Translations under genes and position numbers: made by a program
In this document: in pieces, positions 1 to 64,000 of the stretch
Position numbering within the stretch: position 1 is the stretch's first letter
How the letters are laid out: each line of letters begins with the position of its first letter
Source of the DNA: Rhizobium tropici CIAT 899
GTDB lineage: Bacteria; Pseudomonadota; Alphaproteobacteria; Rhizobiales; Rhizobiaceae
Reading direction: 5' to 3'
DNA: 64,000 bases
NCBI RefSeq assembly: GCF_000330885.1
Contig: NC_020061.1
Location: 410,717-474,716, forward strand
Notes under the pieces: generated by a model
Seen by the model: the letters and a program-made list of their open reading frames with translations, nothing else
Told to the model about the DNA's origin: nothing
Databases searched by the model: none

Positions 1-83
1 GATCCTGGAGGCCGATTTGAATAGCTCTGGATGGTGTGATCAGCGGGGATTGGGCTGGAGGCAGTGCGCCAGCCCGTGATCAA

Positions 84-833
84 CTAGCGGCCGCCCTCGC
101 GGCGTGGAGTTTCGACTGACCGTGCTGCAGGAGTCGGTTTGCGAGCAACAGAAAGCACGGGACTGGAGGAAATCATCCCAGGAGGCACCCAGCCAATGGC
201 GTCGCCGGCGCTAACGTGGGTCCAACCCGCTTCTTGCTCCATAAGAGATACAAGGGCGTTCTGCCCAAGACTGCCGACAACGATGTACTTAGGACCAGGG
301 CCGTCTCTGAGTTCAAGAGGTAGCCGAATGTAAGCGAACCTCGCGGCAGGGGGCGGGGTGGCCTTATCGAAAGGATCGACCGCAGGCGCGATGGTGGTCG
401 CCTCCGATTTCTCGATGGACGCGATCAATCCATCGAAGACGTACGGATCAGGTTCAGGGGCGCCGCTCGTTGGCTGCGTGATCGGAAGCCCAGGGCTCGC
501 CTCGGTGCTTTGAGGCGTAGGTGCGGAGAAAGACGGAGCCGCTTCCGAAACGGATGTCGCATTCGCTGTACTGGAAGATGTGGGCGACGGCTCTGCACTT
601 GCAGGAGTCGCGGTTACCACCGAAGTTTGAGACGCAGGAAGCGCTTTTTCCTGAGCGCGTGTTGGGGTAGTAACCGGCGCTGTCACGATCTGATTGCGCG
701 AGGGAATAAGTGACGAAACAGGGGCGTGAGACGCCGTTCCCGGCTTTGACGTCGTATTCGCTGCGAAGACAGCGCCCCCGATCATCGCCAGCATTACCCA
801 GAAGTCTCGGTATGCTCCGGCCACGCGCGTCAC
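84..833 (-). CDS. secreted or membrane-anchored SH3-domain protein
   Basis: The 249-residue product begins with a short basic stretch and a hydrophobic segment at about residues 12-25 (signal peptide or anchor). A Pro/Ser/Thr/Ala-rich linker follows to about residue 150. The C-terminal region, about 165-225, looks like a bacterial SH3 domain (RDGPGPKYIVVGSL, then GWTHV and GWVPP). Such domains bind peptides or cell-wall material. The start lies two bases past the stop of the upstream kinase-like gene, so it is almost certainly cotranscribed with the VWA/PP2C/kinase triad. I infer an extracytoplasmic sensing or anchoring role for the phosphorylation module; that is not shown directly. Confidence 0.75.
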   Translation of the reverse strand: MTRVAGAYRDFWVMLAMIGGAVFAANTTSKPGTASHAPVSSLIPSRNQIVTAPVTTPTRAQEKALPASQTSVVTATPASAEPSPTSSSTANATSVSEAAPSFSAPTPQSTEASPGLPITQPTSGAPEPDPYVFDGLIASIEKSEATTIAPAVDPFDKATPPPAARFAYIRLPLELRDGPGPKYIVVGSLGQNALVSLMEQEAGWTHVSAGDAIGWVPPGMISSSPVLSVARKPTPAARSVETPRREGGR

Positions 834-835
834 CG

Positions 836-2743
836 TTACCCTATATCCATTTGGACTTGCTTAAGCCGCACATACGCTTCAACCAATTGCGGGGGCGGGT
901 TCCTTCGCAGTTCGGAGGCAGTATCCAGAAGTTCCTTGAGCTCATCCGGAGCACGCCTCAGCTCTCCTTCCAGGTCAGCCCTCTGACGCGCTATGTCCGT
1001 TTTGACCTCATTGATAGCCTGCGGATCGGTGGCAATGTGACTATTGAATACAAATTTCTTTTCAACAGACGACGACCAACTCGCAAGGGCGTCGGCTTTT
1101 TTGGGACCAATGCCGGGAACGGCTAAAACCGAGCGAGTCTTCACATCCCACGCGCTGTCAAAACCAAACGACGAGAGCGTTACCGTCCTGCTCTGTCCAA
1201 TGCCAGCGATTTTTGCGCGGGAGATCAAGTGCCCCTGCATGTGGCTCCTGAATTGAAGGTCTCTTTTCTTTCGCTCGAGCTCGGCGAGACGTTCGCGTTC
1301 CTGTTCCGGAAGTTTGCCATGAGCCGAGGCCAGGGACAGATAGTGGCTTTTTCGTTTCAGGAACACGGCAGGCCCGGCGTGCTCTTCCCAAATTTTCTTC
1401 TTCTCCTCCCATGCTGCGGTAGCCGCCTGCAGTTCGACCCTAAATTCTTCCGCAGGACGGCGGGATCGGATCATCATTGTGATTGATGCGATAACCAGAG
1501 CTGCACCCCAGAAGCCATTCAACTGGTTTGCAAGGAAAATACCTATCAGCAGTCCCGCAACCGAGGCGAAAAACGCCAGCTGCTTTCCACGTGAGAAGGA
1601 TACCGCCACAGGGCTGCGGGTGAGAGACGGAACCGCAATGATGCTTTCAGGTGCTGGGGGTTGGTTTGGTGGAGCGGGACGGTTGATCAGAGCAATGAGG
1701 TCACCGATGTTCAGTGTGGAAACAGTGCTTGAAATCTTCGCGGCGAAGAGGCTCCTGCCCATCGATTTCTCGAGGCGGCACCAGGGACACGACGAGCTCC
1801 GAAAATACGCATGCGATTTGTCAGCAGAGCACTCCAGCAAACCCTTCTCGAGCTTGCCGAGGATTTGGACCCACGAGGTCGCATTCGGTCGACCGCCCGG
1901 AAGATCACCACTCTTTCCGAAAGCGGATTCGAATGCGTCGGAAACCTCCTTGCCAAAGTCACCCAGCGCTGGTGTTAGCGGCGGAGGTTCCATGCGCGTC
2001 TCAGCCCTGCGTGCGCTATAGGCGAAACGGTGGTCGCCTACAGCGGTCGGGATGTCTATGTCGCCAAGACCGAGATGCTTCCCAGCAAACGGATGTCTCC
2101 CAAGAAAAAGCAGCTGAAAGATGAGGACGGCTAGACCAAAGTTGTCGTGGTTCGCCATCCGAACCACTTTTTCGAAGTCCGCGCCTCTCAGCTCAGGCGG
2201 CGTGTAATCCGGCACGCCTACGGTGCAGCGATAGACTTCTGGCCCCTTATTGAACTGAAAGGAGTCGCTGTCGATCAGAGTTACCATAGCCTGGTTTGAA
2301 ACGAGGATGCCGGAGTGGTTTACGTCGCCGACCACGCAGCCCGTGCTGTGGATTGCAGCAAACGCGTTCGCAAGATTGAACGCGCTGCGCACCAGGAACC
2401 GGGCGTCGGCAGAAGGAAATTCCGTCCGCCTGCTGCCAGGCCCATAGAGTTCATGGATATTCTTAAAACCTGCGACCTTCTTCATGGAAAACCCCATGAA
2501 CATTCCGCTCTTGTCACTGACAGTGTCGATCGGGAAGGCGACGATGTCGGTTGTCTTGTGGAGTGCGGCCGACGTCATGGCAAGGATTTTTGCTTTCCTC
2601 TCGAAGGCCCTGCCGGGATTATAAATCTTCACCGCCAAATCGCCCGCCTCGTGGACGTGATAGACCGCGCCTTCGCCGCCTTTTCCTAGCATCCCGCCAA
2701 GCGTCAGCTTCCTCCCATCCGATCCGAATACGATAGTGCTCAT
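836..2743 (-). CDS. kinase-like protein with transmembrane segments and helix-hairpin-helix (TerY-P kinase)
   Basis: 635 residues. The N-terminal part is a protein-kinase fold: glycine-rich loop GKGGEGAVY at about 20-28, the Lys of AVKIY near 39, a catalytic-loop equivalent GDVNHSG near 140, and a DFG equivalent DSDSF near 158. The catalytic-loop Asn expected five residues after Asp is Gly here, so activity is uncertain. A hydrophobic segment follows at about 380-425, then a charged coiled-coil region and a helix-hairpin-helix VPGIGPKKADALASW near 535-550. Its start overlaps the PP2C stop by ATGA. VWA, PP2C and HhH kinase together are the TerY-phosphorylation triad described from comparative genomics and later listed among antiphage gene sets. 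Confidence 0.85.
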   Translation of the reverse strand: MSTIVFGSDGRKLTLGGMLGKGGEGAVYHVHEAGDLAVKIYNPGRAFERKAKILAMTSAALHKTTDIVAFPIDTVSDKSGMFMGFSMKKVAGFKNIHELYGPGSRRTEFPSADARFLVRSAFNLANAFAAIHSTGCVVGDVNHSGILVSNQAMVTLIDSDSFQFNKGPEVYRCTVGVPDYTPPELRGADFEKVVRMANHDNFGLAVLIFQLLFLGRHPFAGKHLGLGDIDIPTAVGDHRFAYSARRAETRMEPPPLTPALGDFGKEVSDAFESAFGKSGDLPGGRPNATSWVQILGKLEKGLLECSADKSHAYFRSSSCPWCRLEKSMGRSLFAAKISSTVSTLNIGDLIALINRPAPPNQPPAPESIIAVPSLTRSPVAVSFSRGKQLAFFASVAGLLIGIFLANQLNGFWGAALVIASITMMIRSRRPAEEFRVELQAATAAWEEKKKIWEEHAGPAVFLKRKSHYLSLASAHGKLPEQERERLAELERKKRDLQFRSHMQGHLISRAKIAGIGQSRTVTLSSFGFDSAWDVKTRSVLAVPGIGPKKADALASWSSSVEKKFVFNSHIATDPQAINEVKTDIARQRADLEGELRRAPDELKELLDTASELRRNPPPQLVEAYVRLKQVQMDIG

Positions 2744-3510
2744 TTGCGCACACCGAGTACGAGCGTCTTGTCGTCATCGGTTCTTTCGCAAACGGATGGG
2801 CTTTCAAGATATTCTCGCAGCGCCATCGACAGAGGAAGGTTCCTGCCGGCTTCCTCCGAAAGAGCCAGCGGCGTCACCATCCGATTGAAAAATGGCTCAT
2901 GAGCCGAACGATTTGCGCTATTGAGGACTAGACGTTCGATGCCGTCGGAGAAGACTGCAAATCGATCGACACGACGGTCATTTCGAACGAAAGTGAGATG
3001 CGGTTGGGGATCATCGGTGATGAAGGTGGTTGTCGATGCATATTCGCCTTGATACGGCCACGACGGCACATCCCAGGCTTCGTCTCCTTCGTAGCGTACG
3101 ACAGCCGCGCCATCGCCGATGTGAAAGATCACAGTACCGTTTTCAGACATGAGAGCAGCAACGCTTGTGGCCGCGAAATCGCGTCGCTGTGTTCCAGAGC
3201 GACTAGCCTTCGCGCTGATGTATTCGCGGATATCGTCTATCCAGTCCCAGACCATTTCTTCACGAAGCTGGGAGAGGGAGTGATTTGCGAGATATCCGCG
3301 GATGAGCCGAAGCAGACCAATGCAGACTGATTTGGAACCAATCTGCGCCAGTTTTGCGCTTCCCGCACCATCTGAAACGATCACTGCCATAACGGTTTCA
3401 TCGACGCTGGCTAAAGTCTCACTCAATGCAAAATCCTGACATGGCAAACCCGTCTTCACATGGGAGGTGCCACGAGCACGGGCCGCAGCCCATCGCCAGC
3501 CGTCGGTCAT
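2740..3510 (-). CDS. PP2C-family serine/threonine phosphatase
   Basis: 256 residues from the chosen start. PP2C metal-binding motifs appear in order: CQDF near 25, VSDGAGSA near 47, FHIGDGA near 130, FSDGIERL near 185 and TDDDKTLV near the C-terminus. These support a Mn/Mg-dependent protein phosphatase. The ATG at 3510 overlaps the TGA of the upstream VWA gene (ATGA), so I prefer it to the ATG five codons further upstream. The next gene, the kinase, overlaps by four bases. The phosphatase probably reverses phosphorylation by the neighbouring kinase, as proposed for TerY-P triads. Confidence 0.88.
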
Positions 3511-4187
3511 GCGATTGAGGCCCATCCGTCTGGCGTTGCAGGATTAGAGAGAGGAACGGCGTCACCGGGATTGGATTGCGAGACCGAGCTTAGAGAGCTG
3601 GAAAGCCACTGGAACAGATCTCGAAACCTGAGTTCCTTCAGCGCCAAAGGCTGGCGCACGCAGATATGGGAAAGCGTTTCGAAATTAGCACCGTCGACGC
3701 CGACAGCAAAAAAGCTGAAGGCCTTTTCAACTTCTCCAGCCTTGACCTGCGCCGCCGCACTCTGCCAGGCGTCTGTTGGGGCTCCGTCCGTAATCAGGAA
3801 AACCCACGGGCGATAGTATGAGATTCCGTTTTGGCGATAGGAGTTCTTCCGGTCGCGCAGGAGCCGGAGGCCCTCCTCGATTGCATGGCCCATTGGCGTA
3901 TCTCCCTGTGCGGCCAACTCGGGGACGATCCAGTTTTGCATGCTTGTAAAGTCGTTCACGATGGTCACAGGGCCGAAGGAGACTATGCCTATCTCAACGC
4001 GCTTAGATGCGAGAGAGTCCGCATAGAGTTCGTCTTTGAACTGGACGAGACCTTCATTGAGTTCCCTAAGCGGGCGTCCCCGCATCGAACCAGAAACGTC
4101 TAGCAATAAAAGGCAGGGACAACGCGGTTCGGGATTGTCCACGAACTCCGCGCCATCAAAGGGAATTTGCTCAAACGGATTCGGCAT
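3507..4187 (-). CDS. TerY-like von Willebrand factor A domain protein
   Basis: 226 residues with a complete VWA/MIDAS signature: DVSGS at residues 30-34, a Thr in [10 protein letters not shown], and [10 protein letters not shown]. These residues bind a divalent metal and dock protein partners. The start at 4187 is chosen because a GAGGAG ribosome-binding site lies just upstream; a start 18 codons earlier is possible but has no such site. It is the first gene of the VWA-PP2C-kinase order typical of TerY-P triads, probably serving as the ligand-binding or substrate-presenting subunit. The gene is intact. Confidence 0.88.
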
Positions 4188-4340
4188 GTGGTTCTCCTCA
4201 AGCTTGCGAACAATGCATAGCAGCTCTCGCCGGCGCTGCATTTACAAAAGAGCGCTCAAAGATATTTTTTCGCCGGGTGTGGCTTTTGGGAAAAGCACCG
4301 GAACCGCGACTCTCGGGCTCGAGATGGCAGCATCGAGGTG

Positions 4341-4586
4341 TTACCGAAGTGCGCCGTGCAAAAGTGCAAGCAGCCAGGCGACGACTAGCACCCAAAACAC
4401 GGCCGAGTACATTATTCCGCAAGTGCGGCTCCGATAGCGGCGGCCAGTAGCAATGACATTGCCGAATTTAGGAAAGTGATACTGAAACCATAAGATGGCC
4501 TTGCCGGGAAATAGAAATACCATCCACCAGAGCCGCGGCCGAGTGCTCGAGCCGCTTTGTGATGAGGGGAGCTGGTGCATTGCCAT
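4341..4586 (-). CDS. small membrane protein upstream of the TerY-like operon
   Basis: 81 residues with two hydrophobic stretches, about 19-36 (LWWMVFLFPGKAILWFQY) and 61-80 (SAVFWVLVVAWLLALLHGAL). It lies 150 bases upstream of the VWA gene on the same strand and could be the first gene of that operon. I do not recognise a family. The long paired hydrophobic segments make chance less likely, but no strong ribosome-binding site is seen. Confidence 0.5.
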   Translation of the reverse strand: MAMHQLPSSQSGSSTRPRLWWMVFLFPGKAILWFQYHFPKFGNVIATGRRYRSRTCGIMYSAVFWVLVVAWLLALLHGALR

Positions 4587-5127
4587 CGCGATCTCGTTGC
4601 CTGCGGACTAAGATTCGTCAGGCAGCATATACGAGTCTCTGGGAGAAGCTACCCAGGGTTTTTCTCAGACCGACGTTATACAATCATGATGTTCAATTTA
4701 GCTCGTGGACGCTGCCGACAGCAATCTTCTTCCCACCTGGGTTCGTATTGGTCGTTGGCGACCGCAGGGCGGTGAATCGGGCGGAGAACGCCATCGACAC
4801 TTCCAAGCGTGCTCTCCTTTTTGATCACGGCGTGGAAGTGCCGAACAAATGGGCGGCGATCTCCGAATTTACGCGGACCAGGAGGCTCCGAACCTCAAGC
4901 TAACAAGGGAGCCGTTGCGGAAGCCGTGGCCATTGCGCCCGGCCTATTTTGGAAGACCATTCGAAAGGGTTGCGGTTTCGATGAGACATTGGGGCGTTTG
5001 CGTTTGCTGCAATTGCAACCAAAGTTAACCGAGCGAAGTCTGGCGAGGTGGTACGGACCTGAGTAGCGTAAGAGGCTACGGCGCGCCCTGCGATTGGGCG
5101 TTAACGCTCGTTTATGACGTTGCCGAG
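4587..5127. other. region without a supportable intact gene
   Basis: Short open frames on both strands show no recognisable domain. The stretch lies between the VWA operon and an AAA-ATPase remnant and probably contains decayed coding sequence. Confidence 0.4.
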
Positions 5128-5226
5128 TGGCGTAGACGATCTCGACTTTGCACGTGCACGCTCAAACGCACCGAGTCTGCTCTTCATCGAAGAAATCGAT
5201 TCCGTTGGACCGTGCGGCGAGAAAAA
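5128..5226 (+). pseudogene. AAA-ATPase remnant (Walker B region)
   Basis: One frame encodes ARARSNAPSLLFIEEIDSVG, which matches the Walker B region of FtsH/Cdc48-type AAA proteins (usually an -IDEIDA-like motif). No Walker A is readable upstream, and an ISNCY fragment begins about 35 bases downstream, so only a fragment is left. Confidence 0.5.
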
Positions 5227-5261
5227 AGAGGGCGTCTTTATCACGGCGCCTGTATTTTCCC

Positions 5262-5926
5262 TGAGCGTCGTCTAGGCTGCCGAACTGCTTGGGCTGGGCC
5301 GAAGTCAGGTTCACAGGCTGCTGCAGGCTTATGACCATTCAGGTCCGGCCGGCCTCGTTTCGAAGAAGCGAACGCAGCCGGGCAACCGGCGCCACAGCGA
5401 GGAGTTTCGCAATGCGGCGCTGGATCTGATCCGCGAGCGCTGTCTGGATTTCGGCCCGACACTGGCGCGTGAGAAGCTGATCGAGTTGCACCGGATCTCT
5501 GTTGCCAAGGAGACGCTGCGGCAATGGATGACTGAGGCCGGCATCTGGATCTCGCGCCGGGAACGCAAGAAACGGGTTTTCCAGCCGCGTGGCCGGCGCG
5601 ACTGCTTTGGCGAACTGGTGCAGATCGACGGGTCGCATCACTGTTGGTTCGAGAACCGCGGCCCCAAATGCGCCCTACTCGTCTATATCGACGATGCCGC
5701 CGGAAAGCTTCTGCATTTGCGTTTTGCCGGATCGGAGAACACGTTCGACTATCTGCTGCGACGAAGGCCTATCTGCAGCAATGGGGCAAGCCGCTCGCTT
5801 TCTATAGCGACAAGCATGGTGTCTTTCGATCGACACATCCGTGAAGAAGGACCGGACGAGCGGCCTGACGCACTTCGGCCGGGCGCTTTATGAGCTGAAC
5901 ATCGACATCATCTGCGCCAAAACCCC
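5262..5926 (+). pseudogene. truncated, frameshifted copy of an ISNCY-type transposase gene
   Basis: The translation is nearly identical to about residues 25-245 of the full transposase at 13417-14838, including the ELVQIDGSHHCWFENRG region. The frame breaks near 5755, where bases are lost relative to the full copy. Both ends are missing. It is a dead fragment and marks a breakpoint next to the AAA remnant. Confidence 0.85.
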
Positions 5927-6099
5927 CGCGGATCCTCCGATCCGACCAGGGCGGCGCGTCCCGACCGCGATCCCGACCATCCGTCGACGCCTGACTGCGG
6001 CCCTGGCCAACCGCCTGCAACGATGTCCGTGCTGTACAAGGGCCATGGACAGCCGCGGCAAATCCGCGGTTTATGACGCAGTAAGACTAGACGACCCCA

Positions 6100-7869
6100 T
6101 CAGTCTGAATTCCCGGGTCGCTTCTCAGCAGAAATCAACAAGTCATCCTGGCTGGCGAGCCGCTTCTCGTAGAAAATCACGGCATACCCATGCAGCATCC
6201 CCTCACCGCGGCGACTATAGCCAGACGTCTCATACATCATTTGAGCCCCGACCTGGATGGTTGTTGTTTCGAGCATTATGCACTTGATACCTAGGGCAGC
6301 GGCGCGCAGCTCCAATTCACTAAGTATTCTCCTTCCAAGCCCTCGTCGTTGAAAGGCGGGATCGACCCGCATCCGCTTCAGCTCTGCAACATCATCTTCG
6401 GCAGGTTTCAGTCCACCCATAGCGACGAGTTGGCCGCCAATATGAGCAACTACAAAATCTCCGCCTGAGGCTAGATATACGTCCCCGACATTACGCAAAT
6501 CATCCTCCCATGCCCCTTCCGGCCCATGTACACCAACACCGTCGGATGCGCTTCGATGCAACCGCCATACATCGTCAGCATCTCCTACCTCGAATCGGCG
6601 AAAGACCACTTCGTCTTGAGACATTGACCATTTTCGCCTGATGTCGGAGATATGCTTGATCGAGGAAAATGCCGCCTCTAGCTTTGGTGCGCTCCCTAAC
6701 AGCCGCTGCGACAACACATCCTCAATCCTTTCCGACATATCAACTCCAACAATTGGGAGACCCGGCCCTACCGTATATTTCAGGGCCGCACGACGATGCA
6801 TCCGGGTAAACCGATCCAGCGCACAAACACAGGACGCGTGCAGCTCTCGGATTTCGCTGCTCTGGCGCTCCACGATGGACGAGACCGTTGCGAGCTTAGG
6901 GAAAGGCGCTTTCCCTTCAAGCCAGCTTGGCTGGGTTCTCGCGCGCACCTTGTCTGGCGATAACCAGCGAAATACGTCGTCAATGCATTTTTGAGGATAA
7001 TATTCCGACAACCGATATACATCCTTGTAGAATTGCGGCTTCTGGCGCAACAGCTCTTCGCCGATCAGAAGAACCGAGACCGCCACGATGCGGGCAGAGA
7101 AACGACCGCTTGGGCCAAGCCTATCCTTGTAAGGGTTCTTTCCGTAGAACATGCGAAATTGCTCGAAAAGATCGTGCGACATATGTTCATAAAAACGTTC
7201 CAAAACATAAATGGCTGACTCCAGCGACTTCATGCACAGCGATAGACACTTGCGTGCATCTGCCGCGACCGTGTCTCGCAACTCAAGCAGAGCTTCTATT
7301 GCCGACTGTAAGTCACCCTCAATAAGTTGATGGCCGAGGCAAAAATCGCGCTCCTCGACCCCAGCTGAACCGAGGCAATATACGCGAGGATCCCTCTCCA
7401 CTGGGTTGGTGAGGATCATGTCTTCATAGGAGAGGACATCAATGCTAGGCTGCCGCTGACGACTTAATTGTGCAATACGCATCAACGGTTCTCCTACCGC
7501 CAACTCCGCATCGACGGGATTGAGGCCGGCAAACGCGGACATCTGATAAGCACAATTGACGAGATACTGAATGTCTGTCTTAGCCACTCCGAAGTCGGAC
7601 TGGGGCAGATTTATTAGCTGCGCCTCACAGTCTGTTCCCCGTATCATTGCGTTGATGCTCTGCCCGAGCGCCTTAACCGCTTCATCTGGCCGTTCATTCC
7701 CTTTGATCTGCGCAATTTGGTGCGGGAGTTGCTCGGCGACGAAATCGCTGACAATCCCAAGCGGGCGTTTTGCCTGGCTGCGGTCGATGCTGTCGACCAG
7801 GTGAGAAAATATCCCCCGCGCCTGATGGGCGGGTCGATCTGGGATGGAAAAGGACGAGGTGAAGGTCAT
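6100..7869 (-). CDS. two-domain protein: uncharacterised helical N-terminal region plus GNAT acetyltransferase
   Basis: 589 residues. The C-terminal third, about 420-575, is a GNAT N-acetyltransferase with the acetyl-CoA loop region ELKRMRVDPAFQRRGLGRR and a following MLETTTIQVGAQMMYETSGY. The first 410 residues are mainly helical with no motif I can assign firmly; the stretch around LGPSGRFSARIVAVSVLLIG loosely recalls heme-dependent PrnB-like proteins, which is only a guess. The ATG at 7869 overlaps the stop of the upstream radical-SAM-like frame (ATGA), so I prefer it to the start 30 codons upstream. The coupling suggests a small biosynthetic or modification pair. Confidence 0.7.
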   Translation of the reverse strand: MTFTSSFSIPDRPAHQARGIFSHLVDSIDRSQAKRPLGIVSDFVAEQLPHQIAQIKGNERPDEAVKALGQSINAMIRGTDCEAQLINLPQSDFGVAKTDIQYLVNCAYQMSAFAGLNPVDAELAVGEPLMRIAQLSRQRQPSIDVLSYEDMILTNPVERDPRVYCLGSAGVEERDFCLGHQLIEGDLQSAIEALLELRDTVAADARKCLSLCMKSLESAIYVLERFYEHMSHDLFEQFRMFYGKNPYKDRLGPSGRFSARIVAVSVLLIGEELLRQKPQFYKDVYRLSEYYPQKCIDDVFRWLSPDKVRARTQPSWLEGKAPFPKLATVSSIVERQSSEIRELHASCVCALDRFTRMHRRAALKYTVGPGLPIVGVDMSERIEDVLSQRLLGSAPKLEAAFSSIKHISDIRRKWSMSQDEVVFRRFEVGDADDVWRLHRSASDGVGVHGPEGAWEDDLRNVGDVYLASGGDFVVAHIGGQLVAMGGLKPAEDDVAELKRMRVDPAFQRRGLGRRILSELELRAAALGIKCIMLETTTIQVGAQMMYETSGYSRRGEGMLHGYAVIFYEKRLASQDDLLISAEKRPGNSD

Positions 7870-8668
7870 TGACGAGGTCCCCCGACTTCGCCGAAACACA
7901 GCTTGCATTTTCGCACTTGAGCCGTACCGTCCCGCTGGCGAGTAATCGTGCTCTTCCAAGAGGTCGGTCTTCTTGTCCCTATCCTGCTATCGTTGTAGGC
8001 TACCCGATCAAGCACCTGGTCCGAGAAAAACAGCAGAGACACAGCGCCTGAATTGATGATGCCGGCGGAAGTCAGAGAAAGTACGCCGTCGTTAGAGATG
8101 AATACAAGGTCGGTCTCCTTCAAGATTTCAAGCTCGCGGGGAAAGTATTTTTCGAAGGGCACCCCAAACTCCCGTGCGAAGCGGGATAACAACACTCCGC
8201 TGCTTCGCAACGCAAACATTACTGTCCTGCCCATCAGATCGTCCTCTAACAGTGCGACACCTTTCCAAATCGGTTTATCGCCCGCTTCAACTCTAGTCAG
8301 ATACCGATCAAAATCGGCCTCAATATAGAACTGGCGCTGGCTCATGGAGCCAAATCCGCTAACCCCAAACGGCACAAGATTATTGTCGTTCCAGGAATCG
8401 TACTTGCAAGACTGTCGAAAGGAGTGCGATTGCGACGCCTTCGTCCATAGAAAATCGGCCCGTGACGATAGCCAAGCGCGGTGAGGATGTGCTCCGCCAT
8501 AAAATGCATGATTATCCATTCCTTGGAGGGCAAGATGGGTCTTGCAATCGTGAGTCGTGGGAGTTCAACAAACCCATTTATTCCAGTCCCTTTAATTTTG
8601 CCGAGCGATCGCTTCGCTCCTACCTGGCAAGCAACTTCGTCGGCTCTCAACGGCGGGGCAAAGTTCAT
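7866..8668 (-). pseudogene. HemN/HemW-like radical SAM protein, C-terminal part, frameshifted
   Basis: The last frame, from about 8345, encodes FDRYLTRVEAGDKPIWKG then LTSAGIINSGAVSLLFF, resembling the C-terminal region of oxygen-independent coproporphyrinogen oxidase-like radical SAM proteins. Upstream, another frame carries EWIIMHFMAEHILTALGYR, which fits the preceding part of the same family. The frame changes near 8450. The CxxxCxxC cluster and the rest of the N-terminus are absent, so this is a truncated gene. Its stop overlaps the GNAT-fusion start, showing the pair was once translationally coupled. Confidence 0.6.
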
Positions 8669-8721
8669 ACCAATTTGTATTTTGGCGCTAAAAAATAGAT
8701 TGTAGATTTCCTTTCAGTTAC

Positions 8722-9639
8722 TTAGCGAAAACATCGAGGAGGCCGGCTAAACAAGCCTATGTCCAAAATTCGCCAAAACAGCCATAAATTGTCGGACACC
8801 GTCAAAGGCCGCTGAGCCTCATCGTCGGGGACGAGTTGATCGCCGAGCCATGCCGCGAGGTGGGCCCGGCCGAGATGAAGCAGATCGTCGTTGAAGTCGC
8901 CGAGCTGCGGCCGCAACACCAAGGCGAGGATCCCGGACTCGCCTGCGCGCTGGCTGAGACGTTCGATGCAGTGCCGGCCGGCAGAGTCGGCATCGGCTGC
9001 GATGTAGAGGCGACGGCAGCCAAGCGGAAGTCCGGGCCGGCGAGGTGATTGGCCGAGGCGGCGGCGGCCACCGGCAGCGCCGGCATCACCACCTTAAGCG
9101 AAGCCATCGTCTCGAAGCCTCGCCGGCGGCCATGACCGGGACGGGCGCACCGGGCTGGTGGCCTAGCAAGATGCCGTTGCCAAGAATATCCCCCAGCGAG
9201 CGGCGTGGATCCGCGAGTTGCGCCTTGCCCTGACCCGAAGGATCAAGCCAGGTGCGCTGCAGGCCGCTGACAGCGGCAATTAGGGCAGGAAGAGTCTGCG
9301 TCTCGCCCGTAACGAGATCCCTGTAGTAGCAGCCGGGATGGAAGCGCAGCGCGCGCTCATGCGGGGAGAGCAGAATGCCGCGACCGGCGAGGTATCGTTC
9401 GGCAGCGTGCCGGCGATCGGCTGAGACATGGCGAACAGTCTACGCGCGGCCTTCGGGGAGCCGCGTTTCGCCGCTGGCTGGCGCTGCGCGCCTGGGAGCT
9501 GGGGAGGTGGCAGCGGCATGGAGAGGAAGCGACGTGCTTCATCCGCGACTTCGCGGAAGTCGACCAGACCACAGCTTTCGCGGATGACATCGAGCAGATC
9601 GCCAAATTCGGAGGTCGCCTCGGCTCGTCTCCACTGCAT
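8722..9639 (-). pseudogene. DUF7146/Toprim plasmid primase-like protein, multiply frameshifted
   Basis: Successive minus-strand frames give pieces of one protein: an N-terminal part with DFREVADEARRFLSMP and RRLFAMSQPIAGTL, a middle part with SGLQRTWLDPSGQGKAQLAD and LGDILGNGILLGH, and a C-terminal part with a Toprim-like AADADSAGRHC region ending in LGDFNDDLLHLG. This order matches the Toprim-domain proteins common on alphaproteobacterial plasmids and islands. At least two frame changes separate the pieces, so it is not functional. Confidence 0.7.
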
Positions 9640-10217
9640 GATACGCTCGCATCACGACGCCCGCGAACATCAAAGCGGCACTGCCACCCAATCTGCCCTC
9701 GTACGCTGAAGTACGTGGGGCACATTCGATGGCAACTTTTCAGTGACGAGCATGGAAGTGTGCATAGCCCTGAAGCCCAGAAGTGGCGCTACGAGCAGAT
9801 GAAGGCCAATCTCGCGATCTCCGGCATGGAAGTGGATCCCGAGCTAGAAGCCATGACTGAGGCATGGGAAGCGAACGGTCAGGGGCCTGATTGCGCGTGC
9901 TGCACACTACCGACCGATCTCTTCGGAGAAGACCAAGATCAGGGCCATCTGCTGGGGACGGCCTTTTTCTTTGTCCGATGAGTCGGAACCTTCGACGGTG
10001 ATTCGTCTTGAGCCGCGAATCGCTTTTCGGAGGTATTGCGTCATGGCCCGAGATGTCGAAATTTATGCTCAGAAACCGTTCTCTAAACTCCCTGTCGATC
10101 TGCGGAAGGAAGTTCTGCAGAAGATCTCGAAGCGGCTCCATTACGTCGCCCTGCTTGCCCGGACGTGATGGACGATTTCGACCGAGACATGATGACCGAG
10201 TCCCGGCATTAAGGGCG
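9640..10217. other. region without a confident gene; weak VbhA-like frame at 9715-9981
   Basis: A GTG-initiated plus-strand frame at 9715-9981 encodes KWRYEQMKANLAISGMEVDP followed by ELEAMTEAWEANG, which has the shape of a VbhA-type Fic antitoxin. The inhibitory (S/T)xxxE(G/N) motif is not properly met and no Fic protein follows. Later frames in the region are unconvincing. I regard it as decayed sequence. Confidence 0.3.
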
Positions 10218-10439
10218 TCAGGGCAGTCGCTTCAAGAGCCGAAGCCTGTTTCCCGGCGCAAACTCGATGATCTTGTCCTGCTCCAATGCGACGAGCACAG
10301 CCATGATCTCATCTTGCGTAAATCCTGCCGCGGTGAGTGGAACCCCGATGTCGAACAGGTTGATCATCATGTCGGGCTTCAGCTTCAGGGACCGAAGCTT
10401 ATCCGTCAGGGCTATTTCGGTTTCTTCAAAGCGGCTCAT
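10218..10439 (-). CDS. small conserved-looking hypothetical protein
   Basis: 73 residues, acidic and helical, with a sequence like a small winged-helix or adaptor (GFTQDEIMAVLVALEQDKII near the centre). It is compact, has natural amino-acid composition and ends cleanly. I do not recognise the family. It lies convergent to the Shedu-like pseudogene, with debris on the other side. Confidence 0.5.
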   Translation of the reverse strand: MSRFEETEIALTDKLRSLKLKPDMMINLFDIGVPLTAAGFTQDEIMAVLVALEQDKIIEFAPGNRLRLLKRLP

Positions 10440-10549
10440 ATCAGCTTCTTAACGCTTTTCCGGCTGGAATAGCACCATGTCCAAGCCTCCGCGTTCGAAA
10501 CCGCTCCTCCAAGACACTGACGGTCCGGCCCGGTCGAAGCCACTGCGTC

Positions 10550-11006
10550 GTCGCGATCCCGCACAGCCGAACCTTCTGCTCGACCCCAACCGTGACAGGC
10601 CGACGGTCGACTATCTGATGAATTTCACCGAGTACTCAGTTCTTGTTGAAATCACACGCCGATATTCCAGCAACGCCGCGCCGGAAGGTCAGGGACTTGG
10701 AGATTCAGCGGCGAATTCATGGATGCCGTGTCCCAGGTTCTCGAACAGAAGGCAGGATGGTTCATTCAAGGCCAGACCGGCCAAAACTTCGACAAGACCG
10801 GCAATCGCCGCATGACCGCGAGGACGCGGGATCCCAAGGCGATCCTGGTGATTGGGCGGGGCCGCGATATCGAAGGCGATGGAACCTCCCGTGACGCTGA
10901 GGTCAGACGCGACACATTCGAACTGTTTCGACGTTACACCCGGAACCTGGACATTGTCACCTTCGATGAATGGCTTGATCGAGCGAGATTTATTCCGAGA
11001 GACTGA
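10550..11006 (+). pseudogene. Shedu-like (DUF4263) nuclease, N-truncated and frameshifted
   Basis: One frame reads TVDYLMNFTEYSVLVEI up to about 10652. The next two thirds continue in another frame as TPIFQQRRAGRSGTWRFSGE then FMDAVSQVLEQKAGW and AILVIGRGRDI, ending with ELFRRYTRNLDIVTFDEW. This is the order seen in Shedu (SduA) nucleases, where VEIKTP contains the catalytic E-x-K. The frame is lost exactly at the K codon, apparently by one missing base. The N-terminal half is also gone. Confidence 0.65.
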
Positions 11007-11298
11007 GCCGAATGATGCCTCTCTTGTGACGGAGGAACTGGAACACCAAGGACGCCTCCCGCCTTTGCCGAACACGGCGAGGCGCTGCAAGCACAAGTCG
11101 TCAGCTAGTTGAAAAAAACTACAACTACAGTTAGATGGTTTGCGGTGCGGGCGGAGCGGGTAAAGCCGCTGGCTCAGCTTGCTGGGTTCTGGTCACAAAG
11201 GGGCGCGTTCTGCGCGTCGGCCTATGGCTACATTCGATTGAGTGTTTAGTTGCTTTGAGTTTTTGCGTCCGCACCACTTCAGTTCTTGCGAGAAAGAT
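11007..11298. other. intergenic region upstream of the SLATT-RT pair
   Basis: No gene is seen. Because several defence reverse transcriptases use an RNA encoded upstream of their operon, this stretch and the 217 bases after the RT are where such an RNA could lie. I see no obvious strong hairpin by eye. Confidence 0.3.
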
Positions 11299-11877
11299 AT
11301 GACGCGTCCTAGTCCGAGTACGATCAACGACACGATCTGGATAACGTCCCGAGTTCGAATGATCGCAGAGCGCAAAGCTCTGCGGAACCAAAACATTTCA
11401 TACCTCGCGGTGACTTATTACTCTGTATTCTCAGTCATCCTTTCCATCTTCGAGTCCTTCTACAGCGTTCCGTACCCGGAACTCGGCAAGCTGAACCTGG
11501 CGTCGTCGGTGGTCGTGCTTGTGGCGTCTCTAGTCGCGGGCGGTTTCCGGATGGAGGCTCGGGCCGCTTCGTTTCGCGAGTGCTATCTCAAGCTGCAGAA
11601 GCTCTACGACGAAGATCTCCCGGATCAGGACAAGAAGCTTCGATATCGGGACATCCTACTCGACTTCCCAAATCATTCGAACCACGATTACACGGACCTT
11701 CTCGTCAATCACATGCTCCTCGAAGGGAAGGAGCTTACCAATCACGGCAAGCCCCTAACATGGACGTGGTTCCAGTTCTTTTCGTTCTTCGGGCGGCGAA
11801 TCCTTTACCGGTCGATCATCGCCGCATTATTTCTGGTTCCGGCGGCGTTCCTCATGTGGCCATTTCTTCACGGGTGA
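11299..11877 (+). CDS. SLATT-domain membrane protein associated with a reverse transcriptase
   Basis: 192 residues from the ATG at 11299, chosen over an upstream GTG because a GAGAAAG site precedes it. There are two hydrophobic segments at about 34-53 and 66-85, a central soluble helical region with YLKLQKLYDEDLPDQDKK, and a third hydrophobic segment near the C-terminus. This layout matches SLATT domains (SMODS and SLOG-associating two-TM effectors), which are predicted pore-forming effectors in bacterial conflict systems. One SLATT subfamily is known to sit beside reverse transcriptases. The RT gene begins five bases after its stop. Effector function is inferred. Confidence 0.75.
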   Translation: MTRPSPSTINDTIWITSRVRMIAERKALRNQNISYLAVTYYSVFSVILSIFESFYSVPYPELGKLNLASSVVVLVASLVAGGFRMEARAASFRECYLKLQKLYDEDLPDQDKKLRYRDILLDFPNHSNHDYTDLLVNHMLLEGKELTNHGKPLTWTWFQFFSFFGRRILYRSIIAALFLVPAAFLMWPFLHG

Positions 11878-11882
11878 GGTTG

Positions 11883-13199
11883 ATGCAGGCCAAAGAAAAG
11901 TTCGACGAGCAGTTTGCAATCGGGAACCTGCAATCGATCTTCGATGAGCGAATTGCCGCATCCGGAACGATCGGAAAGGACGGTATCGACCCCGGAGCCT
12001 TTCAGAAGAACATCGATGCCGAGTTGGCGCTCATCAGGAAACGGGTGTATGCCGACTCCTATCGGTTCACGTCCTTCAAACAGCGCTTGATATCGAAGGG
12101 AGCGGGGAAGGCGCCGCGCGAGATCGCGATAGCGGGCGTTAGAGACCGGGTCACCCTGAGAGCCCTCACGAACGTGCTGATGCACGTCTTTGATGACGCG
12201 AAGCTCCCTCCCGCCCACTTCATCGTGAAGGACCTGTTGGAGTTCGTGCGGCCGCTGGCAGACGATCACGTCTTTCTTCAACTGGATGTCCAGGACTTCT
12301 ATCCGAGCCTCGACCATCAGCTCTTGCTAAAGCGGATCCGAACGCGAACCCGATACAGGTTCCTAACCTCTCTGGTGGACTCCGCAGTCAAGACGCCTAC
12401 CGGCGACGGTAAGAAAGCGAACGGTGTCGGAGTTCCACAAGGACTCAGCGTGTCCAACATTCTCTCCTCGATATACATGATGCAGATCGACGAGAACGCC
12501 CACGACCGCTTCCAATATTATCGGTACGTCGATGACATACTGGTGGTCTGCAAGGCATCCGACGCCAAGCGGCACTTCCGATGGCTGAAAGGCAGGCTGT
12601 CAAAGGCGCAACTGACATGTCATCCGCTCGAAGAGGGCAGCAAGTCGAAGATCGTTCCGCTTTCGACCGGCGTCGACTATCTCGGGTACCACATCACGCC
12701 GAAGCTTGTGTCTGTGCGGAAAAGCTCCTACCGACGGATGATGACGACGATAATGTCGCTTATGACAAGCGCGAAGTATCGTGCAAACCACAAGCGCCTG
12801 CTGGCGAAGCTCAATCTCAAGATCACGGGGTGCATTCTTAACGACAAACGCTACGGCTGGATGTTCTTTTTCTCGATGACCCAGGACGTGAAGCAGCTCA
12901 AACGGCTCGACCGCTTCGCCGCCCGGCTGTGGAGGAAACTTGGCATGGCCGGGCAGGGGAAGCCAAAGACCTTCGTGAAGGCCTACCATGAGATTCGATT
13001 CAACATGGCGAAATCGAAATATATCCCACGGTTCGACGACTATTCCCTGGAAAAGAAAATGCAGTTGATCGCGGATCTCCAAGGGGTCGAGCTCGATAGC
13101 ATCAAAGACTGGACGGAGGAAAAGATCAACAAGATGTTCTGGCGTCTGGTCCGGAGAGAGGTGAGCGAACTCGAGAAGGATCTTACACCTGTTAGCTAA
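11883..13199 (+). CDS. reverse transcriptase of the unknown-group/defence type (SLATT partner)
   Basis: 438 residues. RT motifs are visible: motif A LQLDVQDFYPSLDH near 131-144, motif B GVPQGLSVSNILSSIYM near 182-198, and the catalytic YVDD near 214-217 within YYRYVDDILVV. There is no maturase or endonuclease domain; the C-terminal 150 residues are unassigned and basic. The absence of intron RNA features and the coupling to a SLATT gene place it with UG/DRT-type defence reverse transcriptases rather than group II introns. The start at 11883 follows a GAGGTTG site within the end of the SLATT gene. The gene looks complete. Confidence 0.85.
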   Translation: MQAKEKFDEQFAIGNLQSIFDERIAASGTIGKDGIDPGAFQKNIDAELALIRKRVYADSYRFTSFKQRLISKGAGKAPREIAIAGVRDRVTLRALTNVLMHVFDDAKLPPAHFIVKDLLEFVRPLADDHVFLQLDVQDFYPSLDHQLLLKRIRTRTRYRFLTSLVDSAVKTPTGDGKKANGVGVPQGLSVSNILSSIYMMQIDENAHDRFQYYRYVDDILVVCKASDAKRHFRWLKGRLSKAQLTCHPLEEGSKSKIVPLSTGVDYLGYHITPKLVSVRKSSYRRMMTTIMSLMTSAKYRANHKRLLAKLNLKITGCILNDKRYGWMFFFSMTQDVKQLKRLDRFAARLWRKLGMAGQGKPKTFVKAYHEIRFNMAKSKYIPRFDDYSLEKKMQLIADLQGVELDSIKDWTEEKINKMFWRLVRREVSELEKDLTPVS

Positions 13200-13416
13200 T
13201 GCCAACGGACAAACGTTACGAACAAATCCAAAATGGCTCGGCCGTTCCATAATAGAACTTATCTGAGTTTCTGTTGTAGCGGCTATTTAGTAATGCGACA
13301 GTTGGGCCAGTTAGAGATGCGACAGTCTCGCCTCTCGACGCACTGGTCAAAGCCACCGTTGGGAGCAAGGATGACGATCTTCAGCCTGGTCGAGACCAGG
13401 AGCGGTCGGAGTCGTC
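13200..13416. other. ISNCY left-end region with direct repeats
   Basis: The ten-base word ATGCGACAGT occurs at 13293-13302 and again at 13317-13326, 24 bases apart, upstream of the transposase gene. Repeated words like this are typical transposase-binding sites near an IS end. I could not find the same word inverted after 14838, so the right end of the element may be missing. Confidence 0.4.
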
Positions 13417-14838
13417 ATGTCCTTTATGATCACCATGTCGCAGAAAGAATTACATCGCCTCGAAGTCATCCAGAAGATCCGTAACCAACGCCTGAGCGTC
13501 GTACAGGCCGCCGAACTGCTCGACCTCAGTCGAAGTCAGGTCCACAGGCTGCTGCAGGCCTATGATCAGGATGGTCCGGCCGGCCTTGTTTCAAAGAAGC
13601 GATCACGACCAAGCAACCGGCGCCATAGCGAAGAGTTTCGCAATGCGGTGCTGGATCTGATCCGCGAACGCTATCTGGATTTCGGTCCGACGCTGGCACG
13701 CGAGAAGCTGCTCGAGTTGCACCGGATCTCGGTCGCCAAGGAGACGCTGCGGCAATGGATGACCGAGGCTGGTATCTGGATTTCGCGTCGTGAACGCAAG
13801 AAACGGGTTTTCCAACCACGCGGCCGGCGCGGCTGCTTTGGCGAACTGGTGCAGATCGACGGATCGCATCACTGGTGGTTCGAGAACCGCGGCCCCAAAT
13901 GCGCCCTGCTCGTCTATATCGATGACGCCACCGGCAGGCTATTGCACCTGCGTTTCGCCGGATCGGAGAATACGTTCGACTATCTGCATGCGACAAAGGA
14001 TTATCTGCAGCAGTGGGGCAAGCCGTTGGCTTTCTACAGCGACAAACATGGTGTCTTTCGATCGACGCATCCGTCGAAGAAGGACAGGACAAGCGGTCTG
14101 ACGCAGTTCGGCCGGGCGCTTTATGAGCTCAACATCGATATCATCTGCGCCAACACCCCTCAGGCCAAGGGTCGGGTGGAACGTGCCAACCAGACATTGC
14201 AGGATCGGCTTGTGAAGGAATTACGGCTTCGCGGCATTGATACGATCGAAGCTGCCAATTCCTATGCGCCTGAGTTCATTGCGGATTTCAACACTCGCTT
14301 TGGCAAGCAACCACGCAATCCAAAGGACATGCACCGACCGCTGGCCAACCACGAGAACCTCGATGGTGCCATGTGCCGGAAGGAAGTCCGCACGCTGTCG
14401 CAATCTCTGACGCTACGCTACGACAAGATGTTGTTCATTCTCGATCCGACCGAGATTTCCAGGCCACTGGCTGGCCAGAAAGTGATCGTCTGCGACTATC
14501 CGGACGGTCGGCTCGAGATCATGCACGAGAGCTTTTCCCTGCCCTACAAGACCTTCGATACGTTGCGCTCGGTGCATCGTGCGGAGGTCGTCGACAACAA
14601 GCGGCTGGACGACATGCTGTCGATCGTCGCCGAGTTGCAAGCCGGCCGAGAACAGCAACGCAGCAAGAGTGGTCCCCGACGCACCGGGCAGAAGGATCAT
14701 ATGTTTGGCATTCGGGACGGTAGCACAGCCAACGGCTATCAGAAGCGGGGACGCAAGCCGAGGACAGATTACATGAACGATCCGGCGGTGATTGCACGGC
14801 GAGAGAAAGCGTTATTGAGGCAACCAGCGGCGGAATAA
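13417..14838 (+). CDS. ISNCY-type (DDE integrase core) transposase
   Basis: 473 residues. An N-terminal HTH (VVQAAELLDLSRSQVHRLLQ) precedes an integrase core with DGSHHWWFENRG, YIDDATGRLLHLRF and a glutamate in KGRVERANQTL, then a C-terminal beta-rich region. This is the organisation of ISNCY transposases common in rhizobia. A truncated copy sits at 5262-5926. The ATG at 13417 follows a GGAG site. Confidence 0.9.
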   Translation: MSFMITMSQKELHRLEVIQKIRNQRLSVVQAAELLDLSRSQVHRLLQAYDQDGPAGLVSKKRSRPSNRRHSEEFRNAVLDLIRERYLDFGPTLAREKLLELHRISVAKETLRQWMTEAGIWISRRERKKRVFQPRGRRGCFGELVQIDGSHHWWFENRGPKCALLVYIDDATGRLLHLRFAGSENTFDYLHATKDYLQQWGKPLAFYSDKHGVFRSTHPSKKDRTSGLTQFGRALYELNIDIICANTPQAKGRVERANQTLQDRLVKELRLRGIDTIEAANSYAPEFIADFNTRFGKQPRNPKDMHRPLANHENLDGAMCRKEVRTLSQSLTLRYDKMLFILDPTEISRPLAGQKVIVCDYPDGRLEIMHESFSLPYKTFDTLRSVHRAEVVDNKRLDDMLSIVAELQAGREQQRSKSGPRRTGQKDHMFGIRDGSTANGYQKRGRKPRTDYMNDPAVIARREKALLRQPAAE

Positions 14839-14844
14839 AGATCG

Positions 14845-15615
14845 TCAGTGCACGCCGATGTCGCTTTGCGTATCCGATTCCAGCTGCAGGCATGCGGACC
14901 AAAGCGGTGTCTTGTGGAAGGATCCGTCCTGGAAGAGTGTGAGGCCCTCTCTTGCTTCATAGAGCAAGCCGAGCCAGCACAAGCGCCGTAAGACGCCATA
15001 TTGGAGATCGGATTTCAACTCCCAGGCTTCTATGGTCATTTCGGTGTGTGACAGAGGCGCCAAGTCTGGATAGAGGATCTTCACAACGTCCATTGGCGTG
15101 CAACCTTCCCTGGCCTTGATATTGAGAAGATTGAGGAACATGCGCCACCAGCGTAACCGCGCGCGGACCTTTTCTTCCCGCTCGGTGGCGTGGACATACG
15201 AATAGAGATAATCCGTGGCGACCACATCGAAGAAGGCTTGCGGATTCACCAGAAACTCCCGCCCGCGTCTGGTTGGCAGCAGCACATCCTTTTTCCGGCG
15301 AAGAAGCTTCAGGTGGCGGGTCATGTCGCGCACGACCCAAAGCGGCGGCATGTCGCTTTCATTGAGCACCTTGTTCATGCTGTAGAGGTCCTCGGCTGTG
15401 AATCCGGGCCAGAGGAAGTGCACAGCGGCCCAATGCACGAACTTGCGGTTCATGGCGCCGGTCGCGGTCAATCCTATGCCACCCTCACCGTCAGCATAGG
15501 CAACCGAAAGAAGCATGCCGCGAAGAAGTGGTGACAGCGCGGCGATGTCGACGTCACCTTGCAGGTTGATTTCCGGAAGCATCGTGCGGCTTTGATCCCC
15601 AACTGCGCCATGCAA
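14845..15615 (-). CDS. conserved hypothetical protein (possibly C-terminal region of the pRiA4b ORF-3 type)
   Basis: 256 residues, soluble, with no catalytic motif that I can name. It contains GGIGLTATGAMNRKFVHWAA and LYSMNKVLNESDMPPLWVV. Phrases like these occur, as I recall, in plasmid pRiA4b ORF-3-like proteins of rhizobia, but the N-terminal domain of that family is absent here. The product may therefore be a natural short homologue or a truncation. It converges on the ISNCY transposase gene with only a few bases between the stops. Confidence 0.6.
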   Translation of the reverse strand: MHGAVGDQSRTMLPEINLQGDVDIAALSPLLRGMLLSVAYADGEGGIGLTATGAMNRKFVHWAAVHFLWPGFTAEDLYSMNKVLNESDMPPLWVVRDMTRHLKLLRRKKDVLLPTRRGREFLVNPQAFFDVVATDYLYSYVHATEREEKVRARLRWWRMFLNLLNIKAREGCTPMDVVKILYPDLAPLSHTEMTIEAWELKSDLQYGVLRRLCWLGLLYEAREGLTLFQDGSFHKTPLWSACLQLESDTQSDIGVH

Positions 15616-16478
15616 GTGCTAGCGAGTATCGAGCGGTAAAAGAACAATTGCCAGTGAGAAAGCTAAAGCCGAAGGGGAATGTTATCACCCGCCCCCGCTC
15701 CGCCCTTTCAACCCGGCCCAGCCGGCCGGATCGGGGGCTGATTGTCAGAGCCAGTGTCGCATTTCTAACTGGCTGACAATGTCGCGCGTCTAGCCAGCTT
15801 TGACATCTGTAACCTAATGGAATTATTATATAATCTTGTAAAACGGACTTATAAATGTTCCACAGCAAGAGATTTCATGTCCAAACAGGAACATAGCCTG
15901 TCCGCTGAAAAAGTCGCGCCCCCAGGGTGTCCCCACATCCGACAGCGTCGAAATGCCGTCATACCTGTGAGTTGAGACGCGATCTTCAGAACAGGGGAGT
16001 TCTGAACTTTAGGATAGTCGGGCCTTTTTCGTGGAGCGGCTCTCTAACCTGCTTCGAGCCCTGCAGTTTCCGCTATCGGAATAGGTCAAAACCGCGAACA
16101 GGCTTGGGCCGCCTTTCATAATTGTACCGCTGTCGAAATATCTCTGGAACGAACGATCTCGTTTCCTCAGCACCGATTGGACGGTATTCAAACCTGATGG
16201 AAGAAAAGTGCAGGCTTCCACGCGATGGGACAATAATTCGCCCATTTTTGCCACTCCGATACGATAAACGAGAAAGCATGACCACTCGGTTCGCGAAAGC
16301 GTATGAGGCGGCCAATGTTTGTCATGGACGGAACAAATAAAGAACAAACTCACTTATTGTCAAGTGCCTATGAGCCGAATGCTTAAGCTGGCATACGGCT
16401 TCACAGCCAGTAACGCGGTCGAAATTGCTTGGGATGGCACCATCCCAGGCAATTTCCTCGCATGAAGCAGGTACAATC
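15616..16478. other. 863-base region without a supportable gene
   Basis: The left half is AT-rich near 15820-15850. Short open frames on both strands (for example around 16009-16353) overlap one another and lack family motifs. Some coding-like pieces such as DWTVFKPDGRKVQASTRWDN are readable near 16170-16230 but cannot be extended, suggesting a decayed gene. Confidence 0.35.
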
Positions 16479-19400
16479 TTACCAATCGAGCTTTTCCGCG
16501 TCATTGTCATGCGAACGAGCTTCGTAGTCATAGCTCGTAGCGATTTTTTCGAGAACAGCAGACGTGCGCGGCCATTCCAGCGCCGTCGCTCGCGACCACT
16601 CGCTAAAGGTCCTCGCAAGATCGTGCTCTTGGGCGCCGCCGTCACGCGGTAGCCTCGTCGTAACGCCACGCAGATTGCGACGACCAATCATGAGCCCAAT
16701 TTCGATATTTTTGTTGCGAACGGATTCAATTAATTCGCGGACAGCTTCTGTGGGCCAGATGCCGTCTTGCCCCGAAGGTGCGCAGGCAAGGACTTCGCCG
16801 ATCTTCTGGTCCGAAATATCCTCCCGCCCGGCGGATTTCGCCAGTTGGCGGGCACGTTGAACCCAGTCTTCTAAGATCGCTAGATCTATTGTACCGTCTG
16901 GTCTGGTTCCAGGAACAACATTCCAGAGACGCAAGAGGTTGCTTGCTTGGCGGGCACGATTGGTGACTTGTTCTTGGTTAGCCACAGTCTCTTCAACTAC
17001 GCGGCTGTCCTCGCTGGGTTTGTAAATTGCGCAGATTACGTCGATGAATAGCTGCGGATTGGACGCAAGCTCGCGGATGATTAACTTGGCCGGACGCTGC
17101 GAGTATTCAAGCACTGGAAGATAAATCCATTCCAGCTTTAACATCTCCGTGGCGGGGACGTCGTCACGGTTGTCTAAAACAGACAGAATTTCGGCAACGT
17201 AGTGTTGGAACATCGTCGTGTCATTGTGATCGGCGTCGAATTCGGCTGGTTGTAAGGCCGCTTCAATAAGGAGGCGGACGAGCAAATCCGAGCCAAATGT
17301 CAGACCTGTATGCAACCGCAAGCCAACTAGATGCACGACATGGCGAGCGCGACCGACATCCATCAGTTTGCTCACCGCAAACTCTGTATCTTCCCGTTCG
17401 CCATTAATCCAAAGGATTGGGACCCGTTTCCAGTACTGCTCTTCGAAATTTGCGCCCAATTCCCGCAAGAGCGACCAAGCGCGCGACGAGGGCGGGAGGG
17501 CGAGCAGAATTGCGAGCAAGCTTTCCTGTTTGGCTCCTATCTGCTGCATCTCGTCGACCAAATCTGTCACCCATTGATCAGCTTGCATGGGATACATCGT
17601 TATTATCATCCCCCGGGCAACTCCTAAGCCCACTACGCCCTCTCTTGTGAGAGCCCGGACGATAATTTCGTGTCCCCGTCGCGGGTTGCCAACTTCGGCC
17701 TCGGCAATGGCTTGTCCCAGGTAACCTTTCTCCTGTACAGCGTTAGCAAGAGCAAACAGGCCGTCCAGTCCCATATTGGTGAGAATTGCTTCAACAACGC
17801 TTCGGCGTTCCCCTTGGAGCTGCCGCTGTGTGTCCTCGTGCCACCTGGTGCCGATTGGGTTCGGAAGTGCGACCGACGTGTCAAACAACCAAGAAATCTC
17901 TGCGATTAGGTCGACAGGGGTTATGGCGTTGTAAATTTCCTCAAAAGGAGCCAATTCTTCTTCAGGAAGCGCCCACGCGGCATCACGGAAACTGCGATGG
18001 CTATGCAAAATTGCGCGCAACTTCGACCTTAACGCGTTCCGACCCACGTCGTCCGCAATGAACGGAACAAGCGCCTTGAGTTTGTTTAGCGCTTCTTCCC
18101 GTCTGGCTCCGAGATTGCCCCAGCGATCGAGCAGCGCCACCCACCGTGAGATATCAGCCGACGCGTCTGCAAGGAGACGATCGGTAATCGCGAGCGCGCC
18201 TCTTTCAATCAGCTCGAAAGTGACGATTTCTGAGGTTGGCGTCGAGAAATCGCGCCAGAGAGGGGCTGGCGTTGGTGAAAACGAGTCGTGTTCGGTCGGA
18301 AGAATGCCCAGCAGGAGTTTCCAAGCTGCCTTGGGGAACCTCGCTCTTAGCCGGTCCAAGACCCGAAGTCGCTGTTCTAGTGTCGCGTGTGTTTGCGGCG
18401 CCCATAGAAGAAATGTAGTTCGGAGACTACTGCCGGGACGGTTAGTATAACGGCCCCCAGGATCAAGCTCATCGAGCGCCCCGAGAATAGAGGCCGCACG
18501 CCCGAGATAGTCGGGAGACCATGCCAAAGTTTCGAGAGCCCACAATAATGTGGATAGGTGCTCGGCGCCAAAAAGCGGGGACGTATCGTGACCGAAAAGA
18601 ACGGCGACAGGGCTATCGTCCTGACCAAGTGCGTCGTCGAGTGCGCTGAGGAAACTGGACGGTGAGGCTTCCGCTAATAGTTGAAAATCCCTCGACAGTG
18701 ACCACCAACGTTGACGGTCGGCGCCGCTAAGCAAGCGTTGAATGATAAGATCTGGCTGCAGCTCCGCAGATGGTACGGATGAGGCCAGTTTTCCGAACAG
18801 AGCAAGTATAATCAATACTTCGCCGACACCGTTACGCAGATTTTTGGAAAATTCTGGATGCACCCCCCGGACCGATGCATACCACCGTTCCTCCGCGGGC
18901 ATTTCGTAGCGGGGGTCGGCCGCGCTCAAAACGTCTAATGCGACTGCAGCAAACCGTTCCATGTGAGAGGGCGATATATCCGCTGCCAGCAGGCCCCAAG
19001 CATCGCGTGGCGAGGCAATTTTCCACACAGAGCCCACTTTACGCAGAGGACTATCGAAATTTCCGGCCAAACCCGCAAGACTAGCTGCGAACGGTTCGTA
19101 GGGCATGTCAGCCAACCGCGATAGGACAGATTTGTCTCCCTCGCTGCTTTCATCCCAGCCACCTGCGAGGAGAGCCGCAATGAGCGATTGAGAGGGAAGT
19201 CCTTTCGCCCACGCGGGTACTCGTCCAGGAGAGCTTGGCATGAGACGTCGCAGAATTCCTAGACTTCGCGACGAATCTCTCGCCATCCGCCCTGCCATCT
19301 CGGAAGGCACGCCAACCCCTTCAAGGACGATCTTAATATTCTCTCGTGCGGGGCGTTCAAGCACAATGGCATCGCCGGAGGACGAGGCGTCTTGGCCATA

Positions 19401-20549
19401 TGCGGCAAGTACATGGTGTCCCTTCTTGGCCAACGCCTGCGCCGGGCCTGGCTCCGGATCTAACACCACGATGACCAACGGCGTTGCACTATCTCCAATC
19501 AGCCTTGCAGTTTCGGAGTTTGCGACTACCAAGCTTCGGCACAGGTAATATTCCGCAAGATTAGCGGGAAGCTGGTTGATCGCCGCATAAACAAATCCGG
19601 AAACCTCAGCCGGGCTCTCCCCCTTTACCGCAAGCACAGACGACGGCCCCCTGAGCCATCGAAGAATCCGGGTGGCACTTTCGTCGCGATCACAGAGCAC
19701 CAATTCACTTGGCAATTGCCATTGGGTCGCGAGCGCCCATTCCAGCCAATATTCCCGAAGATCAAGTGCCCCGGCTGGTCGCTTGCCAAGGGCGATAGCC
19801 AGCCATAACCCGACAGCGGGATAGAGTTCGATCCAATGGACTAGATTATCTCCATCGTAAGCACGCACGTCCTTCCAGATGTTCTCCGCACGCTTCTTTT
19901 GCGCCCACATTTCCTTTTGGGGCCAATGACGCGGCGTCACGAAGATGAACGTCAACTCGGCAGGTATAAGACCAAGCGGATTCTCGCTGCGCTTCTTATA
20001 GTCATCATCGGCCTTCGAGGCGATGCGATCTCGCTGCGTCCCGATTTCCCATCCCGTGACACCGAGCGGAATATATTCAGACGCTTCGCTTGCTTCGGTA
20101 ACTCCGTCCCAGCCAGCGTGCTGGACACCTTCGTCCGAGGGAAACCTCAGTAATATGGGGCGATTTGCCCTTGCTAGCTTCGCAAGCAAGGTTGGAAGAG
20201 ATCCCTGACCGTCGCGTCGCTCGGCCCACTGAGAAAGATCAGTCGCATCGACCCATCTTATTGGCAAACCAGCGTCCTTCCGGTCGGCGAAGGCGGGCAA
20301 TGTTGGCCCGATAACAGCTCCTCCCGCTCGGAAAGCAATGCCTTCCGCTTCGAGCACTCCGCGAATTGCTTCAGCGTTCTGTTGAATCGGGTTGCGATGG
20401 CCCCGCTCAAAGTCTGCCACGGTGGAGGTGGCTACTCGAGCGCGGCTGGCGAGCTCCTGCTGAGACCAAGCCAAAAGAGCGCGAGCAGCGCGACATTGTG
20501 CGGGAGTGATAGCCTCATTGGAGGCAGGAGGATTGAGCAACGTAGACAT
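16479..20549 (-). CDS. giant XRE-family protein with a nuclease-like segment (candidate defence effector)
   Basis: 1356 residues. Residues about 15-70 form an XRE-type HTH (QQELASRARVATSTVADFER). Residues about 145-250 include GWDGVTEAS, GVTGWEIGTQRDRIASKADD, FIFVTPRHW and a WIEL segment; the spacing of D, E and K suggests a PD-(D/E)xK-like fold. Around 305-330, SSVLAVKGESPAEVSGF sits where a P-loop would be expected but lacks GxxxxGK(S/T). The remaining 900 residues are helical, like a long repeat or STAND-like sensor arm. I know no exact family. It is transcribed alone, and the HTH suggests autoregulation or DNA targeting. Confidence 0.75.
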   Translation of the reverse strand: MSTLLNPPASNEAITPAQCRAARALLAWSQQELASRARVATSTVADFERGHRNPIQQNAEAIRGVLEAEGIAFRAGGAVIGPTLPAFADRKDAGLPIRWVDATDLSQWAERRDGQGSLPTLLAKLARANRPILLRFPSDEGVQHAGWDGVTEASEASEYIPLGVTGWEIGTQRDRIASKADDDYKKRSENPLGLIPAELTFIFVTPRHWPQKEMWAQKKRAENIWKDVRAYDGDNLVHWIELYPAVGLWLAIALGKRPAGALDLREYWLEWALATQWQLPSELVLCDRDESATRILRWLRGPSSVLAVKGESPAEVSGFVYAAINQLPANLAEYYLCRSLVVANSETARLIGDSATPLVIVVLDPEPGPAQALAKKGHHVLAAYGQDASSSGDAIVLERPARENIKIVLEGVGVPSEMAGRMARDSSRSLGILRRLMPSSPGRVPAWAKGLPSQSLIAALLAGGWDESSEGDKSVLSRLADMPYEPFAASLAGLAGNFDSPLRKVGSVWKIASPRDAWGLLAADISPSHMERFAAVALDVLSAADPRYEMPAEERWYASVRGVHPEFSKNLRNGVGEVLIILALFGKLASSVPSAELQPDLIIQRLLSGADRQRWWSLSRDFQLLAEASPSSFLSALDDALGQDDSPVAVLFGHDTSPLFGAEHLSTLLWALETLAWSPDYLGRAASILGALDELDPGGRYTNRPGSSLRTTFLLWAPQTHATLEQRLRVLDRLRARFPKAAWKLLLGILPTEHDSFSPTPAPLWRDFSTPTSEIVTFELIERGALAITDRLLADASADISRWVALLDRWGNLGARREEALNKLKALVPFIADDVGRNALRSKLRAILHSHRSFRDAAWALPEEELAPFEEIYNAITPVDLIAEISWLFDTSVALPNPIGTRWHEDTQRQLQGERRSVVEAILTNMGLDGLFALANAVQEKGYLGQAIAEAEVGNPRRGHEIIVRALTREGVVGLGVARGMIITMYPMQADQWVTDLVDEMQQIGAKQESLLAILLALPPSSRAWSLLRELGANFEEQYWKRVPILWINGEREDTEFAVSKLMDVGRARHVVHLVGLRLHTGLTFGSDLLVRLLIEAALQPAEFDADHNDTTMFQHYVAEILSVLDNRDDVPATEMLKLEWIYLPVLEYSQRPAKLIIRELASNPQLFIDVICAIYKPSEDSRVVEETVANQEQVTNRARQASNLLRLWNVVPGTRPDGTIDLAILEDWVQRARQLAKSAGREDISDQKIGEVLACAPSGQDGIWPTEAVRELIESVRNKNIEIGLMIGRRNLRGVTTRLPRDGGAQEHDLARTFSEWSRATALEWPRTSAVLEKIATSYDYEARSHDNDAEKLDW

Positions 20550-20556
20550 TAGTGAT

Positions 20557-20584
20557 TTTATATGACGTCAAATTAAAAATGCAA
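20557..20584 (-). promoter_or_regulatory. possible promoter giving a leaderless mRNA for the giant XRE protein
   Basis: Read on the minus strand, TTGCAT and TATAAA are separated by 16 bases. A transcript start six to seven bases past the -10 box would fall at the ATG of 20549. No Shine-Dalgarno sequence is seen between the box and the ATG. The match is by eye only. Confidence 0.35.
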
Positions 20585-20830
20585 TAACCCTGGAGCCGAA
20601 CAACACATTCAGGGACCAGCTACCCTGCCTCGCCTTCGGCTCCTTCTCCAAGTCAAAAGGATTGGGGATTCCGCGAGCAGCGATGAACATCGGGATGTTT
20701 TCATTGCCCCTTCCAGAATCCACATCTATAGTTGTGAAGCGTGGTACAATTAGATCGAATCGGAACTGCTATTGTTAAGAAAAATATTGTCTGTAGCATG
20801 CAGAAACTTAAGTAGCCGCTGGGGCAGAAC

Positions 20831-21829
20831 ATGTTGGCGGGCATTCTTCGATATTGCTTCGACATTGCCAAGAAAAACCAGGCACTTCGCCCATTCGTTG
20901 CGATCTACAGGCTTTTGCGCCGATTATTTCATAGAATCTTGGACAAATATCCGTCGCTCGCGATCATCGCGATTGTCGCAATAATTATTTTCATGACACT
21001 CAACCCTGAGTATGCACCGGACTTGGTTAAGCCTAGCCATGGATGCGAACTCATCCAAATTGGAAACGGGGAACTCTATACAGTCAAAGGCGACACTTTG
21101 CATTTTTCAGGGGATCGGCCTTGCCAGAGTCGACAACCTGTAGCCTTCGACTGGTTCAATCGCTTCCCTACAAAGATGATCGGCCTAGGCTCGCAGCCCG
21201 ATGCCGTATCCGCAGGAATTTTTTTCAATGAATTGGCCACTGAAGCAACCGGGGCAAACGAATGGCACGAATATACGCTGTTCCACCAAGCAAATGACTT
21301 TACCTGGACAATGGCTCCAGGTGCTTCGATGGTGCGCGAAACCTTTCTCAAAGGAGGCTGCGGCTACGATACGTCAAATCCGCCGCCTTCGAAAGAATTG
21401 GAGGCGCGAGATGGCCTATTGCTTACGGCTGAGCAGTTGCGATCGAGTGTGAAGTTGCCGGAAAACGTGTGGGAAAAATGCAATACTGGCTCTCCCGAAG
21501 ACGAGACTTGGGACTATTGCCACTACACGGGATTAGAATTTTTCATTCCGACAGTCAGTCCGCATAATGTTTGCGCCCAACACTCTTGGCGTGACGCTTG
21601 GATTCCCGGCGGGACGCGCAAGATTCTGCTGGGTAAACCGGAGGCCTATGAAAAGCTCTCGCGTTTGTCTCAAGATCGATGGGACGTCGGCAAGATCAAA
21701 GAAGTCTCCGCAGATGATTGGGCCCAAATGACAGCCGACCTTCCTAAAGTTTGCATGCGGTGGAAGGATAAAGGCAAACCGAACTGGGAAGAATTCGCGT
21801 CGCTTGCTGCAATCTGGTGCGACTATTAG
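20831..21829 (+). CDS. membrane-anchored hypothetical protein
   Basis: 332 residues. A single membrane segment at about 44-57 (SLAIIAIVAIIIFMTL) follows a basic N-terminus, so the remaining 270 residues are probably periplasmic. That part holds several cysteines, which could form disulfides, and a repeated aromatic/charged pattern. I do not recognise the family. It is divergent from the giant XRE gene with about 280 bases between them and ends just before the IS5 relic. Confidence 0.6.
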   Translation: MLAGILRYCFDIAKKNQALRPFVAIYRLLRRLFHRILDKYPSLAIIAIVAIIIFMTLNPEYAPDLVKPSHGCELIQIGNGELYTVKGDTLHFSGDRPCQSRQPVAFDWFNRFPTKMIGLGSQPDAVSAGIFFNELATEATGANEWHEYTLFHQANDFTWTMAPGASMVRETFLKGGCGYDTSNPPPSKELEARDGLLLTAEQLRSSVKLPENVWEKCNTGSPEDETWDYCHYTGLEFFIPTVSPHNVCAQHSWRDAWIPGGTRKILLGKPEAYEKLSRLSQDRWDVGKIKEVSADDWAQMTADLPKVCMRWKDKGKPNWEEFASLAAIWCDY

Positions 21830-21983
21830 GCGTTGCCTCTTAATGAGCCACCGCTTCCGGTTCATGGTGATATTCTTGGATATGAACCGATCAGTTGCCG
21901 TGGTGGGCTTCTCTTTAGAGGCTGCCTCAAAAAGAGGTGGGTGATTTCAACAGGTTATGATTCCTTCGGATTTGCGAGATTCG

Positions 21984-22188
21984 ATGGAGAACACGATGGC
22001 CTGGACCAAAATCACCCGTCGGCAATATGGAGAGCGTTGGGACTTTGGCCACGCATCAACCATCGTCTCGTGATGGAAACGCGCGAGTTGGAGGGCAAGG
22101 AGGCAAGCCCGACGGCCGGTGTGATCGATAGCCAGAGCGTCAAAACCACCGAAAGCGGCGGCATCCGGGGCTTATGACGCGGGCAAGA
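21984..22188 (+). pseudogene. IS5 transposase, 5' exon with internal deletion and frameshift
   Basis: The N-terminal [12 protein letters not shown] and the [18 protein letters not shown] segments of an IS427-group transposase are both present, but the sequence between them is deleted and out of frame. An additional T after GGIRG breaks the frame again. The exon ends at ...GGGCAAGA, directly before the intron. Confidence 0.8.
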
Positions 22189-24111
<1,923 letters not shown>

Positions 24112-24533
24112 AGACCAAAGGCCGCAAGCGCCATATCATCGTCGATACGCTCGGCCTGATGGTCGGTCTCATGGTGCACAGCGCCGACATCCAGGATCGC
24201 GACGGTGCTCCCGATCTCCTGAAATCCATCCGCCACAGGTGGCCATGGTTGCTGCATGTCTTCGCCGATGGTGGCTATGCGGGCGATAAGTTGAAGCGGC
24301 GACTGAAAAAGATCGGGCGCTGGACGATCGAGATCATCAAGCGCTCGGACAAGGCGAAAGGCTTCGAGGTTCTGCCGCGTCGATGGGTGGTCGAACGGAC
24401 CTTCGCCTGGCTTGGCAGATGCCGCAGATTGGCCAAAGACGTCGAACGCTCGATCGCATCAGCCGAAGCGTGGATCATGATCGCCCACATTCGTCTCATC
24501 ACCAGACGGCTAGCAAGGTATGGATATCGTTGA
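24112..24533 (+). pseudogene. IS5 transposase, 3' exon
   Basis: This encodes the C-terminal half: TKGRKRHIIVDTLGLMVGL, VFADGGYAGDKLKRRLKK and VLPRRWVVERTFAWLGRCRR, ending RLARYGYR. It contains the conserved final Glu region (VVERTFAW). It is intact in itself but cannot be expressed with the broken 5' exon. Confidence 0.85.
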
Positions 24534-24553
24534 ACGCTTTTCGAATCCGACTC

Positions 24554-24937
24554 TTAGTCGCCCGTGAAGAACCGTTTTCGGTGTGGCGGCGCATGATTGT
24601 CGGCGTCGAGAGTTTGCCTGACGAGCAGGCACAAAAGTAGCCTGAACCACCTGAGCAGAAGCGAGAAATTGTAGCCGGCGGCAGCCAGAACGGCATTGAG
24701 GGCATCGCCCTGCTGTCCGGCAAGATAGTTGCGGTCCATTCTGCGCTCGTTCTTGAGGTGCCCGATGACGGGCTCGACGGCTGACCGCCTTCGCATCAGA
24801 CGTTTGATGGCCGGCGTCACGTGGCGCTTCTGGCCACTGGTGAAGACCCGCAGCTTGTGGCTCTGGGGCGCATTGTGGCCGCGGTATCCGGCGTCGGCCA
24901 GAATGCCAGGATCAGTCCGAGAAATGGCCGCCTTCAA
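24554..24937 (-). pseudogene. C-terminal fragment of an IS5-family transposase (second type)
   Basis: 127 residues: ILADAGYRGHNAPQSHKLRV, MRRRSAVEPVIGHLKNE and GDALNAVLAAAGYNFSLLLR. This is the end of an IS5-type DDE transposase different from the intron host. The N-terminus is missing, cut at a patch of IS21-like terminal repeats. Confidence 0.75.
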
Positions 24938-25345
24938 ATCGGAACGCCCGCCGGAATGAAATCGGAATGACTGGCCGGCTTCAAATCGGAATCGATGGCC
25001 GGCTTCATCGGAATACGCAGCCCATGAGTCGATTTTAGTGAGACGCCGTATTAGTTGCTGGTCTTTTGGGTCGTCGCCTCGGTGCCTTTGTTGTTCGCTC
25101 GAGTACCTAATTTAATGCCGCTGACATCAGTGAGGCGCCTTGAGAATGACGGCAATCAACCCCACGCTTCCCTTCACCTTGCCAAAGATATCGATGCCCT
25201 GAGCCAGCCTATACCGCCCGCATCAAGGCCTCACAATGAGCTCGTCAGGTACTCTTCGGTGAGCTCATTTGACGGCGCGTAGATCAACCTTAGATCCCCG
25301 CAACTGAAAATCGACGGGGCGTGGACGCCGCATACCAGCGATCTA
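24938..25345. other. IS21-like terminal repeat remnant and non-coding stretch
   Basis: Between 24935 and 25015 the words TCAAATCGGAA(T/C) and GGCCGGCTTCA recur several times, as in the multiple terminal repeats of IS21-family elements; no IS21 gene is attached. From 25040 to 25345 I see no supportable gene. The latter stretch is the 3' flank of the Hsp70-like gene. Confidence 0.4.
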
Positions 25346-27703
25346 CTATTCGTCGGCATCGCTCCCATCCGCCCCACCAAAAATATCAAGCAGAAGCTCT
25401 GGGTTGGACCCCTCGCCCCGTAGTTCCTCAAGAACGTGTTCCAGGATGCGCCCGTACTTTGCCAGTGCCCTTAAACGATCCTGGTGCTTGAGATCACCTA
25501 TCGTCCTCTCGACTGCTCGAACCAATTTATCCGCCTTAGGGTCCTGCCCCTCAACCAACGCGAATGGCTCGACCACCCTCCAACGGAGAAGGCCAACAAG
25601 CAGCATCGGAGCGTATTGGAATCTGGTGTACGTCGAGCCCAGATTTTCTTCGAACTCCCGGAGAATCCGTTTGGTCAACCGCTCGACATCTTTGCGAGTA
25701 AGCAGCCGAGGCGCGGTTTCAGAGCGCGAAAGTAGGAACGCCATGGCGGCGGTTTCTTTCTGCCACTTCCATTGATCTATGGGCTTGCCCAAGACCTTGT
25801 GGATTGCCTGCAGCTCAAAATGCTGGTTGCTGGCGACCCGCCCCAACCCCTGGTAAGCGAGCTTCCAGTGGGCACCTTGAGTGAAAATTGGGTGTCCCCG
25901 GGCTTCTTTGTCCCAAGCCTCCAGCAACCAGCCCGAGACGTCTGGCGGGCATCGGCGGAATTGCCATGTCAGAAACCGCAGTGATTGGGTTCCAACAGCT
26001 TGGCCCCTCAGCCCGCGACGGACTTCATCTAACGCTCGTTCTACAAGTCGATCCAAGCGCGATAGCGCGACAGCATCTACTCCATTCGGGACATCACCGT
26101 CACTTGATATCGCGTATTTGCCGCCAGGTCGAGCCGAGAGCCGATTTGCGAGTGCCGTCCAATCGACGGCAGTCCGGTCAACGTTCTTTTCAAGCAACGT
26201 GAAAAGCCCGTCTCCGCGAGGGCTATCGTTCCAACTATCGATTCCGCAGGCGAGCACAAGCCGTCCCGGTATTGTCGGTGCTGGTCTCTGGAACCCTTCG
26301 ATCAACGCGTCCCAATTTTGTTCGAGTTCGGTCGCGGCATCCCAGTCGACCTGGAATTGGTGACCAAACTTCTGAGAGTGAACGAGGATTTTTGCTCGAC
26401 CGGACGCCGGGCTCTGTTCCACCCAAAGTTCGACGGGAACTGTCTGGTCGACTTTCACACCGATGTTGACTTCTGCCTTGCGCGGAAGCTCGGAAGTTTC
26501 CTTTCTAAGGAAAATAGAAAAACGATCCTGCCCCGCTTGAATGGCCAATCTTGCCGGTTTCGGGCTCCGGTACATCTCACCTGCCGGAAGCGTCTCATCG
26601 TAATCAACGAGGTCGAAGTTTTCGACCGCGTCACGCCGCTGCACAATCGTTGAAATCTGCGGCAGGAAATCGAAATAGATGGGATCGCGCTTGCTTAGGC
26701 GCCGCGCGGCATGAAGCGCACCATCTGCGATCGAGTTGTCAGCAAGTAACACAACATCTCCACCGATGCTTTGTATCACTGCTGAATGGAATGCTTTTCT
26801 GATCGCACCTTTGGACAGAGTTTCCAACAAGACCACATCGCACCCAGCGACATCATCTCGCACATCCTGCAATCGAGGTATCTGCTCGTGATCGATCGTG
26901 TCGGGCGGCCTTAATACCTGCCAGTCTCCGTTTCCTTGGCGTAACACCTCGGGCTCTGCCTGGAATCCGAGCGCAAGGCGTCCATTCGAACGTGCCCATT
27001 CCAAATGATCGGTTCGGTCGACCGACGAAACTCTAGAAATTGCAGACTTTGCCAACTCCGCCAATCCCCGGTATCCCCAACCCGAACGGATCAGTTTTCC
27101 TGTCGAGCGACGCTCCGGCGCTAAGACAGTCTCTCCATGGCTACGCTCGCGACGAATGCGCAGCCTTTGAACCGTGACACCGTCTCCGGTGTGCGAAACC
27201 ACACCTACGGCCTGGCCTTCTTCAACTGTTCCCCTTTCGATAGCGAACAATGTCGCCAACACGGATCGCCAAACCAGAAGCGGCGTCGAGACCTTTGCCT
27301 TGCGCAGAGCCGCCAACAGTCGTTCCTGCAGTAGCTCGCCGGTTTCAGCATGATCATCAAGGCTGGCGATGCCAAAGCTGGCACCGGATGACATCCCTTT
27401 CAGCGCTGCAGTCAGGTGGGGGACGGATGGATCGTCGTTCAGCAGATCAGTCACCCTCAACCGCTTCTCGGCAGCTCCGACCACACCCCAACCAGCACCC
27501 AGGCCGTGCGGAGAAATTGATGCCTGCGCACCACCCACAAGGCCCCCGTCGGCCTTCGCTCCAGTTTCAACCACGACACCGAAAATGCCGCCTTCGATGA
27601 GAGAGCTAATAACCTCCTGCTCCTCGCCGTCCGGCAAAATGGTCCAGTTCCTCGCAGCGCTATCGCGCCATCCATTCAGATCGTACCCGCACAGTTTCCT
27701 CAT
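25346..27703 (-). CDS. Hsp70-like (ASKHA-fold) protein of a McrB-linked system
   Basis: 785 residues. The N-terminus CGYDLNGWRD resembles the first phosphate loop of actin/Hsp70 ATPases. GVVSHTGDGVTVQRLRI near 167-183 fits phosphate 2, and CDVVLLETLSKGAIRKAF near 288-305, followed by ADGALHAARRL then PIYFDFLPQIS near 327-351, fits the adenosine motif and entry to the substrate domain. A beta-rich segment at 383-450 recalls the Hsp70 substrate domain. The C-terminal 300 residues are a helical extension with no name I can give. The start overlaps the upstream DUF2357 stop by four bases. An ATPase scaffold or chaperone role is inferred. Confidence 0.7.
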   Translation of the reverse strand: MRKLCGYDLNGWRDSAARNWTILPDGEEQEVISSLIEGGIFGVVVETGAKADGGLVGGAQASISPHGLGAGWGVVGAAEKRLRVTDLLNDDPSVPHLTAALKGMSSGASFGIASLDDHAETGELLQERLLAALRKAKVSTPLLVWRSVLATLFAIERGTVEEGQAVGVVSHTGDGVTVQRLRIRRERSHGETVLAPERRSTGKLIRSGWGYRGLAELAKSAISRVSSVDRTDHLEWARSNGRLALGFQAEPEVLRQGNGDWQVLRPPDTIDHEQIPRLQDVRDDVAGCDVVLLETLSKGAIRKAFHSAVIQSIGGDVVLLADNSIADGALHAARRLSKRDPIYFDFLPQISTIVQRRDAVENFDLVDYDETLPAGEMYRSPKPARLAIQAGQDRFSIFLRKETSELPRKAEVNIGVKVDQTVPVELWVEQSPASGRAKILVHSQKFGHQFQVDWDAATELEQNWDALIEGFQRPAPTIPGRLVLACGIDSWNDSPRGDGLFTLLEKNVDRTAVDWTALANRLSARPGGKYAISSDGDVPNGVDAVALSRLDRLVERALDEVRRGLRGQAVGTQSLRFLTWQFRRCPPDVSGWLLEAWDKEARGHPIFTQGAHWKLAYQGLGRVASNQHFELQAIHKVLGKPIDQWKWQKETAAMAFLLSRSETAPRLLTRKDVERLTKRILREFEENLGSTYTRFQYAPMLLVGLLRWRVVEPFALVEGQDPKADKLVRAVERTIGDLKHQDRLRALAKYGRILEHVLEELRGEGSNPELLLDIFGGADGSDADE

Positions 27704-29223
27704 GGCGTCGTCGCGTATATTTCGCTACGTGCGAACGCACGGATAGCGTCCAACCCTTGCCGCAGCCCCTCGCCAGAGGCCTCCAAGGCAATTCCATCAA
27801 CGCGCGTGCTAGCCTTACGGGATAGGCAAGTCTCGAACTGACCGTGAGATGGGGTCAGTATCAGCCCGTTACGCAGAACTTCAGTTTGGCCGAATGGCTG
27901 AATCTCGACCAATCGCTCATTTGCCCGTACGACAGCGTCGTTGAGATCTATGCGAGCCATCGTGTGCGGGGTCCAAACTGCTACGCGGCGCGGCATCCCG
28001 CCTCGGTCGATGTCGGAGATGCGGAGAGACACGTGGGCCCGCGTCAAGGCCAGCATACGGCCTGGTGCTTCAGGGCGGGATTGTACCTCGACTATACGAC
28101 CTGTGTTCTTCAACCAGAACACGGCAATCGGTCGATCCTGCTCGAACCATCGTCCGAGCGATGCCTCTGAACGCCAGACGATGGGCGATTGCGCAATTAG
28201 CTCGGCTTCTTCGAGTTCGCTGAGAGCGAGCACGACAGAAAGCACAGAAAAATCCGTCCAGGTCTCCGCTTGCCATGCCCAGAGGTCATCGAGGACCCTG
28301 TCTTCCTCCAGCAGGCGGCGCCAGGCTTCATAGATGGAGTTGTAGCTCGGGTCCTGCATCAGAACGTAGTTCGGAACAATCCCGGCATCGGCTACGCTCA
28401 CTTCAAGATCTGCCAACATCTGCGCGAAGGTTTTGCAGAACCGGCCGAAATGATTGACTTGCGCGTAGCGGCGGCTATGCCGTGCTCGTGGATGCTCCTG
28501 CATCCATTCGCGAGCAACCTGGAAAGCAAGTGTCGTATACGCGTGGAGAACCCTGTTTTCAGGGGTATCAAAGTTCTCTCGCCTGACTGTTGCGAGAATA
28601 CGCTGGCTTGTACCGGCTCGCTCCGCAATCGTCCGCCCCGGTTGACGGACGAGCCAGCGCATCGACGCCCGATCCATTTCCTGAACTCGGTCCAAGAATG
28701 TAAGCTCTCTCGTCCGACGAAGCACGCGCCTGATCCTCGGCTCCAGCGCTTTCAGGCGCGGAAGGACATCTTGAGCCTGCCTTACGATCTCCGCCATTCG
28801 CGGATCGTGTTCATTCTCTGCGCGCTCCCACGCATCGCGCAATCGGGACCATACATGCAAAGGGTCTTCAAGGGCCTCGCCAAGCTCCTGGACCCGCGCC
28901 AAAACCTCGTTCATCCGCCGAAGAAGCTCTCTCGCCCGCACGTCTTCCGGGGTCTCATGCTCCTTTACACCACGAGGGCGAACCGGAAACCCAATTCGCT
29001 CCGGTCGCTGAGCATTCGCCGTTTTCGGGTATGGATGGAGAATAAGTTCCACCGGTCCATCTTGAAGCCGGGCCGACATAAGACGCGAGTGTCCGCCGTT
29101 CTTGGGTGCCTCGCCACGGACCTCGCTGACCAAACAATCACCAGGACTGAACTTCGCATTGGCAACTCCTCTGCGATCCCAAGGTCTGCCGAGATGGAGC
29201 ATTACCGCGAAACCCCGTTCCAT
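27700..29223 (-). CDS. DUF2357-like McrC-partner protein
   Basis: 507 residues. An N-terminal domain is followed by a helical region with DTPENRVLHAYTTLAFQVAR near 200-220, a hallmark of DUF2357/DUF524-type proteins found beside McrB-like ATPases. The C-terminal part (AVFWLKNTGRIVEVQSRP) may be a diverged nuclease fold: it has E and Q positions, but I cannot confirm a full PD-(D/E)xK. The gene overlaps the McrB-like gene by 22 bases and the Hsp70-like gene by four, so the three are translationally coupled. I expect it to act as the McrC-like effector or adaptor. Confidence 0.7.
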   Translation of the reverse strand: MERGFAVMLHLGRPWDRRGVANAKFSPGDCLVSEVRGEAPKNGGHSRLMSARLQDGPVELILHPYPKTANAQRPERIGFPVRPRGVKEHETPEDVRARELLRRMNEVLARVQELGEALEDPLHVWSRLRDAWERAENEHDPRMAEIVRQAQDVLPRLKALEPRIRRVLRRTRELTFLDRVQEMDRASMRWLVRQPGRTIAERAGTSQRILATVRRENFDTPENRVLHAYTTLAFQVAREWMQEHPRARHSRRYAQVNHFGRFCKTFAQMLADLEVSVADAGIVPNYVLMQDPSYNSIYEAWRRLLEEDRVLDDLWAWQAETWTDFSVLSVVLALSELEEAELIAQSPIVWRSEASLGRWFEQDRPIAVFWLKNTGRIVEVQSRPEAPGRMLALTRAHVSLRISDIDRGGMPRRVAVWTPHTMARIDLNDAVVRANERLVEIQPFGQTEVLRNGLILTPSHGQFETCLSRKASTRVDGIALEASGEGLRQGLDAIRAFARSEIYATTP

Positions 29224-31238
29224 ACGAACTGACCGGAGCCCTCTTTCGCAGCACGGATCGACTCATCGATCGCCTTCGCAAGGTGATCGTCCCGCAGGGC
29301 ATCACCAACGAAACTTATGAGTTCGGAGAAAGCATGATCGTTACCGTCTTCAACTTCGATACCGCGAAGCTTTGGTAACAAGCGCATTTCAACCTGATCT
29401 GCGAGCGGGACACGCAAGTCCTTCGCCTGGTCGAACGAGGTGTAGTTCGCGACATACCCCATGATCGCGCGGCCGAGACGGTGACCGAAAGGTCTCTTGA
29501 AGCCCTTCATGAGGCTGACCATTCTATCCACGCTGTCGATAACGGTCTGCTCACTCTCCACAGTCGAAACAGGATTCACCCATGACCGCCATCTTGCCGC
29601 CGACAGCGCCTCGGGCTCGGCGATATTTGCTTTCTGCGCAGTCGTCCTGATGGTTCTTGGTGCCGAGAAGCGAAGGACATTCGCCCGGTCCACAACCTTA
29701 TCAGAGAGCGACTGCGTGCTCTCGTCTTCGTTCATCGTTCCGGCAAACAGAAGGTTGTATCCTGGGAAGATGCGGGGAGCGTCCATACCTCGCGGCATCG
29801 GTATCTCAAGCTCGATCTCAGCGTCTTTGCGCAGGGATTTATCCGACACACGGTTCATCGGCGGGCGGCTTTCCAAGCGGCTGAGGAAGTCCGAAAAATA
29901 ATACTCAACACGCGCAAGGTTCATTTCGTCGAGCAGGATCATTATCATCTGATCCTGAAACTCGCTCTTCTGGTTGTTCAGAATGTCCAGGTGATAGAGC
30001 GCCCGCGCCATATCGGTCGGACGGTAGCGCTTTTCGATATAGTTGTAGAAACCCATCAAATCCTGGGGGCTATCCCAGCGAGGTTGAACCGGCACCTGCA
30101 GGAACCCGATCCCTATGCCTGCCGCGTACTGTCGCGGCAGCTGGCTCTTGCCAGTCCCGGAGATACCGGCAAGCACGGCCATCTGGGTCGTGTCGTTTGT
30201 TTTCATTGCTGTATGGAAGGCATAAACAATGCGACGGTCGTAATGGAGGCCGCTTTGTTCAAGGCGCTGAAGCACCCGTTGGACTGCCTCAGCCTCATTT
30301 TCAGCGGCGCGATCTTTCCAGCTCCGCATTTGTGCCAGCACCGGCGGAAGCGTGGTCAACTCCTTGAGACGTTCAACGATTGCCTCCTCGCGGCCCGGCG
30401 CATCCCTACCGCTCGCCTCAGCAACGTCTTCCTCCATCTTAGCGACCTGTGCCATTAGCGACGAACGGCGATCTTCCAACGATGAGATGTCGCTTTCGAT
30501 GGAACGAGCACGCTCCTCGGCGGCTGCGAGTTTCGCCGACGTCTGCGTGAATTCAGCATGAACGGCGGCGGTCGCCTGACGCTCGACAGCGAGGTCTTCT
30601 TGAACCTGAGAGAGTTGGGAGTTTGCCGCCTGGAGGAGGCCTTCGACACGTGCGCTTTCTCTACCAAGTTCCTGCGACAGCGCTTCTAAGCGTTGCACTC
30701 GCTCCTGCGCTTCGCTCAACTCAATCGCTTGGGACCGCATTTCTGCAATCTTCTTTTCAAGCGCTGCCTGTTCACGCTTCATCTCATCGTTGAGAGCGAA
30801 CAGCCGCTCGGCGGCAGTGAGGCGGTCATGGACAGCGTCGAGATCTGCCCGGGCGGAAGCCAGCTCAGCGTCAACTGCGTGTTTTTCAATGATCTCCGCT
30901 TCGATCACCTCGCGCAGCGCACGGATTTCCTCGCGGCGCTCATCCTTCTGAAGCCATTCAGCATTCAAGTCATCGAGCTGTCTCTTGGTCGCATCGTAGT
31001 CAGCCTGGACGTCGGCAATATTGGCTAGGGCCTTGCGGCGCTCTCCTAGTTCATTTTCGATATCGCTAAGGGCCATCCGCTTGTCGGCAATGGCTGTCTC
31101 CAGAGACTCCAGGGAGCGCGTCGGCCCGGAGGCGGTAACGGCTCTGTCATGGAGCACCGCGAGGCTTATCTGCACGACGATCAGAGCTACGACAGCCATT
31201 GCTGCGAAAAGCAGTATCAAGATGTTTCCTGTTAGCAT
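29202..31238 (-). CDS. coiled-coil McrB-like AAA+ NTPase with N-terminal membrane anchor
   Basis: 678 residues. A membrane segment at about 5-28 (ILILLFAAMAVVALIVVQIS) is followed by a long coiled coil at about 40-300. The AAA+ domain has Walker A GISGTGKS near 358-365, Walker B MIMILLDEMNLARVEYYFSD near 430-449, and NLLFAGTMNEDES near 493-505 at the McrB signature position. McrB-type NTPases form hexamers that drive a McrC nuclease. The fusion of coiled coil and McrB motor is what CoCoNuT systems are named for. It overlaps the DUF2357 gene and follows the coiled-coil gene by 15 bases. Confidence 0.85.
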   Translation of the reverse strand: MLTGNILILLFAAMAVVALIVVQISLAVLHDRAVTASGPTRSLESLETAIADKRMALSDIENELGERRKALANIADVQADYDATKRQLDDLNAEWLQKDERREEIRALREVIEAEIIEKHAVDAELASARADLDAVHDRLTAAERLFALNDEMKREQAALEKKIAEMRSQAIELSEAQERVQRLEALSQELGRESARVEGLLQAANSQLSQVQEDLAVERQATAAVHAEFTQTSAKLAAAEERARSIESDISSLEDRRSSLMAQVAKMEEDVAEASGRDAPGREEAIVERLKELTTLPPVLAQMRSWKDRAAENEAEAVQRVLQRLEQSGLHYDRRIVYAFHTAMKTNDTTQMAVLAGISGTGKSQLPRQYAAGIGIGFLQVPVQPRWDSPQDLMGFYNYIEKRYRPTDMARALYHLDILNNQKSEFQDQMIMILLDEMNLARVEYYFSDFLSRLESRPPMNRVSDKSLRKDAEIELEIPMPRGMDAPRIFPGYNLLFAGTMNEDESTQSLSDKVVDRANVLRFSAPRTIRTTAQKANIAEPEALSAARWRSWVNPVSTVESEQTVIDSVDRMVSLMKGFKRPFGHRLGRAIMGYVANYTSFDQAKDLRVPLADQVEMRLLPKLRGIEVEDGNDHAFSELISFVGDALRDDHLAKAIDESIRAAKEGSGQFVWNGVSR

Positions 31239-31253
31239 GTCGACGCTCTCTAA

Positions 31254-32648
31254 TTATGGCCTCTCAGGCTGTGGCTGGGTAGTCGTCGGGGCGTCAATAG
31301 CTGGCGGCGCGGGTGCCACATCCGTCTGCTTTGGCGTCTTCGCGTCTGAAAGAGATGCAATTTCCTGAACAAGCACCCCTTTCCTGCCGTTAAGCTCGGC
31401 CAGCTCCGCTTTCACAGTATTTAGGTCGCTCTGACGCAAGCTCAGCTCTTTGGCCAGTTCTGCTTGTCGGTTTGATAGGTCTGCGACAGCCTTTTCCAGA
31501 GCAGCTTTTTCAGCTGCTGCGCGATCAGCATCGGCTTTGTCCGCCGAAGTTCGAGACTTCAGTGCCTGAAGACTGCTTAACTCTTCTTTGAGCGTGTTAC
31601 GTTGCGTTGTGGCAGCTGCGACATCTGCCTGGAGATCATTTAATTGTGCCTTCGCGACCGGAAGAGATTTTTCCGCCTCTGCAAGCGCGTCCTGGGCAAT
31701 TTTTAGCCTGCCTTCAGCCGCTGCAGCATCTGATCGTGCGCGGTCCGCTGCTGTGGTCACGCTCGTGAGATCGCCGTTCAATGCAGCCTTCCGCATTTCG
31801 AGAGCGCCGACTTGGTTGGCCAAGTCCGTACGGTTGCTGTCCTGGCGGGCCAAGTCGGCATCCGTTTTAGCTGCAGTGACCTTCGCCTTGGACGCCTGAT
31901 CCTGGAGCTTTGCGATCGTTGCGTCTAAATCCTGCGAGGCACGTTGTTTGTCGCCGATATCTTTCGTGATTTTCGTCATTTGCGCCGTCAACGAGGCCTG
32001 ACGGGCGGTAAGATCGGCGACCTGACGTGTTTTGTCGTCAAGGTCCTGAAGCTGGGCGTTTAATTTGGAGATTTCAGCCTCCTTATCGCGCCGGACCTTT
32101 TCGCTGACTGCAATCGCGTCGTCGGCAGCACTTTTTCGATCTTCTGCTTGTGCAACGTCGGCATTTGACTGATCGATCTTTGCCTGATTGACAGCAATCC
32201 GCTTTTCAAGGTCAGCGTTCTGAGAGCGTAAGGTCGCAAGCGTCTTCTCGGCCTTAGCTGCTTCCGCAATAGTATCGGCGGCCGCTTTCGATTGCTCTTG
32301 GCCCGCCTGAAGCTTCTCAACGCCCTCGGCGAGCGATGCCGTCTGTTGGTTTATCTCTGCGTCGAGGCGATCTCGCTGTGCGGTCAGATCAGCGATGGTT
32401 TTCCGAATACCATCGGCTTCTACACTTCGTTGAGAGATTTCCGAAAGGACACTATCGCGTCGGCCCAGCGCCTCTGTCCGCTCATTGTTATAGCGCTGAA
32501 TGTCGGAACGCACGGCACCGTAGTCGCGCTCAAGAGCGTCGACCTGAATCAACGCGACAGAGATCGCGGCCGCTGAGAGCAAGCCAAGCGTCAAAGCGAT
32601 ATAGGTAAACCGCCGCGATCTAGGAAAGCTGTTTTGCGACGCGTTCAA
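31254..32648 (-). CDS. membrane-anchored long coiled-coil protein
   Basis: 464 residues. One membrane segment at about 15-37 (YIALTLGLLSAAAISVALIQV) leads to an almost continuous coiled coil to about residue 430, rich in Ala, Asp, Lys and Gln, ending in a Pro/Thr-rich tail. No enzymatic motif is seen. It overlaps the end of the helicase gene by 29 bases and lies 15 bases before the McrB-like gene. Both coiled-coil proteins share the same topology, which suggests they pack against each other at the inner membrane. The structural role is inferred. Confidence 0.75.
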   Translation of the reverse strand: MNASQNSFPRSRRFTYIALTLGLLSAAAISVALIQVDALERDYGAVRSDIQRYNNERTEALGRRDSVLSEISQRSVEADGIRKTIADLTAQRDRLDAEINQQTASLAEGVEKLQAGQEQSKAAADTIAEAAKAEKTLATLRSQNADLEKRIAVNQAKIDQSNADVAQAEDRKSAADDAIAVSEKVRRDKEAEISKLNAQLQDLDDKTRQVADLTARQASLTAQMTKITKDIGDKQRASQDLDATIAKLQDQASKAKVTAAKTDADLARQDSNRTDLANQVGALEMRKAALNGDLTSVTTAADRARSDAAAAEGRLKIAQDALAEAEKSLPVAKAQLNDLQADVAAATTQRNTLKEELSSLQALKSRTSADKADADRAAAEKAALEKAVADLSNRQAELAKELSLRQSDLNTVKAELAELNGRKGVLVQEIASLSDAKTPKQTDVAPAPPAIDAPTTTQPQPERP

Positions 32649-34880
32649 TGCACCCCTCCAAATCCTGAGCTAGTTCGTCCACCCAAAAGCGCTGGATTTT
32701 CCAGCCAAGCGATTTCAACTGATGGTCTCTCCAATAGTCGCCAAGCTTTCTTTTGCCGTCGGTGTCGGCATGCCAATGTCGACCATCGACTTCCAGGTCG
32801 AGCTTGACATCGCCGCTGCCAAACAGTGCAAAATCCAGGCGACGACCGGCGACTTCGAATTGAGCAACGGGGTTCAAGCCGCGCTTCCTAAGCGCCGCGT
32901 CCACAATTCGCTCCCAATTGCTGTCAAACGTGCCCTCGCCGATGCGGCCCTTTGGTTCGGTTGCCGTAGCGGCTAGCCGTTGAAGACTCCGCACCTTGCC
33001 AGATCGCGCATACGACAAATCGCCAAAGACATGGGCGACGGCCCGGGCGCGGCTAATGGCAACGTTCAGGCGGCGCCAGTCTTTCTGCACGAACGTGACC
33101 GCGCTGATCGCACTCGAATGGCCGAGCGTGGGTGAGAAAAGGATAAGGTCTCTTTCTTGACCTTGGAAACGGTCAACCGTGCCGACACGCAGTTCAGCCT
33201 TGACACGAAGCTTTTCATTGACTTCTGCGTGGATCGCTTGCTCCAACGCGTATACCTGCGGCCGGAAAGGAGCGATGACCCCGATCGACCCGCTATATCC
33301 TTGATCCACGAGGAGCATGCGGACATGCTGCACTATCGCGGCGATCTCAGAATTATTGATGTTGCCGATCATTGGTGATGTTGGCGCCGGTACATCGGTC
33401 CACGCAATACCTGGCTTCATGCCCCTTGGTGATTTGAGCTTGTCCTGGTCACCTGCAACCCGCAATTGACCACCATAAAAGTGTTCGTTGATGTAGCCAA
33501 CGATATCGGCAGCGGATCGATATTGATCGCGAAGCATAACCTTCGCCGCCCCGGGCGTGAGGTCCGCCAAGTCGAATAGCGATCTCCGGCTCTGCGCGAA
33601 CCGACCCATCTTTGATACCGGCAGGTTCTGGGCCTGCATCAGGTTTCGATCATGCGCAATGCCCAACTGGCTGATGAAGGAAAGCTGGCGATTGTCACCG
33701 ACAACGACAGCACGTTTTGCCCTAGCGAAGATCGGCAGTGCTGACGCGATATCGCACTGGCTTGCTTCATCAAAGATCGCGAGATCGAATAAGCTGTCTG
33801 ACAGCGGCACTCGCCGTGCCGCGCCAAGGACTGAAACCAACCACAGGGGCCGGTGACTTACAACTTCACCGGCCAATTCAGATGGCAGCGGCCCGGTGTT
33901 TTGAGCAAGCTCTAGGTTGGCAAGCTCCTCGCCTAGCCTCCGTCGGTCGATCTCAGTCAGGTTGACCTTTGACGCCAGAACTTTGGGAAGAAGCTCCCGA
34001 GCGACCTCTCCTATCTCCTGCGTAATCGCGACTGGATCACCCTTTACTTCGATCGTAGCTAATTCAGAGCGGAGCTGTTTTAGACGCTGCCTGAGGGTGG
34101 CGAGCGTTGTCTCTCCACCGGAACGTTGGCTGCCTACCAACAACTTCGATTTAAGACCGAAAGCTCCCAGTATTGTGTTGATCAACCGAATGACGAGGTT
34201 TTTTTCGGGCTCTACCAATGTCTGGACTCCGCGTTCAGCGCTGCTCGCCTCCTGCGCCTCGAGCCTCTCCAAAAGCTCCGCAATCAACCCGTGGATACGC
34301 GAAAGCTCGTCGATCTGGTCGAGCAGCCGATTTCGATTTTGCGCGAGCGTCGAGAGTTTCGACAGTAGAACCAAGTCTGGCTCAGCCGCACCTCTTGTGG
34401 GCTCGCTGACAAGTTCGCCAAGCACCTGATCGAACGATTGATCGATGTCGCGTGTAGGATCAAGCGTCCTCACTAGGAACGGAGACTGCGGAGCGATGCC
34501 ACCAAGCCTGGTCTCGACAGCATCGAGGGCTTGGTGGTTCTTCGATGCAACAAGTACGCTTCCACCATCGGCAATCACGGAAGCAGCGATGGACACGATG
34601 GCCTGGCTTTTGCCGGTCCCCGGCGGACCGGTTACCACCGTAAGCGGTGCGAGGAGAGACCGCCTCACCGCATCAATCTGCTCCTTATTCAAGTCGCCCG
34701 TGTTGATGACGGGAGCAAGCCTAGTTGCAACGGGTGCATCCAAGCCGAGGATCGGCGCCAGCGCAGTCGTGGCCAATTTTTCCTTCGGCCACGCTGCAAT
34801 TGTATCGAGGTCACGCACAGCTCCGGCAGTGAAGGTAGTATCGGTCGGTAGAAAGAGTGCGGCGATATCATGGATGCCGA
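32620..34880 (-). pseudogene. SF1 helicase with C-terminal Vsr/DUF559-like nuclease, 3' part of an interrupted gene
   Basis: The readable frame from 34818 gives the helicase core: Walker A VVTGPPGTGKSQ, Walker B FDLAIFDEASQCD, GDNRQLSFIS, DQYRSAADIVGYI, and motif VI AISRARAVAHVF. The last 110 residues hold a nuclease-like domain (RRLDFALFGSGDVKLDLEVD then GRHWHADTDG). UPF1-like SF1 helicase plus Vsr/DUF559 nuclease is a known fusion. Between the IS21 target site (34881) and 34818 the frame of the N-terminal part is lost by two extra bases in the GCGC run near 34858-34863. Removing them and the IS gives a continuous 1051-residue protein. Confidence 0.85.
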
Positions 34881-34956
34881 CGATTGTTGGTTTCCACGCG
34901 GAACTGAGCCGGTTTTTCCACCGAGAAGTGAGCCACCTCTGAGTATGGTTTTCTGA

Positions 34957-35751
34957 TCAGGGTTTGGTCAATGGGCTGGCTTTTTCTCCTCTCTTTTGCG
35001 CCGCGGCGGCCGAACTGGCCTTGAATCGAAAGCTGTCATTTCCGGTTTCCAGGATGTGGCAACGGTGGGTCAGGCGGTCGAGCAAAGCGGTCGTCATCTT
35101 GGCGTCGCCGAAGACTGTGGCCCATTCGCTGAAGCTTAGGTTGGTGGTGATGATGACGCTGGTGCGCTCGTAAAGCTTGCTCAGCAGGTGGAAGAGCAAT
35201 GCGCCGCCCGAAGCGCTGAACGGAAGGTATCCGAGTTCATCCAAGATCAGCAGATCGAGACGAACCAACGTCTCAGCGATCTGACCGGCCTTGCCTTTGG
35301 CCTTCTCCTGCTCGAGGGCGTTGACCAATTCGATGGTCGAGAAGAAGCGGACCTTTCGGCGATGATGCTCGATCGCCTGGACACCGAGAGCGGTCGCGAT
35401 ATGTGTTTTTCCCGTGCCAGGCCCGCCGACGAGCACGACATTCTGCGCTCCGTCCATGAACTCGCATCGGTGCAGTTGGCGCACCGTCGCTTCGTTGATT
35501 TCGCTGGCGGCGAAGTCGTATCCGGAGATGTCCTTGTAGGCCGGGAAGCGGGCAGCCTTCATGTGATAGGCGATGGAGCGGACCTCGCGTTCGGCCATTT
35601 CCGCTTTCAGCAACTGGGACAGGATCGGCACGGCCGCATCGAAGGCTGGCGCTCCTTGCTCGATCAGATCCGTGACCGCTTGGGCCATGCCATACATCTT
35701 CAGACTACGCAGCATGATGACGACGGCGGCGCTGGCTGGATCATGACGCAT
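34957..35751 (-). CDS. istB: IstB-like helper ATPase of IS21
   Basis: 264 residues. Walker [16 protein letters not shown] and Walker [14 protein letters not shown] are visible, along with sensor [16 protein letters not shown]. IstB is an AAA+ regulator that selects the target DNA for IstA. The gene overlaps the end of istA and looks intact. Confidence 0.95.
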
Positions 35752-37261
35752 GGCGACCTCCTACGATCCGGACACGCAGCCCGTCATAGCGTTCGACATT
35801 GGCCTTGGGTTCGCGCAGCAAGGTCAGCGCCTGTGGTGTGTCGATATCGGGACCATCACTGGTCTTGCCGTCGATCAGCCGATGCAGCAGGTTCAACACA
35901 TGCGTTTTGGTTGCCACGCCGGCATCCAGAGCCAGTTCCACAGCGCGGAGGACGACCTGTTCGTCGTGATGAAGAACGAGAGAAAGGATATCGGCCATCT
36001 CGCGATCACCGCCGGGGCGGCGAAGCATCTGGTCCTGCAGTTGTCGAAAGGCCGGTGGTAGTTCCAGGAAGGGTGCGCCATTGCGCAAGGCACCGGGCTT
36101 GCGTTGGATGACGGCAAGGTAGTGTCGCCAGTCGTAAATCGTCCGCGGCGGCTTGTCGTGACTGCGCTCAATGACCCGCACATGTTCGCAAAGAACGTTG
36201 CCCTCGGCTGCAACGACCAGCCGCTCGGGATAGATTCGCAGGCTGACGGGCCGGTTCGCAAACGATGCGGGCACGCTATAGCGGTTTCGTTCGAAGGTGA
36301 TCAGGCAGGTGGGTGAGACCCGTTTGCTTTGCTCGACAAAGCCGTCAAACGCGGCAGGCAGTGTCATCAATGATGCCCGCTCATCAGCCCATACATCCGC
36401 AATCGTGCCGGGCAAGGTGCCATGCGGTGTCTCCCGCCACAGGTCCTGGCAATGCTGTTCCAGCCAGGCGTTCAACGCCGGCAGATCGGGAAAGTCCGGC
36501 ATCTGTTGCCACAAACGTGGTCGGGCATCCTGAACATTCTTCTCGACCTGCCCTTTCTCCCAGCCCGCAGCAGGATTACAGAACTCGGGCGCAAAGACGT
36601 AGTGGTTCGTCATCGCCAGGAAGCGGATGTTGACCTGCCGCTCCTTGCCGCGGCCGACGCGATCGACCGCGGTGCGCATATTGTCGTAGATCCCTCGCGC
36701 AGGCACACCGCCGAAGACCCGGAAGCCGTGCCAGTGGGCGTCGAAGAGCATCTCATGGGTTTGCAGCAGGTAGGCTCTGACCAGAAAGGCCCGGCTGTGC
36801 GCCAACTTGATATGCGCGACCTGAAGCTTCGTGCGCTCGCCGCCGATCACGGCATAGTCTTCACTCCAATCGAATTGGAATGCTTCGCCTGGGCGGAAAG
36901 ACAGAGGAACGAATATGCCTCGGCCGGCCGTCTGCTGCTCAGCCCGCCACTCACGGGCAAAGGCAGCGACGCGACCGTAGGAGCCGGTAAAGCCCAGAAC
37001 CACCAGATCGGCATGAAGTTGCTTCAGCGTTCGGCGCTGCTTGCGTGACCTCCCGGCCTCGGTCTTCAGCCAGCCCGAGAGTTTCTCTGCGAATGCATCA
37101 AGCTTGCTCGGCCGCTCCGGTACCGTGAACGTCGGCTCGATCGTGCCCGCGCTCAGATACTTCGCGATTGTGTTCCGCGACAGCCCGGTGCGCCGACTGA
37201 TCTCGCGGATCGATAGCTTCTCGCGCAACGCCATCCGGCGGATAATGTTTAAAAGTCCCAT
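35741..37261 (-). CDS. istA: IstA-like DDE transposase of IS21
   Basis: 506 residues from the chosen start ([15 protein letters not shown]), after which an [23 protein letters not shown] begins. The DDE core shows [14 protein letters not shown], the [11 protein letters not shown] region and [15 protein letters not shown] with the catalytic Glu. The coding frame extends 22 codons upstream of this start but those codons lie in the element's terminal region. The gene is intact. Confidence 0.93.
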
Positions 37262-37373
37262 GTGGATCACTCCGTTGCCCCCGTCGCTCTCCGCGCTGGG
37301 GGAAGGTTCACATGGCTCAATTCTCAATGGAAATTATGCGCCTAACCGGCTCAGTTCTGCGTGGAAACCAACA

Positions 37374-38270
37374 GACGATGTTAGGATCCAGCTCAATTCG
37401 CATTTGCTGGCCTGAGATACGTCCCCGAAAGGTGCCCGAAACAGCCTCCTTCAATCGGGAGAGAAATTCATCCCGCCGGAAGCCCAATCCCTCGGCCTGC
37501 GTGAACACGTCGCGCAGCCCTGCCTCTTTCCAATTGGCGCTTCTCGCCACGCCCTTGATCCAGTCGGGGTTTGCGACGATGTCATCCGTATCGATCGATA
37601 CTTCTAGGTGCGTCGGACTGCGCTTCCAGTCAGCGCTGATGAGACCAACCGGCCAGACAACAGCTACACCTTGCTTTTTCCCAACACCCAGAGGCCAGCC
37701 CACGGCGAGCGACTGTTCGTTCGCTTCCCGCTTGACGAGAGCCTGCCGAAAGTCATCTGGCAACTCGTCGAGAGGTATCGAGATGGTGAGGACCTGCCCC
37801 TCTTCGGGCGTCAGAGGCCCAAGGCCAGTGAACAGTTGCCATTGAACAGAATGGCGATCTTCAACTTGAGTGATCGCACCTCTCGGGTCTGATCGTAATG
37901 CGGATCGATAGTATCGAAGCAACGCATTGGGATCGAACGCCGCGAAAGTATCTGCGACTTCACCTTCGCCGACGGAAGACCTTGAGGTCCGGAAAGTCGC
38001 GTGGACGGGCCTGAGGGTAAGATTGTCAGTTACTATGGTATTGGTGGCAATTGAAGAAACGGGTTGGGTGCCTGTCTTGTTCGCGGTGGCAATTGGGCGC
38101 CACCGACCATCGCGGCCTTTGGCCACTTTTCCAGCTTCGCTGAGGGCAGATAACTCGGCGTAAATTTCCGTACGCCTGCGCGGATCAAAATCGACATCAA
38201 GCAACGCAAATAGTTCGTTCGTTGTCCGGCCCGTCGGAAACGCCGATATCGTTCGCAGTAGTATAGACAT
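37374..38270 (-). pseudogene. SF1 helicase gene, 5' part of the interrupted gene
   Basis: About 299 codons from the ATG at 38270 to the IS21 insertion. A winged-helix-like N-terminus (RTISAFPTGRTTNELFALLD then IYAELSALSEAGKVAKGRDG) is followed by a mixed domain ending in MRIELDPNIV at the IS edge. Beyond the IS, the same frame continues GIHDIA. This N-terminal region would precede the helicase core. It is the first gene of the McrB-like operon, so the IS is expected to have polar effects on the genes below unless they have their own promoter. Confidence 0.8.
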
Positions 38271-38546
38271 GACTTACAAATAACCTCAGCCGAGCGCTCC
38301 CTCTCAGCTGATCCATTGAATCGCCCTCCTCCAATAAGCGATTGAGGCGCTTTGCGTGTCAACGGTTTGCAACTTGAAATACACGCCCATTTTCGACCCG
38401 AGGAGTTCAAGATGGAAGATTTGCATGAATAGTGTTCTTCAAGACACGAAAATACAAACGCCTTTTGCCGGTTAGGTGACCATACTGTTTCGCCCCACCG
38501 GCTTTGCGCGGTGAACTTGAAGGCCTCACTCAAGCGGATGCTGCGT
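38271..38546. other. upstream region of the McrB-like operon
   Basis: About 276 bases before the helicase start. I see no intact gene. The operon promoter probably lies here; no clear operator was recognised by eye. Confidence 0.3.
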
Positions 38547-38784
38547 CTATGCGATGAAAGCCTGCCGTTCTTTCCATTGACCTAAAGGATCGAGACCCAG
38601 AATTACCTTATCGAAGCCAAATTGGATATGCTGGCCGCTTCCCAGAACAAAGCGGTATGGGTGAGCTGGCAGGAACTGCAACCAATACCTCGTCATCAAG
38701 CCGCAAGGCTTCCGCGAGTTGTTTGAGCCATAAACTCTGCTCCTGGATGCGTAAGACACCGAGATACATGGGTAAGATGATCAT
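38547..38784 (-). pseudogene. small hypothetical gene with a frameshift
   Basis: Two overlapping minus frames join into a natural-looking protein: MIILPMYLGVLRIQEQ followed by KQLAEALRLDDEVLVAVPAS, and, after a one-base shift near 38658, YRFVLGSGQHIQFGFDKVIL then GLDPLGQWKERQAFIA to the stop. No family is recognised. It may be a decayed short gene of about 79 residues. Confidence 0.35.
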
Positions 38785-38963
38785 CTTCGCAGATCTCCGT
38801 TCCTGGCGCAGCTCTGCACAGCTCGCATCATTCGGGACGCGGCACCTGCTCAGTCGGCAGGCGAAATTAAACCGCTGCACAACTAATGTTATCCGTAACA
38901 TCCGCTTGCAAAGTCGAGATCGCAGCTTAACGTCCTCATCCAGGGGTGGCAGGGGAGTTCATA

Positions 38964-39615
38964 ATGACAAGCGGTCAAATCATTGGGCTTGTATTTATCA
39001 TTGGGTTTCCGCTTTGGGCGATTGTTGCGAGCGTCATTGCGTGGAAACAGTCCATACGCAAAAAACGTGCCGAGGGCAGCGTGCGTGCGTTGGAAGTAAA
39101 ATATAGCCCTATCCTAAATGAGGAAGCAGAAGTCCAGCGACTACGCGATATCGCGAATTCAGTCTCAGTGGACATTTCAAATTTGAGGTCTTCCTATAAC
39201 GAAAAGAAAGCGATCTTCGACCGCCTCGCAAAGGAGGTAGCGATTTTCGATGAGAAATTGGCGTTCGCCGAGATGGGCGTATATGAGCCTCATTTCGATT
39301 ACACCGACAGTGAGCAGTACAAACAAACGATCATTGAGAACCGCGAGACCCAGAAACGGATGGTTTCGAACAAGATCGCTGCAATCGCAAAAACGGAGTG
39401 GACGGTTAGTGGCAGTAAGGCCAAGGGCCAGACGATGAACAATCGCAACGTGAAGCTCGCGCTCAGAGCTTTCAACAACGAGTGCGATGCAGCGGTCGCA
39501 AATGTCCGCTGGAACAATGCGAACGCGATGGAAAAGCGGATCGTCAACGCTCGCCAGCAAATAGACAATCTGAACGCTACGAACGACGTCCATATTACCG
39601 ATGAGTATCTAAAAC
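38964..39615 (+). pseudogene. coiled-coil/GIY-YIG protein, 5' part interrupted by IS66
   Basis: 217 codons from the ATG at 38964 (AGGGGAG site just upstream). A membrane segment at about 5-24 (IGLVFIIGFPLWAIVASVIA) precedes a coiled-coil region resembling DUF4041, with ISNLRSSYNEKKAIFDRLA and TEWTVSGSKAKGQTMNNRNV near 150-170. The last codons before the IS read ITDEYLK. Removal of IS66 and one target copy continues the frame as QKLVELQVTHEYREKLKAE. Confidence 0.85.
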
Positions 39616-39692
39616 GTAAACGCTCATTTCCCTGCACGTTGACGCCCGCGATTCCGGCGCGGTGTTCGACTTGGGAACGGTTTCTGCGTTGA

Positions 39693-40830
39693 TCAGGCCG
39701 CTGCGGCCTTTGGAAAGTTGAATGGCAGCAGGTCAGAGATGTCGGCGTCGTCGGCGCGCTGCGGCAACTCGGTGAGGACGTGGCGCAAGTAGGCCAGTGG
39801 CTCGACGCCGCAAGCCCGGCATGTCAGCATGAGGCTGTAGACCACGGCGCTGGCCTTTGCTCCATCGACGGTGTCGCTGAACAGCCAGCTTTTTCTGCCA
39901 GTTGCAAAAATCCTGATGTCACGCTCCAGAAGGTTGTTGTCGATCGGCATCCTGCCATCATTTGTGTAACGCGTCAGATATTCCCATTGGTTCAGCGTGT
40001 AGGAGATGGCATCGCCAAGCTTGCTGTCCGGCAAGACCTTCGGGGCGATTTCATCGAGCCATTTTTTCAGGGCATTCAGGATGGGAACGCTATGTTCCTG
40101 GCGAAAGCGGCGAATGCAATGATCTCGCGTTTCGCCGTCATCCGGTATTTCGTCGCGCGCTTGCTTTTCAATCCGGTAGAGTTGTTCGAAGAACTTGAGG
40201 GCCTGCTCCGGTGGGCCGCCGGGTTTGTTTCTCGTCTTGAGAGCATTGACAAACCGCCGTCTTGAATGGGCCATACATCCAATGTGGGTGGCCCCCTCCA
40301 GCGTGCGCCAGGCGGAATAACCATCGCTCATCAATATGCCGCGGTAATCGCCGAGAAAGGCCTGCGGATAGATCTGTCCGCGGCCCGGCTGATAATCGAG
40401 AAGCACGATCGGCTCGGCACTGTCCTCACCGCTGCGATAAGCCCACATGAAGGATGTGTCGGTGGCCGCTCTGTCCTTTTCCTTCAGGACCTGAACAGTC
40501 GTCTCGTCGCCATGGATGAGAGACTGTGATCGAAGCCGCAGCTTCAGCGCGTCATAGATGCGGACGAGATGCTTCTCGCTCGAGCCGATCACCCAGTGCC
40601 CCAGAGCACCGCGGCTGACAGGAACGCCGGCGCGCTCGAAGGCCTGTGCCAGACGATAGAGTGGCGTGCCATCGACATATTTGTGCACCAACGCGAAGGC
40701 TAGCGTCGAGGCCGTGGCAATGCTGCCCGGCAAGGGTTGCGCGGGCATCGGCGCAATGATGACCGGCGTGTTGATGCCGGTGCGGTCGCAATTCCGGCAG
40801 GCATATTTGAACATGGGGTAATCGCGGCGC
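39693..40830 (-). pseudogene. tnpC: IS66 TnpC, C-terminal part
   Basis: From the insert edge the frame reads RRDYPMFKYACRNCDRTG then PAQPLPGSIATASTLAFALV, the DDE core with LIHGDETTVQVLKEKDRA and HIGCMAHSRRRFVNALKTR, and the end LTELPQRADDADISDLLPFN. It is intact from the insertion point to the stop. Confidence 0.92.
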
Positions 40831-42316
40831 GCGTCACCCGATGCTAGGCACGAAATGTCTACTGGCGGGGGTGGTTGCCCCCGATAAGATGGAAATACGG
40901 GCTCACGATTGGAACCGGGCCCAAACATCAAATGGAGGCAACCGTGGACCAATATATAGGGCTGGACGTTTCATTGAAAGAAACTGCAATCTCGATCCGA
41001 CAGGAGGGGAAGCGGATCTGGCGGGGAAAGTGCCCATCCGACCCAAAACTTTTGTCGGAGATGATCCGCAGGCACGCCCCTCACGCCAAGCGCGTTGTAT
41101 TCGAGACGGGTCCGTTATCTACGTGGTTCTATCATGCGCTCACGGCCGAAGGAGTGCCGGCGATCTGCATCGAAGCGCGGCACGCCCAAAGGATTTTGGA
41201 TGAGACGCTCAACAAGACGGATGCCAATGACGCGGATGGCTTAGCTCATTTGGCCGAAGCCGGATTCTACAAGACGGTTCGGGTAAAGGCATTCGACAGC
41301 ATGCTGACACGCACGCTGGTGACCGCTCGCAATCAGTTGCTCAGCATCTCGACCCAGCTCAGCAATCAAATTCGCGGTCTGATGAAGACTTTCGGTCTCA
41401 TTGTCCCGAAAGGGAGGGGGCGAATATTTGACGGGAACGTGAGACAATTCCTGGATGGGAATGACGCCTTGGCTAAGATCATATTGCCTCTGCTCGACGC
41501 CTGGTGCGACATACGAAGACGCGCTGCCGGTCTTGATCACCAGTTGCTCGCGGCAGCACGGGGAAGTCAGGAGACCAAGCTTTTGATGACGATCCCAGGG
41601 GTCGGCGCCGTCACCGCCATCTCGTATGTCGCCGCAATCGAAGACCCAGACAACTTTAAAAAGTCGCGCTCCGTTGGCGCCTGGCTTGGATTGACAACGC
41701 GGCGTTATCAATCAGGAGAGGTCGATTATGACGGCCATATCTCGCGACGAGGCGACAACCGTCTGCGTGGGCTGCTTTACGAAGCGGCGATGGTGCTTCT
41801 TACAAGAACCAGTGCTAGGACCGAATGCAGTCTGAAGAATTGGGGGCTCAAGCTGCGTGACCGGCTTGGCTTCAAGCGCGCTGCGGTGGCGGTCGCCCGA
41901 AAGCTTGCCGTCATCATGCATAGTATGCTCAAAACAGGAGAAATGTTCAACGCATTGGCTGGCGCTCCCGTATAAAGCGAAAGTACCTGCCTTAAACCTC
42001 AACGCGTCAAATCTGATTTGAGGCGTACTCAGCGTCCGTGCCACGGACGTGGGTTGGATCATTCCGTATGTTGCGGCTGCAGCTCGTTGAGACTTGCGTT
42101 TTGAACAAAGGAAGGTCCACCCTGCGAAGACCCATTATGCGGCGATCCTATGTCGACCGCGAAGACAACCCTGCCCCTGGCACCGGATGGCTGTAAAGAA
42201 AAAAACGACGCTGAGGCCCGATCTATCGAATTGATACGCCGTTTTGCGTGCTGCAATACGGTGCGATACTGAATGGCCAAACCAACTTGACTAATGGATT
42301 GCGATTAGACAACCGC
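40831..42316 (+). mobile_element. IS110-family element (about 1486 bases) inside IS66 tnpC
   Basis: The boundaries come from reconstructing tnpC: ...KVLQNVR and RDYPMFKYAC rejoin when these bases are removed (ends ambiguous by a three-base CGC). The element holds one recombinase gene with about 110 bases before it and about 340 bases after it. The long 3' non-coding part may encode the bridge RNA used by IS110/IS1111 recombinases, but I cannot show a structure by eye. Confidence 0.75.
40944..41975 (+). CDS. IS110-family DEDD recombinase
   Basis: 343 residues from a GTG preceded by GGAGG (an in-frame ATG lies four codons upstream). The RuvC-like DEDD half shows YIGLDVSLKETAIS, VFETGPLSTWFYHAL and KTDANDADGLAHLAE. 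The C-terminal Tnp2 half has LLMTIPGVGAVTAISYVAAI, SVGAWLGLTTRRYQSGE and ISRRGDNRLRGLLYEAAMVL with the serine-containing region. It appears complete. Confidence 0.92.
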   Translation: MDQYIGLDVSLKETAISIRQEGKRIWRGKCPSDPKLLSEMIRRHAPHAKRVVFETGPLSTWFYHALTAEGVPAICIEARHAQRILDETLNKTDANDADGLAHLAEAGFYKTVRVKAFDSMLTRTLVTARNQLLSISTQLSNQIRGLMKTFGLIVPKGRGRIFDGNVRQFLDGNDALAKIILPLLDAWCDIRRRAAGLDHQLLAAARGSQETKLLMTIPGVGAVTAISYVAAIEDPDNFKKSRSVGAWLGLTTRRYQSGEVDYDGHISRRGDNRLRGLLYEAAMVLLTRTSARTECSLKNWGLKLRDRLGFKRAAVAVARKLAVIMHSMLKTGEMFNALAGAPV

Positions 42317-42759
42317 ACATTCTGAAGGACCTTTGCCTTCACCTCGATATGAAGCTGCTCGCTAACGGCCTCACCCATGCGATGCATTTGGTGATGGCAG
42401 CAGGGGCAAGCCTTCTGATCGTCGGGCAGGTCATATTCGACGCGTTCGCGCGGCAGGTTTTCCGGTAACGGTCGGCGGCCGCGCTTCTTGCCTTCCTGCT
42501 TTTCTGCCGGCGGCAAGCCGGTGTCCGGAAGATCGACGACATCGCCTTCTTCGCTGTCATCCTCACCGGCGACCTGTTCGGCTTCATTGAAGAGGCGATC
42601 AATGTGCTTTTCGCTCTTCGGCGCAAAACGATGTGAGCGAGCAAGCGCCAGCTCTTCCTCGAGTTTGACGACGCGCTCGGCAAGTTGACGGTTTTCCGCC
42701 TGCAGCGCGGCAATGCGCGCCATCAGCTCCTCAACAGTCGGTTCGCCAGTTCGATTCAT
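42317..42759 (-). pseudogene. tnpC: IS66 TnpC, N-terminal part
   Basis: Starts MNRTGEPTVEELMARIAALQ, a leucine-zipper-like region, then a zinc-finger-like DDQKACPCCHHQMHRMGEAV and SEQLHIEVKAKVLQNVR, where the IS110 element begins. The remaining frame inside the insert (LSNRNPLVKLVW) does not belong to TnpC. Confidence 0.9.
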
Positions 42760-42813
42760 CAGATTCTTGAATCGAAAGCATGCCGCCGCGTCAACCGCTC
42801 AATTCGATATCCT

Positions 42814-43167
42814 TCAGCCAGCGACTTGATATTGCCGCACCGGATGGCGAACCATCGCGTCAATGTCGATGCCGTCGAGAATCCAGTGGAGCTGCTCGGT
42901 CGAAAGCGTCACCACCGCAGTCTCCCGGCGTGGCCATCGGAACCTGTCTTCCGTCAAGCGCTTCAGGACCATCACAAAACCGGACCGATCGAAGAACAAC
43001 AACTTCATCCGGTCGCGGCGGCGATTGCAAAACGCAAAGATCGCAGGCGCGAACGGGTCAAGCTCCATCACCTCCTGCACCAGGACCGCAAGGCTGTTGA
43101 TGCCGGCGCGAAAGTCGATCGGTTCGCGATGCAGATAGACGTTGAGATCAGCGCCCAGTCTGAACAT
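42814..43167 (-). CDS. tnpB: IS66 TnpB accessory protein
   Basis: 117 residues. MFRLGADLNVYLHREPIDFR and FDRSGFVMVLKRLTEDRFRW are the usual IS66 Orf2 (TnpB) signature. Function in transposition is required but not mechanistically defined. It overlaps tnpA by about 20 bases and is intact. Confidence 0.95.
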   Translation of the reverse strand: MFRLGADLNVYLHREPIDFRAGINSLAVLVQEVMELDPFAPAIFAFCNRRRDRMKLLFFDRSGFVMVLKRLTEDRFRWPRRETAVVTLSTEQLHWILDGIDIDAMVRHPVRQYQVAG

Positions 43168-43633
43168 GGCCGAGAGCTCCGATGATTGCCGTCAATGCAT
43201 CCACATCACCGCATTCCAGCGTCAGCTTCACGCCATTCGGCAAAGCCGCGCTCACCTTGGCTGGGAGTGGCGACGACCTCGACAGCCGCTCCTCACCAGG
43301 CAAAGCAGGCCAGCCCACCGAACTGCTCTGCATCGGCAAACTGTGCTGCGCAGCGCTGACTTGAACCGGAATGAACGCCGACAGCGCAGGTGGCGGCAAA
43401 GCAACGGCGTCCTTGGCCGTCTTTATCCATTTCCGAAGAAGGTTGGCATTGATCCCATGTTCAAGCGCAAGCCGCGATACCGACACGCCGGGCTCCAGGC
43501 AGGCAGCAACCAGCCGCTCTTTCGACGCCGGATCGTATCGACGGCGGCCGTTGCGCAAAATCCGCCTCACCGCCAGTTTCTGTTCATCGCTCTCAATCAC
43601 GTGGTGTCCACCTCCGTTAAGTGGACACTTCAT
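43148..43633 (-). CDS. tnpA: IS66 TnpA accessory protein
   Basis: 161 residues with an HTH of the IS66 Orf1 type: RRRYDPASKERLVAACLEPG and LALEHGINANLLRKWIKT. It probably binds the element's ends. Intact, first gene of the IS66 operon. Confidence 0.93.
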   Translation of the reverse strand: MKCPLNGGGHHVIESDEQKLAVRRILRNGRRRYDPASKERLVAACLEPGVSVSRLALEHGINANLLRKWIKTAKDAVALPPPALSAFIPVQVSAAQHSLPMQSSSVGWPALPGEERLSRSSPLPAKVSAALPNGVKLTLECGDVDALTAIIGALGHVQTGR

Positions 43634-43680
43634 GCCAAAACACGCTCAATGCAAAAAGGTGCGGCGAAATTCGCGCTTAC

Positions 43681-44401
43681 TCTAAAACAGAAACTCGTCG
43701 AGTTGCAGGTCACCCACGAATACCGTGAAAAGCTGAAGGCCGAGCGGGAGGAACGCGCCGAGATGGCCCGCGCTGCGCGAGAGGAACAGAAGCTGCTTCG
43801 GGACATGGAAAGAGCGGAAGAGGAGGAGAATCGCTATCTGCGCCTTCTCGACAAAGCCAAATCCGATGCGAATGAGGCCGCCGCCGACCAAATTGGAGCA
43901 TACGACGAAAAGATCCGGATGCTGGAAAAAGACCTAGCTGATGCCCACGCGAAGTTTGAGCGTGCGCAGGCGATGGCCGAGAAGACGCGGTCGGGATATG
44001 TCTACATTATCTCGAATATAGGTTCTTTCGGCGAAGAGGTCGTAAAGATTGGTCTGACCAGGCGCCTGGATCCAGCCGATCGCGTCCGCGAACTTGGTGA
44101 CGCCGGCGTCCCGTTTGTCTTTGATACTCATGCAATCATCTACAGCGACGACGCTCCCGCCCTTGAGAGAGCGCTTCACAACGAATTCCAGAAGACCCGC
44201 ATCAACGCTCAAAACTTTCGCAAAGAATTCTTCAGAGTGTCGATTGACGAGGTCGAGCGGGCGGTAGCGAGGCTCGCGCCTGGTGCACCATTCTTTAAAG
44301 ACGTTGAGGCTCAGGAATACCGCGAAACCCTCGCTCGTCGAAACGCCATGTTGGCAGCTGTAGAGCCAATTGAATTGGTTGCATTTCCGGCAAGCATTTA
44401 G
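43681..44401 (+). pseudogene. coiled-coil/GIY-YIG protein, 3' part (T5orf172/MUG113 nuclease domain)
   Basis: From the IS66 edge the frame continues a charged coiled coil (EKLKAEREERAEMARAAREE) and then a GIY-YIG domain: SGYVYIISNIGSFGEEVVKI, GLTRRLDPADRVRELGDAGV, HNEFQKTRINAQNFRKEFFR. The Y-(x)-Y-I and R residues match the T5orf172/MUG113 group. The rejoined protein would have 454 residues with a membrane anchor, a DUF4041-like coiled coil and a C-terminal nuclease. Confidence 0.85.
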
Positions 44402-44626
44402 AACACCGACTCCACGCGAATGTGTCCTCCTGGCACCTCGTCCACCTGCCAACCCGCTGCGATGGCGCGATCGACCAGAGCAGTTTGAGCGCATCCCGGC
44501 AGACTGCTCAAAGAGAGCTTGGATGTCGGCGAGAAACGTTCGCTGCCAAGCTGTCATGTTTTGTCGAAGCAAGGCCACTTGGATGTCTTTTTGCAGGTTT
44601 CCTGCCGGGTCCATTAGAATTGTCAC
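44398..44626 (-). pseudogene. small hypothetical gene with a frameshift
   Basis: One frame gives MTILMDPAGNLQKDIQVALL then RQNMTAWQRTFLADIQALFE; after a one-base shift near 44490 another gives AQTALVDRAIAAGWQVDEVP and ends GGHIRVESVF at a stop overlapping the end of the GIY-YIG gene. Together they would be a protein of about 76 residues. Family unknown. Confidence 0.4.
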
Positions 44627-44645
44627 GTGGCATGCGCAGCGATCT

Positions 44646-45386
44646 TCAAGCTCTTCGTCCTGACTTCGCTGCCGAGAGCGAGGCTGTCGCCTGCTCGACG
44701 GATTTAATGAACGCGCTGTAAACTTCGTGTGTCAACCATTCGTGCCGAGTGCTCTGCAGGCGGTTGAAACGCTTCATCTGCGAATGAAGTCGTTCGAACC
44801 TGTCCGCCTCCATCAAAGTGAGAGGACGCGCACGGCGACCATCAACGTGTCGTCGAGCAACAGCACCGATGGAGCGAGCATCAAAGTTTTCGGCACCTAC
44901 CCTGCTCTTCAGCTGCTCCGTCAACGTGTACCAGCGATCCCGAATATCATCATACATCTGATCAACGGAAAGAGTGGGGAGGGTTGCTTCGACATTTTCG
45001 ACAGAACCGTCGGATTCGACCGACTGTGCCAACGACCGGCTCCCCTCGGTAATAGCCAAGTCTTGGGTCGTGATGTTGATGTCCTGTGTCGTACGCCTCA
45101 GACTTTCCAATTGCTCGGCAATTGAGTGCAGTTGTATCTGCAACTCGTCCACCCAACCCGTGGAATTTCTCAGGGCTTCCTGCGTCTTGTGAAAATCGGT
45201 TGCGATTATTTTGAAATCATGCACGGCTGACGTGATTCCAAAAAGCTTGACCGCCACTTCGCCCAAGGTAGTTTTTAACACGCCAAACGGTCCGAGAATG
45301 ACGATGGCTGTCAACGCGACAGACGGCCATGCTATTCGGGCAACGAAGTCGAGAATTTCATGCGGCATGGTATCGTGCGTTCCCAT
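44646..45386 (-). CDS. membrane-anchored coiled-coil hypothetical protein
   Basis: 246 residues. A hydrophobic segment at about 17-36 (ARIAWPSVALTAIVILGPFG) is followed by helical, coiled-coil-prone sequence (LQIQLHSIAEQLESLRRTTQ) and a C-terminal helical domain with FERLHSQMKRFNRLQSTRHE. No enzyme motif is seen. An ATG at 45368 is an alternative start. It lies convergent to the GIY-YIG gene. Confidence 0.6.
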   Translation of the reverse strand: MGTHDTMPHEILDFVARIAWPSVALTAIVILGPFGVLKTTLGEVAVKLFGITSAVHDFKIIATDFHKTQEALRNSTGWVDELQIQLHSIAEQLESLRRTTQDINITTQDLAITEGSRSLAQSVESDGSVENVEATLPTLSVDQMYDDIRDRWYTLTEQLKSRVGAENFDARSIGAVARRHVDGRRARPLTLMEADRFERLHSQMKRFNRLQSTRHEWLTHEVYSAFIKSVEQATASLSAAKSGRRA

Positions 45387-45810
45387 TTAACTGTTGTCAT
45401 TCGAGATAGATTGCCCAGTTCAATACGGCCATTTATCGATTCGCGCTATGCGAGCCTACATCACATGCTTGGCGGGCGTTTTTGCGATTTTGGGTGCCCC
45501 GATAATTCCCGGCCATGTGGACCAGTTGGGCGCGGAAATCTGGATTGGCGGCGAAGTAACGACATGCATTGAGGGTACCGTCACTCTCTGAAATTCGGAT
45601 CGATATCTAAAGAGCTGGAGCGGGGGCGCCCATCAGGATGAAAAAACCACGAGGGCGGCAAGCGTCGAAATGCAGTAACCCGACGCAATATAAAGCAGCC
45701 AACACTGAAAAAAGCTGTGCGCAATGCTCATTGTAGGTCTCAGAATGGGTATATCTGGTAATCGGTAATATATTATCTCCTTAAGTGCTTGATCTTGGGA
45801 GACGTTTATC
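45387..45810. other. 424-base region without a supportable gene
   Basis: Short frames here (for example 45394-45591) lack domains. The AT-rich stretch near 45750-45785, ahead of the nuclease gene start at 45811, is the likely promoter region. Confidence 0.35.
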
Positions 45811-45839
45811 CATGCGCGGCTATCGTTCTGGCTCTAATA
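45811..45839 (+). pseudogene. first codons of a PD-(D/E)xK nuclease gene, cut by IS630
   Basis: The ATG at 45811 follows GGGAG by about nine bases. MRGYRSGSN is read before the IS630 left end; after removal of the element and one TA copy the frame continues NDYLFNKGDWFATQEAWRQK. This gives a clean native start for the gene at 48351-49611. Confidence 0.8.
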
Positions 45840-45919
45840 CCAATCGGCATTGCTGCTGACTCTTGAGGGTTCACAAAACGCGATGAATCTGAATCCATGG
45901 TGCAAACGGGAGGTTTGCC

Positions 45920-46411
45920 ATGGGATCAGCACTTCGGCTTCGGACGGATTATGTTGGCGATGACTTGCGCAAGGCGGCGCGGCTGTCGAAAGATGCCGCT
46001 CAGACGCGGCGGCTTCTGGCTCTCGCGCAGATTTATGATGGAGCGACGCGCGGCGAGGCCGCGAGAGTTGGTGGCGTGACTGTGCAGATCGTGCGGGACT
46101 GGGTCGAGCGCTTTAACACGCAAGGCCCTGAGGGTCTTTTAAACGTGAAGGCTCCGGGCAAGCGTCCGAAACTCAACGACGATCAGCGCCAGGAGCTTCG
46201 TCGTCTTGTGGAGAAGGGGCCGATCCCGGCGATTCACGGCGTTGTGCGCTGGCGGTTGAAGGACCTGGCACGCTTGATATTCGAGGACTATCGGATATCG
46301 CTGGACGAAAGCACGTGGGACGTGAGTTGAAGGCCATGGGCTTTGCCAAGCTGTCTGCCCGTCCTCGCCACTATGCCCAGAACGAATTGGCGGTGGAGGA
46401 TTTTAAAAAAC
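45920..46411 (+). pseudogene. IS630 transposase, N-terminal part
   Basis: The first frame carries the HTH region DAAQTRRLLALAQIYDGATR and GGVTVQIVRDWVERFNTQGP and stops at 46330. A frame shifted by one base continues TLGRELKAMGFAKLSARPRH then YAQNELAVEDFKK up to the IS110 insertion. The missing base near 46313 could be decay or a programmed frameshift, as some IS630 elements use two frames. Confidence 0.85.
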
Positions 46412-47763
46412 GTATGGCCCGCCCGTCTGCAAGAAGATTTTACGGTGTTCTGATCAGTCTGCGTCAACGTATACGGTCTCATGGGTCGCCCCCATGGCCA
46501 AGATGGACATCCGCGCGTCTAGAGCCCCATAAGTTTCTCGGCATCATGTGCCATTTTTTAAACCGGGCTTTCCAAACGCCGATCGACTGTCAGGCCATCT
46601 TCACGATCCTTCCTGCAAACCTCATTGGGCTACGTGCGATAGCATGTTCCGACCCAATTATGCCGTCGCTACCAGGTAACCGCGTTCGAAGCGTGTCTCT
46701 TTGCGTAAAGCGGCCCAAGCGATACGCGCCAGCTTGTTGGCCAACGCCACCACCACTGCGTTCCGATGCACGCCTCTCTCGATCATTGCTGTCAGCCATC
46801 GCCCCAAAGGAGTGTCGCTTTTTGAAAGCGATGGCAATGCCGCACGCGCGCCATGGATGAGCAAAGTGCGCAGATAGGTGTTGCCACGCTTGGATATCCC
46901 AAGCAGCCGTGCCTTGCCGCCCGTGCTGTATTGTCTCGGAACCAACCCAAGCCAGGAGCCAAGGTCTCGGGCCTTGGCAAAGCTGCTTGCATTACCCACG
47001 GCCGCGACCAAAGCCGTCGCGTTGAGCACCCCAATGCCAGGGATCGAGGTCAACCTGCGTGTGGCGGCATCGTTGCGCGCCAGTTGGACAAACTCATCGT
47101 TCAGCGCCCCAATCTTCGCGTCGAGCTCTTTCCATTCGGCACGCAGCCCGTCAATCAGCTGACGCATGCGGGGCGACAAGGTCTCATTGCCCTCGGAACG
47201 CATGCGATCCAAATCAAGCTCGAACTTTCGCCTGCCAGCAGGAAAGATCACCCCGCGTTCCAGCAAGATCGCTCGCAATTGGTTGAGAAGGTTCGTTCGT
47301 TCGGCTACGAGGCGCGAACGCACCCGATGCAACGTCTGGATATCTAACTGCTCCTGGCTCTTGAGTTCAACGAAACGCATTGTCGGCCGTGAAGCGGCCT
47401 CCGCGATCCCCTCCGCATCGCGGTCATCGTTCTTCTGCGCTTTGATATATGGGCGAACGTATTCGGGCGACATCAACCGGATCTGGTGGCCTTGCGCCAT
47501 AAACAGGCGTCCCAGATGATGCGCGCCGCAACATGCTTCCATTGCGACCACACAGGCCGGAAGCTTCGTCACATAGTCGATCAGCGTCTGCCGGCGCATT
47601 GTACGACGAACGACCACGGCACCGGCCGCATCGACGCCAACTATGCTGCAAGAGTTCTTGCCCAGATCAACACCGAGGATAGCAATAGACATTCGCTCGT
47701 TCCTTTCTCTTTCCCGATATCAGCATCCTACTCGATGCTGGGTGAAAGGGCGGGCCATTCCAT
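46412..47763 (-). mobile_element. IS110-family (IS1111-like) element inside the IS630 transposase gene
   Basis: The IS630 frame AVEDFKK at the left and SFPEEISAISKTLAPG at the right rejoin when this segment is removed. Short inverted words ATGGCCCGCCC and GGGCGGGCCAT lie just inside the two edges, as in IS1111-group elements. It contains a single recombinase gene on the minus strand. The edge positions are accurate to a few bases. Confidence 0.8.
46658..47692 (-). CDS. IS110-family DEDD recombinase (IS1111-like)
   Basis: 344 residues. DEDD motifs: ILGVDLGKNSCSIVGVDAAG, VVAMEACCGAHHLGRLFMA and KAQKNDDRDAEGIAEAASRP. The C-terminal part has LTSIPGIGVLNATALVAAVG, LGSWLGLVPRQYSTGGKARL and GISKRGNTYLRTLLIHGARA. 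It is intact and not close to the copy at 40944-41975. About 245 bases follow the gene within the element. Confidence 0.93.
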   Translation of the reverse strand: MSIAILGVDLGKNSCSIVGVDAAGAVVVRRTMRRQTLIDYVTKLPACVVAMEACCGAHHLGRLFMAQGHQIRLMSPEYVRPYIKAQKNDDRDAEGIAEAASRPTMRFVELKSQEQLDIQTLHRVRSRLVAERTNLLNQLRAILLERGVIFPAGRRKFELDLDRMRSEGNETLSPRMRQLIDGLRAEWKELDAKIGALNDEFVQLARNDAATRRLTSIPGIGVLNATALVAAVGNASSFAKARDLGSWLGLVPRQYSTGGKARLLGISKRGNTYLRTLLIHGARAALPSLSKSDTPLGRWLTAMIERGVHRNAVVVALANKLARIAWAALRKETRFERGYLVATA

Positions 47764-48334
47764 AAGTTTCCCGGAAGAGATCAGCGCGATCAGCAAGACC
47801 CTCGCTCCAGGCACAGAAATAGAGCTGTGGTGGCAAGATGAAGCCCGCATCGGGCAAAAGAACAAGATGACGCGGCGATGGGCGCAACGGGGAACGCGTC
47901 CATCGGCCCCCCACGATCAGCGAACGCTATGGACCTACATATTCGGGGCGATCTGCCCGAAGAAGGGTAAGGGTGCAGGCATTGTCATGCCCTGGTGCGA
48001 CACAGAGGCAATGAACGCGCACCTTCAGGAAATCAGCCGCGAGGTCGATAACGGTGCGCACGCGGTTCTGATCCTCGATCAGGCGGGTTGGCATTCATCG
48101 GCCAAGCTGATCGTGCCGGAAAACATCACCCTGCTCTTCCTGCCGCCGCGATCCCCAGAACTGAATCCTGTTGAAAATGTCTGGCAATTCCTGCGCGACA
48201 ACTGGCTGTCGAACCGCGTCTTCACATCCTACGACGACATCGTCAATCATTGCTGCGCCGCTTGGAACAAGCTGGTCGACCAGCCCTGGAAGATCATGTC
48301 AATCGGAATGCGCGACTGGGCACATCGGTTCTGA
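47764..48334 (+). pseudogene. IS630 transposase, C-terminal part with DDE core
   Basis: SFPEEISAISKTLAPGTEIE then WWQDEARIGQKNKMTRRWAQ (first Asp), HAVLILDQAGWHSSAKLIVP (second Asp) and SPELNPVENVWQFLRDNWLS (Glu) form a full catalytic core. It is separated from its N-terminus by the IS110 insertion. Confidence 0.9.
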
Positions 48335-48350
48335 CCAATGCCGATTGGTA

Positions 48351-49611
48351 TAATGACTACCTTTTCAACAAAGGTGACTGGTTCGCAACGCAAGAGGCGT
48401 GGAGGCAAAAGCTGATTGCTACTGTCGAGGCCAAGAATGGCGACGAGCTTCTCAATACGTCTACCACCGATCTGGCTCGTTACCTTGTGAGCGAATTCGC
48501 GTTCGAGGTTCCCACGATTTACCCAGATGATTTGGTGGTCGACCAACGGGAAGCTCAAATCGATATCAGTCAGGATCAAAACAGGTGGATAGATGACCGT
48601 TCGCGCCCGCATTACATTACTGGAACGGCAGTTGACGTCGAGCTGCCTTTCACCGGCGATAAAGTCGGATTTGATATCCAGCCCACGACCAGCAATTTCA
48701 ACAATCCCCGGGCGCATGTGGACGATGGCGTTATCTCGTTTTCCATCGCGGGAACCGATCTTACGGCAGAGCGCGTGAGGCAGCAGATCGATGGAATGGT
48801 TGCATCGATCAATCTGCATTTGAGCTGGTTGACAAATGACGCGCAGGCCTACAACGCGAGCCTAGGGGACTTAGCGATGAGAACAATTGACCATCGCAAG
48901 GAAAAACTTCTCCGAGGCAAATCGCTTCTTGCTGGGTTGGGTTTTAAAATGAAGGAGCGCCCCGGCGCGAGCCAAACGTTCGCAGTTCCTTCCGTCCGTC
49001 GTACCATTCATCCTTCTGTCCCAAGGCCCGTTGCTTCTCGCGATCCGTACAAGCCAGAGCCTATTCTCACCCCAGAAGACTATGAGCATGTTCTATTGGT
49101 GATGGAGAATATGGTCGGCGTCATGGAGCAAAGCCCCGGGGCGTTCCGGGAAATCGATGGAGAGAGCTTGCGGACCCATTTTCTAGTCCAGCTCAATGGG
49201 CATTTTGCCGGCGATGCGACGGCCGAAACTTTCAACTATGAAGGAAAGTCCGACATTCTGATCAAAGTCGATAGGAAAAATATCTTTATTGGCGAATGCA
49301 AATTCTGGACCGGCGAAAAGGGCTATCTGGAAACCCTTGATCAGGTGCTTTCTTATCTTAGCTGGCGAGATACAAAAGCAGCGGTCCTTATCTTTAATCG
49401 GAATAAGGATTTCAGCGCCGTCCTTGCGAAGATCGGAGAGGTTACTCCAGCGCACCCCAAATTCAAGAAGCTGGTCCAGAAACGTTCTGAGAGCAGTTGG
49501 ACCTACTTGTTCGGGCACAAGGATGATGCCAACCGTGAGCTTACGATCACCGTGCAAGGGTATAATGTTCCGGAGCTGATAAAGCCACGCATTTTAATAT
49601 TACCGGGTTGA
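48351..49611 (+). pseudogene. PD-(D/E)xK nuclease-like protein, body of the gene interrupted by IS630
   Basis: With nine or ten codons from 45811 this gives a 429-residue protein. The N-terminal two thirds (HYITGTAVDVELPFTGDKVG, FDIQPTTSNFNNPRAHVDDG) is an unnamed domain. The C-terminal region has a clear nuclease core: GKSDILIKVDRKNIFIGECK followed by FW, then LDQVLSYLSWRDTKAAVLIF; D, E-x-K and Q positions match Mrr/restriction-type PD-(D/E)xK. The next gene, a two-TM protein, starts 36 bases later. The body is undamaged, so only the 5' end is lost. Confidence 0.8.
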
Positions 49612-49647
49612 AAATGACTGCGTGCCGGGATCAATGGAGGGCCGTCG

Positions 49648-49968
49648 ATGTCTGAGGCGAAGAAAGAGCAACTACGGGCTCAAATCGCGTATTTTAACGG
49701 TGTAGCGATCTCGATCTTGGCAGTCGGTGGCTTCTCAACCTTTATTTCTCTGTCGATTGAAAGGGTTCAGCCCAATTGGATTCCCTACGCAATGGCCGTC
49801 AGCAGCCTAATAGTTTCCGTTTTAGTGCATAAAGTCGCGGCGCTATCGGCACGGCAGCTTGGCCACTTGATGGACGAAGAGAAGCGGCTTAGTGCTCCTC
49901 TTTTTGAAGCCAGCAGCTTGCCCAAAGTTGAGATCAGCGAGACTCGGCCAGTTCACTCTGACCGGTAG
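49648..49968 (+). CDS. small two-TM protein downstream of the nuclease
   Basis: 106 residues with two hydrophobic segments, about 17-34 (NGVAISILAVGGFSTFISLS) and 44-62 (WIPYAMAVSSLIVSVLVHK), then a charged tail ending ETRPVHSDR. It starts 36 bases after the nuclease stop on the same strand, implying an operon. The two-TM-plus-tail layout is that of small effector or SLATT-like proteins, but no family is certain. Confidence 0.6.
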   Translation: MSEAKKEQLRAQIAYFNGVAISILAVGGFSTFISLSIERVQPNWIPYAMAVSSLIVSVLVHKVAALSARQLGHLMDEEKRLSAPLFEASSLPKVEISETRPVHSDR

Positions 49969-50000
49969 CAATCTTCTGGCGCGATCTACACTTAACCAGA

Positions 50001-50324
50001 ATGCTGCCTGGTCGTCAGCGTTTCAATAAGCCTGCAGAAGAACGCAGCGCATCAGCGCGCGATCGCTACAACGCGTGGCTCGACAAAATCGATGGCGAAA
50101 CATTAACCAAGGCGAAGAAGGAAATTTTGCGCGCTCGCGCCCGAATGACGAGAGCGATGTTCGACATCGAGCTCGCGGAAGCTTTTAGAGCCGAGAGCGG
50201 CATCCCAGCACACCATATCGACACCTTGTTGCATGAAGAATGCGGGCTCGACCACAAGCACATTTCGGTCGCTCAACCGGGCACCGTCTCTTTTGCAATA
50301 ATCATTTTGGCTTTTCCGCACTAA
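50001..50324 (+). CDS. hypothetical protein, possibly truncated
   Basis: 107 residues, helical, with KAKKEILRARARMTRAMFDI and ELAEAFRAESGIPAHHIDTL. The end (HISVAQPGTVSFAIIILAFP) differs in character, suggesting a frame change or truncation near residue 87. No family recognised. Confidence 0.4.
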   Translation: MLPGRQRFNKPAEERSASARDRYNAWLDKIDGETLTKAKKEILRARARMTRAMFDIELAEAFRAESGIPAHHIDTLLHEECGLDHKHISVAQPGTVSFAIIILAFPH

Positions 50325-50351
50325 ACGAACTAAATGCATTTTCGAACATGA

Positions 50352-50727
50352 TTAATCGGCAGACGAGCCTGGCCAGGCAGGTTTGGCAGTCTTCTTAAAC
50401 GGGTCCAGGATTGTGACGCCCGCCCTTGAAAATCAGCGGTGTTTCGGGTGACGACGACAAGGTCATTTACCTGCGCCGTCGCGGCCAAACCGATAACGTC
50501 GGAATCTTGTCCGATTGTCCCGGCATTTGCCCCCACCGGCGGGCGACAGCCTCGTCGGTGTTCCGCTTTCTCTCGATGCTTTTCGGAACCTCTCGAACCG
50601 AGATCACGCTGATCGCGAGATCAGTATCGTCAACCGTATCGAGGCCGCCACATTTTCGTGCGGCTCGGGTCGACCGATTTCCTTTAAGACATTTGTATGG
50701 AGCAGATATTTCAAGCTCAGTCATCCA
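50352..50727 (-). pseudogene. VapC/PIN-domain toxin, multiply frameshifted
   Basis: Successive frames read LKYLLHTNVLKEIGRPEPHE, DTVDDTDLAISVISVREV, IGLAATAQVNDLVVVTRNTA and VTILDPFKKTAKPAWPGSSA before a stop at 50352-50354. This is the order of a PIN-domain toxin. At least three frame changes are needed, and the first catalytic Asp of LLDTN is His. It directly follows the DUF433 antitoxin-like gene. Confidence 0.75.
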
Positions 50728-51307
50728 ACGCGCTAAGATCGGCTGCGCGCATGGCGGCTTTTGCCGTTTGCTTCGGATACGGCCGCCCCGCCTTCGGATG
50801 CGCCTCCGCATAGACTCCCGCGGAAACGACCTGTTGCTCCTTCAAGGAGGGATAGTCGCGAAGGACATCTTTGACAGTCGCGCCGGCGTCGAGGAGAGCG
50901 GCAATCCGATGCGCCTCGATTTGCGTTCCCCGGATTAGCGGTTCCTTGCCGGATAGGTCGATTTGAGCAGTGAGCTTGTCGAGTTCCTTCAGCTTACGCT
51001 CGACGAAGACCAGGTGCTGACCAATGTCGTAGCGCTGTTTACCGAACACGACCTCTTTCGCGTGACCGCGTTTGAGAGAGCTTCGCAACGCCTCGTAGAA
51101 TTCGGACTGGCTCTTGGGTGTCAGCGCCTGTTTGAGTTCGTCATAGGCATGGAGAAATACCAGCTCGGCTTGACCGAACTGCCTAATATTCCGACCGCCT
51201 CGCTTCACGAGTTGCGGCTTGATCGGCGCGCGCTCGACAACCTTTTTGAAAGTGTCTAGAGGCGCATCAACCACAAAAGCCGCTTGTGCCGTTGTCAGAT
51301 GTTCCAT
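50717..51307 (-). CDS. DUF433-domain antitoxin-like protein
   Basis: 196 residues from the ATG at 51307. An N-terminal winged-helix-like part (LTTAQAAFVVDAPLDTFKKV) is followed by a DUF433 domain near 130-190 (GKEPLIRGTQIEAHRIAALL and DAGATVKDVLRDYPSLKEQQ). DUF433 proteins act as DNA-binding antitoxins next to PIN-type toxins. The stop codon overlaps the start region of the broken VapC gene. The gene is intact although its toxin is destroyed. Confidence 0.75.
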   Translation of the reverse strand: MEHLTTAQAAFVVDAPLDTFKKVVERAPIKPQLVKRGGRNIRQFGQAELVFLHAYDELKQALTPKSQSEFYEALRSSLKRGHAKEVVFGKQRYDIGQHLVFVERKLKELDKLTAQIDLSGKEPLIRGTQIEAHRIAALLDAGATVKDVLRDYPSLKEQQVVSAGVYAEAHPKAGRPYPKQTAKAAMRAADLSALDD

Positions 51308-51388
51308 CCTATTGCCCTTTCTAATCCACCCCCAAACATAGGGGTGAATTAGAGAGAGTGCAAGGCCCGGACCGACGTGAGCCAAAGA

Positions 51389-52678
51389 CTACGATTGACG
51401 CCGCACTTCGTCCACCAGGCTCAGCGTGCCAAGGCGATCAAGAAGCTGCTTTGCTTTCTTTTCCCCCAGTAGTTTAGGCGCCGATGTCGGCCAATGCTCC
51501 AGCGCACGCCTGACTGTCGCAACGACCTCGCGTGTGATCAGCTTCGCGTCCAGGCGAAGAAAACTTGCGACCCTCTCAAAGCGATGCAGGTTCACGCTTT
51601 CGAAGCTGTGGGTTTTGACGAACCTCAGCGCCATAGTGTCGGACGGCATGTAAAGAACGGTCGGGACAATATCGTAGGCCGGCGACAGCCGGATTTCGCC
51701 AGGTGCCGGGAAACGGAAAGACCAGTTCTTGAGATGGTTGTCGCCATTGCCTAAAAGCACGTCTGCAACTACCCTGCGGATGGCTTCCAATATGTCATCG
51801 CGATGGTCGGTGCTGAAGCGGCGCACCATGTTGATGATGGTCTCGGTCGTCGCCATCGTATATTTTCGATCGCCGATCGCTCCTAGAATTTGGGCTGCGT
51901 CTTCGATGTGAATGCGACGATCATCGTCGGCACGGTCGAAGCGATCGACGACGAGAACGCGCTCACCATGAGCCAACAGTTCCGCAGGGATGCCGCTGAT
52001 CGCGGTGCTGGAGACAAGCCGGCAGTTTGCTGTCCGCACGCCGATCGTCCTTGCCATCTGCATGGCCGCATGTTCAGCTTCCGGCAGCCCTGGGTATCGC
52101 TCGCTTGCCACCTTGATGATGCAGCGGCCGGTGTTACCGCGACCGGGAACCGTCAATCTGTCGCCCTCGACGTTGGCCGTGAACTTGAGCTGCACACCGG
52201 CGAGCGAGAATTTGACCGTGCCATCGGGCAGCGGGACATCCACACCATCTTTCTTTTCAATGGTGATCGGGCCGGCTGACGCTGGAACCGCTGTTTCGGG
52301 GACGACGAGGATTGCGCCGGGGAGATCGCCGCCGAGGCGGGTCAGGACGTCGAACTCATCGTGATCGCCCGGCCCCATCTCGTTCAACACGAGGTCCCTG
52401 AGGGCGCCCTCTGGAAGCAATCCTGAAAACCATGGTGGCAATGTGCCGTGAAGCCCAATTTTGTCCCCACGCCGCGCCAGACGATTGCGTGTGCCCTCGT
52501 CATCGTCAGGATCGAACCAGCCCAGGCTCAAAATTGGCCGCCTTGGATCCCGCAGGAACGTTTCCGCAACGACAAACGCGACCGCGCCGTCACTATCGCG
52601 CGTCAGGGTCCCTACCCTCACCTTCCCGATGTTCTGATCCAGAAGATGGACGCCAAGGATCGCCGAAGATTTCGCCAT
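51389..52678 (-). CDS. hipA: HipA-type serine/threonine kinase toxin
   Basis: 429 residues. The N-terminal subdomain carries LPEGALRDLVLNEMGPGDHD; then LAGVQLKFTANVEGDRLTVP, the regulatory-loop region; then the kinase core with VLVVDRFDRADDDRRIHIED, the catalytic LLGNGDNHLKNWSF and the metal-binding AYDIVPT. HipA phosphorylates glutamyl-tRNA synthetase in E. coli and induces dormancy; the substrate here is not shown. The ATG overlaps the hipB stop (TGATG), a typical coupled hipBA arrangement. Confidence 0.93.
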   Translation of the reverse strand: MAKSSAILGVHLLDQNIGKVRVGTLTRDSDGAVAFVVAETFLRDPRRPILSLGWFDPDDDEGTRNRLARRGDKIGLHGTLPPWFSGLLPEGALRDLVLNEMGPGDHDEFDVLTRLGGDLPGAILVVPETAVPASAGPITIEKKDGVDVPLPDGTVKFSLAGVQLKFTANVEGDRLTVPGRGNTGRCIIKVASERYPGLPEAEHAAMQMARTIGVRTANCRLVSSTAISGIPAELLAHGERVLVVDRFDRADDDRRIHIEDAAQILGAIGDRKYTMATTETIINMVRRFSTDHRDDILEAIRRVVADVLLGNGDNHLKNWSFRFPAPGEIRLSPAYDIVPTVLYMPSDTMALRFVKTHSFESVNLHRFERVASFLRLDAKLITREVVATVRRALEHWPTSAPKLLGEKKAKQLLDRLGTLSLVDEVRRQS

Positions 52679-53025
52679 CACGGTTCCCCATTGTCGTCTT
52701 CATCGAGATCGACGAAAAGTTCCTCAAATGCGCTGGCCGCCGTACCTTTATTCTGGTGTTCTCTAGCATCGCCAATCAACTGCCTCACTTCCCCCATCCG
52801 GGACTTCGGCAGCAGGACCGGCACAAGGTCGAGGGCATCGCAGATTTCGGCAAACAGCGTCAGTCGATCCCTACCCCGTCGATCGGTTGCAAGGTCCCTT
52901 TCGAGTTCCGATATTCGTGCCCGGTCCCGGCCGAGCCTTGTCGCAAGTGCAGGCTGGCTGAGACCGCGTCGTTTGCGGGCGGCCAGCAGTTGCTCGCCAA
53001 GAGTATTGAAAATCGTAGTGCTCAT
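52678..53025 (-). CDS. hipB: HipB-type XRE antitoxin/repressor
   Basis: 115 residues with an HTH at about 14-66 (GEQLLAARKRRGLSQPALAT then RLGRDRARISELERDLA) and an acidic tail LDEDDNGEP. It neutralises HipA and represses the operon. The gene precedes hipA and overlaps it by one base. Three similar inverted sites lie just upstream of the start and are probably its operators. Confidence 0.92.
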   Translation of the reverse strand: MSTTIFNTLGEQLLAARKRRGLSQPALATRLGRDRARISELERDLATDRRGRDRLTLFAEICDALDLVPVLLPKSRMGEVRQLIGDAREHQNKGTAASAFEELFVDLDEDDNGEP

Positions 53026-53102
53026 GCGGAATATCGCTCGCCTGCTGGCCGGTGTCCGGAATTTCGTATGACTCTAAGATAAAGCAAAATGCGGAATTCC
53101 GC
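53026..53102. promoter_or_regulatory. three candidate HipB operators
   Basis: GCGGAATATCGC at 53026-53037, CCGGAATTTCGT at 53056-53067 and GCGGAATTCCGC at 53091-53102 (the last a perfect palindrome). Spacing is 30 and 35 bases, about three helical turns. They start at the hipB ATG and run upstream, so binding would autoregulate hipBA. Confidence 0.6.
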
Positions 53103-53297
53103 TAGAGGACGTCATAAGGAGCGAAATAGCGCACCAATATAACGATTGCCCAGCGGCGATTTCGATCTTGGCTCGTCCTCATCAACCCAATGCCTCAAGT
53201 CCAACCGGCGACCGCCGATCCGTCCCAGGCCTTGATATCGCCCCCAACAAGTTATATATTCCGACCCATCGGAAGAATTAATACCGATGGCTCAACC

Positions 53298-53951
53298 ATG
53301 CCAGCAGTTGCCGAGATGCTGAAGGCGAGCGAGGCTGCCGTTGTCTCGCGCGTGAGCCTGCGCGACGTCAATCGCGTTATCGACGAGCACATCTTGCCGG
53401 AAGCGTTCATATCGCTCGACAACGGTCGTCATGTCCTCGCCGGAGCCTGCTCGCTTATCACGTTTTACTTCGAAAGCGCCCGCCGCCTTACCTCGGAAGA
53501 ACGCCTGTCTACTATCCGGACGGCGGAGGCCCGGCTTGCGAGAGCCCGCACCCTCCCGTGGTCCGCCCTGTTGCTTGAAGATTGGACCGTGCACCACGAG
53601 TTTCTGACGATCGATCTCATGCCCTTTATGAGGGGCGCGAGCGAGCGGCTGGACGACCTTGCCGCAGCACGGGAGGTCGTCACATCGTCGGCCGACATCC
53701 TTGGTGGGACGCCTGTCATTCGAGGCACCCGCGTTCCTGTCCATGATGTTGCCGCGTCCGTATCCGCGGGCAATTCCACGGAGCGCATTCTCGAAACCTG
53801 GCCTGGCCTGGACAGAGAGAAGATCAGGCTCGCGACAATCTATGCGGAAGCTAATCCCTTGCGCGGGCGGCCCCGCGTGCTGGGCGAGCTTCCCGAAGGT
53901 TCGGTCATCCTCACAGATCGTCGCGTCCCCCGTCGCACGAAGGCGGGATGA
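53298..53951 (+). CDS. DUF433-domain antitoxin-like protein (second copy)
   Basis: 217 residues from the ATG at 53298 (an upstream start at 53190 adds 36 residues without domain support). The N-terminal half resembles the other DUF433 gene in design (MLKASEAAVVSRVSLRDVNR); the DUF433 domain covers about 140-200 (ADILGGTPVIRGTRVPVHDV). Its stop overlaps the next gene's start (ATGA). Partner of a PIN-like toxin. Confidence 0.8.
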   Translation: MPAVAEMLKASEAAVVSRVSLRDVNRVIDEHILPEAFISLDNGRHVLAGACSLITFYFESARRLTSEERLSTIRTAEARLARARTLPWSALLLEDWTVHHEFLTIDLMPFMRGASERLDDLAAAREVVTSSADILGGTPVIRGTRVPVHDVAASVSAGNSTERILETWPGLDREKIRLATIYAEANPLRGRPRVLGELPEGSVILTDRRVPRRTKAG

Positions 53952-54364
53952 AGTTTCTGATTGATGAGTGCCTCAGTCCTCAACTGGCTAAGATGGCGCT
54001 GGAAAAAGGTTATGGCGAAACGAGCCATGTCGTCTGGATGAAAACTGGGTGGCCTGAAAGACTGGGAGCTCACACCGATCATTCTTTAGGGCGACTGGAC
54101 GTTCGTCACGAAGAACTCGGTCGACTTCCGCGGGCCGAAAGACAAGCCCGGGACGAAGGGGCAATATGCAGACGTTGCCATCCATGCCGGGCTGTCTACC
54201 TAAACCGCCCGCCCGGTATGGACCTCGATATGCAGATCGAGCTGTTCGAACAGGCTATGGCCGAACTCGACGACGATGACGATCTCGCCAATCGTGTGTT
54301 GGAAATTTCCCTCGGCGATGAGGACGAATTGCGCGTGCTCCGGTACGCACTTCCGAAGGGATAA
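53948..54364 (+). pseudogene. DUF5615 PIN-like toxin, frameshifted in the middle
   Basis: The start MKFLIDECLSPQLAKMALEK matches DUF5615 PIN-like proteins. Near residue 34 the frame changes; the expected continuation GGLKDWELTPIIL, then GDWTFVTKNSVDFRGPKDKP, is in another frame with an in-frame stop between, and the end VYLNRPPGMDLDMQIELFEQ returns to the first frame. The open frame runs through out-of-frame sequence. The toxin is probably inactive while its antitoxin is intact. Confidence 0.75.
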
Positions 54365-54559
54365 TCGTTCAGGAAGGAAAAACGGCATACAAGCTCAATA
54401 ATAAGCCAGCAACGTGCTAGAACTGGTCGGACTGCCTGATACACTCCCGCTCAACGCAGGGTTCCTGCGCCAAGAACTCCAATAACGCCGAAATTCGTAT
54501 CCGAGTTGCGGATAATCTGTGGCGTCACGGTGTCAATGCGAAGCTCAGAGCCATCAAGA

Positions 54560-56203
54560 ATGCAGATCGAAGACGTCACCGCGCGCGGGCCAACCACCCT
54601 TGATCCGCTACGCAGTATAGCATTCCGTTCGATCTGGAGTTCCACGCAAGTCGCCAACCTGGGATGGCTGGTGCAAACCGTCACGATCAGTTGGCTCATG
54701 GCGACGATCTCCGCTTCGGATCTGATGGTCGCGCTTGTGCAGGCTTCAACGACGCTTCCGGCATTCATACTCTCCATTCCCGCCGGAGCAATCGCCGACA
54801 CCTATAGCCGTCGATCGGTCATGATCACCGGGCTCTCATTGATTGCGCTCGCTTCCATCGTACTGGCGATTGCTGCCGCCTTCGGCTTCGTTAGTCCCTG
54901 GCTGATTCTAGGTCTGGGATTTGTCGCAGGCTGCGGCTTTGCGCTGAATGACCCCGCTTGGCATGCCTCGGTGGGCGATATCCTCGACAAGCGAGATATT
55001 CCGGCTGCGGTGACGCTTATGTCGGTCGGATACAACATGACGCGCAGCGTTGGACCGGCTTTGGGCGGAGCCATTCTCGCGTTCCTCGGTCCGTTGGCGG
55101 CCTTTCTCTTTGCCGCCTGCAGCAACTTAGCGCCTCTCGGCGCGGTGTTGCGCAACAAGTGGCACGTCCGCAAGTCTCCGCTGCCTGCAGAGCGAATTTC
55201 AACAGCAATCCATGACGGAATGCGGTTCACGGCGCTTTCTTCCGACATCCGGGCGGCGATCATACGTGCCACCCTTTTCGGCCTTGCCGCCATTGCCATA
55301 CTTGCTCTTCTGCCGCTTGTCGCCCTCGATCGTTTGGCCGGCGGACCAATCATCTACGGCATACTGTTTGCCGGTTTCGGAACAGGCGCTTGCATCGCCG
55401 GACTGAACAACCGGCTCTTAAGGAGATTGATTCCTCAGGAATGGCTGATGGCGATCGCTTCCATCGCTTGCGCGTTTTGTTGCATCTCACTTGCCCTCAC
55501 CTCCTCAGTACCTTTGGCGACACTTGCGCTTGTCATCGGAGGCGCCGGCTGGGTCATCACCTGGACCGGGTTCGACGTCTGGGTGCAATTGGCAAGTCCG
55601 CGCTGGGTCGTCGGCCGTACGCTCTCCATCTATTACGCATTCCTCTCCGGCGGCATGGCAGCCGGCAGTTGGATCTGGGGCACCGTCGCCCAGACCTATT
55701 CGCTTGCATCTTCTCTCGAACTTGCCGCAGCGGCCCTGTTACTCGTCGCCGCATCAGGGTTCGTCCTGCCGGTGCATCTGGCGGCCGAGGCAGACCAGCA
55801 GGGCTCGGTTTATCCGGCGCCAACGGTGGCGCTTGATCTGAAGCCCCGAAGCGGCCCGATTGCAGCGAGGACGGAATATGCCATAGACGACAGCGACCTG
55901 GACATCTTCCTCGATCACATGCGCACTCGAAGATACGCCCTGGCCCGGGCAGGCGCACGTGACTGGACGCTCCAGCGAAATCTTCGAAAGCCTTCCCGTT
56001 GGACAGAAACATTCCGCACGCCGACCTGGATGGATTTCCTGCGTTTGCATCATCGTCTCTCCCCGTGGGATCAGGAAGTCGTACAGCTTCTCGCCGCTTT
56101 GCATATGAGTGACAAGCCTCCGGAAACTGATCTTGTGATTGAGCGCACAACAGACACGCGACGGACCCGGAGCCAACCGGTCGCGCGCGTTTCGCGTCCA
56201 TGA
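54560..56203 (+). CDS. MFS exporter (MFS_3 / EntS-like) with C-terminal soluble domain, copy 1
   Basis: 547 residues from the ATG at 54560; the upstream start adds 18 residues that the paralogue lacks. About 12 membrane segments occupy the first 410 residues, with the usual loop SIPAGAIADTYSRRSVMITG. The last 130 residues form a soluble domain (ALDLKPRSGPIAARTEYAID, RTPTWMDFLRLHHRLSPWDQ). This combination matches the MFS_3 (transmembrane secretion effector) family. Substrate unknown. The downstream gene is a close paralogue. Confidence 0.85.
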   Translation: MQIEDVTARGPTTLDPLRSIAFRSIWSSTQVANLGWLVQTVTISWLMATISASDLMVALVQASTTLPAFILSIPAGAIADTYSRRSVMITGLSLIALASIVLAIAAAFGFVSPWLILGLGFVAGCGFALNDPAWHASVGDILDKRDIPAAVTLMSVGYNMTRSVGPALGGAILAFLGPLAAFLFAACSNLAPLGAVLRNKWHVRKSPLPAERISTAIHDGMRFTALSSDIRAAIIRATLFGLAAIAILALLPLVALDRLAGGPIIYGILFAGFGTGACIAGLNNRLLRRLIPQEWLMAIASIACAFCCISLALTSSVPLATLALVIGGAGWVITWTGFDVWVQLASPRWVVGRTLSIYYAFLSGGMAAGSWIWGTVAQTYSLASSLELAAAALLLVAASGFVLPVHLAAEADQQGSVYPAPTVALDLKPRSGPIAARTEYAIDDSDLDIFLDHMRTRRYALARAGARDWTLQRNLRKPSRWTETFRTPTWMDFLRLHHRLSPWDQEVVQLLAALHMSDKPPETDLVIERTTDTRRTRSQPVARVSRP

Positions 56204-56583
56204 GGTGATCTTGCGATGAGGCCATTTATCGAGCAGCGGCAACGGTCCCATAATGGCGTCGGCCAGAAACAAAACCTCACGGTTCAGACTGTGGAGACTA
56301 GCCGCAAGCCGAACACAGCTCCTGGCCTGGGAGTGGCATCAACCCCTGCCATCCTGGTTCGCTCGGCTGTCGTCGATCCCTGCTCGACGACAGCCGCTTT
56401 TCCCTCGGTTTTCGATTCCGGCCTTGCCGCCACGCGCCGATGCCTGGCCCGCGAACTCTTGGACAAAGCGTCGACTGGGCAAGCGACAAATGATGGCAGA
56501 CCGAAGTACGACTCCTTTCCCTCATCGCCGAATACGCCCGTCAAGCACGGCCGAAGTGACCCGCCCGAAAGAGACTGAATGAC
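56204..56583. other. intergenic region between the two MFS genes
   Basis: 380 bases. Overlapping short frames on both strands carry no family motif. It probably holds the promoter or leader of the second MFS gene; I see no clear terminator. Confidence 0.35.
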
Positions 56584-58221
56584 ATGCCTTCAAAAGAAGA
56601 GACAGCATCCATAGGGCTATTGGCGCCACTGAAGAATTCGACGTTCCGTTCGATTTTCTTCGCGTCGCAGCTTTCCAGCCTGGGCTGGCTGATGCAGACG
56701 GTAGCGCTCAGCTGGCTCATGGCCACGGTTTCGACGTCCGATGTCATGGTTGCCCTCGTTCAGGCCTCATCCACGCTGCCAGCCTTTTTTCTTGCGATCT
56801 TCGTTGGCGCGATTGCCGACAACTACAGTCGGCGCATGGTCATGATCGTCGGTCGAAGCCTGATGATGGCGGCCTCGGCGATGCTGACGATCCTCATGGC
56901 CTTCGGCATCACCGATCCATGGATGATCCTGGCGTTCAGTTTCCTTGACGGCTGCGGTATCGCATTGAGCGATCCTGCTTGGCGCGCTTCGCTTGGCGAT
57001 ATGCTGGAGCGCCGCCATCTGCCGTCGGCCGTGACACTTCTTAATGTCGGCTTCAACACGGTCCGTAGCGTCGGTCCCGCCCTCGGCGGCATCATCGTTG
57101 CTGTATTCGGGCCGCTCGTCACATTCGCGCTCACCACCTTCGGCTTCGTCGCGCCCCTCACCGCCCTGTGGCGAAACAAGTGGACCGTGAAAGCGTCGCC
57201 CCTCCCCCGGGAAGCGCTCATGACGGCCATCTATGATGGCCTGCGCTTCACCGCGATATCCTCCGAAATCAAGGCGACCATTGTCCGCGGGACGCTCTTT
57301 GGGCTGACCGGAACCTCAATGCTGGCGCTCCTGCCGCTCGTCGCGAGAGACCTTTTGAAGGGCGGCCCGATCGACTACGGTATTCTCATGGGGGGCTTTG
57401 GCGCCGGCGCGCTGGTCGCGGGGCTCGTGAACCCGCCACTCAGGCGCGCGGTCACGCAGGAGCTGCTGATCGTTCTGGCATGCGTCGCGTGTGCGGCATG
57501 TGCCATCTCACTTGCTCTGACGTCCTCCCTTATCATCGCAACAGTCTGCCTTGCCTTCGGGGGCGCAGGCTGGGTGACGGGATGGTCGGGGTTCGGCGTC
57601 AATGTGCAGTTGGCAAGCCCACGTTGGGTCGTGGGTCGCACGATTTCCATCTACAGCGCCTTCACCTATGGGGGGATTGCCGGGGGCAGTTGGCTCTGGG
57701 GAATTATCGCGGAAAATCATTCCCTCTCCCTGTCCCTGGCATGTTCTGCTGCGTCCTCCTTGGTTGTTGCGGCACTTGGGGTCAAGCTCCCGATCAGCAA
57801 CCGCCTAGAGTCGGAGCTCGAAGCCTCCGGCGCTTTCGATGCGCCTGTGCCGGCACTTGATCTGAAGCCGCGAAGTGGCCCGATCCTGGTCACGACAGAA
57901 TACGCTGTGGCGGACGAGAATGCTGACCTTTTTCTTGAAATCATGCGCAGGCGTCGGCTGGTTCAAAGCCGCGTCGGTGCACGCCAGTGGACACTCACGC
58001 GCGACGTTCAGCAGCCTTCGCGATGGCTCGAGACCTTCCGGACGCCGACCTGGACGGATTACCATCGCCTTCATCACCGCCTCAACGAAGCGGACAAGCG
58101 CCTGGACGACGAGCTCAAGGCGTTGAGCGTGGCGTACGACCTCCCGCGAACAACCATTCTGGTGGAGCGCCCGACGGCTGCGCGCAAGTCCGCGCCCGTG
58201 CCATACGTTTCGCAGAAGTAG
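56584..58221 (+). CDS. MFS exporter with C-terminal soluble domain, copy 2
   Basis: 545 residues, alignable with copy 1 throughout: LSSLGWLMQTVALSWLMATV, IFVGAIADNYSRRMVMIVGR, SDPAWRASLGDMLERRHLPS and the tail ALDLKPRSGPILVTTEYAVA then RTPTWTDYHRLHHRLN. The tail conservation suggests the soluble domain matters to function. The two genes arose by tandem duplication and then diverged. Substrate unknown. Confidence 0.87.
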   Translation: MPSKEETASIGLLAPLKNSTFRSIFFASQLSSLGWLMQTVALSWLMATVSTSDVMVALVQASSTLPAFFLAIFVGAIADNYSRRMVMIVGRSLMMAASAMLTILMAFGITDPWMILAFSFLDGCGIALSDPAWRASLGDMLERRHLPSAVTLLNVGFNTVRSVGPALGGIIVAVFGPLVTFALTTFGFVAPLTALWRNKWTVKASPLPREALMTAIYDGLRFTAISSEIKATIVRGTLFGLTGTSMLALLPLVARDLLKGGPIDYGILMGGFGAGALVAGLVNPPLRRAVTQELLIVLACVACAACAISLALTSSLIIATVCLAFGGAGWVTGWSGFGVNVQLASPRWVVGRTISIYSAFTYGGIAGGSWLWGIIAENHSLSLSLACSAASSLVVAALGVKLPISNRLESELEASGAFDAPVPALDLKPRSGPILVTTEYAVADENADLFLEIMRRRRLVQSRVGARQWTLTRDVQQPSRWLETFRTPTWTDYHRLHHRLNEADKRLDDELKALSVAYDLPRTTILVERPTAARKSAPVPYVSQK

Positions 58222-58346
58222 GGATGTCAGCAGACATCTTCCCAACGGGGTCTATATTGGTGGCTATTTTTCTTTGGAAAGCTTCGAGCGTCACCGGAAA
58301 ACCGCTCTCCAGTTTCATATTCCTGATTACGCCACAGCTTGTCGTT

Positions 58347-58679
58347 ATGCACTATTCGCAATTGACCCTCGCCGATCGGCGGCGCCTGCATCATTTAGTC
58401 GAGCGCAAGGTGCCGATCAACGAGATAGCACGTAAGCTCGGCCGTCACCGATCGACCATCAATCGTGAGATCAGGCGCAATACGCTCCATGACCGCAAAC
58501 TTCCCGAATATAGTGGCTACGTCTCGACGGTTGCCGACGATATCGCCAAGAAACGCCGGCGACGCTTGAGAAAGCTGCGACGTCATCGGCGACCACAGGT
58601 CGGGTCGCTCTCATCTTTTCCCTCCCATGAGAACACCGCCCCCACCGCTGCAGTAGTCAGCTCGCAAAATCTGATTTGA
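58347..58679 (+). pseudogene. IS30-family transposase, N-terminal fragment
   Basis: MHYSQLTLADRRRLHHLVER then IARKLGRHRSTINREIRRNT is the IS30 HTH region. The sequence departs from the family after about residue 80 and the DDE core is absent. Confidence 0.75.
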
Positions 58680-58687
58680 GGAGCGAT

Positions 58688-58774
58688 ATGATGTCGACTT
58701 CGATTTTGACTGCTTTGACAGTGTGCGCGGGCCTAAGCACGTTGGTGCTGATGGTGGCGCAGCTTCTTCATTGA
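58688..58774 (+). CDS. possible 28-residue membrane peptide
   Basis: ATG ATG after a GAGGAG site, encoding MMSTSILTALTVCAGLSTLV and LMVAQLLH, a single hydrophobic helix. A strong ribosome-binding site and uniform hydrophobicity argue for translation; no family known. Confidence 0.35.
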   Translation: MMSTSILTALTVCAGLSTLVLMVAQLLH

Positions 58775-58990
58775 CGCACGAAGCTTTCAGCGTCCGCTTG
58801 GTGACCAACCATTAGTCTGAACTTTACGGCGAGGCGGAATTCTGGCAAACTTCTGCCATCGTGGTCAGGACATGACGTCCTTTAGACCAAAGTTATCGGA
58901 GCTCCTTTCCATCCGATATCTCTCACTTCTCTGGCCCTGCGGATTCCCCCTCAGGGCTTTCCTTTGTGCTGAGCCGTGCCGGGTGCCGAA

Positions 58991-59332
58991 ATGATGGACG
59001 AAACCAGAGAATACCTGATGGATCAGCGCAGCACGCTACTGTTCCAGATCGAGCGGGCGAAGCATCATCTTGCCGGCCTTGAGGCTGATGCGATCAAGAT
59101 CATCAACAGCAAGGCCTCCCTGCCTGCTGCCGATATCGCCATCATTACCGAGGACTTGGCGGAGCACCTGAGAAGCGAGATCGAGGCGCTGTGCTGGGCG
59201 ATCGACCATATTGACCACGAGCTGGAATATCTCGACGGCGATGATGAGTTTGAGCCGTTCACCGGGCGTGAAGCTCGTTCGCGCGGTACAATCGACAGAC
59301 CTGGTAATGCGTTGTTTCTTCGGACTTCATGA
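58991..59332 (+). CDS. small hypothetical protein
   Basis: 113 residues from ATG ATG at 58991, helical and coiled-coil-like (TLLFQIERAKHHLAGLEADA) with a C-terminal acidic region DGDDEFEPFTGREARS. No family recognised. A terminator-like hairpin, oriented for the opposite strand, follows about 50 bases later. Confidence 0.5.
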   Translation: MMDETREYLMDQRSTLLFQIERAKHHLAGLEADAIKIINSKASLPAADIAIITEDLAEHLRSEIEALCWAIDHIDHELEYLDGDDEFEPFTGREARSRGTIDRPGNALFLRTS

Positions 59333-59381
59333 CAACGGTGTTTCGCACAGCAACGCCCAAGCGGGCACCCAAAAGCAAAAA

Positions 59382-59407
59382 GCCCCTATCCGATTAGGGA
59401 TAGGGGC
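59382..59407 (-). terminator. intrinsic terminator-like hairpin
   Basis: GCCCCTATCC pairs with GGATAGGGGC around a six-base loop. Read on the minus strand it is followed by TTTTTGCTTTT, so it would terminate minus-strand transcription. Confidence 0.6.
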
Positions 59408-59630
59408 ACAGTTTCCATGAAGTGCTCTGTTTCAATCGTCGGAGGCACACTTCCGACCGCTGAATTAGAACGTGATAATGGCGTGGATCATATACGCCCT
59501 TCGGCCTGCGGGCGCGGCCTGTTCGGGAATCAGCATTTTATGAGCGGCGTTGCTACTTGCAGCGCCGTTATTGTTTTGAAAGATGGTGGGACGGGTGCCG
59601 AGGCGGGCGCCCGGGCAAAACCTTTGAGTG
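59408..59630. other. short region without a supportable gene
   Basis: A frame at 59417-59689 is open but has no recognisable domain and runs into the IS21 left end. I see nothing else. Confidence 0.35.
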
Positions 59631-59750
59631 TAGATTCCGATGATTTACCGGACGGCGTTCCGATCAAAAACCGGACACGATTGGAGTGAACCCCCAGACT
59701 GAGACAAGGAAAATCGCGGACAGTTTCCCCGCAAGGAGAGGAAACTGGGC

Positions 59751-60170
59751 ATGGCCGGACGGCAAAGAATTATTGATGATGACCAAAAGCTGGAGCTTCT
59801 CCGGCGCATGGAGGCGGGCGAAACCGTCAGCAAGTTGGCAGATGAGGTTGGTATCAGTCGCCAACGACTTTACGAGTGGCGTGATCATCTCAGGCTTCAT
59901 GGTAATCTGAAGTCACGTCGGCGCGGCCGGCCGGCCAGGACGGCAGGAGTTGACGGGACCGCACAGCTGCAGAGTGCAGTCGATGTGCCGGCACCTCAGG
60001 AAAAGGCACTGACCAAGGCCAGGCGCCGGATCAGGGAACTGGAGCAGAAGGTCGGGCAGCAGCAGCTCGATCTCGATTTTTTTCGCGAAGCCTTGCGGCA
60101 CTTCGAGGAAGATCAGCGTCGGAGCAGCGCTCCTGGCGAAACGGCATCTTCAACGTCATCGAAAAGATGA
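59751..60170 (+). CDS. IS3-family OrfA
   Basis: 139 residues with an HTH (KLELLRRMEAGETVSKLADE then VGISRQRLYEWRDHLRLHG) and a C-terminal coiled coil (ARRRIRELEQKVGQQQLDLD). OrfB begins four bases before its stop, allowing coupling or frameshift to an OrfAB fusion. Confidence 0.9.
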   Translation: MAGRQRIIDDDQKLELLRRMEAGETVSKLADEVGISRQRLYEWRDHLRLHGNLKSRRRGRPARTAGVDGTAQLQSAVDVPAPQEKALTKARRRIRELEQKVGQQQLDLDFFREALRHFEEDQRRSSAPGETASSTSSKR

Positions 60171-61036
60171 TGAGCGGCCTGTCGCAAGGCGAATTCAACG
60201 TCGACAGAATGTGCTGGCTCGCTGGTGTCAGCCGCGCGAGCTATTACCGTCACTGGCTGGATTCGGCCCCTCGTCGGGCCGAGACGGGTTTGCGCGATCT
60301 CATTCAGAAGCTGGCTCTCGGCAACACACACTACGGCTACCGCCGGATTGGAGCCCTGCTGCGACGGGAGGGGTGGCAAGTCAATCACAAATGCGTTCTA
60401 CGGATCATGCGTGAAGACAATCTGTTGTGCCTGCGCGCTAGACCCTTTATTCCTGTGACGACCAACTCCAGGCATGGTTGGCACGTCGTGCCGAACCTCG
60501 CGAGGGGAATGATCCTCAATGGCGTAAACCAGCTATGGGTTGCCGATATCACCTTCCTGCATCTGGCCGAGGAGTTTGCCTTCCTTGCCGTTGTCCTTGA
60601 CGCGTTTAGCCGCAGGGTAGTCGGATGGGCGCTGGATACGCATCTTAGAGCAAGCCTTGCCATCGAGGCTCTCGAGATGGCCATCGCTGATCGCCAGCCC
60701 GTACCCGGGAGCCTCATCCATCATTCCGACCGCGGAGTTCAATACGCCTGCGGGGCCTACACCGAATTACTGCATCGTCGGGGGATCCAAGCGAGCATGA
60801 GCCGTGTCGGAAATCCTTATGACAATGCGAAGGCGGAGAGCTTCATGAAAACCCTGAAGCAGGAAGAGGTGCAAGGTCTCGCCTATAAGGATGCAAATGA
60901 TGCCCGCAGGCGCATTGGCGCTTTCATCGATACCGTTTACAACACGCAGCGCCTGCATTCGGCGCTCGATTATCTCACGCCGGAGGAGTACGAACAGAAG
61001 CATTCAGGTGGACGACAGATGGAAAAGGCTGCATAG
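60167..61036 (+). CDS. IS3-family OrfB (DDE integrase)
   Basis: 289 residues. HTH_21-like region GYRRIGALLRREGWQVNHKC, then the rve core: NQLWVADITFLHLAEEFAFL (Asp), SLIHHSDRGVQYACGAYTEL (Asp) and NAKAESFMKTLKQEEVQGLA (Glu). Intact. Confidence 0.93.
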   Translation: MMSGLSQGEFNVDRMCWLAGVSRASYYRHWLDSAPRRAETGLRDLIQKLALGNTHYGYRRIGALLRREGWQVNHKCVLRIMREDNLLCLRARPFIPVTTNSRHGWHVVPNLARGMILNGVNQLWVADITFLHLAEEFAFLAVVLDAFSRRVVGWALDTHLRASLAIEALEMAIADRQPVPGSLIHHSDRGVQYACGAYTELLHRRGIQASMSRVGNPYDNAKAESFMKTLKQEEVQGLAYKDANDARRRIGAFIDTVYNTQRLHSALDYLTPEEYEQKHSGGRQMEKAA

Positions 61037-61207
61037 CTTAACGTGGGGTGTCCGCGATTTTCCTTGTCTCAGTCTGGGGGTTCACTCCACGATTCCGAGA
61101 ATTAACCGGACGCGATTCCGATTTGATACCGGACGTTTTTCAACGTAAGCAGTGCCCCTGGGTCAGCAACCTTGGCATGCATTTCCTTTTGAACTTGAGG
61201 AGATGGC

Positions 61208-61846
61208 ATGTCGAAGAGACGAAGGCTGACCATGAGACAACTACGACATTTACTTCGACTGCGATCAGATGGCGTGAGCGTTCGCGATATTGCCGATCTG
61301 CTCGGGATTGCCCGCAGCACGGTGCAGGACGGGATCGGGCGAGCTGCGACGGCAGGGCTATCCTGGCCTTTGCCTGCCGATCTGACGGACGACGTCCTGG
61401 AATGTAAACTTTTCGCCCGGCAAGGCACCAAACAAGGGGTACGGCGACTACCAGAGCCGGATTGGAGTGTCATTGCGGTCGAGCTGAAGAAGCCCGGCGT
61501 GACCCTGACGATCCTGTGGGAGGAATATCGAGCCGTCTATCCTGATGGCTACGGCTTCAGTCGGTTCTGCGACCTGTTCCGCGGCTTTGAGCGGCGTCTG
61601 ACGCCAACGATGCGGCAGGTCCACATTGCTGGCGACAAGGTGTTCGTCGATTATTCCGGCAAGAAGCTGCCGATCGTCGATCGCAAGACCGGCGAGATCC
61701 GCGAGGCGGAGATCTTTGTCGGCGTGCTCGGTGCATCGAGTTATGCCTTTGCAGAAGCCACCTGGACTCAGACCCTGCCGGACTGGATCGGCTCGCACGT
61801 GCGCATGTTCGCCTATTTCGGCGGCGTGCCGCGCCTTATCGTCTAC
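61208..61846 (+). pseudogene. istA: IS21 IstA transposase, N-terminal fragment
   Basis: HTH part MRQLRHLLRLRSDGVSVRDI then ADLLGIARSTVQDGIGR, then the first catalytic region VHIAGDKVFVDYSGKKLPIV and SSYAFAEATWTQTLPDWIGS, ending at RLIVYD. The following sequence is not IstA. It differs from the intact IstA at 35741-37261. Confidence 0.8.
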
Positions 61847-61870
61847 GATTACGTGCCCGGGCACGTAATC
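61847..61870. repeat. perfect 24-bp palindrome at the IS21/recombinase junction
   Basis: The half-site GATTACGTGCCC is followed directly by its reverse complement. It begins just where the IstA sequence ends and precedes the tandem recombinases, so it may be the left terminal site of that element. Confidence 0.6.
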
Positions 61871-62011
61871 GGGGTTTTGTGTCCCGAACGGTTATGCGCC
61901 CCGGCGGGCGTAAGTTTCTGTGATCAAACGACCAGATTGTCTGTGGCGGCACATCTCTGGCGAACAACGAGCGCACCCTCCTATTCCCCTTAATTCAGAA
62001 TGGAGGTTGTC

Positions 62012-63274
62012 ATGTTGGAACACTTTTTCGTCAAACCACAAACTATCGATCGGATTATGGATTGCTGGCTAGGGCCGCAGATCGAGCAGTATGTGAAGGC
62101 TTTGTGCGAACGTGCCTATACGCCTCGAAGCATCTATCGCCGCGTTCCCGTGCTGGTGAAGTTTGCGGCATTCACTGCCGGCCAGAATGTCGAACGTATA
62201 GAACAAGCGGAAGGGCTCTTCGAGCCGTTCATCGCTGATTGGTTGTCAAATCGTCATTCCGGTCGATCGGCTGATGCACGTCGACGCGACCGCAACTTTG
62301 TCACTGGCATCATGCGGCATTTCTTCAGCCTGGTCGTATGGAAGGCAGGCGATGACCGCACCAGACCTTCGCTGCCCGATCCATTTGCAATCCAGATTCC
62401 AGGGTTCTTCGATTATCTCCGAGATGAGCGAGGGTTGCGGCAAAGCTCCATCGCGCATTACCGGCATTACCTTCGCGTCTTCGAGCGACATCTCGGCGAT
62501 ATAGGATGCGATCCGAAGTCGCTTACATTACCGGTGGTGACGACCTTCATCACGACACAGGCCTCGCATTTCGGCCGCACCGTGATGATCAGTCTTGCCA
62601 GCATCCTGCGGGTCTTCCTGCGATACCTGCATCGGGAACACGTCCTTCAGCGCGACATCAGCAAGCTGGTCGAGATACCTCAACGTTATCGGCTGGCCGA
62701 TATCCCTCGATCGATTAGTTGGAGTTCGGTCCAGGATATGCTCGATCAGGTGGACCGGCGCACCGTGGTTGGCCGGCGCGACTACGCCATGCTGCTGCTG
62801 ATGGCCGTTTATGGGCTGCGCTCCCGTGAAGTAGCGCTGCTGACGCTCGACGATGTCGACTGGAAGCGCGATCGGCTGCATGTGCACGGGCGCAAGGCCG
62901 AGCACAGCACCACCTATCCGCTGGCCCCCGTCGTTGGTGAGGCGATCGTGGATTACCTCAGGAACGGGCGGCCTGACGTTCAAAGCCGATTGCTTTTCTG
63001 GCGGCATTTGGCCCCACAATCGCCACTTACACACTCTGCGGTGTCGGCCACTGCCAGCAAGTATCTTCATCGCGCGGGGATTCCGGTTAGCCGTCCAGGA
63101 TCACACACTCTCCGTCATGCCTGCGTCCAGCGCCTGGTAGACACGGGGTTTTCGCTCAAGACCATCGGCGATTATGTCGGGCATCGCGCTGCCTCCTCGA
63201 CCATGATTTACGCGAAGGTCCAGGTCGATGGCTTGCGGGAAGTAGCTCTGGGTGATGGGGAGGATCTGCAATGA
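62012..63274 (+). CDS. tyrosine recombinase, first of a tandem set
   Basis: 420 residues from the ATG with GGAGG just upstream (an in-frame ATG four codons earlier is less well placed). An N-terminal SAM-like core-binding region is followed by the catalytic domain: Arg in AVYGLRSREVALLTLDDV, HxxR in HTLRHACVQRL, and GHRAASSTMIYAKV with His and the Tyr nucleophile. The stop overlaps the next recombinase start (ATGA). Tandem tyrosine recombinases like this form RIT (recombinase in trio) elements. Confidence 0.88.
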   Translation: MLEHFFVKPQTIDRIMDCWLGPQIEQYVKALCERAYTPRSIYRRVPVLVKFAAFTAGQNVERIEQAEGLFEPFIADWLSNRHSGRSADARRRDRNFVTGIMRHFFSLVVWKAGDDRTRPSLPDPFAIQIPGFFDYLRDERGLRQSSIAHYRHYLRVFERHLGDIGCDPKSLTLPVVTTFITTQASHFGRTVMISLASILRVFLRYLHREHVLQRDISKLVEIPQRYRLADIPRSISWSSVQDMLDQVDRRTVVGRRDYAMLLLMAVYGLRSREVALLTLDDVDWKRDRLHVHGRKAEHSTTYPLAPVVGEAIVDYLRNGRPDVQSRLLFWRHLAPQSPLTHSAVSATASKYLHRAGIPVSRPGSHTLRHACVQRLVDTGFSLKTIGDYVGHRAASSTMIYAKVQVDGLREVALGDGEDLQ

Positions 63275-64000
63275 GCCCGCGTCTTCCCGAGCCTTCAAGC
63301 CCGATCGCACCCTACATCGTCGCTTTCCTTCGCCACAAGCGCGCGCTCAACCGGCGCTATGACGTCGAAGACAAGGTGCTGCGGATGTTCGACGGCTACC
63401 TCAACGCTCAAGCGGTGACGAACCTGACCGAGATCACCCCGGCGCTCCTCGATGCATTCTTCCTGAGCCGTCCGCGCTCGCGGCCTCGAAGCTTCAACCA
63501 TCTGATCGGCGTCGTCGGCCGGCTGTTCGAGTGGATGGTCGAGCATGACTTTATTGATCGTTCTCCTGTCACGATGAAGCCGCGCCGCCGAGGTAATCCG
63601 AGACCGCCCTGCATCCTGGATCTGCGGACCGCTCAACAGCTCATCGATCGCGCCGCCGAGCTCCCGGATCAGAACAACGCCCCGCTTCGCGGGCCTGCCT
63701 ATGCCATCATCTTCAGCCTGTTGTTCGGGCTTGGTCTGCGCGTCGGCGAGGTTGCGCGCCTGCGCTGGCGGGATGTCGATCGGGATCGTGACGTGCTCAC
63801 CATTCGCGAGACGAAGTTTTCCAAGTCAAGGCTCATTCCCATGGGGCCGCAGCTGGCACAGCGCCTTTATGCGTTCATGACGCTGCGATCACAGCACGTA
63901 GTTTCGGTTACCCCCGACACGCCGCTGTTTTCTTTCCTGCGGGGTCGAGCGGTGAACCCCGGCACGATCAGTATCATTTTCCGTTCGCTGGCCGATCAAT
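63271..64000 (+). CDS. tyrosine recombinase, second of a tandem set (cut by the window end)
   Basis: About 243 residues are visible: MSPRLPEPSSPIAPYIVAFL and RHKRALNRRYDVEDKVLRMF, then LLFGLGLRVGEVARLRWRDV with the first catalytic Arg and FSKSRLIPMGPQLAQRLYAF. The His-x-x-Arg and Tyr motifs lie beyond the window. Translationally coupled to the previous recombinase. A third recombinase would be expected downstream if this is a RIT element. Confidence 0.85.
   Translation, partial: MSPRLPEPSSPIAPYIVAFLRHKRALNRRYDVEDKVLRMFDGYLNAQAVTNLTEITPALLDAFFLSRPRSRPRSFNHLIGVVGRLFEWMVEHDFIDRSPVTMKPRRRGNPRPPCILDLRTAQQLIDRAAELPDQNNAPLRGPAYAIIFSLLFGLGLRVGEVARLRWRDVDRDRDVLTIRETKFSKSRLIPMGPQLAQRLYAFMTLRSQHVVSVTPDTPLFSFLRGRAVNPGTISIIFRSLADQ

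Follow-up and report, generated by a model that had tools for sequence, protein, structure and literature searches.

A predicted Type III-B CoCoNuT operon with putative membrane-anchored coiled-coil proteins, split by an IS21-family element on the symbiosis plasmid of Rhizobium tropici CIAT 899

The symbiosis plasmid (NC_020061.1) of the bean-nodulating Rhizobium tropici CIAT 899 carries an operon that, judging by its gene content, gene order and motifs, is very probably a Type III-B CoCoNuT, i.e. a representative of a predicted subtype of the coiled-coil McrBC systems as defined in Bell et al. 2024 (PMC11090510). Two of the encoded proteins, CnuA and CnuB, appear to be anchored in the membrane, and we put the probability that identity and anchoring both hold at roughly 85%. 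The locus belongs to a known kind, of which it is a broken copy, and the membrane topology is an addition for the subtype: the main text of PMC11090510 makes no mention of the conserved N-terminal membrane helices of CnuA and CnuB.

CoCoNuTs have been predicted from sequence, and a literature search yielded no functional test of a Type III-B system. Since CnuA and CnuB are very probably embedded in the membrane, it is suggested that this kind of defence works there, and if the Type III-B proteins do cross the inner membrane in opposite orientations, the envelope is the place to look for the trigger. Moreover, the broken copy resides on a symbiotic plasmid that is common to several bean-nodulating species, including inoculant strains, and it shows how a single loss of a defence system can be followed by the spread of the broken form.

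Results and discussion

Composition and conservation of the operon

The window, i.e. the whole stretch of 64,000 nucleotides that was analysed, had been described in a first-pass annotation as containing five minus-strand genes for a UPF1-like SF1 helicase with a Vsr/DUF559-like nuclease, a membrane coiled-coil protein, a membrane-anchored coiled-coil McrB motor, a DUF2357-like protein and a 785-residue Hsp70-like protein, together resembling a CoCoNuT. All five were found at the positions given (38270-25346, minus strand, in the order cnuH, cnuA, cnuB, cnuC, cnuD), the descriptions of the first four were borne out by the evidence presented under each protein, and the overall reading could be narrowed to Type III-B, with gene set and order fitting the published list (PMC11090510). 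The features are:

37374 to 38270, minus strand: N-terminal part of cnuH, 299 codons upstream of the insertion, stop-free
34885 to 37373, minus strand: IS21-family insertion sequence in cnuH, with istA (35741-37327) and istB (34957-35751)
32620 to 34884, minus strand: C-terminal part of cnuH, UPF1-like SF1 helicase core and Vsr/MTES_1575 nuclease
31254 to 32648, minus strand: cnuA, 464 aa, membrane helix at residues ~16-35 and a long coiled coil, predicted to be periplasmic
29202 to 31238, minus strand: cnuB, 678 aa, helix at ~5-29, coiled coil at ~40-280, McrB-like GTPase with NxD motif (GTMNEDES)
27700 to 29223, minus strand: cnuC, 507 aa, McrC homologue with DUF2357 and a C-terminal region without the catalytic lysine
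25346 to 27703, minus strand: cnuD, 785 aa, homologous to the Hsp70-like plus C-terminal half of Type III-A CnuCD

The likeness to Type III-B as described in PMC11090510 encompasses the same gene set with separate CnuA and CnuD, the fusion of CnuH to Vsr, an NxD-type CnuB, a CnuC without catalytic motif and a mainly alphaproteobacterial distribution, whereas the R. tropici copy differs in that its cnuH is split by the IS21-family element. The reading as one system had been made to depend on the genes being kept together in other genomes, and this was found to be so. A cnuD profile recovered 61 genome loci, and the H, B, C and D genes have the same order and strand in 44 of the 46 loci whose sequence extends 8.2 kb or more beyond cnuD on the upstream side, the other two (L035 and L055) being remnants; because of this collinearity the set is conserved far beyond chance. 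The pairwise distances of the four proteins correlate as well (r = 0.947-0.962, 38 loci), the highest r among label permutations (500 per gene pair) being 0.501.

The helicase-nuclease CnuH and its interruption

In the case of cnuH, two open reading frames, 32620-34818 (732 aa, GTG start) and 37317-38270 (317 aa), are the pieces of one helicase gene, because both match adjoining parts of the single frame of its relatives. Helicase and Vsr nuclease lie in one frame of 1,026-1,121 aa in 40 relatives, and the possibility of two separate genes was rejected on that ground. In the alignment the N-terminal part covers approximately the first 296 residues of the single-frame CnuHs, and it contains no domain above the Pfam cut-off; for Type III-B, the CnuH N-terminus has been published as a wHTH region plus an OB fold (PMC11090510). 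Stop codons are absent from 34819-34884, and the frame of the C-terminal part is open as far as the insertion.

The inserted element is 2,489 bp long (ends 34885-37373), encodes the domains IstB_IS21 (1.3e-77) and Mu-transpos_C_2 (7e-15, both Pfam), has terminal inverted repeats that are identical at 31 of 40 positions and is flanked on both sides by GACGAT, a 6-bp target duplication. Since it splits cnuH, the R. tropici copy of the operon is probably inactive or altered. It is fairly probable, and compatible with the assignment to Type III-B, that function has been abolished altogether and that the remaining genes hitch-hike as dead cargo on a recently spread symbiotic plasmid: R. leucaenae, R. 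freirei and two strains of R. lusitanum have the same broken copy, with 12.7 kb that are 99.93-99.99% identical, an identity of at least 99.9% among three strains has been reported for the symbiotic plasmid of tropici (PMC3557214), and a second cnuD is absent from the CIAT 899 genome. Nevertheless, the C-terminal part of cnuH is open from its GTG start over helicase and nuclease, and so are the frames of cnuA to cnuD, which leaves room for partial activity; the selection test is uninformative in this respect, as 9 of its 12 dN/dS comparisons were saturated at silent sites. Intact copies of the operon are present in other genomes, for example in R. tubonense and S. meliloti GR4.

The C-terminal part contains AAA_11/AAA_12 helicase and MTES_1575/DUF559 nuclease domains (Pfam; AAA_12 1.9e-32, MTES_1575 1.3e-13), and the nuclease residues E, D, ExD and H are invariant in all 40 aligned intact CnuHs. 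Between the post-Walker A region and the DEASQ motif these 40 proteins have some 200 poorly conserved residues; a big helical insertion after Walker A is among the published criteria for Type III-B (PMC11090510). Structure-sequence matches of the CnuH of an intact relative (L010) include SEN1 (5.1e-18) and UPF1 (2.8e-16), and DNA2 is also among them.

These matches bear on the nature of the target, which has been proposed to be RNA or ribosome-associated RNA (PMC11090510). Alternatively, the system could restrict incoming DNA, with CnuH as a Dna2-type helicase-nuclease and CnuBC as a translocating activator, and the RNA reading would then be wrong for Type III-B. The presence of DNA2 among the matches points in that direction, as do the effector being a Vsr/MTES_1575-type PD-(D/E)xK nuclease, a class that is generally, with exceptions, DNA-specific (PMC11090510), and the fact that a Pfam search of the operon's proteins gave no HEPN RNase. 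However, the best CnuH matches are SEN1 and UPF1-type helicases, and the kinship of CnuD to Type III-A, which has HEPN RNase effectors (PMC11090510), favours RNA, so that we regard a DNA target as a serious but minority option.

The GTPase CnuB and its partners CnuC and CnuD

CoCoNuTs, the NxD clade of McrB, are recognised by NxD in place of NxxD, usually followed by E or D (PMC11090510). This motif is present as GTMNxDE in all 52 CnuBs of the loci and as NxD in all 120 of the homologues listed (out of 4,777 matches). CnuB matches the PADLOC profile PDC-M26A (9.5e-46), and its own profile had no match at E <= 0.01 among PDB sequences. The second CoCoNuT feature, the presence of a long coiled coil in the same protein as the McrB GTPase, was found by means of a simple periodicity measure, as distinct from a coiled-coil predictor: heptad power is z = 3.3 for residues 40-280 versus z = 0.3 for the GTPase part, and the fraction of P plus G is 0.017 versus 0.109. 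In a GTPase tree of 26 rows (the window, 18 chosen III-B loci, four III-A, one III-C and two other), 18 of the 19 III-B rows are found together (88/92, drawn open) and III-A lies apart (100/100); all 19 III-B rows form one side in only 42%, with long branches leading to the III-C and outer rows.

CnuC scores above the cut-off for DUF2357 (PF09823, 24.9 bits versus 23.3). A lysine occupies the lysine place of ExK in none of 49 aligned CnuCs, and by this alignment CnuC is predicted to be without the PD-(D/E)xK catalytic motif, matching Type III-B. Comparison of its profile with the PDB returned 12 T-cell-receptor chains (E 0.013-0.027), which were taken as chance.

CnuD, encoded by a separate gene, yields P = 2.1e-5 in a profile-profile comparison with Type III-A CnuCD; another block, collinear with the first, has P 0.013, and all of 20 column-shuffled controls gave P >= 0.14. 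On the basis of this comparison CnuD and the C-terminal half of CnuCD, a protein published as Hsp70-like, are homologues, which supports the first-pass description of CnuD as Hsp70-like indirectly. Direct sequence comparison with true Hsp70s gave no match: a Pfam search of 40 CnuD members contained no Hsp70, and the CnuD profile matched none of the motif-checked DnaK ORFs of 25 loci. This mismatch is uninformative, because Type III-A CnuCD, published as Hsp70-like, likewise lacks a sequence match to Hsp70. The single match of the CnuD profile to PDB sequences (E 0.44) was taken as chance.

Membrane helices and topology

An ORF with an N-terminal membrane helix is found at the cnuA place in 42 distinct loci (homologues or positional equivalents, distant loci having been picked by position and not by sequence match), with a hydropathy of at least 1.6 in 41 of them. 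The helix of CnuB is present in all 44 distinct CnuBs and, of the 120 homologues listed (from 4,777 matches), in every one of the 114 that reach 650 aa. Both proteins are thus predicted, with high confidence, to be membrane-inserted. CnuA has a heptad periodicity of z = 5.3, and profile searches gave coiled-coil type matches only, none of them above a curated cut-off.

The orientation was deduced from hydropathy and charge, as opposed to a dedicated predictor, and the charge bias around the helix runs in opposite directions in the two proteins. Net charge is higher before than after the CnuA helix in 42 of 42 cases, and K and R are commoner after than before the CnuB helix in 44 of 44, although net charge fails the rule in two of the latter. 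Among control proteins, net charge had the expected sign in 14/18 FtsB-like, 25/30 ExbD/TolR and 17/20 RmuC proteins, the rule being broken, ties included, by four, five and three, respectively; the control covered 26 of 30 loci for FtsB and every locus for RmuC (24) and ExbD (30). The coil of CnuA is therefore placed, with good though lesser confidence than the insertion itself, in the periplasm, and the GTPase of CnuB is predicted to be cytoplasmic and tethered to the membrane, beside the periplasmic CnuA coil.

Relation to other CoCoNuTs

Type III-A (L105, L110, L116 and L117) shares the CnuH, CnuB and CnuC/D homologues, but CnuC and CnuD are fused and an extra gene lies between CnuH and CnuB, at the place of CnuE. 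Cold-shock domains occur in all four CnuCDs (the match in L110 being just below cut-off), kinase and phosphatase genes lie upstream in L105 and a kinase gene in L110 (L116 and L117 being unannotated), and CnuB, in contrast to that of Type III-B, is without membrane helix (0/4). Type III-C is represented by one system (Synechocystis pSYSX, L104), labelled as such from the description in PMC11090510. Its CnuB is 35% identical over 644 aa and has an N-terminal hydrophobic stretch, its CnuC is 31% identical over 204 aa, and a separate large downstream gene is present as in R. tropici. However, it has a PLD-type nuclease and a helicase-like gene that is weakly similar to CnuH, and its 800-aa protein has no detectable similarity to CnuD. 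Further Type III-A or III-C relatives were not found in viral contigs. A 2025 preprint adds a Type IV CoCoNuT, comprising Druantia I and II, in which CnuB is inactive (PMC12458937); this is not the R. tropici system.

Distribution

Going by record titles, with some genera placed from recall, 58 of the 61 genome loci are alphaproteobacterial, and Type III-B has been published as mainly so (PMC11090510). The operon is present in seven of 150 genomes, all within one of the 57 genera sampled, and cnuD occurs in four plasmid records (one with 9% of cnuD only) and one IMG/VR contig. This patchy occurrence and the plasmid and IMG/VR records argue against a membrane-linked stress or RNA-quality system that serves the host cell instead of its defence, and the relationship to Type IV restriction and the PD-Lambda-1 defence fragment next door do so too. 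The membrane anchors, the UPF1-like helicase and the partner that is Hsp70-related by publication would suit envelope stress or mRNA surveillance, but on balance we consider such a role improbable, and an anti-phage role likely.

Proposed working of intact copies

In intact copies, the N-terminal helix of CnuB would hold this protein at the inner membrane, and CnuB would form a cytoplasmic GTPase ring, which CnuC may switch on through its DUF2357; McrC-type activation of a GTPase ring is established for E. coli McrBC. CnuA, anchored the opposite way, would reach into the periplasm with its long coiled coil and might pass a signal of infection or from the envelope on to the coil of CnuB via the paired membrane helices. 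The target would be bound by CnuD together with the dead nuclease region of CnuC, and CnuH would be the effector, its UPF1-like helicase feeding RNA or DNA to the Vsr-type nuclease. Sensing at the envelope is a doubtful element of this scheme. Equally tentative is our suggestion that Type III-B is an envelope-spanning defence, in which a transmembrane relay of CnuA, as a signal-anchored periplasmic coil, and CnuB, on the inner face, detects the entry of phage or plasmid and fires the helicase-nuclease at the site of injection, the membrane tether replacing the TerY-P of Types II and III-A. As a working analogy only, with no homology claimed, Zorya (ZorA/ZorB) couples inner-membrane proteins to cytoplasmic effectors; it has an ion-driven motor, whereas the R. 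tropici system has a GTPase.

Neighbouring defence-related genes

A TerY-P triad (kinase, PP2C and VWA) that had been signalled some 21 kb from the operon is indeed present at 836-4241. It was rejected as a part of the system and is not counted in. A TerY-P module is not expected in a Type III-B operon (PMC11090510); Pfam detects none within this one, and tblastn of the TerY-P proteins of the window against loci L008-L068 gave no match, in a comparison whose positive control was weak (one partial kinase match). Directly adjoining the operon, PADLOC identifies the PD-Lambda-1 fragment.

A damaged Type III-B CoCoNuT operon on the symbiotic plasmid

The operon (38270-25346, minus strand) comprises five genes, cnuH, cnuA, cnuB, cnuC and cnuD, whose ends overlap or nearly touch. 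Its first gene, cnuH, is present in two pieces:

37317-38270, minus strand: ORF of 317 aa, first part of cnuH
34885-37373: IS21-family element of 2,489 bp between the two cnuH parts (istB, 1.3e-77)
32620-34818, minus strand: ORF of 732 aa, C-terminal part of cnuH

Comparison with relatives revealed that the two ORFs are adjoining parts of what is there a single frame of 1,026-1,121 aa. The inverted ends of the element are identical at 31 of 40 bases, GACGAT occurs on both flanks, and both cnuH parts are free of stop codons up to the insertion point; the remaining operon genes have open frames. Because cnuH is split, the system is probably silent in the CIAT 899 genome; the C-terminal part by itself retains the complete helicase and nuclease. 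A parallel is found on the Enterobacter cloacae plasmid NZ_CP086409.1 (18551-24555), where a Type III-A CnuCD gene (i.e. fused CnuC and CnuD) is also broken by an IS21-family element (ISSen3 per annotation).

According to the text of PMC3557214, the symbiotic plasmid of CIAT 899 measures 549,467 bases and is carried as well, at least 99.9% identical at the contig level, by PRF 81 and R. leucaenae CFN 299. The replicon studied here has exactly that size, and on this basis we take it to be the symbiotic plasmid. The same broken operon, 99.93-99.99% identical over a length of 12,704 bases, is also carried by R. leucaenae USDA 9039, R. lusitanum P1-7 and SEMIA 4060, and R. freirei PRF 81. When 150 genomes were searched, cnuD was recovered in seven, the own genome included, all belonging to one of the 57 sampled genera.

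In the main text of PMC11090510, Type III-B is characterized by a CnuH in which a UPF1-like helicase is joined to a Vsr nuclease, by a separately encoded coiled-coil protein CnuA, by the NxD motif of CnuB, by a CnuC that lacks the catalytic motif, by an Hsp70-like CnuD with a gene of its own, and by the absence of TerY-P. Both helicase and nuclease domains, as first proposed from the sequence, were detected in the cnuH of the window; the nuclease residues E954, D980, E994, D996 and H1001 (numbered after the intact CnuH of the related locus L010) are invariant in 40/40 sequences, and the L010 protein matches the SEN1, UPF1 and DNA2 structures. The GTMNxDE motif is present in all 52 locus CnuBs and in all 120 CnuB homologues among the matches listed (120 of 4,777). 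DUF2357 was found in CnuC with a score barely above the cut-off, and at its E-x-K site the E is kept in 48/49 sequences and the K in none (0/49). A GTPase-domain tree is compatible with the III-B branch, its 26 rows being too few for proof. The window thus holds a damaged representative of this published subtype; the first-pass annotation was right in recognizing a CoCoNuT, a system that already had a name.

Conservation of the gene set

The cnuD profile recovered 61 loci from one-per-species genome contigs. By record title 58 are alphaproteobacterial, with some genera assigned to that class from our general knowledge, and the other three come from metagenome bins whose labels read Planctomycetales, Gammaproteobacteria and Betaproteobacteria. 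Gene order was counted in the 46 loci with 8.2 kb or more of contig upstream of cnuD. The first-pass annotation had staked its reading on the five genes being kept together in other genomes, and cnuH, cnuB, cnuC and cnuD indeed follow one another in this order on a single strand in 44 of the 46, the two exceptions (L035 and L055) being remnants. In 40 of the 44 complete loci cnuH is a single frame; the remaining four are the copies on the symbiotic plasmid. The distance matrices of the four proteins agree (r = 0.947-0.962, 38 loci), and the four genes are inherited as one unit. One viral-collection contig, IMGVR_UViG_3300033183_000484, also has a III-B operon, complete in its five genes and with the membrane helices; the contig may be genuinely viral or an island under a wrong label.

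CnuD and the Hsp70 label

For CnuD (785 aa), Pfam, NCBIfam and PADLOC gave no family at E 0.1, PDB sequences gave no relative, and a DnaK profile built from 25 sequences did not match (P 0.12). The CnuD profile does align with the C-terminal portion of the CnuCDs of four Type III-A systems over 292 columns (P = 2.1e-5; 20 column-shuffled controls, P 0.14-0.89), followed by a second collinear block (P 0.013), so that CnuD corresponds, as a free-standing protein, to the half of CnuCD called Hsp70-like in PMC11090510. That half itself lacks a match to DnaK or Pfam Hsp70, and since the same holds for CnuD and DnaK, the Hsp70 label rests on the structure models presented in that paper. No similarity to either CnuD or DnaK could be detected in the 800-aa protein of a Type III-C-like Synechocystis operon.

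Membrane helices of CnuA and CnuB

The suggestion that both coiled-coil proteins are membrane proteins held across the family. All 44 distinct locus CnuBs (truncated or short L029, L033, L047, L056 and L059 and identical copies left out) have an N-terminal hydrophobic stretch, with a hydropathy over 19 residues of 2.02-3.44, as do all 114 homologues that are 650 aa or longer among the 120 matches listed of 4,777 (six shorter ones excluded). CnuA, for which the longest ORF lying between cnuH and cnuB was taken, has such a stretch in 42 distinct loci (hydropathy 1.54-3.04; at least 1.6 in 41), loci whose contig ends before the cnuA start, e.g. L029, L031 and L067, being omitted. CnuAs of distant loci have no significant sequence match to that of the window; the best-conserved part is the membrane segment with its flanks, at a mean column identity of 0.26-0.36 over the first 60 positions versus 0.16-0.27 thereafter, to which the roughly ten codons at the very start of cnuA that overlap cnuH may contribute.

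The charge bias is opposite in the two proteins: net charge is higher before the helix in 42/42 CnuAs, whereas K/R are commoner after it in 44/44 CnuBs, with none in front of it; the CnuB net charge departs from this direction in 2/44. Applied to controls passing the hydropathy limit (which dropped 8/26 FtsB-like, 0/30 ExbD/TolR and 4/24 RmuC loci), and taking their topologies as known, the measure gave the expected sign for 14/18 FtsB-like, 25/30 ExbD/TolR and 17/20 RmuC proteins. The predicted topology is N-in for CnuA, its coil being periplasmic, and N-out for CnuB, whose coil and GTPase would be cytoplasmic. The CnuBs of four Type III-A systems have no such helix, and in the single Type III-C CnuB examined the N-terminus is hydrophobic (2.39).

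There is a precedent for an McrB linked to the membrane, because the GTPase of CoCoPALM, a separate branch, is reported with an FtsB-like membrane domain in the main text of PMC11090510. In that text 'membrane' occurs only within 'transmembrane', six times and never on Type III-B, and among literature listings on membrane-anchored or periplasmic McrB/CoCoNuT and CoCoPALM none pointed to III-B membrane helices. The addition made here is evidence, drawn from dozens of genomes, for membrane anchoring of this subtype through two coiled-coil proteins of predicted opposite orientation.

Proposed working

The observed domains, motifs, gene order, co-inheritance and charge-biased membrane helices suggest how the system may work. 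DUF2357 proteins of the McrC type stimulate McrB rings, and UPF1-like helicases travel along RNA or single-stranded DNA. A signal from the CnuA coil would pass across the membrane to CnuB, CnuD and CnuC would choose the target, and CnuH would cleave it. The target could be RNA or DNA, a Vsr-type nuclease being compatible with both.

Neighbouring features

84-833: SH3-like protein of a TerY-P-like set (84-4241)
836-2743: kinase of the same set
2740-3525: PP2C
3507-4241: VWA
11580-13199: reverse transcriptase ORF (RVT_1)
16479-20549: 1,356-aa protein with N-terminal HTH_3
22671-23999: reverse transcriptase ORF, group II intron protein as judged by eye
38946-39692: truncated gene, PADLOC PD-Lambda-1 (1.7e-56) and DUF4041 (3.4e-20)
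39693-40952: insertion-sequence-like ORF, IS66-like by reading of the sequence

The VWA, PP2C and kinase genes of the TerY-P triad noticed earlier were located within 836-4241. The kinase bears a long C-terminal extension, and Pfam called no zinc ribbon or OB fold in this protein at E 0.001; the SH3-like protein has two SH3 matches, both under the cut-off. At E 0.001, HTH_3 is the sole Pfam domain of the 1,356-aa protein, whose HTH region is also matched by control-protein and RmrA/capH models of PADLOC, the best at 6e-13. The PD-Lambda-1 gene stops where the insertion-sequence-like ORF starts, and is a second broken defence gene, adjoining the CoCoNuT. The two reverse transcriptase ORFs sit in a stretch rich in insertion sequences.
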